DNA of 46,851 bases, from IMG/VR virus record IMGVR_UViG_3300020165_003481, positions 1-46,851 of that record. The stretch is one strand, 5' to 3'. The translations under genes and the position numbers were made by a program. Under the pieces are notes generated by a model that was not told the DNA's origin, ran no database searches, and saw nothing but the letters and a program-made list of their open reading frames with translations. Shown here one piece after another: positions 1 to 46,851 of the stretch. Within the stretch, counting starts at the first letter, position 1; each line of letters begins with the position of its first letter. The DNA is from a virus.

Positions 1-750
1 CGGCTTTATAATCGAAGGTACATTATCATTTTTATAATTTGTGTTCGATATTTCTTTATAAATAATATCTTGCGCTAAGTAATCAACTTCATAATATTCG
101 TTACCATCACTGTCGAGCACCGAGATTATTTCTGAAATGTTCGGAGTGTTTAGTCTAAGACGAGCAAACTTTTGGAAAGAACCAACAGTAACTTGCTCAG
201 ACATCATTTGTCCGGACACAACGCGGCCGTAAGCTTTTATAACGTAATTCGTAGGTGCACCTGCGGAGTTGGTTGTTCCAACGACTACAGGGTGCTTATT
301 GTCGGCAAAATTAACATTCTCCATTAAAGTGTAAGCAAGTCCGGTTGAACTCTTGAAGACTGAGCCTCTTTTTAAAATTGGAGCGTAGTTTCTATTTACT
401 CCTAAACCAACTGACGTTGCCGGTACCTGAACATAGAATGCTGCAATTCCGTAGGTTGATGGTCGGCCCGTGAATTTATAACCCAGGACGCGCCCGTGTC
501 TAAGAATATTGTTGAATTGATATGCTGTATCAAGGAAAGACTCATTAACATTATAATCCATATAAAAGGAAAGCTGATCCCCAACGTAAGCGACTGCATC
601 CATCATCAAAGAAGCAAATGAAGCTTCGCTAAAATCTTGAAATGAATCAGGATATAATCTCTCGGCAATTTCTTGCAAGTCTTGCCTTATCGTTTCAAAT
701 TCTCGATTTGTATAATTAATTGGAATTATTTTCTTTTGATTATCAGCCAT
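1..750 (-). CDS. T4 gp6-like baseplate wedge protein (3' end off window)
   Basis: The reading frame opens at an ATG at 748-750 and stays open to the left edge, so only the first 250 residues are present. The N-terminal half contains NYTNREFETIRQDL, ERLYPDSFQDFSEASF, YVGDQLSFYMDYNVNESFLD and RHGRVLGYK. I recognise these as the N-terminal signature of the gp6 baseplate wedge family of T4-like phages. gp6 forms the inner ring of the baseplate and joins the wedges together. The gene follows the gp25 homologue after 15 bases, with a purine-rich AAAGAGGG before the start, and the gp25-gp6 neighbourhood is normal for T4-like phages. Fold and role are confident; the C-terminal half cannot be seen. 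Confidence 0.88.
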   Translation of the reverse strand, partial: MADNQKKIIPINYTNREFETIRQDLQEIAERLYPDSFQDFSEASFASLMMDAVAYVGDQLSFYMDYNVNESFLDTAYQFNNILRHGRVLGYKFTGRPSTYGIAAFYVQVPATSVGLGVNRNYAPILKRGSVFKSSTGLAYTLMENVNFADNKHPVVVGTTNSAGAPTNYVIKAYGRVVSGQMMSEQVTVGSFQKFARLRLNTPNISEIISVLDSDGNEYYEVDYLAQDIIYKEISNTNYKNDNVPSIIKP

Positions 751-765
751 TAAGCGCCCTCTTTA

Positions 766-1134
766 TTAAATAGTAAATTGTAACAAATCTCTAATGTTTA
801 AAGCAGGTATCGAATACTCTAAAGCTATCTGCAATGTGTTGTTATCTGGTGATGAATTGTCGAAACCTACCCTGCTAACACTAACCACCGGTAAATATTT
901 TAAAACTTGGTCTTTTATATCATTTTCAATTTGCGTATAAGTTGACTCACTAAAGTTTTGGAATAAATATGTTTGTATCCCAACGCCAAAGTCAGGCATC
1001 ATTACTCTTTCACCAGGATTTGTCAAAATTAACATCTTTAAATTTTGTCTAATTAAAGAATGAAAGTCGTCAATCATAGCGTAGCCATGGATGTCGCTTC
1101 TTGTAATTGGTAATTTTACGCCTAAAGTTGCCAT
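766..1134 (-). CDS. gp25-like baseplate wedge protein
   Basis: This 122-residue protein is a typical GPW/gp25 family member, both in length and in the conserved run LILTNPGERVMMPDFGVGI followed by a short helix and strand region. gp25 is the sheath-initiating wedge protein of contractile tails, with homologues in type VI secretion (TssE). It sits directly upstream of the gp6 homologue and 58 bases after the 2,435-aa protein. The start lies in AAATTATGGC, a context shared with the two preceding structural genes, and has no clear Shine-Dalgarno. A TATTTATTA motif lies 14 bases upstream of the ATG. Confidence 0.93.
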   Translation of the reverse strand: MATLGVKLPITRSDIHGYAMIDDFHSLIRQNLKMLILTNPGERVMMPDFGVGIQTYLFQNFSESTYTQIENDIKDQVLKYLPVVSVSRVGFDNSSPDNNTLQIALEYSIPALNIRDLLQFTI

Positions 1135-1148
1135 AATTTGTTAGTCTT

Positions 1149-1157
1149 TAATAAATA
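1149..1157 (-). promoter_or_regulatory. TATTTATTA motif upstream of gp25 gene (candidate late promoter)
   Basis: The minus strand reads AATATTTATTAAAG, ending 14 bases before the gp25 start. The same 9-mer is found 15 bases before the 340-aa structural gene (9542-9550) and before an internal start at 42143. Because a gp55-like late sigma factor is encoded nearby, this could be a diverged form of the T4 late -10 element (TATAAATA). AT-rich sequence makes chance matches likely, so this is only a candidate. Confidence 0.3.
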
Positions 1158-1192
1158 TTGCTTTTATTTTTTTATTGTCAATATTCATCGTA

Positions 1193-4100
1193 TCATCCCA
1201 ATAAATCTGGGCCGTCACACATTTCTCCGTCTGCATTGTAAGGGTTCGACTTAAGTCTTCTACGTTGCCACCATGGCAAGATACCGGCGCCTGGCGCAGG
1301 GAATAACCTTGCTTTCAAGTTTCTTAACTTAATAAGAGAAGGGCTCTTTCCGCTTTTCTTGCCCGGGCGATCTTGAGCAGCATAATATAAAGGCTTGAAC
1401 ATACTTTTAATTCTTGATCTAGAGTTCCTCAACAGCTCTCGATCCCATTCATCCCAGTGCAGAGTGAACGGTGTTAACGAAGGCCTATCTTTTGGATGCA
1501 TCCAGCCTTCGTTTCCAGTAACAAATGAACCTTGAGCTAATTGCTGTACGTTTTCAAATACAATATCATCATCGTACCACCACGGTAAGCCGTATGCATC
1601 TCTAATATCGTCGGTCATAGTGACTCTTACTTCACCAACTTTTTGGTTAATATAAGCTCTAGAGCCGGGTTTGGATTTTACTGCTTTAAGGTTCGTGGGA
1701 TTGTCACTATCACTTCCTCCCCAGTCTCCTTTTAGTGTTTGATCAGCAACTGGAAGACCGAGGCCTTTGAGTAATGCCCCCATTATACCACCGAAGCCCT
1801 TGTTTGTAACTAACAGAGAACCAAAGTTATCACCGGTACCGACCGTTACTTCACCGACACTAGCTAAAAACCCATAATCATTATAAATTGCCAACGTGCC
1901 AAGAACTTTCTTCATTGAAAAAATGTAACTGGTAAACATCTTGTATTTTGGATCGTGTTTCAGGTTTTGAACCAAACAGTGCAAAAGTTTGCTGTTTGGT
2001 TGAACTGTTTGAAACTGTGATGTTTGATAATCAAGTGCATCGACTTCAACGGAGGTCACGACAGTGCCTTGATAATAAAAGATGAGCCCATGTCTGACCC
2101 CAAGGTTACCTTCTATACCAACCTCAACACCGTATTTATTTTTAATCATCCTGAGAGTGCCAGGGTATATATCGGACAAAAAGCTGCTGCTGGGTTGTGC
2201 TAGGATCATACTCTTGGCAGTTTCATCATCATACTTAACGCCGTCAATTGATGTATATTTCTCAATCTTGAAGGGGCGATCGTCGGTGTAACTACCACCG
2301 CTTCCATAATGTGGAAAGTCTCCAATACCGACATTTTGTTTTGTAATTATCGGTTCAGCGCCCATTGCTATATTGTCGGTTGAGTCGCCTCCTTCTGGTT
2401 CTGTGGCGGTTCGGCCACCGGGCGCGGGAACTTCTTTAGTTAATTCGCCCGGGGGCTCTATCACCGTCTCTACTGTAGCTACTTTCACAATATCGCCAAC
2501 CGGTACAAGTATATCGTGACCTTGACCTAAAATGTATAGCTCGCCTATATCATGTTTAGCGCCTGCCATATAAATTTCGTTGCCATCGTCATCTAGGTGG
2601 ATATGATAATATCCAATATATTCTTCGGAATATCCAGTGGCATCAGATTCATTATTGTCAACTGCTACTCTAAATTGATTGCCGGCTGTAAAATACGGAC
2701 CTGGGAATACTGAACCTTCTCCGAGTGGATCTGGATCAGCTTTAGATGGAACATTGACAGGAACTTCAACAACTTTATCACTGCGATATTTAATTTCACT
2801 GTTAACACATTTATTCTCAAATAACCAGTAATCCAAATCATAGATTTTAGCTTGAAAGCCGGCCTTTTCCATAGCGCCGACAAACTTACTACCCATTTTT
2901 GTAAGCTCATGATTAATAAGCTCTTGCAAGAAAATCTTGGCTTCGTCTTCAACCTCTTGAATTCCTTCGAAGTTTTTTCTTTCTCTGAAGTTTGCTAAAG
3001 TTTCAAAGAAGCCGGCGTCACCTGTCCACTTCTGCTCCCAAAGGCCCGGGACAGTTTGAGTACGCTTGTTTCCTTTTTCGTCTCTGTACTTTCGAGTGTC
3101 TTCTGATCTATAGGTAAATCTATAGTGTGTCTGTAGATCATTAATCGCATCTGAAGCACTTTGAATGTACCCTCCTTTAACCGGGGTTTCAACTGCTCCG
3201 GAGCTAACTAAGAAATCGTAGCATTCAACTGATTGCTCTAAGAAGGAATACCAGAATTCGTCATCCTTAAAGGGGTTGAAAAACTCCCAGAAAGCCGGCT
3301 GGGCATTCTTAAAATCTTCTTCCATTCTTTCGGCAAGATACGCAGAGTAAATTGTACTATAGTTATCTGGGAATTTTGGTTGTACTGTTGAAAACGTGCC
3401 GATTGCCTTCATAATATGAGTGCTGGCATAAATTCTAATGGCAGCTAAAATCAAAGTATACATTTGTATTTTTGCATACCTAGGCAAAATTCTATCAAAA
3501 GGTACCTGACGCTGACATTCAGTATCACTATAAAGCCTAGTATCTTCCTCTAGGCTTGGGTAATAATCCTCCAACATTTGCTTAATTTCATCAAAGTCTA
3601 TAAGATTTTTACCGTGCGGCTTGCAAGCTGTATCTCCGGGGAAAAGTGCTTCGGTTATACCCCACCAACCTGCATAGTGCGGTTTCTTAACATACAATGG
3701 AGGATTGTTGAATGTACCACCATAAACCGTTGGATCTAAGACAATAACTCTTGCATTTTCGCCGTTTACATATTGATCATATGTCATACCTAATTGCATT
3801 TCTTCATCATCAAAACCTAGGACTTCTCCAATGAATGTTGAGCGAGAAATAGCATCATATGGAATAAATTCGCCGTCCGGACCAAGTACACCATATTCAA
3901 ACATACCGGGGGTAACTAAATCATGTGAGGCGCCGGTGCGCCACCCATATTCATTCTCGCCAATCATTTTAGAAAAATCTTTGTAAAACTGCTGCATTGT
4001 CGAATCATATTTCTCTTTCAGCGCAGCAGATGGGCTTTGACCAAGTAAATCAGCTAGGGCGTATATTTGTGGCGGCATGCCTTTTACTTCAGTCAGTGTT

Positions 4101-7100
4101 GACAGATAGTTTGGAAAATCGTTTATATCTAATGCTTTCTCTTTGTTTTCATCAACATCTTTGTCAATCTTGAAAGCATCTAGGCCGTCATCAATTGCTA
4201 AAAACTCAAAGCTTCTAAATCTTTTAATATCGTTCGAAAATAAGTATTTTAACATTGCCAACAGTTTACTTATTAATGATGAGAAAGGCAACATTATAAG
4301 TGCTATTACATTTTCAATAGCCCAGCCAACAATTGGAATATTCTCAATCCAGTTTGGCAAATCAAACGGTGGGAGCGCCATATCTTCGGCAGTAATTTGT
4401 TTAGCTAGTGGACTGGCAAACCGTCGATCTGCTCCGTAGTTTACCTTTTCGACTATGGCCACTCTAATATTATCATCAGGCCTGTTCCTAATCTTTTTGG
4501 TTTCTGGATCTTCTTCAATATCAGAATAAAAACACTGGATCTCAAAACCATACGACCAAGTATTGCCGGCCCAAGAGAAAGTGTTGCTACTCCAGTTAGT
4601 GCCGTGGTCCATTCCTTGGTAGGTGCCCATAGAATTATCTCTAAAGTCTAACGCAATGTCAGCGCCGCTTTTGTCATAGCTAGATTTGGGTTGGCCCTTA
4701 CCACCTGGGTAATTTGGATCGCCTTTTCGTGGTAATCTGATAATTTCTATTTCATCATCCTCGGCGGTGATGATATCCGCACGACCTTCAATAACCTTCC
4801 CAGTAATGGTGTTATATCCAAAATCAGGTAGAGCGATAGTACTTGTACCTTGGTTTCCGAGTATATTAGTAGAGTATTCCATTTCAGTAGTGTTAACTTT
4901 GTAGATTGTTCTGCCCACATATTTATTGGTAGATGAAAAAGTAAGTTGATCGCGCAAGTGAGTACCGCCGGCTTTGATTTCTACAAATCCAGGTTCGAGA
5001 TAAGTGGCACCTCGTCCAAACGCATCGGGATCAGCGTACTCGTTGCCGGCATTTAAAAATTGACGTTTCATCCACTCGCCAACAAAATATGTTAACTGGC
5101 CTTCTTGTTCGGTGAAGGAAGCATTTGATTGCAAGAATGAGAAGAAGCCTCTGCTGGTTTCTCCACCATTTGCAACGTTGGTTGCAAAGTCAACATAACC
5201 TTTCCTATTGGACGATTTTCTGTGGTGATTAGTTAATGGATTGCCAAGAGTATCGGCCAAGATCATATTTAAGAATCCAAAATTACTGTCACCCATACCA
5301 AAGAAGGTGAAGCCGGTGCCCATCATGTCGTCCAAATATTCGTTCTCAAGACCATCCAAGGCGGCGCCCATAAAACCAATTGCAGCATCGATTGTTTGTG
5401 GTGGTTCGTAAGGAAGTAATCCGTCTTCACAGCCCGGGGTCGATAAAATATTTGGTATTTTGTCCGACACATATGGACCAATGCCAGTGTTTAGCAGCTC
5501 AGTCATCACCTCTAGGTCATCTAAGTTTTCGTCTCTAAGATCACAATATAGTTGATCAATTTGTTCTTTTGAGGCTCTAGAACCTAAGATTTCTTGTCTC
5601 AACTCTTGAAATCTTTGTAATTGTTCTGGGGTAGAGCAGATTGATGGGTTTGCTGGTGTCCCATCGTCGACGCCCAAGTTGTTGTTACTGTAGTTTTTAA
5701 GAATTTCTCTATACTCTAACGGCAGCAGGTTACCAATGCCCTTAGTGAACCTCGCTATAGAGCTTTTGTTCGGCAGTGCATCGCGGTGCTCAGTATGTAC
5801 AAATTCTAAAAGCTGATCCGCTGCTTCTAAATATGCTTCTGATGGATTTCCTAAAAGTGCATCGGAGAATTCTTGCCTGGTTACACCAAGTGAAAGATCG
5901 TTCGCGAATGCAATTGTCTTATCTCGATCAGCGAAGGCCGATGGGCCCAAGCCCATAATGGACATCAAGTCAATCATAGTATTTTCGACAGTCGCATCAT
6001 CAGCATCATCTCCACAAACATTTTCTCGTAAAATATCCATCAAAGATGTATTACCGGCTAACATATCAGGTAAACCCATTACTATATCGCCAGCAGTTTC
6101 TAATGCTTTACAGACTGCTCTTACTAAAATTTCACACACTTTAGCTATAATCTGATTGACTACGATCATAATGATCATCCCTGCTAAGAATTTTGCTACA
6201 AGCCAAAGTGGATAAAGTATATCTTTAAATGCAAGTTTAAATTCTAAAGCTTGATTAAATGTAGGGATGACCACTTCTCTAGGAGTCCTGCAGAAAGCAA
6301 GACCCAGTGATTTAATGAAGTCATCTATTCCAGGGTGGAATAACGGAGGGCGCGGGCACGATAAGGCTGTTAACGAAAGGATGTCTTTTATTAAGGGGGC
6401 ACCTGGAAAGTTGTTTAATTCGTCAAGAATAACAATCAAATTATCACTAAAAACTTCCAAAAGCGCTGTAATATATGCTTGCATGATAGTATCAAGACCA
6501 GCAGAATTGTCACCTGAACCTACGGAGTCCAAACCTGACAATATTGTCCTTTCAGACCCTGCTAACTCGTTCATGGTTTGGCCATAAGTTGGTGGTTTTA
6601 CAGACTCGTAGTTGTTTAAGTTAGCTGGATTAGTCTGCACTCTTTCTGCCGCAATTACTTCGGCGCTGGCCCAGGGCCTTAACATATTTGGTGTTGTTGG
6701 GCCTCCTTTGCCAAGCTTAGCCATTTCCTTTTCGACAATGGCATCCATCTCAGCTTGCTTCTCAGGAGGTAGTCCCACGAATAATTGACCAAATTGTTCG
6801 ATTCCCATAGCTTGTAACGCTTTTTTAATAATAATAGGTAATGCATCATCAAAACTCATACCGCCCATCAAACACCCAAGAGAGTCAAAGACTAAGTCAA
6901 GTAGCCCACACAGTTTTAAACTCTGTAGACCTTCTTCCCACAATGGCTGCATTTGACCCATAGGGCCACCAGGTGACCCCCCAAGGTTACCGGCTGGAAT
7001 TGCTGGTGATAGTTTGTTAGCCATATTAGATGCGCCGTCTGCTACGGGAGCAAAGGCATTAACGCACATCCTTAACACTACATCATCATCAGCAGAAAGC

Positions 7101-8500
7101 TTAGCCCAGCGCTGATTTTTGGCGAGAATAGCAGCCACTTCTTTTCCAAAAGGTGAGTTTGGGTCTTCAGGTGAAAGGCGGTTTAGTTCTTCATCATCTT
7201 TTAAGATCTCTTGTAGTTTGTCACGACACAGTGTATCGTTATATAGGTACGCAACGAGGTCGCCAAGACCAAAAAGTTCATCTAATACGTCAGTTCCAAT
7301 TTCATTAATTGAGTCTCTAAGGTTGTCATAAAGACAAGAACCGAGTGTTTCCTCAATAGGAAACTTAGTAACTTTAATTTCAGGATAAGTATAAGTTTCT
7401 AGAAACTCACGCCATGGCTGTTCTACTCTAGAATTTAGTGCACGAGCCATTTCACTTAAGTTTATAAAATAGTTTACTAAAGTTTCATTGTTCCAATCAA
7501 AACTTTTACTGCTGCCATTGCCAACTAATACTTTTAAGGATTTGCTTGCTGTATAAACTGCGGGCTTATCTCCACATTCTTCGGTCCAAACTCTTATCAC
7601 TCTAAGTCTTTTATCTTTAAAACTAAACTGAAGTTTGGTTACTTTTTCTTTAAACAGGCCACTGAAAATATCTGCGATGCCTGCGTTAGGTAGTGCCATT
7701 CCCTTACTATTCAAGAAGCCTTTAAATTTGTCAATCATATCGGAGAATTGACCTCTTGAGAAGATAGCTGGATCTCCTACATCTTGAAGTTCAAAGCGAT
7801 GGGTGGCCTTTCCGGTTGGACTCATGAAGTATGCGTCACCTTCTCCAATTCCAGATGAAACCTTCAATAGTTTTGAGTAGAAATAAAGACCTTTGCGTAC
7901 CCTAATAGACTGGGCCATAAGGTTTTCAGCATTATAACTAACTTTTTCCCAACCTGGGCCCGTCTCATCTTCTTCCTCTTCTGGTCCCATAACAGCATCA
8001 GCTAAGTCGTAAATAATATCAAACGGCACAGAATATAGTAATTTCAATCTTGAATTGGGTCTTGCGTCAAGGTCAAACTTTTTAAATTGCATAGCTTTTG
8101 AAACTATACTAATTGTTTTTTCAGTTTTAAGTCTGGCACCAAGAGGACAAAAGTCAAGCATATTCTCGATTGCTTCTTGTTTGAATTCTTCAAATTTTGC
8201 TTGCAATTCTTCGTCTGGAGTGTTGTCAACAGTTCCATTGTCTGATTCAGCAGCCAAGATAGTTTGTAAATTGGCTGTAGAGCTATAGGGAGTAACTTTT
8301 GTTATTTGAAAATGACAAATTTTAGTGTTAAGAAACGGACTAAATATATCTTGTTTTTTCCAATCTGGAACAATCGACGTTGGATCAGGAGTACAAGGAC
8401 CCTTACAGGGTAGTTCTGGGGTTGTTAAATCGTCGTCACAGACATCGATAACCCCATCGCGATCTATATCTTGGTATTTTAAAAATTTTGATTCTGCCAT
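1193..8500 (-). CDS. Giant virion/baseplate-region protein, 2,435 aa
   Basis: This very large, acidic protein lies between a gp25 homologue and a baseplate-type structural gene and overlaps neither. Close to the N-terminus it has a calcium-loop-like sequence, DIDRDGVIDVCDDD, resembling thrombospondin type 3 or dockerin-like loops. There are two strongly hydrophobic stretches, about residues 763-798 (WLVAKFLAGMIIMIVV) and 1382-1413 (IPIVGWAIENVIALIMLPF). Cysteines cluster in the first 100 residues and recur through the chain. I see no enzyme signature. Its position among late genes and its size fit a virion component, such as a baseplate-hub, tail-interior or injected protein. It could replace a tape measure, but the long helical heptads expected of one are not obvious. 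The frame is uninterrupted over 7.3 kb. Confidence 0.75.
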   Translation of the reverse strand: MAESKFLKYQDIDRDGVIDVCDDDLTTPELPCKGPCTPDPTSIVPDWKKQDIFSPFLNTKICHFQITKVTPYSSTANLQTILAAESDNGTVDNTPDEELQAKFEEFKQEAIENMLDFCPLGARLKTEKTISIVSKAMQFKKFDLDARPNSRLKLLYSVPFDIIYDLADAVMGPEEEEDETGPGWEKVSYNAENLMAQSIRVRKGLYFYSKLLKVSSGIGEGDAYFMSPTGKATHRFELQDVGDPAIFSRGQFSDMIDKFKGFLNSKGMALPNAGIADIFSGLFKEKVTKLQFSFKDKRLRVIRVWTEECGDKPAVYTASKSLKVLVGNGSSKSFDWNNETLVNYFINLSEMARALNSRVEQPWREFLETYTYPEIKVTKFPIEETLGSCLYDNLRDSINEIGTDVLDELFGLGDLVAYLYNDTLCRDKLQEILKDDEELNRLSPEDPNSPFGKEVAAILAKNQRWAKLSADDDVVLRMCVNAFAPVADGASNMANKLSPAIPAGNLGGSPGGPMGQMQPLWEEGLQSLKLCGLLDLVFDSLGCLMGGMSFDDALPIIIKKALQAMGIEQFGQLFVGLPPEKQAEMDAIVEKEMAKLGKGGPTTPNMLRPWASAEVIAAERVQTNPANLNNYESVKPPTYGQTMNELAGSERTILSGLDSVGSGDNSAGLDTIMQAYITALLEVFSDNLIVILDELNNFPGAPLIKDILSLTALSCPRPPLFHPGIDDFIKSLGLAFCRTPREVVIPTFNQALEFKLAFKDILYPLWLVAKFLAGMIIMIVVNQIIAKVCEILVRAVCKALETAGDIVMGLPDMLAGNTSLMDILRENVCGDDADDATVENTMIDLMSIMGLGPSAFADRDKTIAFANDLSLGVTRQEFSDALLGNPSEAYLEAADQLLEFVHTEHRDALPNKSSIARFTKGIGNLLPLEYREILKNYSNNNLGVDDGTPANPSICSTPEQLQRFQELRQEILGSRASKEQIDQLYCDLRDENLDDLEVMTELLNTGIGPYVSDKIPNILSTPGCEDGLLPYEPPQTIDAAIGFMGAALDGLENEYLDDMMGTGFTFFGMGDSNFGFLNMILADTLGNPLTNHHRKSSNRKGYVDFATNVANGGETSRGFFSFLQSNASFTEQEGQLTYFVGEWMKRQFLNAGNEYADPDAFGRGATYLEPGFVEIKAGGTHLRDQLTFSSTNKYVGRTIYKVNTTEMEYSTNILGNQGTSTIALPDFGYNTITGKVIEGRADIITAEDDEIEIIRLPRKGDPNYPGGKGQPKSSYDKSGADIALDFRDNSMGTYQGMDHGTNWSSNTFSWAGNTWSYGFEIQCFYSDIEEDPETKKIRNRPDDNIRVAIVEKVNYGADRRFASPLAKQITAEDMALPPFDLPNWIENIPIVGWAIENVIALIMLPFSSLISKLLAMLKYLFSNDIKRFRSFEFLAIDDGLDAFKIDKDVDENKEKALDINDFPNYLSTLTEVKGMPPQIYALADLLGQSPSAALKEKYDSTMQQFYKDFSKMIGENEYGWRTGASHDLVTPGMFEYGVLGPDGEFIPYDAISRSTFIGEVLGFDDEEMQLGMTYDQYVNGENARVIVLDPTVYGGTFNNPPLYVKKPHYAGWWGITEALFPGDTACKPHGKNLIDFDEIKQMLEDYYPSLEEDTRLYSDTECQRQVPFDRILPRYAKIQMYTLILAAIRIYASTHIMKAIGTFSTVQPKFPDNYSTIYSAYLAERMEEDFKNAQPAFWEFFNPFKDDEFWYSFLEQSVECYDFLVSSGAVETPVKGGYIQSASDAINDLQTHYRFTYRSEDTRKYRDEKGNKRTQTVPGLWEQKWTGDAGFFETLANFRERKNFEGIQEVEDEAKIFLQELINHELTKMGSKFVGAMEKAGFQAKIYDLDYWLFENKCVNSEIKYRSDKVVEVPVNVPSKADPDPLGEGSVFPGPYFTAGNQFRVAVDNNESDATGYSEEYIGYYHIHLDDDGNEIYMAGAKHDIGELYILGQGHDILVPVGDIVKVATVETVIEPPGELTKEVPAPGGRTATEPEGGDSTDNIAMGAEPIITKQNVGIGDFPHYGSGGSYTDDRPFKIEKYTSIDGVKYDDETAKSMILAQPSSSFLSDIYPGTLRMIKNKYGVEVGIEGNLGVRHGLIFYYQGTVVTSVEVDALDYQTSQFQTVQPNSKLLHCLVQNLKHDPKYKMFTSYIFSMKKVLGTLAIYNDYGFLASVGEVTVGTGDNFGSLLVTNKGFGGIMGALLKGLGLPVADQTLKGDWGGSDSDNPTNLKAVKSKPGSRAYINQKVGEVRVTMTDDIRDAYGLPWWYDDDIVFENVQQLAQGSFVTGNEGWMHPKDRPSLTPFTLHWDEWDRELLRNSRSRIKSMFKPLYYAAQDRPGKKSGKSPSLIKLRNLKARLFPAPGAGILPWWQRRRLKSNPYNADGEMCDGPDLLG

Positions 8501-8503
8501 AAT

Positions 8504-9526
8504 TTACGTTAGATAAACATTCGGACTGCGAACGTGTGTATCCCCTCCATAGTCTAGGAATTTTCTTTTTTCTTCTAATGCCCAAGCCCGGGCATCGAAA
8601 CTTGCTTCAAGTCCAAATGGAATTGTTAGCCCAGCGACTCTAATTTTTTCAGCCTTAGCAATTGGATCTGAAAAGGGGGAAGCAATTTCAACTGCTTTCT
8701 CAGACATAATATTTAAAAATGCATTAAACATAGTTGCGTTTATTAAATCAACATAATGATAAAGAGAATATAAACAAGCAACAAGGTTATGCCCCTTAAC
8801 TGCAGGTTGCAAATACGGCACCATTTGTATTGGACCCCCTGGCTGGAATAAGCCCATCCAGTTCAACATACTGTCGGTATAGTTTCCACCAATTAATGAT
8901 ATTGTTCCAGCTTGAGGGGAATCTCCACCCAAACTGTTTTTTTCGTGACCACCTGAATAACCTTGGTTTCTACCGGTGACAATTTTAATATTATTTCTTG
9001 CTATCATCCTAACATCATCAGCCTTTAAAGCAATACCTGAAAGCAGATGCTTGTTTGAGCCCACATGTGCATCTCTTGGTGCTTGATCAATTCCAAAATG
9101 TTTATCTAAGTTTGTTTTTGAGCTGATATAAATTCTAGCTGCATCGCTGGTAGGCAATGGGCCGACAATAAATCCGTTTGGTGGGCCCGGTTGTTCACCT
9201 TTGTTAACAGCTTTAGCATTCAGGTTAGCGCCGCGGCCGACAACCATATCAATAGCATCTGAGTTACTGTAGCCGCTAGCGCCGGCGCCGGTACCTAAGT
9301 GACCAAGCCTGTCAGAGCCCATAACGATATATGAGCCATAATGTTGAATGACCGAATTGTTTGGTGCTTCTCTGAAAGTTAAATTCTTTCGCGGTGTTCC
9401 ACTGTGTAATAATCCAGAGTCACCCGGAATAGAGTTAAAGTTTTCGCCTCTGTCAATTTTGTCCTGTAAAGGCTCTAGAAACGAAAACGGCCGGGAAAAT
9501 GCCGGTATCTCTTTAATAAATGCCAT
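8504..9526 (-). CDS. Baseplate/spike-like structural protein, 340 aa
   Basis: The protein is rich in Gly, Ser and Asn. It contains short beta-strand repeats, such as DAARIYISSKTNLDKHFGI and then ADDVRMIARNNIKIVTGR (about residues 169-186), of the kind seen in beta-helical spike proteins (the gp5 C-terminal or VgrG style). The C-terminal part is more helical and ends in SPNVYLT. I recall similar proteins as structural proteins in marine T4-like phages, but no specific T4 counterpart can be assigned. It ends 3 bases before the 2,435-aa gene, so the two are probably cotranscribed. The start was chosen at 9526, where AGGAC and the AATTATGGC context precede the ATG. Confidence 0.7.
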   Translation of the reverse strand: MAFIKEIPAFSRPFSFLEPLQDKIDRGENFNSIPGDSGLLHSGTPRKNLTFREAPNNSVIQHYGSYIVMGSDRLGHLGTGAGASGYSNSDAIDMVVGRGANLNAKAVNKGEQPGPPNGFIVGPLPTSDAARIYISSKTNLDKHFGIDQAPRDAHVGSNKHLLSGIALKADDVRMIARNNIKIVTGRNQGYSGGHEKNSLGGDSPQAGTISLIGGNYTDSMLNWMGLFQPGGPIQMVPYLQPAVKGHNLVACLYSLYHYVDLINATMFNAFLNIMSEKAVEIASPFSDPIAKAEKIRVAGLTIPFGLEASFDARAWALEEKRKFLDYGGDTHVRSPNVYLT

Positions 9527-9541
9527 AATTTTGTCCTAATG

Positions 9542-9550
9542 TAATAAATA
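9542..9550 (-). promoter_or_regulatory. TATTTATTA motif upstream of 340-aa structural gene
   Basis: In the AT-rich gap between the peptidase gene and the 340-aa gene the minus strand reads GGTATATTTATTACATT. The 9-mer ends 15 bases before the ATG, nearly the same spacing as before the gp25 gene. It is a candidate late promoter for the structural block 9526 to 1. Confidence is low because the gap is very AT-rich. Confidence 0.33.
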
Positions 9551-9597
9551 TACCGTTTTTTTAAATTGATTTAAAGTTTTATATTTCAAATCAAGTT

Positions 9598-10917
9598 TTA
9601 AAGCGATCGCAACTCTTCAGCTAAATCCGGTTCTTCTTCTGCTTCAGCAGCTGCTTCGGCGTACTGCCTAATTTCTTCAGGTACTGTTTCATCCCCGACT
9701 ATCTCTCTTTCAGTTTGTGCAGTTTCACCAACAGTGTTACCCCCAGTTGAAACAGTATCAACATTATTATCTCTTAAAGATTCAAAGAATTGTTGAACTT
9801 GTTCTTCGTTACCCCAATCTCGCGGATTGAAATCAAAGTGTACGGGGTCATAATTGCTAAAGTTACCTCCCCATCTAAGAAACAACGGAGAGCCCATAGC
9901 AATTTGTGGAAATCCAGTTGATAACCATATTTGTTTATTGGCGCCTTTGCTACCGCCGGTTTTTGAAGTAATGAGTGTTCCGTTTCTATCATAAAAGTTT
10001 AAGTCAATAGCCATTCCATAAGTGTGGCGACTTCGTGTCGGGCAAAGACCACAAGAGGCAGGCAGCGCCCTTTCACCTCTTTTCCATGCTTTATGCATTT
10101 CTTCTTGGTGGGCTGGATCTCTAAAACCCGATGTAATCTGAATTTTAAAACCTTGCTCATGAGCTGCATATATAAGCGCTTTAACCCATATATCGAAAGG
10201 CGCCTTAACCGCCGGCGGCCCACCGCCTCCAACATATTCTTTATGTGGTTTAAATCCCGCAATTAGTGCGGAGTTTTTACCAGGAATATTTGTTTCATCA
10301 TACAATTCTGCAAGTCTTCTTAGTTCAGATGGCATCTCTACTGCCGGTGGTGGCTCGTAGGCTTCACCAAATTTAAAGTAAGATCTAATCGAATCACAAG
10401 TCTTTTCATTTAGTGTTGTGTTTCCAGTTTCGTTAACGTGTAAAACTTCAACCAACTCTGCTGTTTGTAAGTTGTAGACCCCACTGCTGTGTTTATGTAG
10501 TCTGACCACAACATACGTGCCTATGTTGATGCCACGGTCTGCTTCTGCAACCACAGTGGTGTGCAAAGCAACAAGTGCATTTTGCTGACACTTATCAGCC
10601 GCAAGTGTAATATCGCACGGATCTTGTAAAATAGCATGCGGGTTATTTCTCTTATGAGTTATGCGAACTTTAAACTTTTTAAATGATTGATTCATTTTAT
10701 TGTCGGCGCCAGCATAACCCAGGGCTTTATATTCATATGGTTCAACAGATTTTGGGTTAGTTATTACAACCGCTCTAAATTCTGTTTGATTATTAAAAGC
10801 CTCTCCATTGTCACCAAATATACTATCAATCAGCGATTCGATACCACCAAGAGTGTTATCTATTATCTCATCAATATTCAAATGACTTATCAGTGAGCTT
10901 TTTTTAACGCCCGACAC
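9598..10917 (-). CDS. Hub-like protein with C-terminal M15 (VanY-type) peptidase domain
   Basis: The 439-residue protein has two parts. Residues about 40-165 look like a beta-rich OB-fold or hub region (VRITHKRNNPHAILQDP, YVVVRLHKHSSGVYNLQ). Residues about 215-370 are an M15 D-Ala-D-Ala carboxypeptidase/endopeptidase domain. The zinc ligands expected for M15 are visible: H298 and D305 in SRHTYGMAIDLN, and H360 in DPVHFDF. ITSGFRDPAHQ is the usual substrate-side motif. The last 70 residues are acidic and low-complexity. A peptidoglycan peptidase fused to a hub-like N-terminus fits a tail-associated lysin that locally opens the wall, as gp5 lysozyme does in T4. The GTG start overlaps the upstream stop by one base. 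Confidence 0.85.
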   Translation of the reverse strand: MSGVKKSSLISHLNIDEIIDNTLGGIESLIDSIFGDNGEAFNNQTEFRAVVITNPKSVEPYEYKALGYAGADNKMNQSFKKFKVRITHKRNNPHAILQDPCDITLAADKCQQNALVALHTTVVAEADRGINIGTYVVVRLHKHSSGVYNLQTAELVEVLHVNETGNTTLNEKTCDSIRSYFKFGEAYEPPPAVEMPSELRRLAELYDETNIPGKNSALIAGFKPHKEYVGGGGPPAVKAPFDIWVKALIYAAHEQGFKIQITSGFRDPAHQEEMHKAWKRGERALPASCGLCPTRSRHTYGMAIDLNFYDRNGTLITSKTGGSKGANKQIWLSTGFPQIAMGSPLFLRWGGNFSNYDPVHFDFNPRDWGNEEQVQQFFESLRDNNVDTVSTGGNTVGETAQTEREIVGDETVPEEIRQYAEAAAEAEEEPDLAEELRSL

Positions 10918-11213
10918 TACGAAGAATCCTTCTGTAGGATATCATATATTTCGTTTTTGTCATTCTCAGAAAGCTCAAAGCTTTGTTCTTGATTTTTAGA
11001 CTTGAGGCCAATAATCTTTACAAGCTGCTCATTTGAACGTTGCATCGTCTCAATGTGCTTTGCGGCGACGGGACTAAGTCCTCTGTTGTTGTCGGCATCG
11101 CAAGCAATTTGATTTGCTATTTCGTTCAAAAACTCTCTGGCTAATTTTCTATCATCTCTAATATTATCAAGAGCCTCACCAATTAAAGTGTCGAGGTCCG
11201 CGTTTTTACTCAT
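10917..11213 (-). CDS. Conserved-type hypothetical protein, 98 aa
   Basis: This small charged helical protein begins MSKNADLDTLIGEALDNIRD. The start at 11213 was chosen because its ATG overlaps the TGA of the sigma-factor gene (ATGA) and GGGAGAG precedes it. An in-frame start 18 bases further up would lie inside the sigma gene. A central part (LSPVAAKHIETMQRSNEQLVKIIGL) suggests two helices. Its position between a late sigma factor and hub genes would suit a small packaging or transcription accessory protein, but I do not recognise a family. Confidence 0.65.
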   Translation of the reverse strand: MSKNADLDTLIGEALDNIRDDRKLAREFLNEIANQIACDADNNRGLSPVAAKHIETMQRSNEQLVKIIGLKSKNQEQSFELSENDKNEIYDILQKDSS

Positions 11214-11947
11214 AAGTTTCCACTCTCCCAATCTGTCTTAAAAGAATAATATTTCTTTTTAAACTTCTTGAGTGAGTTAACTATCTGTTTTGTATTTAAG
11301 CCAGTTATCTCACGCAAGTATAGATAAATAGCTTTTTTGTTAAAAATTTCAATATCGTCTTTTGATTCAAACAGGATATTTATAGCCTTATAAACCTTTA
11401 GATCGTTATCTTTCATTTGGTTTTCATCCCACGATTTTATTTCAGAATAAAAGTGAGACCAAAATTCTTCTGTCTCTCTCTCTGAGAGATACGATTCTGT
11501 TGTTGAGAGGAACTCTTCTTCATAATGTTTGGCTATGTTGTCATAGTCAACTTCTCTCTCGCGCTGCTTCTGTTGTTTTTTAACCTTGTTGATAAACCAA
11601 TTCTTAGTAATAACTGAAAAGTATGAGAAGGCTTTTGAACCTTTACTCGGGTTGTATTTATCTAAGATGGTCATTAACCAAATTTTACACTCATCGCGTA
11701 AGTAATCGATATTGGGCAAATTGGTAAACTTGTACGTAAACACAATCTTGTCAACCATTTCACCTAACGCAGGCTGGATATATGTTACATAAAGATGAGT
11801 TCTTTCTTGTCTGCAATTAGTGATTGTATACCTAATAATTGCATCTTCATGAACCTGGGTAAAGTAGTGGTTCTTTTTTTTGGCACTACCCTTCTTTCGT
11901 CGGCGTCTTCTTCTAACTATTGGTTTAGGCTGTTGCTGCTTGTTCAT
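11210..11947 (-). CDS. gp55-like sigma factor for late transcription
   Basis: The protein has a very basic N-terminus (RRRRRRKKGSAKKK) followed by a region like the sigma-70 region 2 seen in T4 gp55: LRDECKIWLMTIL, DKYNPSKGSKAFSYFSV and ITKNWFINKVKK. The C-terminal third (LREITGLNTKQIVNSLKKFK) could be the helix that gp55 uses to contact the sliding clamp and the flap of RNA polymerase. In T4 this sigma directs host RNA polymerase to late promoters. The start at 11947 (ATG) is preferred over a TTG two codons earlier; both lie inside the preceding gene. It implies that a clamp-type late transcription system is encoded elsewhere in this genome. Confidence 0.82.
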   Translation of the reverse strand: MNKQQQPKPIVRRRRRRKKGSAKKKNHYFTQVHEDAIIRYTITNCRQERTHLYVTYIQPALGEMVDKIVFTYKFTNLPNIDYLRDECKIWLMTILDKYNPSKGSKAFSYFSVITKNWFINKVKKQQKQREREVDYDNIAKHYEEEFLSTTESYLSERETEEFWSHFYSEIKSWDENQMKDNDLKVYKAINILFESKDDIEIFNKKAIYLYLREITGLNTKQIVNSLKKFKKKYYSFKTDWESGNL

Positions 11948-12266
11948 TGTCAATTTCTTCTGGTTCCTCGGCTATAGTGCCCGCTTCAGTCAAAGAATAG
12001 ATAAATTCAAAAGTCTCAAGTTGCTCATTGAAAGATTGCGCGTGATCAACTAAGCCATGCAAAGTTTGATCGCCATAATACATTTCCATCTGATATAGAC
12101 TGGAGACGTGTTCGGAGAATGAATCAATCATTGTCTTTAAATCTCCAAGTTCTTCTGAAACATACAAAAGCCTTGAGATAGCAGAGCGAGCATAAACAAA
12201 AACACCAATGTTTAACAGCACACTAAATGTTGTTGTAATCGCTAATATAATTTCAAGTTCAGTCAT
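11925..12266 (-). CDS. Small single-pass membrane protein, 113 aa
   Basis: An N-terminal hydrophobic segment (IILAITTTFSVLLNIGVFVYA, about residues 5-25) is followed by a soluble helical domain and an acidic tail. The segment is followed by R and RL rather than a cleavage site, so it is more likely an anchor than a signal peptide. The gene overlaps the zinc-ribbon gene before it by 8 bases and the sigma gene after it by 23. I recall similar small anchored proteins beside gp55 in marine T4-like phages. Function unknown. Confidence 0.7.
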   Translation of the reverse strand: MTELEIILAITTTFSVLLNIGVFVYARSAISRLLYVSEELGDLKTMIDSFSEHVSSLYQMEMYYGDQTLHGLVDHAQSFNEQLETFEFIYSLTEAGTIAEEPEEIDNEQAATA

Positions 12267-12504
12267 AATTTTTTTTAGATCCTTTTTTAAGATCTTCTAG
12301 TATTTCTCTATTTTCTTCAATATATTTTTTTGTTAAGTTACCAGTTGATTTCTCTTTCTTCTTTGATAAGTGAATTGGCTTTGTGAGCATCTTTTTGATT
12401 TTATCAGATTGACACTCAATGCAAATATCTTGTTTATCATTCATTCCGTGAAATACAGTAAAATCAACTTGGCAACTTTCACAAAAATATATGTAACGTG
12501 GCAT
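12259..12504 (-). CDS. FmdB-type zinc-ribbon protein
   Basis: The 81-residue protein begins MPRYIYFCESC and carries two CxxC pairs (C8/C11 and C28/C31) separated by a short aromatic strand (VDFTVFHGM). This is the pattern of the FmdB/CxxC_CxxC_SSSS small zinc-ribbon family. The C-terminal half is basic (KPIHLSKKKEKS) and could bind nucleic acid. The family has no settled biochemical function. The gene overlaps the next one by ATGA-type coupling. Confidence 0.78.
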   Translation of the reverse strand: MPRYIYFCESCQVDFTVFHGMNDKQDICIECQSDKIKKMLTKPIHLSKKKEKSTGNLTKKYIEENREILEDLKKGSKKNYD

Positions 12505-12511
12505 TTCTCAA

Positions 12512-12754
12512 TTATTCTACCATGTTGAGTAGGTCTTGTTCAGTAATTTTCTGTTCACTAGAAACGCGTACAGTTGGTGGGTTAGATACTATCAAACCCT
12601 GCTCTGTGTTTACTAACTCAAAACCTTTCAAAATTGGTACAATATCCATTTCGTTCAACAGTGATTCTTGTAAAGCCATCATAACTGCTCCGAGAGCCTG
12701 GTTAGATAACTTTAAGCTTGATTGTTGAGTTTCGTTTTCATTGTTAAGTTTCAT
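12512..12754 (-). CDS. Hypothetical protein, 80 aa
   Basis: The start at 12754 was chosen because AAGGAGAACAAA precedes the ATG and the start overlaps the end of the upstream gene. The protein has an LSNQALGAVMMALQESLL helix followed by DIVPILKGFELVNTEQGLIV, then a short polar end. I recall proteins with this layout in marine T4-like phages, but no function is known. Confidence 0.62.
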   Translation of the reverse strand: MKLNNENETQQSSLKLSNQALGAVMMALQESLLNEMDIVPILKGFELVNTEQGLIVSNPPTVRVSSEQKITEQDLLNMVE

Positions 12755-12992
12755 TTTGTTCTCCTTTATTGTGTTTTTCAATATATGGTTTAACAAACCA
12801 TTTAGCGTCACCTAATTTGTGACAGTGTACCCAATACCTAACCGTTCCATAAGGATCGTAAGGGTTGGTAACTTTTTGTTTTTTTACTACTGTGCCAGAA
12901 CCGTAATCGCGGACAATATTAATATCGGAGTAAGTTTCATACCACTTAACTAGATCACCTACTCTTATATCATTTTTATGTGACACTTGCAA
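12744..12992 (-). CDS. Small beta-rich protein (SH3-like), 82 aa
   Basis: The core reads IRVGDLVKWYETYSDI then GSGTVVKKQK, a pattern of short strands like an SH3 or KOW-type barrel. A second protein in the window (42593-42862) has a similar opening (FSVGDIVQWTTWD). The start is a TTG at 12990-12992 behind ACGGAG, inside the end of the epimerase gene; no in-frame ATG is available nearby. Function unknown. Confidence 0.6.
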   Translation of the reverse strand: MQVSHKNDIRVGDLVKWYETYSDINIVRDYGSGTVVKKQKVTNPYDPYGTVRYWVHCHKLGDAKWFVKPYIEKHNKGEQNET

Positions 12993-13833
12993 TACATCTC
13001 CGTAAACCAGTTTTTAAATCAATTTTGGCGCGCCAGCCTATTCCATCTAAGCTCGATGTGTCCGCCCTAGAATTTTTTATGTCCCCATCACGTGACGGTC
13101 GCATATCCCAAATAACATCAAATACATTGTCGATATAGTCTTTTATTTCATTAAGGGTGTGGGCTTGGCCGGTGCCAACATCATAAACTTGACCATTAAA
13201 ATTGTGTTTATAATTCATACAGTGCAAGTTAGCATCTACAATATCATCTACATGAATGAAGTCTCTTGTTTGTATACCATCACCATCTAATCGTAATGGC
13301 GCATTGTTCTTTATTTTCTCTAACCATGCAGATATCACAGTTGAGTACGCCCCACCGTATTTTTGATCTTCCGAATATACATTAAAATATCTCAAGGATA
13401 CGGTATCTATATTGTACAAAGCACTATAGATTTCGCATTCTAGCTCAGTCATTCTTTTGTGAGCACCGTAGGGGCTACTAGGTATCTGAGCAGCTGCGGA
13501 GCTAGCAAATATCACTCTCTTGGCGCCAACCAACTTAGCATATTCAAGCACCCTAGAGGAACCTAATACATTATGGTTCAATGAGTCAGAAGGATTCTCT
13601 ACGCTCCACTGCACACTTGGCTTAGCGGCCAAATGAAAAATGTATTCTGGCTTGAATTTAAGGTGACTAAAGTTCTTTTCGTTATCGAACAGGTGCCAGC
13701 GAATATCTAATTTTTCCGATGTTACTTGTGACTCTATATCAATGCCATAAACACTATGGCCAAGTTGTTTAAGTCTTCTAAACAACTTGGAGCCTATGTA
13801 CCCTTTGTGGCCAGTTACCAAGCAGTTAGCCAT
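12976..13833 (-). CDS. NAD-dependent sugar-nucleotide epimerase/dehydratase (GalE-like)
   Basis: This is an extended short-chain dehydrogenase. It shows the NAD-binding GHKGYIG motif at the N-terminus, a GIDIE acidic residue after strand two, FHLAAKPSVQWSVENP, the catalytic Ser run FASSAAAQI and SPYGAHK (YxxxK), then LRYFNVYS. These match UDP-glucose 4-epimerase and relatives acting on nucleotide-activated sugars. At 286 residues it is shorter than typical GalE (about 330). The start at 13833 overlaps the preceding stop and follows GAGGAA. It is the last gene of the glycan block. The substrate cannot be read from the sequence. Confidence 0.88.
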   Translation of the reverse strand: MANCLVTGHKGYIGSKLFRRLKQLGHSVYGIDIESQVTSEKLDIRWHLFDNEKNFSHLKFKPEYIFHLAAKPSVQWSVENPSDSLNHNVLGSSRVLEYAKLVGAKRVIFASSAAAQIPSSPYGAHKRMTELECEIYSALYNIDTVSLRYFNVYSEDQKYGGAYSTVISAWLEKIKNNAPLRLDGDGIQTRDFIHVDDIVDANLHCMNYKHNFNGQVYDVGTGQAHTLNEIKDYIDNVFDVIWDMRPSRDGDIKNSRADTSSLDGIGWRAKIDLKTGLRRCIASVT

Positions 13834-14800
13834 CGATTTCCTCAATCATATCAAATGCAGAATCCCAATCGGTAAAACGGATTGCTTTATCATCAATATA
13901 AAATCTTGCTCTTGGTTTCTCAGCAGTTACTTTGCTAACAAACTGTGCCATATTCTGCTCTTTCAACCACTCCCAGACCAATTCAGTACCAGTCTTACCA
14001 CTAACTAGGCCGCGGTCAGGCTTGGCTTTACAAGTATAAACAATAACTGTGTATCGCTTAGAAAGTTTTTCTAGAGCCTCATAGGCTCCTTCTACTGGGT
14101 CATCATATATTGTCCCGTCATAGTAACCCTTGGAGCACTTATGAATAACTTTATCGAAATCAATTCCAACATTAATTTGTTCATCTGGATAGCTGTGTTC
14201 ACGAATCTTCCCACCTTTCCAGTTAAGGTTTTTTAAGCCTTCTGGATCATTGCTACCAATTGGCGGACACACATTGCCGGAGCCATGTGTAAGCTGGTAA
14301 GTAAGTAACAAGGTCAATACTTCTGCAGTGTGATAATAATCTGCTCCAAGCACAACTTTCGTCAATTCATCAATCTGCATAGGTATATCCTTGGAGGTCA
14401 ACATAGCTACCTGCATACCGTTGGCCTGAGCCCATTGAAGAGCCTTAAGAATATCTATAGAATTTCCAGATGAGGAAATTCCAAGCACCAATGACTTTTT
14501 CATTTGAGGTGCAGTACGTGTTGATGTTCTCGCTATTAGCCAATTTACCATCCACTGCTCAAAGCTAGTATCATTAATGTACGACGTCGCGACGACGCCA
14601 GAACTAGGACAGATTGCGTTCTTGGTTCCGTTCGACAAGCGAGTCATATCGACTGCAGCGTGATCAGCCACAGCCATGTTACCGCCGTGACCTAAGACGT
14701 ATATGTCATCACATTGATTATATTTCTCTTGTAATTGCTCCCACTCAGTTGTGTGAACAACTTGAACAAATTTGTCACCTATGTTTTCAAAATTAAGCAT
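13826..14800 (-). CDS. Phosphosugar isomerase (SIS, GmhA-like) fused to HAD phosphatase
   Basis: The N-terminal ~190 residues are a SIS domain with YVLGHGGNMAVADHAAVD and LGISSSGNSIDILKAL, the two phosphate-binding loops seen in sedoheptulose-7-phosphate isomerase GmhA. The C-terminal ~110 residues are a HAD domain with the DxD nucleophile motif in VGIDFDKVIHK, a threonine motif in VIVYTCKAK and acidic motif FYIDDKAIRF. GmhA and the HAD phosphatase GmhB are separate enzymes of the heptose pathway, so a fusion would perform isomerisation and dephosphorylation in one chain. It neighbours an aldolase gene. The exact sugar is uncertain; other aldose or ketose phosphates are possible. Confidence 0.83.
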   Translation of the reverse strand: MLNFENIGDKFVQVVHTTEWEQLQEKYNQCDDIYVLGHGGNMAVADHAAVDMTRLSNGTKNAICPSSGVVATSYINDTSFEQWMVNWLIARTSTRTAPQMKKSLVLGISSSGNSIDILKALQWAQANGMQVAMLTSKDIPMQIDELTKVVLGADYYHTAEVLTLLLTYQLTHGSGNVCPPIGSNDPEGLKNLNWKGGKIREHSYPDEQINVGIDFDKVIHKCSKGYYDGTIYDDPVEGAYEALEKLSKRYTVIVYTCKAKPDRGLVSGKTGTELVWEWLKEQNMAQFVSKVTAEKPRARFYIDDKAIRFTDWDSAFDMIEEIDG

Positions 14801-15478
14801 TTATTTTAACTCCTTGTATCCCTCTAATAAGATTGTGGTATCCATACCTACAGCAATTATACCATATTCTGAGTATTTGTCAATATGTTTATCTACATCG
14901 GTTGGTATATGGACCGCCATCTTGGTAGGGTCAGTAATTACACTGTTGATTCTTTCAATCGCCTCTAAAAATGTAGGATTGTTAAATTCTGCTGTCACAC
15001 CTAAACTAGCGGATAGATCATATGGTCCAATCATATAGTGAGTTAGACCTTGTGCATATATCTCTTCAAGATTGTGAAGCGCTCTTTTTGTCTCAATCTG
15101 GGCAACAATAATTGGCGGTTTGTTAACAAGTGTGGAATATCCCCATTTATTTTGTCTCACAAGCCCTAGGCCGCGAGAACCACCATATTTGGGGTAGGTA
15201 CACAGGTCTTTTATTTCGGCGGCTTGTGAGGCATCCTCGACAGTTGAGAATATTAAACCACTGGCGCCGGCATCTAAGCACATTCTAATGAGTGTTTTAT
15301 TGATCTCTGTGAGTCTAACCAAACACACTTTGTTTTTTGCCGTAATAATCTGTATACAGTTGTGCAGGGTTTCGTTATTGTAACACCCATGTTCTGTATC
15401 TAAAACTACTCCATCAAAATCTTCGCAAAGCATTTCAGAAATAATTGTAGATGGTATTTGTTGCCAGGAAAGCTTCAC
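14801..15478 (-). CDS. HpcH/HpaI-family aldolase
   Basis: The 225-residue protein has the family hallmarks: GVVLDTEHGCYNN (metal and pyruvate site region), LVRLTE, LDAGASGLIFSTVEDA and an IVAQIETKRALHNL strand with the conserved glutamate, then YMIGPYDLSASLGV. HpcH/HpaI enzymes are class II aldolases that reversibly join pyruvate or a related ketoacid to an aldehyde. In a glycan cluster, such an enzyme could build or break a ketoacid sugar. It overlaps the next upstream gene by 4 bases (ATGA) and directly abuts the SIS-HAD gene. Confidence 0.86.
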   Translation of the reverse strand: MKLSWQQIPSTIISEMLCEDFDGVVLDTEHGCYNNETLHNCIQIITAKNKVCLVRLTEINKTLIRMCLDAGASGLIFSTVEDASQAAEIKDLCTYPKYGGSRGLGLVRQNKWGYSTLVNKPPIIVAQIETKRALHNLEEIYAQGLTHYMIGPYDLSASLGVTAEFNNPTFLEAIERINSVITDPTKMAVHIPTDVDKHIDKYSEYGIIAVGMDTTILLEGYKELK

Positions 15479-15930
15479 TTATATTTCTCCACAAAGTCTG
15501 TACATATTCCAGCGCAGTTTCTTAATTGCTGTTCAGTATACAAGCCATCAAATTTCTCTGGCATAACACAGATGGACTCTGGTGTTAGAGTGTGACCTGG
15601 ATATGTCCATATAAATCCTTTGGTTGTTACTGTATAAAAATCATCTTGATGCCAAAACACATTGAAATTTGATACCTGCTGCGTTAGTGAATGGAGTGCT
15701 TGAATATCTTTTGCGTGCAGCCAAAGATTATTTACTCTTTCAAAAAGCCATTCAGGTGAAACCATATATTGTTGCTCATCATGGCCAAGATAAAATTTAG
15801 TATAAAAGGAACCTCGGATGTCTATTTCAACATCATAACCTTTTTCAAGGGCTCTGTCAATATAAAGTGGATTATTTTCCATCTCAGGGTTTGGGCCAGT
15901 CAGATTACCTCTGTGTGCGATTAAAATCAC
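15475..15930 (-). CDS. Short GDPD-like TIM-barrel protein
   Basis: The protein starts ILIAHRGN and continues to AL(E)KGYDVEIDIR and FYLGHDEQQY, the opening motifs of glycerophosphodiester phosphodiesterases (HR near the start, ExD after the second strand, and a later H). At about 151 residues it is far shorter than usual GDPD enzymes (about 240-300), so it may be a reduced relative acting on a sugar or lipid phosphate. I chose the GTG at 15928-15930 because it overlaps the methyltransferase stop as GTGA; an ATG at 15957 would extend 30 bases into that gene without a visible Shine-Dalgarno. Confidence 0.68.
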   Translation of the reverse strand: MILIAHRGNLTGPNPEMENNPLYIDRALEKGYDVEIDIRGSFYTKFYLGHDEQQYMVSPEWLFERVNNLWLHAKDIQALHSLTQQVSNFNVFWHQDDFYTVTTKGFIWTYPGHTLTPESICVMPEKFDGLYTEQQLRNCAGICTDFVEKYK

Positions 15931-16622
15931 TTCTTCACCACATAAGCTGTGGGGCATATATAATTTAATGTCTTAATTTGTACGTCTTTATCGGCGAAGA
16001 ATCGGTCTACTCCTGCAGATTCAGACCATTTATGAAAAGCGTACTCGTCAAATACTACAATGCCCCCCTTAACAACTCTATCCCACATAGCAGTGAGTGC
16101 TTCGTAGGTAGGAACATCTAAGTCCAAATCAATGTAGAGCAGTGAGATCCTAAATCCAGGACGCTCTTTAACATAGTCGTGGGCAGTTTTAGTAATATCT
16201 CCAGCCACCAGTTCAAATTCGTGGTCTTCAAACCCGCAATTCTTTACAAAATCGCCAAATAATTGTGTTTGGTTGTCTTCATGCTTGTAACCTCGTTTGT
16301 CAAACAGGGTACCCATAGCCTCTTTATCAATACCAGACAAGCTCTCAATCAACTTTTCAGAGTTAAAAAAGTCAAATCCAACCACCTTTTTACCACTATT
16401 GGGGCACAAAAAGCGCTTTATTTTCAAGAAAGTGAGCATTCCGGTGCCTTTAAACACTCCGCACTCAACAATATCACCAGGTAAGTCTTTAACTTGATCT
16501 ACTAAAAGTGTTCTAGCTAATAACTTACCAAATACTTTGGTATCGGGGCTAAGAATAAACCCATTGAAAAAATCATATAAATTTTGAGAGGTGTCTACAA
16601 TTTCCAGTTCTTTTAAGTCCAT
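15927..16622 (-). CDS. TylF-family O-methyltransferase
   Basis: The sequence shows DIVECGVFKGTGMLTFL (SAM-binding motif I), GFDFFN, then LLYIDLDLDVPTYEAL and VKGGIVVFDEYAFHKW. These are the characteristic motifs of the TylF/macrocin O-methyltransferase family, which methylates sugar hydroxyls on macrolides and in O-antigen clusters, using a metal held by the Asp-rich motif. Length (231) is normal. It sits among sugar-modifying genes, so capping or decorating a glycan is the likely job. Confidence 0.87.
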   Translation of the reverse strand: MDLKELEIVDTSQNLYDFFNGFILSPDTKVFGKLLARTLLVDQVKDLPGDIVECGVFKGTGMLTFLKIKRFLCPNSGKKVVGFDFFNSEKLIESLSGIDKEAMGTLFDKRGYKHEDNQTQLFGDFVKNCGFEDHEFELVAGDITKTAHDYVKERPGFRISLLYIDLDLDVPTYEALTAMWDRVVKGGIVVFDEYAFHKWSESAGVDRFFADKDVQIKTLNYICPTAYVVKK

Positions 16623-17993
16623 TTATACTCCTTGAAACTTGTTAAAGTAATCTAAGTCTTCGGGAGTTCCGATACCCCACATCCCATCAAAGTGGAATGT
16701 TTTAATCTTTTTACCGTCTTCCAACGCTTCATTAAAAACAGGACAGACGTAGAACTCATTGTTAAACCTGACATTGTTCTTAATCATTTGCTCTGCATAT
16801 TTTACATAATCAGAGCCGTGCTTCCAATAATAAATTCCAGCAGTAGCAACATCGCTGATGGGTTTCTTCTCTGCAACCTCGGATACAAACCCTTGTTCAT
16901 CGAGTTTGGCGAAACTCCACTTGGGGTGTGTTGCTGTAAACGTTAACATCCCTCCATCGACTTCGTCAGCTTCCATAGAGTACATAAACTCATTGCTATC
17001 CCAATCTAAGAACTGATCTGAATTTGCAAAGATGAGTGGCTCATCATTATTAATAAATTCTTTTGCTAATAAAGTTGTGCAGGCTGCACCTTCAGTCATG
17101 CCATCAACCTGCACTATCTCACATCCAGGTGAAATTAGACCGAGAAGATGTTTCAAATTATATTTTTCATAGTGCTCTTTCTGCACCACGAAGATGTGGC
17201 GAGCATCGATATTTAAATTCTCAACAACAAGTTGAATCATTGGCTTGCCTCTAACCTCAATAAGCGGTTTAGGGAAAGTATACCCTGCTTGTTGAAACCG
17301 AGAGCCGGCGCCGGCCATTGGTATTAGTACGTTCATTTTACCTCCTTGCCATTTAGGTCTTACATTTTGTTTTCGATTTACTTTGTCAATAGTTTCTTTA
17401 ATTTTCTCATAAGTTACATCGCTACTATTTTTTACAGCGCATAAGTGTGCACCACTATTAATTGCTGCTTTGCGACCGTGATGCGAATCTTCAATTACTA
17501 CCGTTTCGTGAGGGTCAACATTAGCCCTCAACATACATTTCATATATATTTCAGCACTAGGCTTTGGCTTTGTGACATCTTGGTTAGAATAAAGAAAGTC
17601 AATGTGTTCAAAGAATCCTCTTCTAATAAGTTGCAACTTAGCTGTATCTCTGATTGAATTAGTCGCACATGCTAGGGTGTAACCATCAAGCTTTAGTTTT
17701 TTAAGAACCTTAATGATTCTATGATCATATTCAAAATTGTCAATTATCTCAACTGTCTTTTGTTGTTTAGCTTTCCAGATGGTTGTATGAAACTCTTCTG
17801 GTAACCCTTTCTTGTCTGAGAGCATTTGCAATTTCTTTGTTGTTGAAAGTCCATCGTAAGTTGACAGATGCTCTGCTCTGTTTACAACATAACGTTCGTC
17901 AATGTCTCGTAATGCTAAATTGAGAGCTTCATAGTGAAGTTCTCGGGCATCTACAAGGACGCCATCTAAATCAAATACTACTAATTTAACCAT
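16623..17993 (-). CDS. HAD phosphatase fused to sugar-1-phosphate nucleotidyltransferase
   Basis: Residues 1-~205 are a HAD domain of the beta-phosphoglucomutase type (LVVFDLDGVLVDARELHYEA, TNSIRDTAK, KPKPSAEIY, VIEDSHHGRKAA). The remaining ~235 residues are a nucleotidyltransferase of the glucose-1-phosphate type (NVLIPMAGAGSRF, FPKPLIEVRGKPMI, FANSDQFLDWD). The frame is continuous across both. At the junction, AAGGAGG followed by TAAA precedes an in-frame ATG (17336), so the second domain may also be made alone. Together with the SIS-HAD gene this resembles the logic of GDP-heptose synthesis, lacking a visible kinase. The start at 17993 overlaps the previous stop; a GTG 18 bases further up is less likely. 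Confidence 0.84.
   Translation of the reverse strand: MVKLVVFDLDGVLVDARELHYEALNLALRDIDERYVVNRAEHLSTYDGLSTTKKLQMLSDKKGLPEEFHTTIWKAKQQKTVEIIDNFEYDHRIIKVLKKLKLDGYTLACATNSIRDTAKLQLIRRGFFEHIDFLYSNQDVTKPKPSAEIYMKCMLRANVDPHETVVIEDSHHGRKAAINSGAHLCAVKNSSDVTYEKIKETIDKVNRKQNVRPKWQGGKMNVLIPMAGAGSRFQQAGYTFPKPLIEVRGKPMIQLVVENLNIDARHIFVVQKEHYEKYNLKHLLGLISPGCEIVQVDGMTEGAACTTLLAKEFINNDEPLIFANSDQFLDWDSNEFMYSMEADEVDGGMLTFTATHPKWSFAKLDEQGFVSEVAEKKPISDVATAGIYYWKHGSDYVKYAEQMIKNNVRFNNEFYVCPVFNEALEDGKKIKTFHFDGMWGIGTPEDLDYFNKFQGV
17334..17347 (-). promoter_or_regulatory. Strong internal Shine-Dalgarno and in-frame ATG inside HAD-nucleotidyltransferase gene
   Basis: The minus strand reads AAGGAGGTAAAATGAAC. This is an ideal Shine-Dalgarno with a four-base gap to an ATG at 17336, in frame with the long protein and exactly at the boundary between the HAD and nucleotidyltransferase domains. 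It suggests the nucleotidyltransferase is also translated independently, or that two genes were joined by loss of a stop codon. Confidence 0.65.
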
Positions 17994-18915
17994 TTCTAAA
18001 TTTCTCTCCACTTTTAAAAGGATGTTTGTCTATATCGTAACACTTATCCGCGTCAAGCCACATATCACCCTCTCTCCAGCCTACATAATTCTTACCAGAC
18101 AATTCAATGTCTTTTTCAAAATAGTAATACTGTACAAAACTAGGAACCTTGGGTGGGCTTGGTGGGTTTTCTACAAAGTCTTTGCTCCATCGAGTTAACC
18201 AACCGTAGTAGCTTGGCTGTTGTTTCCAAGTATCTTTCCATTTCCAATAAAAGATCTGCGAAGTATGGTACCAACCTTCTTTTGAGTCGTTATTTGACTT
18301 AGCAGTGCGCCAATCCGACTCGCCGCCTCTGTAGTCCGATGTGTCTAACTCAAGCGCGTCGTGTGCATTCAGCAGGCGCCCGTGAATCTTGTCATTGATA
18401 AGTGAATGTTCTTTGTTATAAATTAACGCTCTGATATAGTAATCCGCTTCTTTGTTAGCTGGTGTAAGGAATCTTTCATCCCACATGCCAATCTTTTTTA
18501 CTGCGTCGGCGGTATAGCTGACAATATTATCACCAAGTTGGCCAGTAATAAAATTATATTTTTGATGCATCTTGAGCAAATTAGTGGCCCAGTTTGGATT
18601 AAGAACAATATCATTTTGCATTGTAACAACAATCTTGGCATCTGGGTCTTTCAGATCTTTAAATCCGTGTAACAGTGCTTCATTCCAATTGCGTGCTAAG
18701 TTGCCGGTATCCCAATCGGGTCGAGTACTGTTGTGAATTACGTTTACTTTGTCAACAAACTCAGCGTTTAATTCAAACTCAGAGTGATTGTTTATTATAT
18801 TGACCTCGGTATTTGGTATTGAACTAAAGTCAGTCTTGTTAAAAAGTCTATCAAGAGTTTCGTTCAATACTCCAGTTCTTCTATATGTCACGATAAATAT
18901 TTTTAAATTTTTCAT
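17986..18915 (-). CDS. Glycosyltransferase, GT-A type (family 2-like)
   Basis: The N-terminus IFIVTYRRTGVLNETLDRLF is the nucleotide-binding opening of GT2-like transferases. VVTMQNDIVLNPNW supplies a DxD-type acidic pair region (QNDI). A later GMWDERFLTPANKEADYYIRAL carries the ED-like acidic site typical before the catalytic base. Length 309 fits. It is preceded by the CMP-sialate-synthetase-like gene with a 4-base ATGA overlap. Donor and acceptor are unknown. Confidence 0.78.
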   Translation of the reverse strand: MKNLKIFIVTYRRTGVLNETLDRLFNKTDFSSIPNTEVNIINNHSEFELNAEFVDKVNVIHNSTRPDWDTGNLARNWNEALLHGFKDLKDPDAKIVVTMQNDIVLNPNWATNLLKMHQKYNFITGQLGDNIVSYTADAVKKIGMWDERFLTPANKEADYYIRALIYNKEHSLINDKIHGRLLNAHDALELDTSDYRGGESDWRTAKSNNDSKEGWYHTSQIFYWKWKDTWKQQPSYYGWLTRWSKDFVENPPSPPKVPSFVQYYYFEKDIELSGKNYVGWREGDMWLDADKCYDIDKHPFKSGEKFRNG

Positions 18916-19580
18916 TTTTTTCTCATTTTTTCGTATAAAATTTCTGCCAACATAAACTCAAACTCAGTATCAACGTCGACCGCTTCCACTTCATCTAGCA
19001 TATAAGGATAAAACTTATCGCCTAGAATGTTTTTGTTCTTAATCATAATCTCACGAGGTAGAATATTTGCTGCAAAGTTTAGGGCATATATATCTGGTAG
19101 ATCCTGTGACCTTGGGTGATTCTTAGGATCGTAGTTTATCGCTCTCCCATCTAACCACATATACTCTTTGATAATATTTGTGGTAACAACACAGTCGTAG
19201 TCTGCTTCACGTTTGTAAATATCGATACATTCTTGTACAGTTTCATCAGTCACCAATGGGCTCGTCACTGGAGTCCAGAGAATATCTTTACATTCCAGGC
19301 TAGTGGCAAGATGCACGTATACATCCCCCATAGGTACCGTATCACTAGCGTAGAAAGGATCTCTCTTCATGGGATAAGCGCCCAAGTCCTCTGCAATCTG
19401 AAGCATTTCATCATCATCAGAAGTTACTACGACTTTATTAACATCGCGCAGTCTTAGCGCTTGCTCGACTTTGAGGGTTAACATATTAGAACCCCCAAAA
19501 GGTCGGATATTCTTGCGAGGAACACGCTTAGAACCGCCTCTAACAGCAATTAAAACATTAATATCAATGTCTCTATGCAT
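18912..19580 (-). CDS. CMP-sialic-acid synthetase-like cytidylyltransferase (NeuA family)
   Basis: The protein has the family signature VRGGSKRVPRKNIRPFGG near the N-terminus, then VVTSDDDEMLQIAEDLGAYPMKRD and a DTVPMGDV helix, WTPVTSPLV and the C-terminal EAVDVDTEFEFMLAE. These match acylneuraminate cytidylyltransferases, which activate sialic, legionaminic, pseudaminic or KDO-type ketosugars with CTP. Length 222 is normal. Its neighbours include a protein with GT29 sialyltransferase motifs, so the product could be used within the same block. The exact ketosugar cannot be told, and no NeuB-type synthase is seen in this window. Confidence 0.86.
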   Translation of the reverse strand: MHRDIDINVLIAVRGGSKRVPRKNIRPFGGSNMLTLKVEQALRLRDVNKVVVTSDDDEMLQIAEDLGAYPMKRDPFYASDTVPMGDVYVHLATSLECKDILWTPVTSPLVTDETVQECIDIYKREADYDCVVTTNIIKEYMWLDGRAINYDPKNHPRSQDLPDIYALNFAANILPREIMIKNKNILGDKFYPYMLDEVEAVDVDTEFEFMLAEILYEKMRKK

Positions 19581-20293
19581 TAAAACTGTCCTCCATTAAC
19601 GTCAATAGCTGCGCCAGTTATATAAGACGCTGCGTTTGAGCATAGGAACAAGATCGGCATTGCCTGTTCTGTGGTAGTGGCAATCCTCCTAATTGGAATT
19701 TTTGCCTCTAATTCTGCAATTGCTTCTTCAGACATTGATTCCTGCAGCATTTCCGTCATAGTTTGACTCGGACACACGCAATTGACCAGTATATTATGTT
19801 TTGATACTTCATTTGCAAGCTGCTTTGTTAAACCAATGATTCCATATTTGCTGGAGGTATAATGTACTCCACTAACGATACTTTTATTTCTTCCAGCAAT
19901 AGATGATACATTAACTATTCTACCATAATTTTGTCTTTTCATTAAGCTAACTGCTTCTTTACAGATTACAAAAAATGATTTTAAGTTGATATTCATTACT
20001 CGATCCCATTCATCAGTATCGATACAATCTATCGGCTCGCAAAGATTGGTGCCAGCAACATTAATTACGAAATCAATTTCATCAAGTTTAGAGAAAATGT
20101 ATTGTATATTTTCTATATTAGTTAAATCACACCTAAGATCCTTCACTAGGTGCAAATTAGCAGAAGTTCTCGACGCATTATATACAACGCAACCAGCGGC
20201 AGCAAGTTGCCGGCAAACTTCTTTACCGATCCCCCTACTACCGCCAAAAACTATTGCCGTCTTGCCTAAAAAATTGAAATTTATATCATTCAT
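19580..20293 (-). CDS. Short-chain dehydrogenase/reductase
   Basis: This is a classical SDR: KTAIVFGGSRGIGKEV (cofactor loop), NVAGTN (strand four), the catalytic serine in IVNVSSIAG and YTSSKYG (YxxxK), then VNCVCPSQTMTEM. The arginine of the cofactor loop and the Ala-Ser-Arg after strand two suggest NADP. About 238 residues is normal. The start at 20293 overlaps the cupin stop. In a glycan cluster it would oxidise or reduce a sugar carbon; the substrate is unknown. Confidence 0.87.
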   Translation of the reverse strand: MNDINFNFLGKTAIVFGGSRGIGKEVCRQLAAAGCVVYNASRTSANLHLVKDLRCDLTNIENIQYIFSKLDEIDFVINVAGTNLCEPIDCIDTDEWDRVMNINLKSFFVICKEAVSLMKRQNYGRIVNVSSIAGRNKSIVSGVHYTSSKYGIIGLTKQLANEVSKHNILVNCVCPSQTMTEMLQESMSEEAIAELEAKIPIRRIATTTEQAMPILFLCSNAASYITGAAIDVNGGQF

Positions 20294-20717
20294 CTTCGTA
20301 TACATGATTTACATCTGGTCTTGTTATAGCGTATCTAACACCGGGACCGTCACCTACACATTTGATGTGATGCCATGTATTTTTGGGAACAACAATAATA
20401 TCGTTCTTTTTAACTCGTTGGGTTCCTATACCCTCGATCCACCATTCCCACTCACCATCCAAGATTACCCAGTTTTCGTCTGCATCTGGATGAAAGTGTT
20501 TACGGTTTCCTTCGCCGGGTTGTTGTTGGATGACAACACCACCAAACAATTCGTTGTATGCGATACGAACTGCCCAAGAACCCATTCCTAGATCCTCACG
20601 AAGGTCTTTTAAATTAACTGTTGAACAGTTTTCATATTTTACTAGCTCTGAATGTCCTACACCATCGTTTTTAAGGACATTAACAAGATCGCTATCTGAA
20701 TTAGTCTTTATTCCCAT
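20286..20717 (-). CDS. Cupin-fold protein, 143 aa
   Basis: The cupin motifs are visible: motif 1 in GEGNRKHFHPDADENWVILDGE (two His and a Glu as metal ligands) and motif 2 in DIIVVPKNTWHHIK. The N-terminal half is an extra helical and strand region. Small cupins in sugar clusters can be isomerases or epimerases or can simply bind sugar. It overlaps the adjacent genes by 1-8 bases. The activity cannot be assigned. Confidence 0.8.
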   Translation of the reverse strand: MGIKTNSDSDLVNVLKNDGVGHSELVKYENCSTVNLKDLREDLGMGSWAVRIAYNELFGGVVIQQQPGEGNRKHFHPDADENWVILDGEWEWWIEGIGTQRVKKNDIIVVPKNTWHHIKCVGDGPGVRYAITRPDVNHVYEDE

Positions 20718-22612
20718 TACCTTGTCTCGTTTTTAAATTTTGGTAACAAAATGAAATTTTTGATACGCATTGATACACTAGTAGAATTTAACATGTTAAG
20801 TACCGGTTTGTCAAGTTTAAATCTCTTATCTTTTAATAAAACATTTTTACAATGCATCATTTGTGATAATTGGTCGTGTAAAACTTTGTCTGGGCCATTT
20901 GGTGTTCCCGAAGATCCATATGTATCTGTATATTGTTTGGTATACTTGCCTTCATCTGTCTGCGGTGTGCCCGTGTTGTAAAAATCTAACCCAAATACAG
21001 CTAATTCTTTAATTGGGTATCTTAACAGCATATTTAGCGCGCCATATCCAGAATTAAAGTTAGCTGAGTAAACAGTGTAAACGCCTTTGTCAAACTTTTC
21101 AATATGTTGTTTCGCATAAATTTCCCAATATAGAGCCCACCTGTCCCAAGAGGTATCCTCATTTCTAAGATGCACAAGCGGTACACCTAATTCTGCAAAC
21201 TGGGGTTCGTATATTTCATCAACAAACGCCCACGTTCCATCTGATTTCATTTGACTTGCTGTGTCATTACATATAACAAATTTAGGCTTATCTTCTACCG
21301 GGAGAGTTTTTAAATGCTCAATCACTGGCGGGCCATAATTAGAGTTTAAACAGCTTTGTATAATATCTGTTCTCGTGCCGTAATCTTGTTCGTTTGGTAT
21401 ACCATGTTGTATCCGGACCACAACATCATATGAATCTATGAGTTCTCCCTGATTTGAGCCTTTCATATATGGCGCTGGGCCAACAAATGCTACTCTTTTG
21501 TCTTTCAAATATGATGATAGTTCTGTATTGACATTGGAAGATTTAATAAAAAGTGACTTTGGGTTTAATCTCTGGAATTGATCAACACACTCTGAAGTAG
21601 TAATCTTTCTGCAATTCTGTGTTGCTTTGTTTACACGACCAGCAATATTGATCCAAGGATTAGTAGTGGTCATTAATTCTGAATATTCAATTTTGGACAG
21701 TATGTTCTCTATAGTCTCCTGGTCTTCACAGTTTATATCAAGCAATTGTTTTCTTACACTGACATTTAAATTGTCAAACCACTCATGTTCTAAATCAAAA
21801 AACAGTTCAACTGTCTCACGATTAAAAAAATTAGTTATATGATGATCTTTGACTGGGATTATTCCGTTATCAAGCACTATCTTCTGAAATACATTCTTCA
21901 CTAACATAGAGTTGTATTTTTGAGACTCGTTGGCAGCATATCTGTCAATCGTAGCTATTTTTTTAAATGCCGGCCTGATCCATTTCCACATCTCGTTCAT
22001 CCTATAGTCATTCCAGGCGCCGTCTAAGTTATGTGGGGCTTCCATATCAGTGTTCCCGTTGTCGTAGACCATTTTGTGGCTACACACAACATGTCTTAGG
22101 AATGGTATTTCTAATATATTAAAAAGATGACAAGCTTCAACACCACCACCAAAATTAGTAATCATTGGAAAAAACCACTTCATTAGTGAATGGTGAACAA
22201 CCTTCATTCCACAGTGAGTAAAAGGCAATACAGAGGCATCTTTGCTGTCTCGGTAATCAGTGTTGGCAGCATAAGGGGTAACCATACCGTTGCCGGGATA
22301 GTACGTTAATACAGCAGGCTTAAATTCATTTAAATCCTCAAGAATTTGTTCTTTCACTCCTAGATTTTTCAATGGTCTGAAATTGTAATCATAATCCACA
22401 AACGCATAATACTCGTATTGTTGTGGCACCGTCGAGGCTAAAACATTTCTGGTATCGGTCCACGTGGTATTTGGACAATATTTAAGAGCGTCTTTGTTTG
22501 GTCCATCGTGGGTAACAAAATAGAAATCACATTCATCTTGTTTAGAGAACAATTCAACGTGTTCAGGGTTAGGCGTTAGCGGCGTAACTTGCAATACGCA
22601 AAACTTTTTCAC
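20717..22612 (-). CDS. Two-domain glycosyltransferase with GT29 sialyltransferase-like C-terminus
   Basis: The C-terminal ~250 residues carry both large sialylmotifs of family GT29. Motif L reads RVAFVGPAPYMKGSNQGELI, then DSYDVVVRIQHGIP and YGTRTDI. Motif S reads FNSGYGALNMLLRYPIKELA with VFGLDFYNTG. In GT29 these bind CMP-sialate. The N-terminal ~300 residues are a separate transferase-like domain (YYAFVDYDYNF with a DYD acidic pair). GT29 is best known from animals; bacterial and viral members exist but are few. With the CMP-sialate-synthetase-like gene nearby, transfer of a sialate-like sugar is plausible. I chose the GTG at 22612, which overlaps the gmd stop as GTGA; an alternative GTG lies 15 bases upstream. 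Confidence 0.74.
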   Translation of the reverse strand: MKKFCVLQVTPLTPNPEHVELFSKQDECDFYFVTHDGPNKDALKYCPNTTWTDTRNVLASTVPQQYEYYAFVDYDYNFRPLKNLGVKEQILEDLNEFKPAVLTYYPGNGMVTPYAANTDYRDSKDASVLPFTHCGMKVVHHSLMKWFFPMITNFGGGVEACHLFNILEIPFLRHVVCSHKMVYDNGNTDMEAPHNLDGAWNDYRMNEMWKWIRPAFKKIATIDRYAANESQKYNSMLVKNVFQKIVLDNGIIPVKDHHITNFFNRETVELFFDLEHEWFDNLNVSVRKQLLDINCEDQETIENILSKIEYSELMTTTNPWINIAGRVNKATQNCRKITTSECVDQFQRLNPKSLFIKSSNVNTELSSYLKDKRVAFVGPAPYMKGSNQGELIDSYDVVVRIQHGIPNEQDYGTRTDIIQSCLNSNYGPPVIEHLKTLPVEDKPKFVICNDTASQMKSDGTWAFVDEIYEPQFAELGVPLVHLRNEDTSWDRWALYWEIYAKQHIEKFDKGVYTVYSANFNSGYGALNMLLRYPIKELAVFGLDFYNTGTPQTDEGKYTKQYTDTYGSSGTPNGPDKVLHDQLSQMMHCKNVLLKDKRFKLDKPVLNMLNSTSVSMRIKNFILLPKFKNETR

Positions 22613-23580
22613 AGTTCGCGCTCCCACCTTTCAATCATTTCATCGAGCATGGAACTGAACGTATACTCTGGCTGCCAGCCAAGGATTTCACGGGACTTTG
22701 AAGAATCTCCTTTAAGATACTTAAGTTCCTCTGGGCGCATATACTTTGGATTTTGTACAATGTAATCTTCGTAATTCATATCAAGCTTAGAAAACACTTG
22801 TTCACACAGATCTCTAACTGAATGCGTCTCACCTGTAGCAACAATAAACTCGTCGGCAACATCATGATTTACAATTAAGTGCATGGCACGAACATAATCT
22901 TTAGAATGACCCCAATCACGGTAAGAATCCATATTCCCTAATTCAAGCTTATCTTGCAAGCCTTTTTTAATTGATACTGCTCCTTTCACAACCTTGTTGG
23001 TAACAAAGTTCGATCCGCGGCGGGGAGACTCGTGATTGAATAGAATACCGTTGCAAGCATGTAGCTTGTAGGCGTGCCTGTAATGTCGCACAAGGTTGTA
23101 TCCCATAACTTTAGCACATCCATAAGGACTAACCGGGTTCATAGGCGTTGTAAGCCTCTGGACACCATCATCATCCACTGAGTTACCAAACATTTCAGAA
23201 GAACTAGCTTGATAGAATTTAGCATTTGGAACAAGCGTACGGTATACCTCTAGCATACTCAAAACACCCAGGGCGTTTGTTTGAATTGTGAAGGATGGCA
23301 TATCATAGCTAACTCGAACGTGACTCATAGCGCCTAAATTATAAATTTCATCTGGCTGCACATCTTGTGTAATTCTAACCAAAGATGGATAATCGAGTAG
23401 ATCACCATAGTGTGTGTGCACATGTTCGTTTAGTCCAAGCTTGGCTAGCCTGTGGTTTTGGTTTTCTGCAACCGAATGTCTTCTGACAATTCCGTGCACC
23501 TCATAGCCCAAAGATAGCAGGTATTCTGAAAGATAACTTCCATCTTGACCAGCAATTCCAGTTATAAGTGCTTTTTTCAT
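22609..23580 (-). CDS. gmd: GDP-mannose 4,6-dehydratase
   Basis: The motifs match Gmd closely: ALITGIAGQDGSYLSEYLL, VHGIVRRHS, HYGDLLD, EIYNLGAMSHVRVSYDMP, QASSSEMFG and PMNPVSPYGCAKV (catalytic YxxxK), FNHESPRRG, WGHSKDYVRAMH. It converts GDP-mannose to GDP-4-keto-6-deoxymannose, the entry step for fucose, perosamine, rhamnose and colitose. Length 323 is slightly shorter than usual (about 345-370). Many phage and bacterial glycan clusters carry it. It overlaps its neighbours on both sides by 4 bases. Confidence 0.94.
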   Translation of the reverse strand: MKKALITGIAGQDGSYLSEYLLSLGYEVHGIVRRHSVAENQNHRLAKLGLNEHVHTHYGDLLDYPSLVRITQDVQPDEIYNLGAMSHVRVSYDMPSFTIQTNALGVLSMLEVYRTLVPNAKFYQASSSEMFGNSVDDDGVQRLTTPMNPVSPYGCAKVMGYNLVRHYRHAYKLHACNGILFNHESPRRGSNFVTNKVVKGAVSIKKGLQDKLELGNMDSYRDWGHSKDYVRAMHLIVNHDVADEFIVATGETHSVRDLCEQVFSKLDMNYEDYIVQNPKYMRPEELKYLKGDSSKSREILGWQPEYTFSSMLDEMIERWEREL

Positions 23581-24167
23581 TTAAAAATCTCCATTATTGT
23601 TAAATCGGGCCAGTCTTCAATCGTCCACTTTTTTGGCTTGGTGGATATTGCGTCTGGTAATTTTTGTAGACCAAGTTGTGCAGTTTCAGGAGTCATATAA
23701 TAGTGGTATCCAATAGAAGAGATATCCTGCTCACGCCAAGGTATATCAGGTAGTCTACCATCATATGACATTTTTTTCAAGCGCAAAGCTGCTTCTTTAT
23801 CATTCGTTAATATCATTCCGCCGCGGCCCAGACTTAAGTGTTTTCTAAATTGAAAACTTAAGCACATAAATGTATTAGGAATGTATGAATTTTTTTCCCA
23901 TAATACAGCAGCGTCAATAATATTAGTATCTCCAATAAAATAATAGTCGTGCCAGACCTCGTCTCTCCATCGAAGGTCAATACCGAGTTTGCTAGCAAGA
24001 AAAGGTACTGAAATATATGTTCTATGTGGGACTGAAATCTTCTTTATTTCTTGATCTCGCAGACATAATTCAATTGCATGCGTGCAACAATCGACAGCAA
24101 CCGCGTACGGTGAGCCAAAAAACTTAGCTATTTCGTTTTCAAAATCGGTGATCACATCAAAGCTCAT
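23577..24167 (-). CDS. Half-length DegT/DnrJ/EryC1-type aminotransferase homologue
   Basis: The protein keeps the PLP-site features of the DegT family: the N-terminal AVDCCTHAIELCL, the strand IIDAAVLW with its aspartate, and FQFRKHLSLGRGGMILTND in which K is the expected PLP lysine. At 196 residues it is about half the usual 360-400 residues, and the large C-terminal lobe is missing. Neither end shows a frameshift; start and stop both fall in the normal ATGA overlaps. Either a reduced enzyme or a remnant that has lost activity is possible. Sugar aminotransferases of this type make amino-deoxysugars. Confidence 0.74.
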   Translation of the reverse strand: MSFDVITDFENEIAKFFGSPYAVAVDCCTHAIELCLRDQEIKKISVPHRTYISVPFLASKLGIDLRWRDEVWHDYYFIGDTNIIDAAVLWEKNSYIPNTFMCLSFQFRKHLSLGRGGMILTNDKEAALRLKKMSYDGRLPDIPWREQDISSIGYHYYMTPETAQLGLQKLPDAISTKPKKWTIEDWPDLTIMEIFK

Positions 24168-24708
24168 CTTTTAAACACTCCACATTAAGACTTACCAGGA
24201 CTCCATTTTCTTTATCCATATGAGGGATATACGCTTGTGAGTGGTCATCAAATTTAGCATGCTCAGTTTTTCTCCAATCATAATTTTGTATATTACAAAA
24301 ATTGAGACTGCTGAGCAGGTTAGCTAAACTCCTAAAATCATATGTGGTCTTATGATAAATAGTTTTGGTAGACATTGGCATTTTACCATATAATGGACCA
24401 AGAATGTTTTCTAGCTTTATTTTGTTATCCATATATAACTGTGTTAAAGCTGGGAAATTTGGTACAGCTAACCGCAATACTCCATATTGTTTTAAAACAC
24501 GTTTCCACTCTGTTAATAATGGAATAACCTCTTCTCGATCAAAATATTCAATTACGTGTGATGCATAAATAAGATCGACTGAATTGTCTTCAAACTGGCT
24601 CAGATCCGCTATATCACGATAGTCTAGATGCTCATAGTCGCCACCATCAATGTGAACCCAATCATCACCAAAGTTACGCCAGCCGCAGCCAATATTTATT
24701 TTAATCAT
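24157..24708 (-). CDS. SAM-dependent methyltransferase
   Basis: The start at 24708 is preceded by AAGGAG seven bases upstream and overlaps the stop of the upstream gene. Motif I is INIGCGWRNFGDDWVHID, followed by DLIYASHVIEYFDRE (a VIEY variant of the HxxEH signature), a WKRVLKQYGVLRLAVPN strand, and a C-terminal region. This is a class I methyltransferase of the Methyltransf_11 type. It probably modifies a sugar or lipid in the glycan pathway; the acceptor is unknown. Confidence 0.8.
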   Translation of the reverse strand: MIKINIGCGWRNFGDDWVHIDGGDYEHLDYRDIADLSQFEDNSVDLIYASHVIEYFDREEVIPLLTEWKRVLKQYGVLRLAVPNFPALTQLYMDNKIKLENILGPLYGKMPMSTKTIYHKTTYDFRSLANLLSSLNFCNIQNYDWRKTEHAKFDDHSQAYIPHMDKENGVLVSLNVECLKDEL

Positions 24709-25120
24709 CAATGAACTCCTTGTCACTGGCTTGACCATAATAAGGCCCAGTCTTATATTCTAAAACCAGAGTGTTATCCTCAAGAATCATATAATTGTGA
24801 CCGCCGAATAGTGTAATCGATAAATCACCAGTCTCCAGTATTCTTCTTTCTACAATAGTGTCATCGAGATCATAGAATATAGCTTCTACTCTGCCACTCA
24901 TCACAACCCAAGATTCTTGAGCTATGGCACTTTTGGGAACAGTTTTGTAGATATGCTTATGGGGCTTGAAAGTTTTGCCTTTATTAAAATTTAATATTGC
25001 AAGCTGCAAGTATTGTTCTTCTTCTACTATATCATTTCTAACATCGACCAAATCTGCTGGTCTACACACAATGTGTAGCAGCTTTTCTGGTTCAATTTTA
25101 GAATAAATTTTGTCAAACAT
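24701..25120 (-). CDS. Cupin-fold protein (WbuC-like), 139 aa
   Basis: The protein has a single cupin barrel: ILNFNKGKTFKPHKHIYKTV with the HKH pair and then VVMSGRVEAIFYD, followed by GDLSITLFGGHNYMIL. This resembles small cupins in O-antigen clusters (WbuC type), whose function is uncertain. It is the second cupin in the block, not closely similar to the first. It overlaps the GNGPSL gene by one base. Confidence 0.73.
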   Translation of the reverse strand: MFDKIYSKIEPEKLLHIVCRPADLVDVRNDIVEEEQYLQLAILNFNKGKTFKPHKHIYKTVPKSAIAQESWVVMSGRVEAIFYDLDDTIVERRILETGDLSITLFGGHNYMILEDNTLVLEYKTGPYYGQASDKEFIDD

Positions 25121-25812
25121 TATAGCCCCAAAGCTTCTTCAAGTGACATTCGTTTAAAACAACGCAATGTAGTAATTGGGCTACAATTTATAACCTCTAT
25201 GCCTGCTTGGGCAGCACGATAGGCAAAAGCATTCCACGTTGGCAAGTGAAATTTGATGCCATCTGGAATATTGTACTCATCACCTTCTTGCTGATAATCA
25301 TCAAACCAGTAATTCGGGTTCTTATCTGGTGTTTTTTCCATTTTCAACCCAACGCCATCTTTCACACAACCGTCTACAAATTCTACATAGTTGCAGTCAA
25401 CTCCCAATAAAACAATCTTTTTGTACCCCAAAGCTGCAGCGGTTGAACAAGCGTTAGCTCCGGAGTTGCCATTGTCGTGAAATTGAGCAAAATCTTTTAG
25501 AGATGAGTTCCATTTGTTTGTTGTACCGTAAGGTAATAAATTAACAAACTGAAACTTATCTCTGTTTTCATTTATATCGATAATATAGAAACACTTCTCA
25601 ATTGGAGTATTATCGATTAAATTGTTAAAACTTTCTCGGTGGTTCTCGGTAACTCGATAATCATAACAACCATGGTATTTTGGCCACCAATTCATCCTCT
25701 CATATGCTCTATATGCTGAATTTAATCCGAAGGTGTCAAATCCATCAAGCTTTGAAAAGTCGACATCAGCTAAAGATGGTCCGTTTCCCATAATCACTAT
25801 AGTATCACTCAT
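25120..25812 (-). CDS. GNGPSL-type glycosyltransferase (GT42/DUF115-like)
   Basis: The N-terminal motif IVIMGNGPSLADVDFSKLDG, followed by FGLNSAYRAYERM, and the later GANACSTAAALGYKKIVLLGVDCNY are the pattern shared by GT42 sialyltransferases (Campylobacter Cst type) and DUF115/Maf proteins, which transfer nonulosonic acids. This is family-level inference; residue identity to any one is unknown. It starts at 25812 (ATG behind GGAG, overlapping the preceding gene). Two nonulosonate-transferase-like genes beside a CMP-synthetase gene is notable. Confidence 0.66.
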   Translation of the reverse strand: MSDTIVIMGNGPSLADVDFSKLDGFDTFGLNSAYRAYERMNWWPKYHGCYDYRVTENHRESFNNLIDNTPIEKCFYIIDINENRDKFQFVNLLPYGTTNKWNSSLKDFAQFHDNGNSGANACSTAAALGYKKIVLLGVDCNYVEFVDGCVKDGVGLKMEKTPDKNPNYWFDDYQQEGDEYNIPDGIKFHLPTWNAFAYRAAQAGIEVINCSPITTLRCFKRMSLEEALGL

Positions 25813-26662
25813 AATAACTCCAAAAAGCATCTGCTCTAGTGTTCATATATTCGTAACAAGAAGACATCGTATCAAACCAAGCTTCATCTTTATGTTGAAC
25901 ATATTCATTTAAAATTGTTTCACAACCAAGCATCTTTGCTTCCATAACAAGCCTGGGGCAAGTATCACTAGCTAACGGTAAGAAGATTAAGCCTTTTGAG
26001 GTTGACATCTTTATTAGCAATTCGTGATAAGGTAGATTAGAGATCAGTTCGTATTCTAAATTATTCGCCTTTGCATGCTCAACAGCGCTAGCGCTTGGTT
26101 TAACAGGCGACACAGAATCTAAAATAAGATATTTGTCATTTTTCTCGTTATCTTTAATAGACGACATAAATCTTAAATCGCCGTCACTAAACACTGAACT
26201 TAAAACGCTGCATTTGTCTTCTTTTAATGCATCGACCTTGTTAACAATAATATCTTTTTGTTTTTCACTCATAAACCAAACTCTTTCAGCATATCCGTAA
26301 AAAGCAGAATTTATTTTCCCATGGAGTTGCTGTTCGCAATCGCACGGTTCACCTTCAATTAATTGATGTAACTCAAGTGAGCGATGTTTACAAATTTTAT
26401 AATCATATTCAATAATTGAATATGAACAATTTTTAGCCATATATAGCTTAATTTCATCTTGTAATTGAAAAAAATTGCAAACTATAAAATGGTGGCTATC
26501 TTTGTTAAATTCTACTTTATCTTTATCCAATTTAGCACAGTGTATTGCTCCGACATCAAAACCTCTTTGTTTGCCAAAGTTCATAATGGCTTCAGTGGTA
26601 AGTTCTGCACCACCGGTACCATCAGCTATAAAGTAATCTGAGATAAAAGCAATTTTTTTCAT
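25805..26662 (-). CDS. GT-B-like glycosyltransferase, 285 aa
   Basis: The N-terminus IAFISDYFIADGTGGAELTT is the first Rossmann strand and loop of GT4-like transferases, and the C-terminal LIFLPLASDTCPRLVMEAKML with the EA pair fits the donor-binding site. At 285 residues it is short for GT4. Length and a central cysteine-containing section (GEPCDCEQQL) make this an uncertain member. It overlaps the neighbouring glycosyltransferase gene by 4 bases. Confidence 0.68.
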   Translation of the reverse strand: MKKIAFISDYFIADGTGGAELTTEAIMNFGKQRGFDVGAIHCAKLDKDKVEFNKDSHHFIVCNFFQLQDEIKLYMAKNCSYSIIEYDYKICKHRSLELHQLIEGEPCDCEQQLHGKINSAFYGYAERVWFMSEKQKDIIVNKVDALKEDKCSVLSSVFSDGDLRFMSSIKDNEKNDKYLILDSVSPVKPSASAVEHAKANNLEYELISNLPYHELLIKMSTSKGLIFLPLASDTCPRLVMEAKMLGCETILNEYVQHKDEAWFDTMSSCYEYMNTRADAFWSYYE

Positions 26663-27927
26663 AGCAAGTCATTAAGTAAATTTTCTACTTCCTCTTGCTT
26701 ATCTTGCTCGGACTTGACATCAACTATTGAACCTACAAATAATTCATACATTTTTTCAGCTGAAAATCGTTGTTTTAGCTCAGTAGCTCGGGTACAACTA
26801 TTTGATGCTAATGAATCCGCAACTGTATTTGTAATGTCTTCATAACAGGCCCTCATTTGCTCTCTAGCCGAATGTAATCTTGCATATGCCCAACCAGACT
26901 CCTTCAGAATTACACCGTCCCAAACAGCTTCAGGGGGAACTTGTCCAATATCGAACGCAACTTCATAAAACTGTGGTTGTGGAGGGATTGATTGATTATA
27001 CAAAAAGTCACATTGTCCGGACCAGCCAATTGATACGACTGGTATGCCGCTGTATGCCGCTTCAAAAATAGGTAAACCGAAGCCCTCGCCGTGAGGGATA
27101 GCAACCATAGCATTAACACTCTTGTCTTGATACAAAGAATGCATTTCCTCATCAGACATATGACCATGTAACATATAAATTTTGCATTTTCTGTCTTCCG
27201 AAGAAAACTGATTAATCATATTTTTTATATTTGCAAAACATAAGTTTCTATCCATCAAACAATTTTTTGCAATATTTGTTTTGATAACAAGTCCTACATT
27301 TTCATCTTTAAACTCTTCAACAAAAGCTTTCACGGTTGTTTGTAAATTCTTTCGAGGGCCCATCTGGGCGACTGTAAGGAAATTAAAGTCTGTATCTAAT
27401 TCTAGTTCTAATTCTGGTAAGTTCTCAAATTCCTTTACTGGGTAGTTTACTACGCTAACCTCTACTTGGTTTTCCAACACAACGGGCTGACCAGTGGCCT
27501 CTTCAACTGCTTCAAAACGAGCGGCAGTCAAAACATTTTTTGAATGATTTGAAACAACAATAATAGAATCCATTTGGTTGCATTTTGCGGTCCACTCTGG
27601 TGCGCAATGGGTCGTCTCAATGCCAGCGGTGTACCCGACATCTCTAGGCGCTATTTTTTGAAATTCATTAGGTATGGTGACCTGCAAAGAAATGTCAAAC
27701 TGTCCGCCTTGTTGGATAAATCCAACAGTTTTTTCAATTGTTTCATCAATCCATCGTCTTTCAGGTGTATCATCAACAATCCAGGATGTGCTACCCCAAG
27801 TGATTGGTTTGATATACACATTAAATAAGTCTTCTCTACTTCTTAGAGCGCGCAGGGCAAACCGTGCTTGTTCGCCATATCCACTACGTGTTAAAATAGG
27901 TCCAACTAATATTATATTCTTTTTCAT
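26659..27927 (-). CDS. Family 4 glycosyltransferase, 422 aa
   Basis: This GT-B fold protein has IILVGPILTRSGYGEQARFAL at the N-terminus and the GT4 donor site IPHGEGFGLPIFEAAYSGIP (ExFxxxxxEA-type), with FLTVAQMGPRKNL at the start of the C-terminal domain. GT4 enzymes transfer a sugar from a nucleotide donor with retention. The gene overlaps the preceding transferase by 4 bases. Donor and acceptor are unknown. Confidence 0.84.
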   Translation of the reverse strand: MKKNIILVGPILTRSGYGEQARFALRALRSREDLFNVYIKPITWGSTSWIVDDTPERRWIDETIEKTVGFIQQGGQFDISLQVTIPNEFQKIAPRDVGYTAGIETTHCAPEWTAKCNQMDSIIVVSNHSKNVLTAARFEAVEEATGQPVVLENQVEVSVVNYPVKEFENLPELELELDTDFNFLTVAQMGPRKNLQTTVKAFVEEFKDENVGLVIKTNIAKNCLMDRNLCFANIKNMINQFSSEDRKCKIYMLHGHMSDEEMHSLYQDKSVNAMVAIPHGEGFGLPIFEAAYSGIPVVSIGWSGQCDFLYNQSIPPQPQFYEVAFDIGQVPPEAVWDGVILKESGWAYARLHSAREQMRACYEDITNTVADSLASNSCTRATELKQRFSAEKMYELFVGSIVDVKSEQDKQEEVENLLNDLL

Positions 27928-29210
27928 GCTACCTCCATTAAGTGCCAGCGTTTATAATTCTTTCTAGTTTCCCAAGAGCCACTTTCAGCAACAACCCTGT
28001 CCATAAATTCAACCCATTGTTTTTCATAATTTTCAAAACTAAAGTTTTCTTTTACGTGTTTGATACCAGCTTCGGACATTTTCTTGTATTTTGTTTTTGG
28101 TTGTTTGAGTGCTTTCGTCATAGTTTTTTCAAAATCACTTTGACTAATCCTATCTTCATAGATGTATGGCACCTGCAATGAACCAATTATTGATTTTGAG
28201 CTTGGCTGAATACCCCAACCAAACCACTCGGTGCCATTTGTGACCTGCTCTTGTAAGCCTCCAGTCATATTGACAATAATTGGGGTACCACAAGAAAGCG
28301 ACTCTAAAGTAGCCAATCCAAAACCTTCCGCATCGGAAATATTAATTGTATAGTCGGATGCGTTATACATAATTGATAGCTGTTCTGGGGGTACTTTATT
28401 GGTTGAAAGTAACACTTGTCCTTCATTCAGACCCAGGTGCTCAATGATGTGCGGCAGATCTTGTCCGTGTTGATCGCGAGCATCTGTGTGCATTACCAAA
28501 GTTGCCTTATCATGACCAACCTTATCAAGCCACTCCTTAAACCACCAAATCAAGGTACCAGATTGTTTTCTACGTGCGTTTCGGTTGTTCCAAAAGAATA
28601 TTTTCTTCTTTGGATTTTTTAACTTTTCGCTAGATGAACTAAAAATCTTATCGCGCGCCTGCTTTACCAAGTCTGCTTCTTGACCATCAGTTAGCGGCCT
28701 ATAAAAAACTGAGTTTACAGCATGACTGATGTGTACACCAAACGAATCCGGAGAGCAGGTTCTAACAATTTCTTCAGTAACTCTAGATATTGACACAACA
28801 TAGTCAGTTGAATCATAGTAGGCTTTGTTGTATAGAGGAACCGGGAAGTTATCCCATACATGATAATATATCATAGGGACGAGTGACCGTACTTCATCTT
28901 CAATTTGCCAAAGCCATTCATAAAAACGTGGATCTGTCATAAACCAAAGTGCATCAGGCTTCTCTTTTCTCAAAGCAGACCTAATGGTTTCTTCATTTCC
29001 GTATCCATCAACTGGAATAATTAAGAAATCTTTTCCGTATGGATCTACCGTTATTGGGGTGTAATCAGCGTGTTTCATAGCACCCCCCAAACAAACAAAC
29101 TGGTAACGGCCAGTTTTTAACAAAGCTTCAATCATATACTTTGTTTGTGTGCCAACACCAGAAGGTGAAAGCGGGTGGTCAGATAAGACCAAAATTTTCT
29201 TTTTTGTCAT
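27924..29210 (-). CDS. Family 4 glycosyltransferase, 428 aa
   Basis: The sequence has ILVLSDHPLSPSGVGTQTKY at the N-terminus, FFWNNRNARRKQSG at the start of the second domain and the donor site INISDAEGFGLATLESLSCG, the GT4 signature. It is the first gene of the glycan block, starting 7 bases after the nuclease gene behind a GAGG Shine-Dalgarno. It is similar in layout to the next gene and could be its distant paralogue. Confidence 0.84.
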   Translation of the reverse strand: MTKKKILVLSDHPLSPSGVGTQTKYMIEALLKTGRYQFVCLGGAMKHADYTPITVDPYGKDFLIIPVDGYGNEETIRSALRKEKPDALWFMTDPRFYEWLWQIEDEVRSLVPMIYYHVWDNFPVPLYNKAYYDSTDYVVSISRVTEEIVRTCSPDSFGVHISHAVNSVFYRPLTDGQEADLVKQARDKIFSSSSEKLKNPKKKIFFWNNRNARRKQSGTLIWWFKEWLDKVGHDKATLVMHTDARDQHGQDLPHIIEHLGLNEGQVLLSTNKVPPEQLSIMYNASDYTINISDAEGFGLATLESLSCGTPIIVNMTGGLQEQVTNGTEWFGWGIQPSSKSIIGSLQVPYIYEDRISQSDFEKTMTKALKQPKTKYKKMSEAGIKHVKENFSFENYEKQWVEFMDRVVAESGSWETRKNYKRWHLMEVA

Positions 29211-29217
29211 TTAAACC

Positions 29218-29988
29218 TCAAGGACAATGTTCTGTATTGTAAAACTTGCAACCATATCCGCCGGTGCAAGACAAGCGATTTTTAATGTATCGCTTATTTT
29301 TAATATTGTATAATGCTTTATCAATTAATTTAAGAGCATTTTCTGTTTTTCTCGGACCACTCGTAACTCTAAAGAATTCTACTCTATTTTTACTAGCAGT
29401 TCTTTTAAGTAGTGCAAAGTGTGTTTCTACATCTTTTGGATCAACTTCCATCTTCTGACAAAAGTAATGCTTATATAACGTTAACTGGTAGGTTACCATT
29501 GGTTCTGAGCGCTTTTTAGCATTCCATCCCCAGGAACAAGTTTTCCAATCAAAAATATGGACTTTACCATCATCAGTTTTTACAATAGCGTCGATAAAGC
29601 CTTTAAATTTATAACCATCTTGGTCTTTGATATCTTCCATTAGCGGCAATTCGACAGCTAAGACTTCGTAATTATCAAAGTAATCGTTCAACGCATCTTC
29701 AATCTCTGGAATTATGTTCTTGCCTTGATCGACCATATCAAGGACAAGCTTCTTATTAAGTTGGTGGTCTTCGTCCAGTTCCGAGATATTCTTCTTTAAC
29801 TCATTAACAAAGTAATCTTCATTAAGCTCTTCTTGAAGAAGCTTCTTTTCACAAACCGAATGGATTGCAGAACCAAAAGCTGTATATTCATTACCAGTGA
29901 AGCCGTCGATCTTATCTACACGGGTTAGTTTGTGGTAGAAAGGACAGTGAACCCAGTCTTTGAGTTCAGAAAACGAAATGTGAGCCAT
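29218..29988 (-). CDS. PD-(D/E)XK nuclease, RecB/Cas4-like
   Basis: The N-terminal ISFSELKDWVHCPFYHKL with its cysteine, AFGSAIHSV, then GFIDAIVKTDDGKVHIFDWKT (the D-x(n)-DxK active site) and a final CTGGYGCKFYNTEHCP form a RecB/Cas4-style nuclease with C-terminal cysteines that may bind an iron-sulfur cluster (with the N-terminal Cys). Length 256 matches PD-(D/E)XK nucleases of marine T4-like phages. It could act in recombination or host DNA breakdown. It is the first gene after a strong promoter at 30007-30035. Confidence 0.84.
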   Translation of the reverse strand: MAHISFSELKDWVHCPFYHKLTRVDKIDGFTGNEYTAFGSAIHSVCEKKLLQEELNEDYFVNELKKNISELDEDHQLNKKLVLDMVDQGKNIIPEIEDALNDYFDNYEVLAVELPLMEDIKDQDGYKFKGFIDAIVKTDDGKVHIFDWKTCSWGWNAKKRSEPMVTYQLTLYKHYFCQKMEVDPKDVETHFALLKRTASKNRVEFFRVTSGPRKTENALKLIDKALYNIKNKRYIKNRLSCTGGYGCKFYNTEHCP

Positions 29989-30006
29989 AATAATACCTTT
30001 TTAAGT

Positions 30007-30035
30007 ATTATAACCACATCTCACTCAATAGTCAA
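30007..30035 (-). promoter_or_regulatory. Sigma70-like promoter, TTGACT-N17-TATAAT
   Basis: The minus strand has TTGACT at 30035-30030, a 17-base spacer and TATAAT at 30012-30007 in the context TGTGGTTATAATAC. It lies 19 bases before the nuclease start. This is the last strong sigma70-like promoter I see before the 16-kb glycan block, which could therefore be read from here by host RNA polymerase early in infection. Confidence 0.8.
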
Positions 30036-30723
30036 GGTTTTCTTCTTTACTAATTAAAATTAATTTCTCATACGCCGCCGGTGATACGGTTTTGAGGAAC
30101 CTGTGGTTAGGCTGCATATAGAAGTCAGTGAAGGCTGTTGCAAAGTATTCACGGAGAGAGGTGGCAGCGTAAGGACTGATAAACACACCTGTCAGCCCAT
30201 TACTTAAGTTATGGTAACCAACGGTTTGGTGCAAGAATTCATCAAATTCTTGGTCGTACTCTGTGTTTTGAAAAAATGCCTTTGGAGCCTTAAACTCCAT
30301 ACTCCATAAAATTTTGTATAGATGCATTCTTTTATTATAAAATTCGTGATAAAGTTTTTGATCACCATAAATCTCATAACCATACTTTTCTTCAACGGCA
30401 TGCGCTAATTCGTGAATTAGGTCGTCCAATATATCACTGGTATCATCTTGAACATTTGATACATATACGGTACCAGAATCATAAAAGGCGTTAATTCCTC
30501 TTTCATGGAACTCTTCGAAGTCTCCAAATATAACCATCTCGATACACGACAACAAGTGTTGCGGTACCAAAGATTCAAATTTAGATACAGCAGATTCTAC
30601 GCTAATAGAATCATCCACCATCGAATCTTTAAAATAAACGTGAAGTCCCCTAGGGGTATAGAAATCAAGTCTCTTGTCCTGAGTTTCCTTCATTCTCTGT
30701 ATTATTTGTTCCATATGCGTCAT
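30025..30723 (-). CDS. Metallopeptidase-like protein with HELAH motif
   Basis: The central LIHELAHAVEEKYG holds an HExxH zinc-peptidase motif, and a further glutamate lies downstream in LREYFATAFTDFYM, which would suit a gluzincin third ligand. Length is 232 residues. Such HExxH proteins in phages are often of unknown substrate; one reported use is anthrax-lethal-factor-like fold. The start is uncertain: the ATG at 30723 has AGGA 4 bases upstream but overlaps the previous gene by 59 bases; ATG codons at 30714 and 30693 are alternatives. Confidence 0.7.
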   Translation of the reverse strand: MTHMEQIIQRMKETQDKRLDFYTPRGLHVYFKDSMVDDSISVESAVSKFESLVPQHLLSCIEMVIFGDFEEFHERGINAFYDSGTVYVSNVQDDTSDILDDLIHELAHAVEEKYGYEIYGDQKLYHEFYNKRMHLYKILWSMEFKAPKAFFQNTEYDQEFDEFLHQTVGYHNLSNGLTGVFISPYAATSLREYFATAFTDFYMQPNHRFLKTVSPAAYEKLILISKEENLDY

Positions 30724-30958
30724 CCAATCCTGTTTGATAACCTCTCAAGAAGTTTTCTTCGGCAACCGCAACCATAAAGTCAGGAAATTCATGTGCTAAA
30801 ATATCTACTATCATAGCGACTGTAACTTCCTCTTTATCAAATTTTGTGCCGACGTACTCAACTAAATAATCTTTAAGTTCAGAGTCTTTTTGTACAACAA
30901 ATCCAAGTGTTGGATTGGTATGTAATTCCTGTTCGGTAATGGTTTTTTCTTCACTCAT
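30665..30958 (-). CDS. Hypothetical acidic protein, 97 aa
   Basis: The protein starts MSEEKTITEQELHTNPTLG behind AAAAGGAGACTTTGCT and is acidic and probably helical (VEYVGTKFDKEEVTVAMIV, LRGYQTGLDDAYG). I recall similar genes in marine T4-like phages without a known function. Its 3' end overlaps the metallopeptidase gene by 59 bases. Confidence 0.68.
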   Translation of the reverse strand: MSEEKTITEQELHTNPTLGFVVQKDSELKDYLVEYVGTKFDKEEVTVAMIVDILAHEFPDFMVAVAEENFLRGYQTGLDDAYGTNNTENEGNSGQET

Positions 30959-30976
30959 AGCAAAGTCTCCTTTTGT

Positions 30977-31005
30977 AATATAACATACAATAAACTATTT
31001 TACAA
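30977..31005 (-). promoter_or_regulatory. Candidate sigma70-like promoter, TTGTAA-N17-TATATT
   Basis: The minus strand has TTGTAA at 31005-31000 (which overlaps the PhoH stop codon), a 17-base spacer and TATATT at 30982-30977, then AAAGGAG and the ATG of the 97-aa gene. The match is weaker than at the other promoters in this region, so it is a candidate only. Confidence 0.5.
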
Positions 31006-32334
31006 CACTTTTGAAGCTAAAGTAGCCAATTCAGACCTTTCTCCTTTTTTGAAGGTCATATGTCCAGCAATTGGATACTCTTTAAAGCTCTCTACGGCGT
31101 GTGCAAGGCCGTTTGAAGTCTCGTTGACATACACATTGTCAATCTGTTCTACATCGCCCGTGAGGATAATTTTCGTGCCTTCTCCGATGCGAGTAATAAT
31201 TGTCTTAATTTCGTGTTTGGTTAAGTTTTGAGCCTCGTCTATGACAATAAAAGCATTTGAAATAGAGCGACCTCTAATATAGGTTAGTGCTTCAATCTCA
31301 ATTTTACCTTTTTCCATATACATCTCAAGGGATGTGCGGTCACCCATCAAAAATTTAAGATTATCTTGAATCGGCATCAGCCACGGTAACATTTTCTCTT
31401 CCATTGTACCCGGTAAGAACCCAATATCTTTACCCAAGGGCTGTACAGGTCGGGAGACGATAAGTCGCGAATAGTGATTATTTTCAGTCCGGAGACCAAG
31501 TACTTGCTGCAGCCCAGCAGCAATTGCCAGTAAGGTTTTTCCGGAACCAGCACGACCAACTAACGAGATAATTTTAATTTCAGGATTCATAAGCATATCA
31601 ATAGCGAACGCTTGTTCTTTATTTCTAGCATCGATGTTCCAGTCATGTATATTCTTGTTTACAACGTTCTGTAAGGGTTGGTGGTGGTTTTTAAATTTAG
31701 CTAATGCTGACTTTTTTTCATTTGCGTTTGAAACCATCATAATATATTCATTAGGATACATAATTTGTTCTGCTTCATCTTGGGTTAATATTATGTCTTC
31801 GCCTGCATAAAAGCGGTCGATTACTTCATCATCAAATGAGTGTGTTACAAATCCATTGTACATCTCCTCAAAAGATGCAGCAGCTTTTTCAGATATATAA
31901 TCCTGAGCCTCTAATCCAATAGAATCACAGATAACACGCATATTAATATCGCGTGAAACCATAATTGTTTTTCTGCCTTCGTTTCCAGCCTGGATCGCCT
32001 TAGCAGTGGCTATGATTGTATGATCCGCGTGTCTTAAATCTAAATCTGGTGGAAATATGATTTCTTTTAGAATTGAGTACGACACAACTTTGAGAATGCC
32101 GCGGCCTTTATCTATACGTACGCCTTTTTCTAAGCTATTCTTTTCGCGAAGAGTATCTAAAGTTCGTATAAGTCTTCGAGCATTACTCCCTACCGAGTCT
32201 TGTCGTTTTTTATGACCGTCAATTTCTTCTAAAACTTTAAGAGGCAGGAAGATATCGTGATTATCAAATTTATAGATTACGTCAGCATCAGTTAAACAGA
32301 CACTAGTGTCTAACACATAATTTTTTTTAGCCAT
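31000..32334 (-). CDS. phoH: PhoH-like ATPase with N-terminal PIN domain
   Basis: Residues 1-~150 form a PIN nuclease domain with conserved acidic positions (YVLDTSVCLTDAD, ADHTIIATA). Residues ~230-440 form the PhoH P-loop domain: LVGRAGSGKTLLAIAAGLQ near residues 256-274 (Walker A), SNAFIVIDEAQNL (Walker B) and ILTGDVEQID. This is the PhoH2-type arrangement, in bacteria an RNA helicase and RNase. phoH is widespread in marine phages. Transcription runs from the UV endonuclease gene through a 41-base gap. Length 444 is normal. Confidence 0.92.
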   Translation of the reverse strand: MAKKNYVLDTSVCLTDADVIYKFDNHDIFLPLKVLEEIDGHKKRQDSVGSNARRLIRTLDTLREKNSLEKGVRIDKGRGILKVVSYSILKEIIFPPDLDLRHADHTIIATAKAIQAGNEGRKTIMVSRDINMRVICDSIGLEAQDYISEKAAASFEEMYNGFVTHSFDDEVIDRFYAGEDIILTQDEAEQIMYPNEYIMMVSNANEKKSALAKFKNHHQPLQNVVNKNIHDWNIDARNKEQAFAIDMLMNPEIKIISLVGRAGSGKTLLAIAAGLQQVLGLRTENNHYSRLIVSRPVQPLGKDIGFLPGTMEEKMLPWLMPIQDNLKFLMGDRTSLEMYMEKGKIEIEALTYIRGRSISNAFIVIDEAQNLTKHEIKTIITRIGEGTKIILTGDVEQIDNVYVNETSNGLAHAVESFKEYPIAGHMTFKKGERSELATLASKVL

Positions 32335-32375
32335 ATATCCTCTTTGGTGTTGCTAAAGTATATAGTTGTGTCAGT

Positions 32376-33308
32376 CTATTTTACCGCATATGTGTTTAGA
32401 TTCTCTCGGTACCTGAGCAGTGCTAGCTCTTTGTGTTTTGCTTCAATCATAATATCAAACTCATTACCATAATCATTGAGTGTGTTGTAAACAAGATCGG
32501 AATGAGCTTGTGGTTTGATCTTGGGATTGTTGTGTTCAAGTGAGCGAGATTCAGCATAGTGAACAACCGGCTTAATGTCGCCCCACGTAGATAGAGCCAG
32601 CTCAAGCGCTTCTTGCTCAGTCTGACCGCCGGGGTGCAGCATATGGTGATGGTAATCAAATACAATAGGAATACCAATGCGCTTGTAAACACCCTCATAT
32701 AATTCAAGTGTTGAATACAAAGATACTTTGTCATCGTTCTCAACTGTCAAACGAGAGCGGACATTTTCTGGTAGACGTTCAAAGTTGCGACAAAAGTTGT
32801 CGAGAGCAAAGGGCTTGTCGCCGTAGGCTGCACCAACGTGAATATTAAGCTTAGCATACGGAGTGCGTGGTAAACCAATAAGGTCAAACAAATCACCATG
32901 AACTGACAAGTCGGTCTTGGTAAGTTGGTATACGCGCTCCTTGGGTGATGCTAGTTTGTTAAACGGCCCAGGATGCGATGTGAGCCGCATTCCGTGCTTA
33001 CGGGCAAAGTTGCCCGCCTTGAGGGCCGCGGCGTGTATAGCGCCGAAATTAGGCATATCTACGAGGTCATACTCTGAAGCCCATGGGATGATATTTGAGG
33101 AAAGACGATAAAAGTATATATCGTTAGCAAGATTCCATTCAAGAATTGTGTATAAGTCGCGCAGGTTTTGCAATGCAAGCTCTGCAGCATATTCGATTCC
33201 GCGGTCGTGAAACGTACGCTTAATCATAGTGCGGTTAGTGGTGATACGTTGCGACTTTGGCAACGTTGAGAAGCCTTGATTGATACAGGCATAGCCCAAA
33301 TGATTCAT
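32376..33308 (-). CDS. UV damage endonuclease (UvdE family)
   Basis: The TIM-barrel motifs of UvdE are visible: the start LGYACINQG, YFYRLSSNIIPWAS, LTSHPGPFN, SVHGDL, LNIHVGAAYGDK, LTVENDDK, IVFDYHHHML and VVHYAESR, carrying the His/Glu/Asp metal ligands. It nicks DNA 5' to UV photoproducts and other lesions, starting alternative excision repair. The start ATG follows TAGGAGGG. The gene sits directly behind a consensus promoter. Confidence 0.95.
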   Translation of the reverse strand: MNHLGYACINQGFSTLPKSQRITTNRTMIKRTFHDRGIEYAAELALQNLRDLYTILEWNLANDIYFYRLSSNIIPWASEYDLVDMPNFGAIHAAALKAGNFARKHGMRLTSHPGPFNKLASPKERVYQLTKTDLSVHGDLFDLIGLPRTPYAKLNIHVGAAYGDKPFALDNFCRNFERLPENVRSRLTVENDDKVSLYSTLELYEGVYKRIGIPIVFDYHHHMLHPGGQTEQEALELALSTWGDIKPVVHYAESRSLEHNNPKIKPQAHSDLVYNTLNDYGNEFDIMIEAKHKELALLRYRENLNTYAVK

Positions 33309-33331
33309 AATACCCTCCTACAGGTATAATA

Positions 33332-33360
33332 ATTATAACCACTTAGGCGCTTGTTGTCAA
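33332..33360 (-). promoter_or_regulatory. Consensus sigma70 promoter, TTGACA-N17-TATAAT
   Basis: TTGACA at 33360-33355, exactly 17 bases, then TATAAT at 33337-33332 on the minus strand, within AAGTGGTTATAAT. It directly precedes the UV endonuclease gene and overlaps the 3' end of the previous gene. Both hexamers match the bacterial consensus perfectly, suggesting strong early transcription by host RNA polymerase. Confidence 0.88.
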
Positions 33361-33611
33361 CACTTTTTGATGATGTCAGAATCAAATACCCAAACTTTCG
33401 GCTTTTCCCCTCGCTTATAAGGAACACCTTTTTTTCTTAACTTATCAACTTCTCGCTGATGGGTTATTTGTGCTTCCCATCCATCGACACCAAGCTTTAA
33501 TTCAGATTGTTTAGCAATATATCTTTTTTTAAGAGTTACACATATATTAGGACCTGCAAATGACTTTACCAAGACTCTATCGTTCTTGATATATTTTTTC
33601 TTCGACTTCAT
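33357..33611 (-). CDS. Basic hypothetical protein, 84 aa
   Basis: Starts MKSKKKYIKNDRVLVKSFAG. It is basic, beta-rich, and ends with KPKVWVFDSDIIKKC. Basic and short-stranded, it could bind nucleic acid or the ribosome; no family is recognised. Its first 35 bases overlap the reading frame of the small membrane protein at 33577-33744. Confidence 0.6.
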   Translation of the reverse strand: MKSKKKYIKNDRVLVKSFAGPNICVTLKKRYIAKQSELKLGVDGWEAQITHQREVDKLRKKGVPYKRGEKPKVWVFDSDIIKKC

Positions 33612-33744
33612 AAATTTTATCTATAGTCTTCATGGCGGAATCAGGTATAAACAACACCTTCAAACAAAAGAAAGCAGCTAAGAACATAGACATTGCAAGT
33701 ATAGACAATTCCGCAAATACTTCTAATTTTTTTTCTAACCCCAC
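33577..33744 (-). CDS. Putative 55-aa membrane protein
   Basis: The minus-strand frame from a GTG at 33742-33744 to TAG at 33577-33579 encodes one hydrophobic segment (LSILAMSMFLAAFFCLKVLF), preceded by a short charged N-terminus and followed by a charged, helical tail (KTIDKIYEVEEKIYQER). It starts 27 bases after the tRNA 3' end and overlaps the next gene by 35 bases. There is no clear Shine-Dalgarno before the GTG, which lowers confidence, but the composition looks like a real anchored protein rather than noise. Confidence 0.45.
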   Translation of the reverse strand: MGLEKKLEVFAELSILAMSMFLAAFFCLKVLFIPDSAMKTIDKIYEVEEKIYQER

Positions 33745-33771
33745 ATTGTATATATGTGATCAAAAATAAAA

Positions 33772-33848
33772 TGGCTGGGGCGGCTGGACTCGAACCAACA
33801 ACATCCGGAGTAACAGTCCGGTGCACCTGCCTGTGGCACTTCACCCCA
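33772..33848 (-). tRNA. tRNA-Asn(GUU), copy 1
   Basis: The minus strand folds as a cloverleaf. The acceptor arm pairs TGGGGTG with CGCCCCA, followed by G73 and an encoded CCA. The D arm is GTGC/GCAC, the anticodon loop is CTGTTAC (anticodon GTT) on a CCGGA/TCCGG stem, and the T arm is GTTGG-TTCGAGT-CCAGC. The U1-A72 pair and G73 match bacterial tRNA-Asn. The D stem and anticodon stem share a base, leaving no separate base 26, so the fold is slightly unusual. 77 nt. Confidence 0.88.
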
Positions 33849-33853
33849 AAAAA

Positions 33854-33954
33854 CGGTTTTTTGTCTAGAACTAGGATAACCGGAAACCTCTGCCTACGTG
33901 ACGATCGGCAGCCACGTCCTGCTTACTAAGTGCGCGAGCAGAACAGCGCGCACT
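33854..33954 (-). ncRNA. Structured RNA region: hairpin plus possible H-type pseudoknot
   Basis: This roughly 100-base region between a stop codon and tRNA-Asn copy 1 has no reading frame of note but strong pairing. AGTGCGCG (33929-33936) pairs with CGCGCACT (33947-33954). CTGCC (33890-33894) pairs with GGCAG (33907-33911), and ACGTG (33896-33900) pairs with CACGT (33913-33917). The last two pairs interlock, as in an H-type pseudoknot. The first hairpin could be a terminator without a U-tract; the rest may be a small RNA or a tRNA-processing element. Strand is assumed from the direction of all neighbours. Confidence 0.42.
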
Positions 33955-34429
33955 ATGCGTCAAACGTTAAAGTGCCATTTTCTGTTTCTACTGATACATT
34001 CCAGCCAATAACCATTGGATTAACTTCCATAAAGTTAGCAATTGGAATTTCAACCTGAGCTGTTAATGTACAAAACCCACGTTTATGGTCATACTTTTCA
34101 GTAGAGTGTTCAATCAATTCTGTGTCGTAGAAATTTTCTGTAAGAGTTTCGGCAAGATAGTCTTCGAAAGCAAAGCTGCCGCGCTCATACTCATCAAGAA
34201 AATCATTATCGCGAAGATGCTGGATCACATTTCCATTCCAACGGTTACGCGCATCTAATTTAGTATTCGCGATGAGCGAAGCAAAATCATAGATGACACT
34301 AGTTTCATTCATTGCGTCATCTACTTCCGTTTCATTGTGTACGAAGACATCTGTCCCCTCTTCGCGAGTAAGAGTGATCATTGCGTCTTCTGGCAAGTTT
34401 AGTGTTTGTAGTCTTTTTAAAACAGACAT
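33953..34429 (-). CDS. Hypothetical protein, 158 aa
   Basis: Starts MSVLKRLQTLNLPEDAMITL behind AAGGAGAAAAC. The sequence has LDARNRWNGNVIQHLRDN and YDHKRGFCTLTAQVEIP, and I recall proteins of this type in several marine phages, with no known function. Acidic and mixed alpha/beta. It sits between the two tRNA genes. Confidence 0.72.
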   Translation of the reverse strand: MSVLKRLQTLNLPEDAMITLTREEGTDVFVHNETEVDDAMNETSVIYDFASLIANTKLDARNRWNGNVIQHLRDNDFLDEYERGSFAFEDYLAETLTENFYDTELIEHSTEKYDHKRGFCTLTAQVEIPIANFMEVNPMVIGWNVSVETENGTLTFDA

Positions 34430-34448
34430 GTTTTCTCCTTATTTAAAA

Positions 34449-34524
34449 TGGCTGCCCCTCGCGGACTTGAACCGCGGACAAGATGATTAACAGTCATCTG
34501 CTCTACCAACTGAGCTAAGAGGCA
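34449..34524 (-). tRNA. tRNA-Asn(GUU), copy 2
   Basis: A canonical 76-nt cloverleaf: acceptor TGCCTCT/AGGGGCA with G73 and encoded CCA, D arm GCTC-AGTTGGTA-GAGC, anticodon arm GATGA-CTGTTAA-TCATC (anticodon GTT), and T arm CGCGG-TTCAAGT-CCGCG. It has asparagine identity features (U1-A72, G73). The first 38 nt overlap the 3' end of the 90-aa reading frame. Confidence 0.95.
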
Positions 34525-34759
34525 ATAAATGTTCTTCTATCCACACAACTGTATGTCCTTTAACAGTATCTGGTGGGCTCATATCCAACGGCACAACGCA
34601 AGATTTTTTAATTTTAACAGGTGTTAGTTTTTTGTCTTTTCCGCCAACCCAAGGTAATACAATAAATTCACAATTATCAGGGATTAGAGCGGTGGTGGGA
34701 GTTGGATAATAAAAATTATTATGACCAATCTCAGACAGATAACATTTTGTGTAACTCAT
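34487..34759 (-). CDS. Hypothetical protein, 90 aa, overlapping tRNA-Asn
   Basis: The protein MSYTKCYLSEIGHNN ... VWIEEHLLPLSSVGRADDC looks genuine through about residue 78 (FIVLPWVGGKDKK, SCVVPLDM). The last dozen residues (LSSVGRADDC) are simply the tRNA D-arm and anticodon-arm sequence translated, since no stop occurs before the tRNA. A promoter predicts its transcript to start at about the ATG, so the gene would be leaderless. Perhaps the RNA was cut for tRNA maturation at the cost of this protein, or vice versa. Confidence 0.5.
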   Translation of the reverse strand: MSYTKCYLSEIGHNNFYYPTPTTALIPDNCEFIVLPWVGGKDKKLTPVKIKKSCVVPLDMSPPDTVKGHTVVWIEEHLLPLSSVGRADDC

Positions 34760-34765
34760 AGTGAA

Positions 34766-34794
34766 ATAATAACATTGTCAGCATTCTCTGTCAA
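34766..34794 (-). promoter_or_regulatory. Sigma70-like promoter, TTGACA-N17-TATTAT
   Basis: TTGACA at 34794-34789, a 17-base spacer, then TATTAT at 34771-34766 on the minus strand. The predicted transcript start is near 34759, the first base of the 90-aa gene. It would drive that gene, tRNA-Asn copy 2, the 158-aa gene and tRNA-Asn copy 1. Confidence 0.78.
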
Positions 34795-34798
34795 GTTT

Positions 34799-35305
34799 TT
34801 ACCACAAATAATATTTCCATCTTGGAAGTATCTGGTTATTGCTTATGTTTTTAAAAATATCTGACTTTGGAATTGTTGGTTGATTCAGTAATGGCATGCC
34901 AGCTTCGGCCGGGGTTTTGTTACCTTTCTTTTGATTGCATTTCTTACACGCAGTGACCAGATTCAACCAATCGTTTTTACCGCCGCGGGAACGAGGAATG
35001 ACATGATCAATCGTTAATTTGTCAACCATAAAGTGTTTGGCACAATATTGACATTGGTTTTGATCTCTCCATATAACATTTTTTCTGTGACACGGAATTG
35101 TCTTATATCGAAATTTAACTATTCTTCTAAGAGCGATAACGCAAGGTAATTGAAAGTCCTCATTAACGGATTTTATTACTTTATTATAAGTTTCAATCGT
35201 CTGTGCCTTTCCTATCAAACACAATACCAAAGCTTCAACCGCATCTATGACTTCTATGGGTCGGAAAGAAGAATCAAGCTTTAAGGTTTTTGTACTATCC
35301 ATCAT
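34799..35305 (-). CDS. HNH endonuclease
   Basis: The C-terminal half has the HNH fold: a CQYCAKHF knuckle, LTIDHVIPRSRGGKNDWLNL (DH, then N) and ACKKCNQKKGNKTP. Both CxxC pairs are present for structural zinc. The N-terminal ~80 residues (LDSSFRPIEVIDAVEALVLCL) match the domain often found upstream of such HNH units in phages. It could be a homing, packaging-related or McrA-like nuclease. Length 168. Confidence 0.87.
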   Translation of the reverse strand: MMDSTKTLKLDSSFRPIEVIDAVEALVLCLIGKAQTIETYNKVIKSVNEDFQLPCVIALRRIVKFRYKTIPCHRKNVIWRDQNQCQYCAKHFMVDKLTIDHVIPRSRGGKNDWLNLVTACKKCNQKKGNKTPAEAGMPLLNQPTIPKSDIFKNISNNQILPRWKYYLW

Positions 35306-35323
35306 AGTATATAGGCCGGGTTT

Positions 35324-35815
35324 TTATCTATCAGAACTACGGCCAGAGGTTCTTGGCTCTGGTATTTCAAAATCTCGTGCTTTTTTGGCCAACTCAGAAG
35401 AACTATCTAATTTTTCTTCTCCGCCGATACCCCATAATAATTCAATGCCAAGCTCTTCGCAAACAGCTTGTTCCGGAGTGTTGGACTTACCTCGGTCACC
35501 ACCATTTGCAAAGAAATCGGGGTTAAGTCGACGAATAGCCTCACACACTGTACCATCAGTATCATCTACCGAATCTACTAATACTACACCTTTAATTGCG
35601 TTTAAAATTTCAACTCTTTTGGTCCATTCCATAAAAATAAACCCTTTTTTTCTATAAAGCCAATTATCTGAGTTTGCAATAACAATTACATCTCCAAATT
35701 CGGCGGCATGCCGAATCATTCGAATGTGGCCGGCATGGACAGGATCAAACCCGCCTGAAACCATTACGGTAGGCTTTTTTTGTTCTTTGTCGAACATTTC
35801 TCTATGTACAGTCAT
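35324..35815 (-). CDS. Cytidylyltransferase-like protein (HxGH nucleotidyltransferase)
   Basis: The N-terminal VSGGFDPVHAGHIRMIRHA carries the HxGH signature, with VIVIANSDNWL and the WTKRVEILNAI helix and DDTDG strand, matching the RfaE-C or glycerol-3-phosphate cytidylyltransferase fold. The family joins CTP or ATP to a phosphorylated acceptor (heptose phosphate, glycerol phosphate, phosphopantetheine, NMN). The start at 35815 follows GGAG. It could serve the heptose-like logic of the glycan block or NAD salvage; the acceptor is unknown. Confidence 0.84.
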   Translation of the reverse strand: MTVHREMFDKEQKKPTVMVSGGFDPVHAGHIRMIRHAAEFGDVIVIANSDNWLYRKKGFIFMEWTKRVEILNAIKGVVLVDSVDDTDGTVCEAIRRLNPDFFANGGDRGKSNTPEQAVCEELGIELLWGIGGEEKLDSSSELAKKARDFEIPEPRTSGRSSDR

Positions 35816-35818
35816 TTT

Positions 35819-36304
35819 TTACTCCAATATAACTTTTTCAAAGTTGCACAAAACTAATATATCATGTAATTTGGATGGTGACAAGTCAGCTTGGTCAAAT
35901 ATTTTTATTACTTTCCAATCAATTATGTTTGAGATTCGTAAAGCATATAAGATCCACTCACTACAATACCATTTATTTTTCTCTTTGATTCTAAATGGTA
36001 AACACTGTGAAAGTAGCATTCCAATCCAATCGTATTTTGTTTCTTTAGTCAAACTAAAAAAGTCTAATATTAAATTATGTTGTTCTTGATTAACAGATAT
36101 TTCATAAAAATCCCATTTTTCAGGATCATAATTATTTACTTTTCTTTGCACTAATCTGGCTTTAATGAAGGGACTAATCCCAATCCAGGTTTGTTTATCG
36201 TCTAAAACTAACTCAGCATGACTGTAGATACTTTTTGTCCATTTGCGAACAACTTTGTTCACCCAGTTTCCTTCACCTTTGTATAACGCAACCCAGACCT
36301 TCAT
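35819..36304 (-). CDS. Permuted papain-like (NlpC/P60-YiiX type) protein
   Basis: The start at 36304 is used rather than one 39 bases upstream inside the previous gene. The order of catalytic residues is permuted: a His in KSIYSHAELVLDD comes first, followed by a Cys in WYCSEWILYAL. This matches the circularly permuted NlpC/P60 superfamily (YiiX/YebB-like), which includes lipid- or amide-cleaving enzymes. 161 residues. Could act on cell-wall peptide or lipid, or be inactive; a role in lysis is possible. Confidence 0.7.
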   Translation of the reverse strand: MKVWVALYKGEGNWVNKVVRKWTKSIYSHAELVLDDKQTWIGISPFIKARLVQRKVNNYDPEKWDFYEISVNQEQHNLILDFFSLTKETKYDWIGMLLSQCLPFRIKEKNKWYCSEWILYALRISNIIDWKVIKIFDQADLSPSKLHDILVLCNFEKVILE

Positions 36305-36308
36305 ATAA

Positions 36309-36521
36309 TTACTTATCAGGTGTATTGTTTTTTGTACACTCATTCATGTAATTTAAATTGTGCCTTTTCTCAAATACAGCTCTTTCAATTTCTTCAGTTT
36401 CAAGATCATACTCTTTTTTTATATCCCAAAGTGCATTCTCAATTCCGTCTTGAAAATCAAAATTAGGTTTTTCTTCTTTGGTTTTTTGTTTCTTAAACCA
36501 GTCTAAAATAAATATTGACAT
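36309..36521 (-). CDS. Charged hypothetical protein, 70 aa
   Basis: The start at 36521 was chosen because AAGGA precedes the ATG by 7 bases. A longer open frame extends upstream but only into the tmRNA. The protein starts MSIFILDWFKKQKTKEE and is highly charged, helical and acidic-basic mixed. It begins 15 bases after the tmRNA 3' end, so it is probably on the same transcript. Confidence 0.6.
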   Translation of the reverse strand: MSIFILDWFKKQKTKEEKPNFDFQDGIENALWDIKKEYDLETEEIERAVFEKRHNLNYMNECTKNNTPDK

Positions 36522-36535
36522 GTTGTTTCCTTCGA

Positions 36536-36904
36536 TGGTGGAGGCGGCGGGAATCGAACCCGCGTCCAGAATAAATTCAATAGTAGTCATTCACAAGTTT
36601 GTCTAATTTACTATCACAAATCAGAAAAGATAGGTAGTTTACTCAACCGCGCTTACTACCCTGTCGCGCTCCACTTGTCTTCTTCAGACCAAGGCATCCA
36701 TTGTGATTTTTTATTTTCGCAGGACTTCTACCTGTTATTTTAGATTGGGTATCAAGGCTCTAAAAAGCCCCGTCGATTAAGCGGCTAAGCGCTGAGCGAA
36801 ATGTAAGTTGTTATTTGCAACTAAATTATTTTGAACGATTAAGGCTGTATCTTACCTACTTGCACTAGTTTTCTTCATTACTCTGTCGAAGCCTGGGCGC
36901 CCCC
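36536..36904 (-). ncRNA. ssrA: Phage-encoded tmRNA (ssrA), one-piece
   Basis: The minus strand starts GGGGGCGCCCAGGCTTCGAC and ends with the tRNA-like arm GCGGG-TTCGATT-CCCGC, acceptor CGCCTCC, A73 and encoded CCA. The 5' GGGGGCG pairs with CGCCTCC (one G-U). Between these lies a complete tag reading frame. tmRNA rescues stalled ribosomes with SmpB by adding a degradation tag. The RNA is 369 nt and in the normal gene order, so it is not the split, permuted type of Alphaproteobacteria or cyanobacteria. Its first base follows a coding stop directly and the next gene starts 15 bases after its end, so it is probably cut out of an operon transcript. No SmpB gene is seen here. Confidence 0.95.
36777..36818 (-). 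other. tmRNA tag reading frame, ANNNLHFAQRLAA
   Basis: Inside the tmRNA the resume codon is GCA at 36818-36816, followed by codons for NNNLHFAQRLAA and a TAA at 36779-36777. The start (AN) and the LAA end match known tags recognised by ClpXP and other proteases. The middle differs from the common bacterial ANDENYALAA type, so the phage would mark proteins with its own tag. Confidence 0.85.
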
Positions 36905-37105
36905 TTATTTCATAGTAATTACTCCAACCGGAGCATTATTCTCACCATCAAGCCAAATAACTTTTGGATTAACTATTTTACTTTTAACTGCTTTCTTAAA
37001 GAATATATTCTTTTTGGCTGATTTCATAGCAGCACTCTCTGTAGTATGCTTGCTGATTAGATCACCCTGGATATAGTGGCCATTGTACTTATATACTTTA
37101 TACAT
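36905..37105 (-). CDS. Basic hypothetical protein, 66 aa
   Basis: The start ATG overlaps the stop of the thioredoxin gene (TAATG), implying translational coupling. The protein MYKVYKYNGHYIQGDLISKH ... VGVITMK is basic with about three short strands and a helix, and ends with its stop codon directly against the tmRNA 5' end. No family recognised. Confidence 0.65.
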   Translation of the reverse strand: MYKVYKYNGHYIQGDLISKHTTESAAMKSAKKNIFFKKAVKSKIVNPKVIWLDGENNAPVGVITMK

Positions 37106-37692
37106 TATAGTAACCCATCGATTGTTGTGCGTACATATTCTTCATTAAATCCAACAGCTCCAGAATGAATTTTTAAATCTTTAGTAATAAATACATAAGT
37201 TGGAAACCCACTAATCAAATATCCGTTTATCCCAGTAGGATCAGATACACTTCGATCAGCATAAAGTACTGGGGCTGTGGTAATACCATGGGAAGTTACC
37301 CACTCATTAATTTCTTCTTCGTTGGGCGGCTCGCCGGTTAAACCATCTACCAATACAGTAACAAATTCTACGTTGCCCTCATAGTCATCTTGTATAGGCT
37401 GAACATAATGCCCAGCGTTCTGGCAGGGGCCACACCAAACTGTAGAGAAGTCTAATATGATGACCTTTCCTTCGTGATCATATAACTGCCAAACTTCTTT
37501 GTTTTGGTCATAAAATATCATATTGCAAACACTAGAGCCTAAAGCTTCTTGATCGCAAATATCTGTTTTAATAATACCAAATTGAGTTGGTATCTGTTCT
37601 GCGGCGCTGGTAGTGTCTACAGAGAGTTTGTTTGATTCAGTTTGTAGGATTGCAGGACAACCAAACAGGGTCAACATTAAAAATTTAATCAT
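37105..37692 (-). CDS. Thioredoxin-like lipoprotein (TlpA/redoxin type)
   Basis: The N-terminus MIKFLMLTLFGC has a short lipobox-like end (LFGC, C12), so the protein is probably a lipoprotein. Residues ~75-190 are a thioredoxin fold with the active-site motif WCGPC (C87/C90), a VEFVTVLVDG strand and cis-proline-type FPTYVFI. TlpA-type proteins act in the periplasm as thiol reductants or oxidants. Start behind AAGGAATAAT. A periplasm-directed phage redoxin is unusual; it could also be used for disulfides of virion proteins or superinfection. Confidence 0.84.
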   Translation of the reverse strand: MIKFLMLTLFGCPAILQTESNKLSVDTTSAAEQIPTQFGIIKTDICDQEALGSSVCNMIFYDQNKEVWQLYDHEGKVIILDFSTVWCGPCQNAGHYVQPIQDDYEGNVEFVTVLVDGLTGEPPNEEEINEWVTSHGITTAPVLYADRSVSDPTGINGYLISGFPTYVFITKDLKIHSGAVGFNEEYVRTTIDGLL

Positions 37693-37694
37693 TA

Positions 37695-38003
37695 TTATTC
37701 CTTATCAATATTATAATTTTTGCAAGCTCTTCTAAAATTTTGCTGTGTTAATCCTAGGAATCTAGCAGCATCAGTTTTGTTTTTAGTAACTGAGAGAGAG
37801 AACTTCAATACAGCTTCTTTAGTGATAGAAGTCATTTTGTTCCATATATCAAAACCATATAATCTGTGATTTAATAAGTTAGTTGAAAGTTCTAATTTGA
37901 CTGCTATCACATCTTCTAATGATAGATTATTTAAACAAGTAATTAACTGATCATTTAACTTGTTTTGATCTTTTAATTTATTTATAATACTATATTCAGG
38001 CAT
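37695..38003 (-). CDS. Fis-like helix-turn-helix protein
   Basis: The last ~40 residues, ITKEAVLKFSLSVTKNKTDA followed by ARFLGLTQQNFRRACKNYNI, form a Fis/NtrC-type DNA-binding helix-turn-helix. The N-terminal ~60 residues are helical and probably dimerise. The ATG at 38003 is preferred over a TTG at 38021. It is the first gene after the promoter at 38036-38064, so it could be an early regulator of the operon that includes the redoxin and tmRNA. Confidence 0.75.
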   Translation of the reverse strand: MPEYSIINKLKDQNKLNDQLITCLNNLSLEDVIAVKLELSTNLLNHRLYGFDIWNKMTSITKEAVLKFSLSVTKNKTDAARFLGLTQQNFRRACKNYNIDKE

Positions 38004-38035
38004 GCTTTCATCCGCTAGCAAACAATCACAATTTA

Positions 38036-38064
38036 ATTGTAACCAGATTTCGATAACTTGTCAA
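38036..38064 (-). promoter_or_regulatory. Sigma70-like promoter, TTGACA-N17-TACAAT
   Basis: TTGACA at 38064-38059, a 17-base spacer, then TACAAT at 38041-38036 on the minus strand, within CTGGTTACAAT. The TGGTTA lead-in to the -10 matches those at 30007 and 33332. It precedes the operon of Fis-like protein, thioredoxin-like lipoprotein, 66-aa protein and tmRNA. Confidence 0.8.
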
Positions 38065-38082
38065 GTATTTTTTAAACAATTT

Positions 38083-38490
38083 TTAAGTTGGTGTTGCGCC
38101 ATCGTCATCTTCGGGATCGCCCCCACCCATCTCTTCGCGAATAACCACTCTAATATACTCATCGATTAGACGCGCTAGCGCTAGTTGAGGTCTTTTAGAA
38201 TCGTCAACAATAGTTCCGGCTAGCTTTGCCGGTGTGATCGGCCCAACGGTTCCGTCTCGGGCCCTCTTACCACGCTTCTCTTTAACTACAACATCACTGC
38301 GGCTAGCCACATCTTTAGGAGGATCAAGGGCCGGCCCAAGATCAGTTAAAATTTTCTCATCGCTAACTCCATTAACTTTAGCTAATAAGTCACCTAATTT
38401 TTTTGGATAGTTACCGTCAGCATCTTTCTCAGTGTCCAAGGCATCGTCGGCCAATAAAATTGTATTAAGTTCCTCAAGAGTGAGAGACAT
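38083..38490 (-). CDS. Acidic hypothetical protein, 135 aa
   Basis: Starts MSLTLEELNTILLADDALD and ends GGGDPEDDDGATPT. An acidic, largely helical protein with a basic middle (VVKEKRGKRARDG). It overlaps the previous gene by one base. The composition (acidic, few aromatics) would suit a scaffold- or head-associated protein; no family recognised. Confidence 0.6.
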   Translation of the reverse strand: MSLTLEELNTILLADDALDTEKDADGNYPKKLGDLLAKVNGVSDEKILTDLGPALDPPKDVASRSDVVVKEKRGKRARDGTVGPITPAKLAGTIVDDSKRPQLALARLIDEYIRVVIREEMGGGDPEDDDGATPT

Positions 38491-39266
38491 TATAACTCCA
38501 ATTCTAATTCATCATCAGCGCCCGTTGGTTCCGTTCCTGCCATCGGTGCTTCAGCTGCGTCATCATAAGCTTGGTTGGTAGGCTCTTCCACAGAACCAGC
38601 CAGTTCTTCTTCGAATTTATCGAAGTAAAGCTTAAGATTAGCAATTAAGTAATCGTAAAACAATTCTTGATCTTCAGGATCCCCAAGAAGTTCGTAAGAA
38701 TCAATAATACTTGTTTCTATTTTTTTAAACGATTGGTATGCTACATTGCGACCGGTCTCATCACCTTCAACATCTGCTCCAAACGAATCTCTTGGATCCT
38801 CTTCAGCTTCTCCATCGTCAGCTGATTTTTCGGCATCAGTGCGAATATCAATAAATTTATCGTCAGCAGCATCATCCCCAACATTGATTGAGATATCTTC
38901 TTCTAAATCACTGTCTTCACCGTCTGCATCATTATTGATCTTTGCAGGCGTCAATGAATTTACTACAGCATTAATAATGTGTGAGCGGTATGATTCTCTT
39001 TGAGAAGTATTTGTTGTCAAGGACTTGTAATCTGTTTCGATAACTGGTATAATCTTCTTAAGGAGTTCTTCTAGAACGTTGATACCGGTAGATTTGTTCG
39101 GGGTAGGATCCACATCGGGCCCACCTTCTACAAGTGTATTCATTTCAACCTCAATAAACTCGCGTACAACCTGACGAAGTGTATCTTCTTCAGTGTTCTT
39201 TTTTTGTTTGACAAGTCGAATGATTTGTCTTATGTTCTCTCTGAGAACTTTCTCTTCTTGGTTCAT
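38490..39266 (-). CDS. Acidic hypothetical protein, 258 aa
   Basis: Starts MNQEEKVLRENIRQIIRLVK, a helix, then long acidic low-complexity stretches (DADGEDSDLEEDISIN, DGEAEEDPRDSFGADVEGDE) and an acidic C-terminus (DDELELEL). One ordered helical patch lies at FYDYLIANLKLYFDKFEEEL. Such acidic scaffold-like proteins are seen near packaged phage proteins. Overlaps the next gene by ATGA. Confidence 0.6.
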   Translation of the reverse strand: MNQEEKVLRENIRQIIRLVKQKKNTEEDTLRQVVREFIEVEMNTLVEGGPDVDPTPNKSTGINVLEELLKKIIPVIETDYKSLTTNTSQRESYRSHIINAVVNSLTPAKINNDADGEDSDLEEDISINVGDDAADDKFIDIRTDAEKSADDGEAEEDPRDSFGADVEGDETGRNVAYQSFKKIETSIIDSYELLGDPEDQELFYDYLIANLKLYFDKFEEELAGSVEEPTNQAYDDAAEAPMAGTEPTGADDELELEL

Positions 39267-41239
39267 TTTACAATGCCTCTTTTCATAATTAGTTCAATAA
39301 CTTCATCTATCAAGCTTAAATCAATATATTCAGTTTGTTTAGTTCTTTTTTTCTTGGGTCTAACCGACCCATATGCCAAAGGGACTCGGCCTGCATATCC
39401 CCCTGCTGCGCCTGCACCGGACATTTCTTCGACTGCTGAGAGACCAAGTATATCTAATACAGTGTCTACATTCTCTTCGCCAACAAAATCAGCTATCTCA
39501 GCACGATTGTCTATGGCACCACCAAGAGCGTTCCTAAATGCAGTTGCACTATACGGCTCTCCGCTAGGTCGTGTTGTGGGAGATACAGCGGATCGCTCGG
39601 GATCTATAAGTCTTACTCCATCTTTAACATATTGTTTGGCACTGAGCCATCTTTTCCAGTCATCATCTTTTGTGCTGGCACCTAAAATGACGGTATCACC
39701 AATATTTAGTGGGCCCTTATCGCCAATAAAGTCATATGCTGCGGTCACGGGTGAAGCATGCTCTTTCGAAGCTTCAATTCGAACATTAGATAAGCCGGCA
39801 GCAAGCGTTTGCCATATTTTGAGAGAATCTTCAGAAGTTATTTCTGTTCCATCTGGTAAATATCGACCCTGCTTGGTTGGCTTAGAAATGATTACAACAA
39901 CCTCATCTGCACCAGCCGCATACTTTCGTACCATATCTAGATGCCCCTTGTGAGGTGGCTTAAATGCACCTGGGACAACGGCTACTGTTTTAGGGTAGTC
40001 AGCATCTACTACCGGATCGTCGTCTTCATCATCTATATCAAATTCATCTTCTTGCTCTTTGATATCACCGGTAAATTTATCGCCTTTATCGACCGCAAAA
40101 TTAGCTCTACTGAATTCTAACCTGTCGACAAACTTGATACCGTTGCCCCTATGATCAACGGCTACATAACCCTCTGGGTTGCTAGCAATTAAGTCCCCAG
40201 AACCATCATCGACAAAGTGTTTAGTGTTGTAGACAGCATTATTATACTTTTGAATAAATATATTTTTTGCTTCAAACAACAATCTACTTACTCTAAAAAT
40301 ATTGGCAATGTCGTTTCTTTTTTCGTCGAAAGCTTTCATGGTTTCCATAGCATTATTGGTTGCACGCTCTCGGCCTTTTTCACTTTTTAGATTGTTAATT
40401 TTCTTTTGGACTCTCTGAGAATACCAATTAATAAATCCTTGGAATGATTTGTCAGCATCTTCTAAGAAGTTGCCCTTCTTGATTTCGCTGTTGATATAAA
40501 TGTTTAAGAATGCCGATGGTAAATCATCATAATTAATAGAACCGCTCACTTCATCAGCGGCTTTAACTAGTCTCAGTACTTCAGTCTCTTCTTCATCAGT
40601 AAGTGTTACAATACCGGTATCATCTGTAAAAAATGCGTCGTCAAACCAGACACCAGGGGCTCGTCTGAGTCCTGAAACATCTGCACCGAAGCTCGCACCA
40701 CTATCTAAACTGTCGTACGTTGTATGGAACACAATTCCAAATTTAGACTGCTCAATTTGTCTTCCAAGATCAGAATCAACTGGAACAGCGTACACAATTG
40801 TGTTTGGTTTAAATTTGTAATGTGGTTCGCCGTCGATATCGACAGTGCTAATCATCTCATCATCAAACATAAAATCACCCTGTAAGATGTTTTTAATGTT
40901 CAGCGCTGGCAAATATTCAAGTGCTTTCGTCAACTTGTCGACAAGCCCCGGGGCATGCCCGTGATTCTTGACAATATCTTCTTTTGTATAATTAATCTTT
41001 GGAACTTTGTTAAAGATAGATTTAGTTCCAACAAAAAACTTACCGTTTTCGGGATTAATCCCCGCAAAGATAGCAGGCGCTCCGTCCCATTTGACGGACG
41101 TTTGAATCTTAGACTTGGTGTTACCCTTGAGAGTCTTTAAAAGCTCTAGAAGAAAAGCTCTGGCCATTTTATAGCCCTCTGGACCTCTGGTGAGAACTAA
41201 TTCTTCTAAGTGAGTAAGGTGAGTGTTAGCTTTCGCCAT
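39263..41239 (-). CDS. Bifunctional: ligase-type nucleotidyltransferase + HxGH nucleotidylyltransferase, 658 aa
   Basis: The N-terminal ~375 residues have the motif set of covalent nucleotidyltransferases (DNA/RNA ligases, capping enzymes): KWDG at 50-53 (motif I lysine), GTKS after it, LQGD at 119-122 (motif III), EGYV at 356-359 (motif IV) and GIKF with K369 (motif V). Residues ~417-570 are a nucleotidylyltransferase with GAFKPPHKGH (H430, H433), similar in style to NMN adenylyltransferase. An acidic linker (390-415) separates them, and the last ~90 residues are disordered or helical. The pairing suggests nucleic-acid joining or NAD handling. Found in other marine T4-like phages as I recall, but the activity is not known to me. 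Confidence 0.72.
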   Translation of the reverse strand: MAKANTHLTHLEELVLTRGPEGYKMARAFLLELLKTLKGNTKSKIQTSVKWDGAPAIFAGINPENGKFFVGTKSIFNKVPKINYTKEDIVKNHGHAPGLVDKLTKALEYLPALNIKNILQGDFMFDDEMISTVDIDGEPHYKFKPNTIVYAVPVDSDLGRQIEQSKFGIVFHTTYDSLDSGASFGADVSGLRRAPGVWFDDAFFTDDTGIVTLTDEEETEVLRLVKAADEVSGSINYDDLPSAFLNIYINSEIKKGNFLEDADKSFQGFINWYSQRVQKKINNLKSEKGRERATNNAMETMKAFDEKRNDIANIFRVSRLLFEAKNIFIQKYNNAVYNTKHFVDDGSGDLIASNPEGYVAVDHRGNGIKFVDRLEFSRANFAVDKGDKFTGDIKEQEDEFDIDDEDDDPVVDADYPKTVAVVPGAFKPPHKGHLDMVRKYAAGADEVVVIISKPTKQGRYLPDGTEITSEDSLKIWQTLAAGLSNVRIEASKEHASPVTAAYDFIGDKGPLNIGDTVILGASTKDDDWKRWLSAKQYVKDGVRLIDPERSAVSPTTRPSGEPYSATAFRNALGGAIDNRAEIADFVGEENVDTVLDILGLSAVEEMSGAGAAGGYAGRVPLAYGSVRPKKKRTKQTEYIDLSLIDEVIELIMKRGIVK

Positions 41240-41490
41240 TATTCATCCCCTTTAGACTCTTCTATAATATTAAGTTTTTCTTGGAGAACAGACATATCAT
41301 TTTCCATTCTTCTGGCGAATCTCTTAACCTCACGCAGATGAGTTTTTGCAATTTGCAATCTGCGCTTTTCGGTCATAGTTCTAGGTTTAAGATTGGAAAT
41401 TATTTCTTGGAGACCCTGAATATAGGTAAAGATGTTCTTTTCATCTAGACTCTCGGTAAGAAAATCTCGCCAATCGGAATTTAATGACAT
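41239..41490 (-). CDS. Small helical protein with capsid-targeting-like leader, 83 aa
   Basis: The N-terminus MSLNSDWRDFLTESLDE has the NxDWRxFLxE layout of the other leaders in this region: an aromatic pair then (L/I)xE. The rest is a basic helical protein (SNLKPRTMTEKRRLQIAKT). In T4, internal head proteins carry a comparable N-terminal targeting peptide cut by the prohead protease after (L/I)xE. Ends in acidic EESKGDE. Overlaps the bifunctional protein gene by one base. Confidence 0.62.
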   Translation of the reverse strand: MSLNSDWRDFLTESLDEKNIFTYIQGLQEIISNLKPRTMTEKRRLQIAKTHLREVKRFARRMENDMSVLQEKLNIIEESKGDE

Positions 41491-41582
41491 GTGTTCGTCC
41501 TCTTTTAAGTTTAATAATAGTTTATGAATGAATAGGTTTCTGCACTTTTTAAGTACAACTTTTATACTTACCGTTCATTATC

Positions 41583-42569
41583 TTAGCCTCGAAGGTGCTT
41601 TCTGAGCAAACTAGCAATAGCTTCTTGCAAATCTTCTTTCTTCGTATCTTCATCTTCTGTGTCTTCTTTACCTTTTGCAAGGTCTTTCGATCCCTTACCA
41701 TCAGCAGCGTAATCAGGAACCATTTTTCCGTCCGGACCTTTGACCATTTTTTTCTTCTTTGCAATCTTCGCTTCGTCTATTTCTTCGTCTTCTTCTTCAT
41801 CTAAGCGACGACCACCAGCAGCACGTCCAGCACCGCGGTCAGCTAAATCAGACTTTGATTGTTCATCAAGCTCTTCCTCTTCGCCCTCATCAAGAGTTTC
41901 TTCTTCATCTTCGGCTTCAGACATTTCATCCTCGGGCGGCTTTTTTCTCTTGTGTGGAGTACGACGTTCAGCTGCGCCTCTTGCTTGAGCTAACTCTTCA
42001 ATTTCTTCTTCCTCTTCTCCCTCGGTTTGAATTTCACCGTTTCCGCTGAATTCATCAAACTCTTGCAAGGAATTAAATTTAAAACCCCATGCTTCTGAGA
42101 TTAAGGTACCAATCTCTTTATTTTTCCAATCTTTTGTAGACATCTTGTTTTCTCCTTTTTGTAGATGTTCGTAATAAATAGTGTTTTCTTCTTTTAACTT
42201 GTCTTCAAAGTCACGAAGACACATACTACCGTCTCTATTCGCATTCATCTCCATTTGTCTTAAATGGGGATTGCTTTGCGCATAACCTTTGCCCATATCT
42301 CCGGCATCATCAAATTGTCCATCACAATTTTGTTTATGATGGACAAGTTCATGACCCAAAGAACGAAGTATATCTTTTGGGTGCCGACCACTTATGTATA
42401 AAGTAACAGATCTTGCCTCTGGGTCATAAAAGGCAGTTTTACCAAATGGGTTTTTGGCATTTTCTGCATCATTTCTTAAAAATAGACGAGGCGGATCCTT
42501 AAAACCAATTTGCTTTTGAGCAAAGGGAATAAATTGCTTAATAATATTTGTTAATAGTTCATTATTCAT
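41583..42569 (-). CDS. HExxH protein continuous with acidic low-complexity protein, 328 aa
   Basis: Residues 1-~140 look like a metallopeptidase (ILRSLGHELVHHKQNCDGQF with HELVH; earlier ARSVTLYISGRHP). Residues ~143-328 are acidic, low-complexity, Glu/Asp-rich (TEGEEEEEIEEL), with a basic stretch and an amphipathic C-terminal helix (KKEDLQEAIASLLRKHL). AAAAAGGAGAAAACAAG precedes an in-frame ATG at 42143, so the acidic part can also be made alone from a TATTTATTA-type promoter. The acidic part looks like a packaged or scaffold-type protein. Confidence 0.68.
   Translation of the reverse strand: MNNELLTNIIKQFIPFAQKQIGFKDPPRLFLRNDAENAKNPFGKTAFYDPEARSVTLYISGRHPKDILRSLGHELVHHKQNCDGQFDDAGDMGKGYAQSNPHLRQMEMNANRDGSMCLRDFEDKLKEENTIYYEHLQKGENKMSTKDWKNKEIGTLISEAWGFKFNSLQEFDEFSGNGEIQTEGEEEEEIEELAQARGAAERRTPHKRKKPPEDEMSEAEDEEETLDEGEEEELDEQSKSDLADRGAGRAAGGRRLDEEEDEEIDEAKIAKKKKMVKGPDGKMVPDYAADGKGSKDLAKGKEDTEDEDTKKEDLQEAIASLLRKHLRG
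42141..42180 (-). promoter_or_regulatory. Internal TATTTATTA motif, Shine-Dalgarno and ATG in HExxH gene
   Basis: On the minus strand, TATTTATTA (42180-42172) is followed after 28 bases by an ATG (42143-42141), with AAGGAGA seven bases before it. The ATG is in frame with the long protein at its residue 143, just where the metallopeptidase-like part ends. This supports separate production of the acidic part (41583-42143, 186 aa). Confidence 0.5.
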
Positions 42570-42584
42570 AAAAAACCCACTGTA

Positions 42585-42596
42585 AATAGTATTTAG
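42585..42596 (-). promoter_or_regulatory. T4-late-like element CTAAATACTATT
   Basis: The minus strand reads GCTAAATACTATTTACAG about 15 bases before the 42569 start. CTAAATACTATT differs from the T4 late -10 region (TATAAATACTATT) by its first bases only. It overlaps the end of the upstream gene. A chance match cannot be excluded. Confidence 0.25.
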
Positions 42597-42862
42597 CTAT
42601 TCAATTCACTATCAAATTCGCCACTCTTAACTAATTTTAAATTCAAAGTGAACAGCTCTTTTTCTTGAAATTGTTCATTCAATGGTTTAACAGTGGCTAT
42701 TGACACCATTCTATCTGATTTTATCATATTTTCTAATTTGATTAAAATGCCGTAGTTGATATTCCATTCTTCGGAATGTTTATCCCAAGTTGTCCACTGT
42801 ACGATATCGCCTACTGAGAACTCTTCGCTTGCTAGCTGACCAAATTTTTCTTTTTCATTCAT
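42593..42862 (-). CDS. Small beta-rich (SH3-like) protein, 89 aa
   Basis: The core FSVGDIVQWTTWDKHSEEW then NYGILIKLENM resembles the 82-aa protein at 12744-12992 (VGDLVKW) and suggests a small barrel. It is followed by VSIATVKPL and a C-terminal strand. Overlaps the previous gene by 8 bases. Function unknown; perhaps nucleic-acid- or polymerase-binding. Confidence 0.62.
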   Translation of the reverse strand: MNEKEKFGQLASEEFSVGDIVQWTTWDKHSEEWNINYGILIKLENMIKSDRMVSIATVKPLNEQFQEKELFTLNLKLVKSGEFDSELNS

Positions 42863-43064
42863 TATTACTAACTATCCAACAACACACGCCTTCTTTCAAA
42901 TATTTTACTAATTGAGTTTCAGCTTCTTCAAATTTTTTATATATGCCCACATCTTTTATATTATCAGCAAACAAAATTTTTAAAGTAAACATTTTCTCGG
43001 TTGGTATCGAAGTTTTAGTACCTTCATCGAATGCAAAAAGTGTTTTATTCTTTTTTGACCTCAT
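42855..43064 (-). CDS. Hypothetical protein, 69 aa
   Basis: Start at 43064 (MRSKKNKTLFAFDEG) preferred over a TTG 18 bases upstream. The protein has FTLKILFADNIKDVGIYKKF and a VCCWIVSNNE end, giving about two strands and helices. I recall similar short proteins in marine phages. Function unknown. Confidence 0.55.
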   Translation of the reverse strand: MRSKKNKTLFAFDEGTKTSIPTEKMFTLKILFADNIKDVGIYKKFEEAETQLVKYLKEGVCCWIVSNNE

Positions 43065-43090
43065 ATTATTAGTAACCCCCAAAGTAATTA

Positions 43091-43231
43091 CTAACTATTG
43101 CTATTTTGAAATATTATTAAAAGTGCCAAAAGCGTGACAACACTAAGTTCAAATCCAACTAAAAAATACAAACTCCAAGAAAACAGTAAAGTTGTGACCA
43201 ACTTCCAAAAAAAATTATATTGATATAACAT
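43091..43231 (-). CDS. Small membrane protein, 46 aa
   Basis: The ATG at 43229-43231 overlaps the stop of the upstream gene (TAATG). The frame ends at TAG 43091-43093. The protein is strongly hydrophobic with two probable membrane segments (LVTTLLFSWSLYFLVGF and LSVVTLLALLIIF) after a short aromatic N-terminus (MLYQYNFFWK). Coupling and composition support a real gene. It could be a small holin-like or membrane-modulating protein; no family recognised. Confidence 0.65.
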   Translation of the reverse strand: MLYQYNFFWKLVTTLLFSWSLYFLVGFELSVVTLLALLIIFQNSNS

Positions 43232-43536
43232 TAGTCAAACTCAGAAAAATAGATTTCTTCTTTATCAATTTGGATCAAGAACCCGTCAAAGGTATAAACT
43301 AAGTAATTGTCTTTTCTTTCTTCGATAACGAGGGCTTTCTGGCCGCGCTTAACATTAATAAAAGACTTACTTTCAGGTTGATAACAGAAGAGATACCCTG
43401 TGCCTCTAATACAAACTTCGGGAACTAATTGTATTTTATCAAGTTCTTCTGGTTCCTTGTATGGTATTTTACCATTCATTTGTTCAGCAGCAAGTTTAAT
43501 TGTTGCGACTAAGGAACTGCTTATCTTTTTTGCCAT
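43231..43536 (-). CDS. Hypothetical protein, 101 aa
   Basis: Starts MAKKISSSLVATIKLAAEQM, then a beta-rich domain (VCIRGTGYLFCYQPESKSFI, KALVIEERKDNYLVYTFDGF). Two cysteines. It overlaps the following small membrane protein by three bases. I see no enzyme motif. Confidence 0.6.
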   Translation of the reverse strand: MAKKISSSLVATIKLAAEQMNGKIPYKEPEELDKIQLVPEVCIRGTGYLFCYQPESKSFINVKRGQKALVIEERKDNYLVYTFDGFLIQIDKEEIYFSEFD

Positions 43537-43537
43537 T

Positions 43538-43858
43538 TTACATCATATTAGTTAGAGCTAATGCTGATGCCATCAAAGCTTGAATTACCATAAACATGGT
43601 AACAGATTTTGTTTTAAATTCTTTTAATTCTTCGATTTCTTGTAAAGCAGCTTTGACTTGTGATGGAGATGCGACATCATCCATTTTTTCTTTCCAGGCT
43701 TTTATATCTTGTACTCTGTCCTCTTTTGCCTTAAGTTCTGTTAATTGCCCTTTAACATCTTGTAATTCAGTACGCAAAGCTTCGATACCACTTGACATGG
43801 TTTCAAGCTGTTGTAAAACTAACTTTGAGTAGGTTTCCCATCCATTTGCATCGCTCAT
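43538..43858 (-). CDS. Coiled-coil protein with C-terminal membrane segment, 106 aa
   Basis: The N-terminal ~80 residues are a coiled coil (LETMSSGIEALRTELQDVKG with regular hydrophobic spacing), followed by a C-terminal hydrophobic stretch (VTMFMVIQALMASALALTNM). Start at 43858 behind GGAGG. Proteins of this shape in phages are sometimes annotated as holins or membrane-anchored spacers. The short tail after the segment and the long N-terminal coil make a lysis role possible, not shown. Confidence 0.65.
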   Translation of the reverse strand: MSDANGWETYSKLVLQQLETMSSGIEALRTELQDVKGQLTELKAKEDRVQDIKAWKEKMDDVASPSQVKAALQEIEELKEFKTKSVTMFMVIQALMASALALTNMM

Positions 43859-43890
43859 TTATTATGCCTCCACAATATTAAGTAGTGCAT

Positions 43891-44712
43891 TCACTCGCCC
43901 ACTAATTCAGGTTTTCCATGCTTAACCAAATATATATTAAATTTTATCTTACGTTCAACCGATTCTAGTTCTTTTTTGACTTGATTCATGTCATCAATAT
44001 TAATCTGAGAATCATCATAAAATTCTATTTCTTTGATGTTATCATATTTTGACAGCACTGTATTAACAAGATAATTACCCTTGTTAGCTCCCTCTACTCC
44101 AATCATAACAATGTTATCAGTCGGGATTGGTTTCTCGAACGTCCGGAGTACTCGATGTATATCATCAATCGATACTGGTGCCCGGGCCGTTAACACCATA
44201 ACCTGTGTATCTGAGTCAGTTAATCTATCTCGCATAATTGATGTTATATTGGGGTTTTCAGTTGCATTATGAACATTGTCAAGTGGTGAAAAGTCAAATT
44301 CATATCTATCATCATCTTTCACTGCATCGTATTCTTCTTGAGATCTAGTTTGAAATTCTTCACCCGTTTCTTTGTTAATAACATTAATATAACCTTCGGT
44401 AAAAGCAATTGTTTCATCAAAATCAAATATAGATAAGCGAGTAGCACTCCCTATATTCTCAAGTAGGGCACTAGGGCCGGTTTCTTCAAATCTTAATCTA
44501 TCTGTGCCTGCACGCTGGGGTTTATTATCAAAAGGCGCACCAGATTTGAGATTCTTGTGACCTGATTTGGTTGAGTAGATATCATTCTTTCGGCGTTGCT
44601 TCTTATACTTTTTTTGTGCTTTACTTTTAAGCGGTGTAGGTTCAGTCTTGGATCTCTGGTCGCGCTTTTTCTCAGCTATATACTCTCGCCAATTTTCAAG
44701 TAGGAGTTTCAC
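43891..44712 (-). CDS. HAD-family phosphatase with N-terminal capsid-targeting-like leader
   Basis: The GTG at 44712 overlaps the upstream stop (GTGA). Residues 1-14 (MKLLLENWREYIAE) are a leader shared with two neighbours. The following ~65 residues are very basic (KKYKKQRRKND). From about 90 on is a HAD domain: LSIFDFDETIAF (nucleophile DxD), VMVLTARAP (motif II) and IEFYDDSQINIDDM (motif IV). HAD proteins near RNA-repair enzymes act as polynucleotide 3' phosphatases; the substrate here is unknown. The leader suggests delivery in the phage head. Confidence 0.78.
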   Translation of the reverse strand: MKLLLENWREYIAEKKRDQRSKTEPTPLKSKAQKKYKKQRRKNDIYSTKSGHKNLKSGAPFDNKPQRAGTDRLRFEETGPSALLENIGSATRLSIFDFDETIAFTEGYINVINKETGEEFQTRSQEEYDAVKDDDRYEFDFSPLDNVHNATENPNITSIMRDRLTDSDTQVMVLTARAPVSIDDIHRVLRTFEKPIPTDNIVMIGVEGANKGNYLVNTVLSKYDNIKEIEFYDDSQINIDDMNQVKKELESVERKIKFNIYLVKHGKPELVGE

Positions 44713-45332
44713 TGTGATTTAACCTTGTACGTCATATCCAAGTTTTTAAGAACTCCATCACCCATTAACATAATTGTAGCCTCACCATCTGCATTATCCA
44801 TAATACTTATTGTAAGATCGGCATCTCTTTCTACACGGCTATCAAAGCCGTTTCCGACGCCCATATCTGCTACCTCGATATTTTTTTGACCTAATAAATC
44901 TTTCAATGTGTTTAATAGAGAATTACCAAAAGCATCTTGATCTACATTTGCGCTCGGGACAATATCTGCGTCTAAACTAATCTTCAGACCATCAGGTACA
45001 GAATCACCAAGTTTTTTCATAACTGTATCAGCGACATTTTTACCAAGATCTTGAGACATTTTAATATCGTGCTTCTCTACTTGTTGTTCTGCAGCCGCGG
45101 CATTGAACATATCTTCCCAAGTGTCTGCTTGTGCGGGATTAGGAGCAACAACACCGGCAGCAGTTGTAATTAACATTCCAGCGGCAACCATCTTCTTAAC
45201 CCACCCCGGAATACCTTCCTGGATTTGCTCTTCTGTAAGTTGGATGTTATTTTCTGTGATGTACATCCGAATTATTTGTTCAGCTCTTTGTTCGCTTAAG
45301 TAGCTATTCCAATTTTCTAATATAAGTTTCAT
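44709..45332 (-). CDS. Protein with capsid-targeting-like leader and signal-type hydrophobic segment, 207 aa
   Basis: Starts MKLILENWNSYLSEQRAEQI, the shared leader, then a helix, then PGWVKKMVAAGMLITTAAGV ending in PAQAD, which looks like a signal-peptide core with an AQA cleavage site. The rest is an alpha/beta domain (DADIVPSANVDQDAFGNSLL, TISIMDNADGEATIMLMGDG). One reading is a packaged protein that after injection inserts in or crosses the membrane. No family is recognised. Confidence 0.68.
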   Translation of the reverse strand: MKLILENWNSYLSEQRAEQIIRMYITENNIQLTEEQIQEGIPGWVKKMVAAGMLITTAAGVVAPNPAQADTWEDMFNAAAAEQQVEKHDIKMSQDLGKNVADTVMKKLGDSVPDGLKISLDADIVPSANVDQDAFGNSLLNTLKDLLGQKNIEVADMGVGNGFDSRVERDADLTISIMDNADGEATIMLMGDGVLKNLDMTYKVKSQ

Positions 45333-45571
45333 TTTATTTCCTTTACCGAGTCTTCCATCATATCATCAAAGTCAGTGCGCAACTTAATCATAGGATTAAA
45401 TTTAGCATGTTTTCGCTCTAAAAGCAAGGACCCTTGTGGTTTTACTAAGGTTCCGTCAACTTCAACGCCTTCAAAATCAATTTCTGTCTTTTGTTTATAG
45501 ATTACCTTTGGTTCTTTTTCATCGTTAGCGTATGCAACGCTCGACAATAAAAATAATAGTGCATATTTCAT
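45329..45571 (-). CDS. Small periplasmic protein, 80 aa
   Basis: A signal peptide (MKYALLFLLSSVAYAND) with an AYA cleavage site is followed by ~62 residues with VIYKQKTEIDFEGVEVDG, KPQGSLLLERKHAKFNP and DFDDMMEDSVKEI. I have a vague recollection of a similar FEG-VxG-LVxPxG pattern in deltaproteobacterial outer-surface proteins; this is memory only. The ATG overlaps the stop of the 36-aa gene (ATGA). Confidence 0.66.
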   Translation of the reverse strand: MKYALLFLLSSVAYANDEKEPKVIYKQKTEIDFEGVEVDGTLVKPQGSLLLERKHAKFNPMIKLRTDFDDMMEDSVKEIK

Positions 45572-45678
45572 TCTTCTATTTGTTCCTCTTTGATAGATTC
45601 TTCAGTCAGTTTCTCAGGCTTGCTAGTTAGTGTAACCACTAAACTAATGCATGCAAAGCCCAATATAAATAGGTCCAT
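45568..45678 (-). CDS. Small membrane protein, 36 aa
   Basis: Frame from ATG at 45676-45678 to TGA at 45568-45570, overlapping the next gene as ATGA and starting one base after the preceding stop. The protein is one hydrophobic segment (LFILGFACISLVVTLTS) followed by an acidic tail (EESIKEEQIEE) containing the Shine-Dalgarno (GAGGAA) for the next gene. Coupling on both sides supports it. Confidence 0.6.
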   Translation of the reverse strand: MDLFILGFACISLVVTLTSKPEKLTEESIKEEQIEE

Positions 45679-45679
45679 T

Positions 45680-45925
45680 TTAATTATCGTAGGTTTCGTC
45701 TATTTTATCAGACACCATACCTTGAGCTTTTAGCATATCTTGTGCGTCAACCTCTTTAAGAATAAGATTACCGGTATTTGGTTCATAATACATACCAATA
45801 AGATCTCCAGTGCTTACATTCTTCATTTCTTCTTCAGTTATAGTTATTTTACCACCATTTTTCTTGACCAGCATCGTAAGCAGGCTGAAGAGGTAGTCAG
45901 GATCTTGGAGATATTTACTCATCAT
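45680..45925 (-). CDS. Hypothetical protein, 81 aa
   Basis: Starts MMSKYLQDPDYLFSLLTMLV and has ITITEEEMKNVSTGDLIGMY, then YEPNTGNLILKE. A short alpha/beta protein I recall from marine phages; no known function. It overlaps the Cys-rich gene by 11 bases, and its ATG pair lies just before that gene's stop. Confidence 0.62.
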   Translation of the reverse strand: MMSKYLQDPDYLFSLLTMLVKKNGGKITITEEEMKNVSTGDLIGMYYEPNTGNLILKEVDAQDMLKAQGMVSDKIDETYDN

Positions 45926-46361
45926 CTTTTCCTATATTTGATCTTTCTTGCCAGTCGGCCGAAATATCATCATCTTCAATTGGTCCGCCTTTCGCCCAAG
46001 TGCGGCATGCCCGGGCGGAATGGCATTTAAAATGATGCATCCAACAGTAGCCTAATTCGCCATCATCATCTGATGTCTCACCTGGCATACACTCTTTCAT
46101 TCTTGGGGAAATATCAAAAGCGGTGCAGTTACCACAATTTGAAGCTTCGGCGGCTTCAACATTGGTATTCCAATATTCTGCAATTTCTTCCCAGTAATCT
46201 CCAGGTTCATCAACATTGAGAGGCCCGTATTGAATATGGTCAGCTTGGATTGCTGAATCTCTGTTCTTAGTGTTAAGTTCTAAGTCTTGAGTCGCCGGCG
46301 GACAGATTAAGCCCTTTACCTCCACAATAAACTTTCTCCAATTTTCAAGAACGAGCTTCAT
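45915..46361 (-). CDS. Cys-rich protein with capsid-targeting-like leader, 148 aa
   Basis: Starts MKLVLENWRKFIVEVKGLIC. The body has the pattern NCGNCTAFDISPRMKECMPG, then YCWMHHFKCHSARACRTW, with seven or eight cysteines and histidines that could hold an iron-sulfur cluster or zinc. I recall this Cys pattern in marine T4-like phages, without a known role. The leader again suggests packaging in the head. Overlaps the upstream gene by ATGA. Confidence 0.7.
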   Translation of the reverse strand: MKLVLENWRKFIVEVKGLICPPATQDLELNTKNRDSAIQADHIQYGPLNVDEPGDYWEEIAEYWNTNVEAAEASNCGNCTAFDISPRMKECMPGETSDDDGELGYCWMHHFKCHSARACRTWAKGGPIEDDDISADWQERSNIGKDDE

Positions 46362-46851
46362 GAGTTTAAAAAATCCTTCCAGTTACGAACAACTGATTCA
46401 TTTGTTTGCATATGCGATGGTTGACGAGCATTGATAAACTGAGCCAACACTCTGTTGAACACCACGTTAAGGTTGTCTTCATCGTCCATCTCGCCCTCTA
46501 CAAGCTCGACAAACAATCCAGTCATAATATCAGGCGCGTCAGCATTTATCGAGAATATAGTGACAATTTTAGCCTCTCCAGCATGCTCTAATGTTTTAAC
46601 TTCCATATCTAAGTAATATTCAGTATTCTCTTCTTTTCTTGGAGCTTCAAGCAATTGTTTTTTCAATTGAATTTTGAAATCATAAGAATCAAGAATCTGC
46701 ATAAGCACTTCCATACCTAATCCTAAATCTTCTGGATCATAATAGTGAGAGTATCTTGCGGTGCATTCATATGACGCGTCATAGTCTCCATCAGTCTCAA
46801 TATCCCATTCATAGGAGGTAAGAATACCATCTTCAATCGCTACGGCTAGAT
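46358..46851 (-). CDS. Hypothetical protein, at least 164 aa (5' end off window)
   Basis: The frame stays open from the TGA at 46358-46360 to the right edge. It has no start codon in the window that has to be used: several ATGs occur within it (such as 46714 and 46702), but a further ~45 residues of plausible protein lie upstream (AIEDGILTSYEWDIETDGDY, SHYYDPEDLGLGMEV). It is acidic and helical. The extreme C-terminus, ESVVRNWKDFLNS, echoes the NWRxxL pattern of the leaders beside it. Confidence 0.6.
   Translation of the reverse strand, partial: LAVAIEDGILTSYEWDIETDGDYDASYECTARYSHYYDPEDLGLGMEVLMQILDSYDFKIQLKKQLLEAPRKEENTEYYLDMEVKTLEHAGEAKIVTIFSINADAPDIMTGLFVELVEGEMDDEDNLNVVFNRVLAQFINARQPSHMQTNESVVRNWKDFLNS

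Follow-up and report, generated by a model that had tools for sequence, protein, structure and literature searches.

The window analysed here, a 46.9-kb linear IMG/VR record, carries on its minus strand a complete one-piece tmRNA gene (ssrA, 36536–36904) with a tag of its own, ANNNLHFAQRLAA. We consider it probable, at roughly 0.62, that this gene yields a functional one-piece tmRNA which the phage supplies early as a ribosome-rescue RNA. The assessment rests on a complete and conserved anatomy, compensatory evolution, a selected tag frame, the finding of no phage SmpB, a recurrent gene cassette and a promoter.

The one-piece call of ARAGORN falls at exactly 36536–36904 and gives the same tag. 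The Rfam model RF00023 matches over its full length (positions 1–374) and scores 103.9 bits, the gathering score being 47; its E value of 1e-39 lies far outside chance. By direct reading, the acceptor stem consists of seven pairs, GGGGGCG/CGCCUCC, including the G3.U wobble, with its 5' strand at 36898–36904. The opposite end (36536–36563) contains, according to both the covariance model and direct reading, a standard T arm (GCGGG-UUCGAUU-CCCGC), the 3' acceptor strand, the discriminator A and an encoded CCA. The resume codon GCA lies at base 87 of the tmRNA and opens a reading frame of 13 tag codons closed by TAA (36777–36818), which reads GCA AAT AAC AAC TTA CAT TTC GCT CAG CGC TTA GCC GCT TAA. 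The region of the four expected pseudoknots, PK1–PK4, is spanned by the Rfam model with low posterior and contains conserved covarying helices. The gene order is linear (5' acceptor strand, tag, 3' acceptor strand), so the gene is not circularly permuted like the two-piece tmRNA of the Melnitz type; being full length, it is also not a 3' ssrA fragment of the prophage attachment-site kind, and its large carriers are T4-like. The sequence-only reading of this DNA had claimed a complete one-piece tmRNA with its own tag, and had named covariance scoring and the tag frame of relatives as checks. Both parts of that claim are confirmed: the model scores the gene strongly rather than as unrelated, and the frame is intact in relatives, as is the C-terminal LAA.

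On comparison with its relatives, the gene is evolutionarily maintained and its tag frame is under selection. A scan of IMG/VR with the tag pattern GTTGCA AAY AAY AAY NNN CAY TTY returned 99 viral stretches, and those with enough flanking sequence were tmRNA genes, including stretches missed by ARAGORN and read by eye. Where ARAGORN made no call, the gene might have been taken for broken; this was rejected, as such loci are either intact or cut by a contig end, some of them with odd T loops or no CCA. Every one of 74 distinct full-length family genes has G3.U and discriminator A, while acceptor pairs 4–7 swap between G-C, A-U, C-G and U-A by compensatory changes. Furthermore, in a consensus fold computed from 59 core sequences, many helices have changed on both of their strands. 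Tag positions 1–7 were set by the search pattern and are uninformative on conservation. The tags measure 13, 14 or 15 amino acids, vary by whole codons and are in frame without exception. At the C-terminus, 53 distinct tag DNAs have L at position −3 in 52 cases, A at −2 in 52 and A at −1 in all 53, and the alanine at −2 is written with all four GCN codons. This persistence of LAA and of the frame across synonymous codons is the signature of selection acting on a translated peptide.

The family is not uniform. The window tmRNA represents a longer sub-form with a differing PK2–PK4 middle, common to L170, L183, L196 and L206, and it alone in the set has alanine at tag position 8. In the closest relative (L002:5452–5797), nine extra bases lie between the usual TTAGTT and GCA and the frame is kept; ARAGORN misplaces the tag start in this gene, where the resume position may move to CCA or remain at GCA. 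Three members (L162, L196, L226) have an atypical T loop, with the T arm GGCGG-GGCAGTA-CCGCC in place of a TTCRAnT loop, and CCA is not encoded in L160, L169 and L220, so that standard working would not be required of every member. The tmRNAs of L208 and L211 reach about 434 nt through an extra segment of about 100 nt in the pseudoknot region and have C-G at acceptor pairs 4–5.

Such conservation bears on whether the gene was simply captured from a host or a prophage and retained by chance, for which a route exists in prophages that integrate in ssrA and can carry pieces of it (PMC9004378). This origin is very improbable and appears largely refuted by the depth of the family, in which helices covary and tag codons are constrained, and by the conserved position of the gene. 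A relative of the redoxin that neighbours the window tmRNA is encoded on nine viral contigs, and all nine of these close relatives have kept the tmRNA, beside the redoxin in some and a few kilobases off in others. An apparent lack of the tmRNA in L003–L005 was rejected, the gene lying a few kilobases away in each. The T4-like genomes of the carriers also speak against a passenger: the T4-type major capsid protein Gp23 was found in 12 of the 12 large carriers tested. By Gp23, the nearest isolates are distant ones, namely Microcystis phage Mel-JY01, Rhodothermus phage RM378 and the Flavobacterium immuto phages, at 34–45% identity. The window itself also encodes gp25-type baseplate and PhoH genes, together with a weak late-sigma-factor match.

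The same anatomy can be set against a role as a decoy, in which the RNA would titrate host SmpB or the ribosomal A site and so block host trans-translation, in the manner of the short tmRNA of mycobacteriophage DS6A. The DS6A molecule amounts approximately to the tRNA-like domain only, and a molecule of similar build is a strong inhibitor of tmRNA (PMC4131195). A decoy would also fit the SmpB search: PF01668 matched in none of 20 related viral records, which may be fragments, and gave control matches in 10 bacteria. However, the window tmRNA has a complete mRNA-like domain, an in-frame LAA tag and compensatory changes beyond the tRNA-like domain, none of which a decoy needs, and the intact tag under selection makes this role highly unlikely. 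The search for a phage smpB, which had been suggested along with the initial proposal, can be read only with the possible fragmentation of the records in mind, although tmRNA exceeded the cut-off in 19 of these 20 and 14 of the carriers are longer than 130 kb. In these possibly fragmentary records, the phages do not appear to encode a complete trans-translation system including SmpB, and the phage tmRNA would thus depend on the SmpB of the host.

The surroundings of the gene, all on the minus strand, point to a cassette. Its first gene encodes a 108-aa HTH protein (37695–38021) that is kept next to the tmRNA in relatives. It is followed by a thioredoxin/redoxin-domain protein (37105–37692; PF00085, E=5.4e-7), which about 40 of the 74 distinct family members have upstream of their tmRNA, and by a 66-aa ORF (36905–37105) which is kept in relatives and has no Pfam family. 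The stop codon of this ORF abuts the tmRNA 5' end (36904) without spacing. On the other side, a 70-aa ORF containing ALWDIKKEYDLETEEIERAVFEKR (36309–36521) starts 14 nt beyond the tmRNA CCA, with a possible ribosome-binding site AAGGAA ahead of it; about 40 of the 74 distinct members have a homologue 3' of their tmRNA. This ORF has the conserved motif LW[DE]IK....L.TEE....V..KR, and family searches gave no convincing known family for it; it is a candidate partner. Further on come a 174-aa protein (35819–36343; phrog_1128, E=5e-34, with papain-like amidase as a hint only) and a cytidylyltransferase-like protein (35324–35815; PF01467) within the conserved gene order. The order HTH ORF, (redoxin), 66-aa ORF, tmRNA, 70-aa ORF, 174-aa protein, cytidylyltransferase and HNH is largely common to relatives. 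The sequence-only reading had placed the tmRNA in an operon with a Fis-like regulator and a redoxin. The shared direction with a redoxin and an HTH gene stands, and the Fis-like label is weak, being a sub-threshold HTH_8 match (E=0.035).

A sigma-70-like promoter, TTGACA-17-TACAAT (38036–38064), stands about 15 nt upstream of the HTH ORF and matches 11 of 12 consensus positions. Over the whole scan, promoter-like sites were about as many as in shuffled sequence; the site gains its weight from the recurrence of TTGACA at the same place in three relatives (L002, L322 and L285). In T4-like phages, sigma-70-like promoters drive early genes, which makes early expression of the window tmRNA plausible, as had been suggested from the operon. 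A tmRNA expressed from this upstream promoter would have to be cut from a longer transcript.

An early-type promoter would equally suit a spare tmRNA that replaces host molecules which are cleaved or overwhelmed when defence RNases or toxins of the host cut tmRNA, tRNA or mRNA during infection. RNA-targeting defences with SmpB-like domains are predicted to engage tmRNA (PMC11090510), and the phage also encodes tRNA-Asn genes. We regard replacement as a doubtful explanation of the gene, though less so than the decoy or the passenger.

Under the preferred reading of early ribosome rescue, the tmRNA would be co-transcribed with its neighbours from the host-type, sigma-70-like promoter, and host RNase P together with host 3' nucleases would release it from the transcript. 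Host AlaRS would charge it with alanine through the G3.U pair, and host SmpB and EF-Tu would load it for use on ribosomes stalled on broken mRNA. The ribosomes would be freed, and the added tag ending in LAA should be recognised by host ClpXP-type proteases. The benefit to the phage would be that ribosome rescue is guaranteed while host transcripts decay and host transcription is shut down. We infer every one of these steps, from the expression of the window tmRNA through to its benefit. Bacteria normally have their own tmRNA, so that a second copy from the phage may not be needed.

A different emphasis falls on the tag, which as far as searched appears to belong to a phage-specific family, ANNNxHF..LAA. 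The pattern ANNNx[H/N]F, searched in 84,980 species genomes with GTTGCA required ahead of the tag, so that bacterial tags encoded otherwise would escape, gave 29 stretches. Two of these lie within tmRNAs, both on phage-like MAG contigs. The first (L145) is the 101,404-base contig PBIO01000025.1 of a Halobacteriovorax MAG, exactly equal in length to the IMG/VR viral contig L081 and apparently a phage contig binned into that MAG. The other (L139) is a 10-kb Marinimicrobia MAG contig with genes syntenic with the window. The other tmRNAs of these two MAGs, taken as bacterial, have the tags ANNDFAPAMAA and ADYGYAAAA. The family tag occurs in 1 of 245 Marinimicrobia genomes, on that 10-kb phage-like contig. 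More generally, the tags of sampled Bdellovibrionota and Marinimicrobia differ from that of the phage family and are mostly shorter; an attempt to find the host through tmRNA tags ended with this mismatch, and no host was assigned. In addition, a search of IMG/VR with the canonical tmRNA 3' end as its pattern, which chose at least 120 stretches regardless of tag and is neither complete nor random, showed the ANNN start in 23 of 41 one-piece tmRNAs among the matches listed and in 0 of 47 permuted ones. In a tree, the ANNN-type viral genes and a few further viral tmRNAs group together, apart from the bacterial ones (support 0.95), the bacteria being sampled Bdellovibrionota, Marinimicrobia and a few others; this sampling is narrow, and tmRNA alignment across phyla is noisy.

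Phage specificity, the difference from the sampled bacterial tags and a tag start that varies little even when unforced are what one would expect if the tmRNA worked and its main value lay in a tag unlike that of the host. Proteins tagged during infection would then be handled differently, through another adaptor, at a slower or faster rate of degradation or by a separate protease, with phage proteins protected or host ones recycled. Yet LAA, the main ClpX determinant, is retained in about 51 of the 53 tag DNAs, which argues for an ordinary degron, and the divergence could merely track the phage tmRNA lineage, a clade apart from the sampled bacteria. Such steering is unlikely as the main value of the gene, if the least unlikely of the alternatives. 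In a bolder and rather improbable version, a large uncultured T4-like clade would have evolved a tag of its own, ANNNxHFxxxLAA, which is unlike that of any host and changes the fate of the stalled proteins it marks in infected cells, with the co-conserved 70-aa or 66-aa ORF as a possible adaptor or partner.

Phage tmRNAs as such are already known. The initial remark that they are rare needs qualifying, since tmRNA was reported in 402 of 18,146 phage genomes (2.3%), with two-piece forms prevailing in aquatic phages, and both functions it had proposed, rescue after host collapse and tag-directed degradation, are already stated in the same work (PMC9004378). Huge phages carry tmRNA together with SmpB (PMC7162821), and in phage Wildcat no lytic gene is expressed more highly than the tmRNA (PMC7474061). 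The tmRNAs of isolates, including mycobacteriophages Bxz1 and Wildcat, Bacillus phage G, Streptomyces BE phages and Stenotrophomonas phages, likewise combine a tmRNA gene with a tag of its own, which is ANSNVASAYALAA in Streptomyces phage Elmer. In contrast to the present family, which belongs to a distant uncultured T4-like lineage, they have another tag family and share DNA only in the T arm and 3' end. BLASTN of the window tmRNA region against phage isolates gave no match, and the family-typical sequence matched these isolates in the T arm and 3' end only. Methylophilales phage Melnitz and the pelagimyophage ssrA are T4-like too, and their tmRNA has been proposed to be early (PMC9004378). 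Unlike the one-piece window tmRNA, that of Melnitz is two-piece (permuted), of alphaproteobacterial type and accompanied by a glutamine riboswitch; Rfam found no riboswitch at gathering level in the window. Bacterial one-piece tmRNAs (RF00023) share the full-length covariance match, the tRNA-like domain, G3.U and the LAA tag end, whereas ANNNxHF..LAA was not found in the chromosomes searched and the phage clade stands apart from the sampled bacteria. The short tmRNA of DS6A, also phage-borne and presumably reliant on host SmpB, is without the tag-coding part (PMC4131195), which in the window tmRNA is complete and conserved. To these the present analysis adds a one-piece family that is large and conserved, occurs in an uncultured T4-like lineage and, as far as searched, has a phage-specific tag. 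Phage tmRNAs have usually been reported genome by genome; here the tmRNA appears as a stable, widespread component of such a lineage, with a tag that the searches placed almost exclusively in phages. This opens the testable question of whether a phage gains from its own ribosome rescue and whether its own tag alters which proteins are destroyed.

Two further features of the window deserve mention. Two tRNA-Asn(GTT) genes lie near the tmRNA, at 33772–33848 (a weak copy, 29 bits) and 34449–34524, and the pair was found also in L002, L006, L008 and L010; the window tag contains three Asn codons, perhaps by coincidence. At 12976–29210, the translations alone indicate a long run of sugar-nucleotide, glycosyltransferase, epimerase and methyltransferase-like genes, which in a T4-like phage suggests surface-glycan modification.
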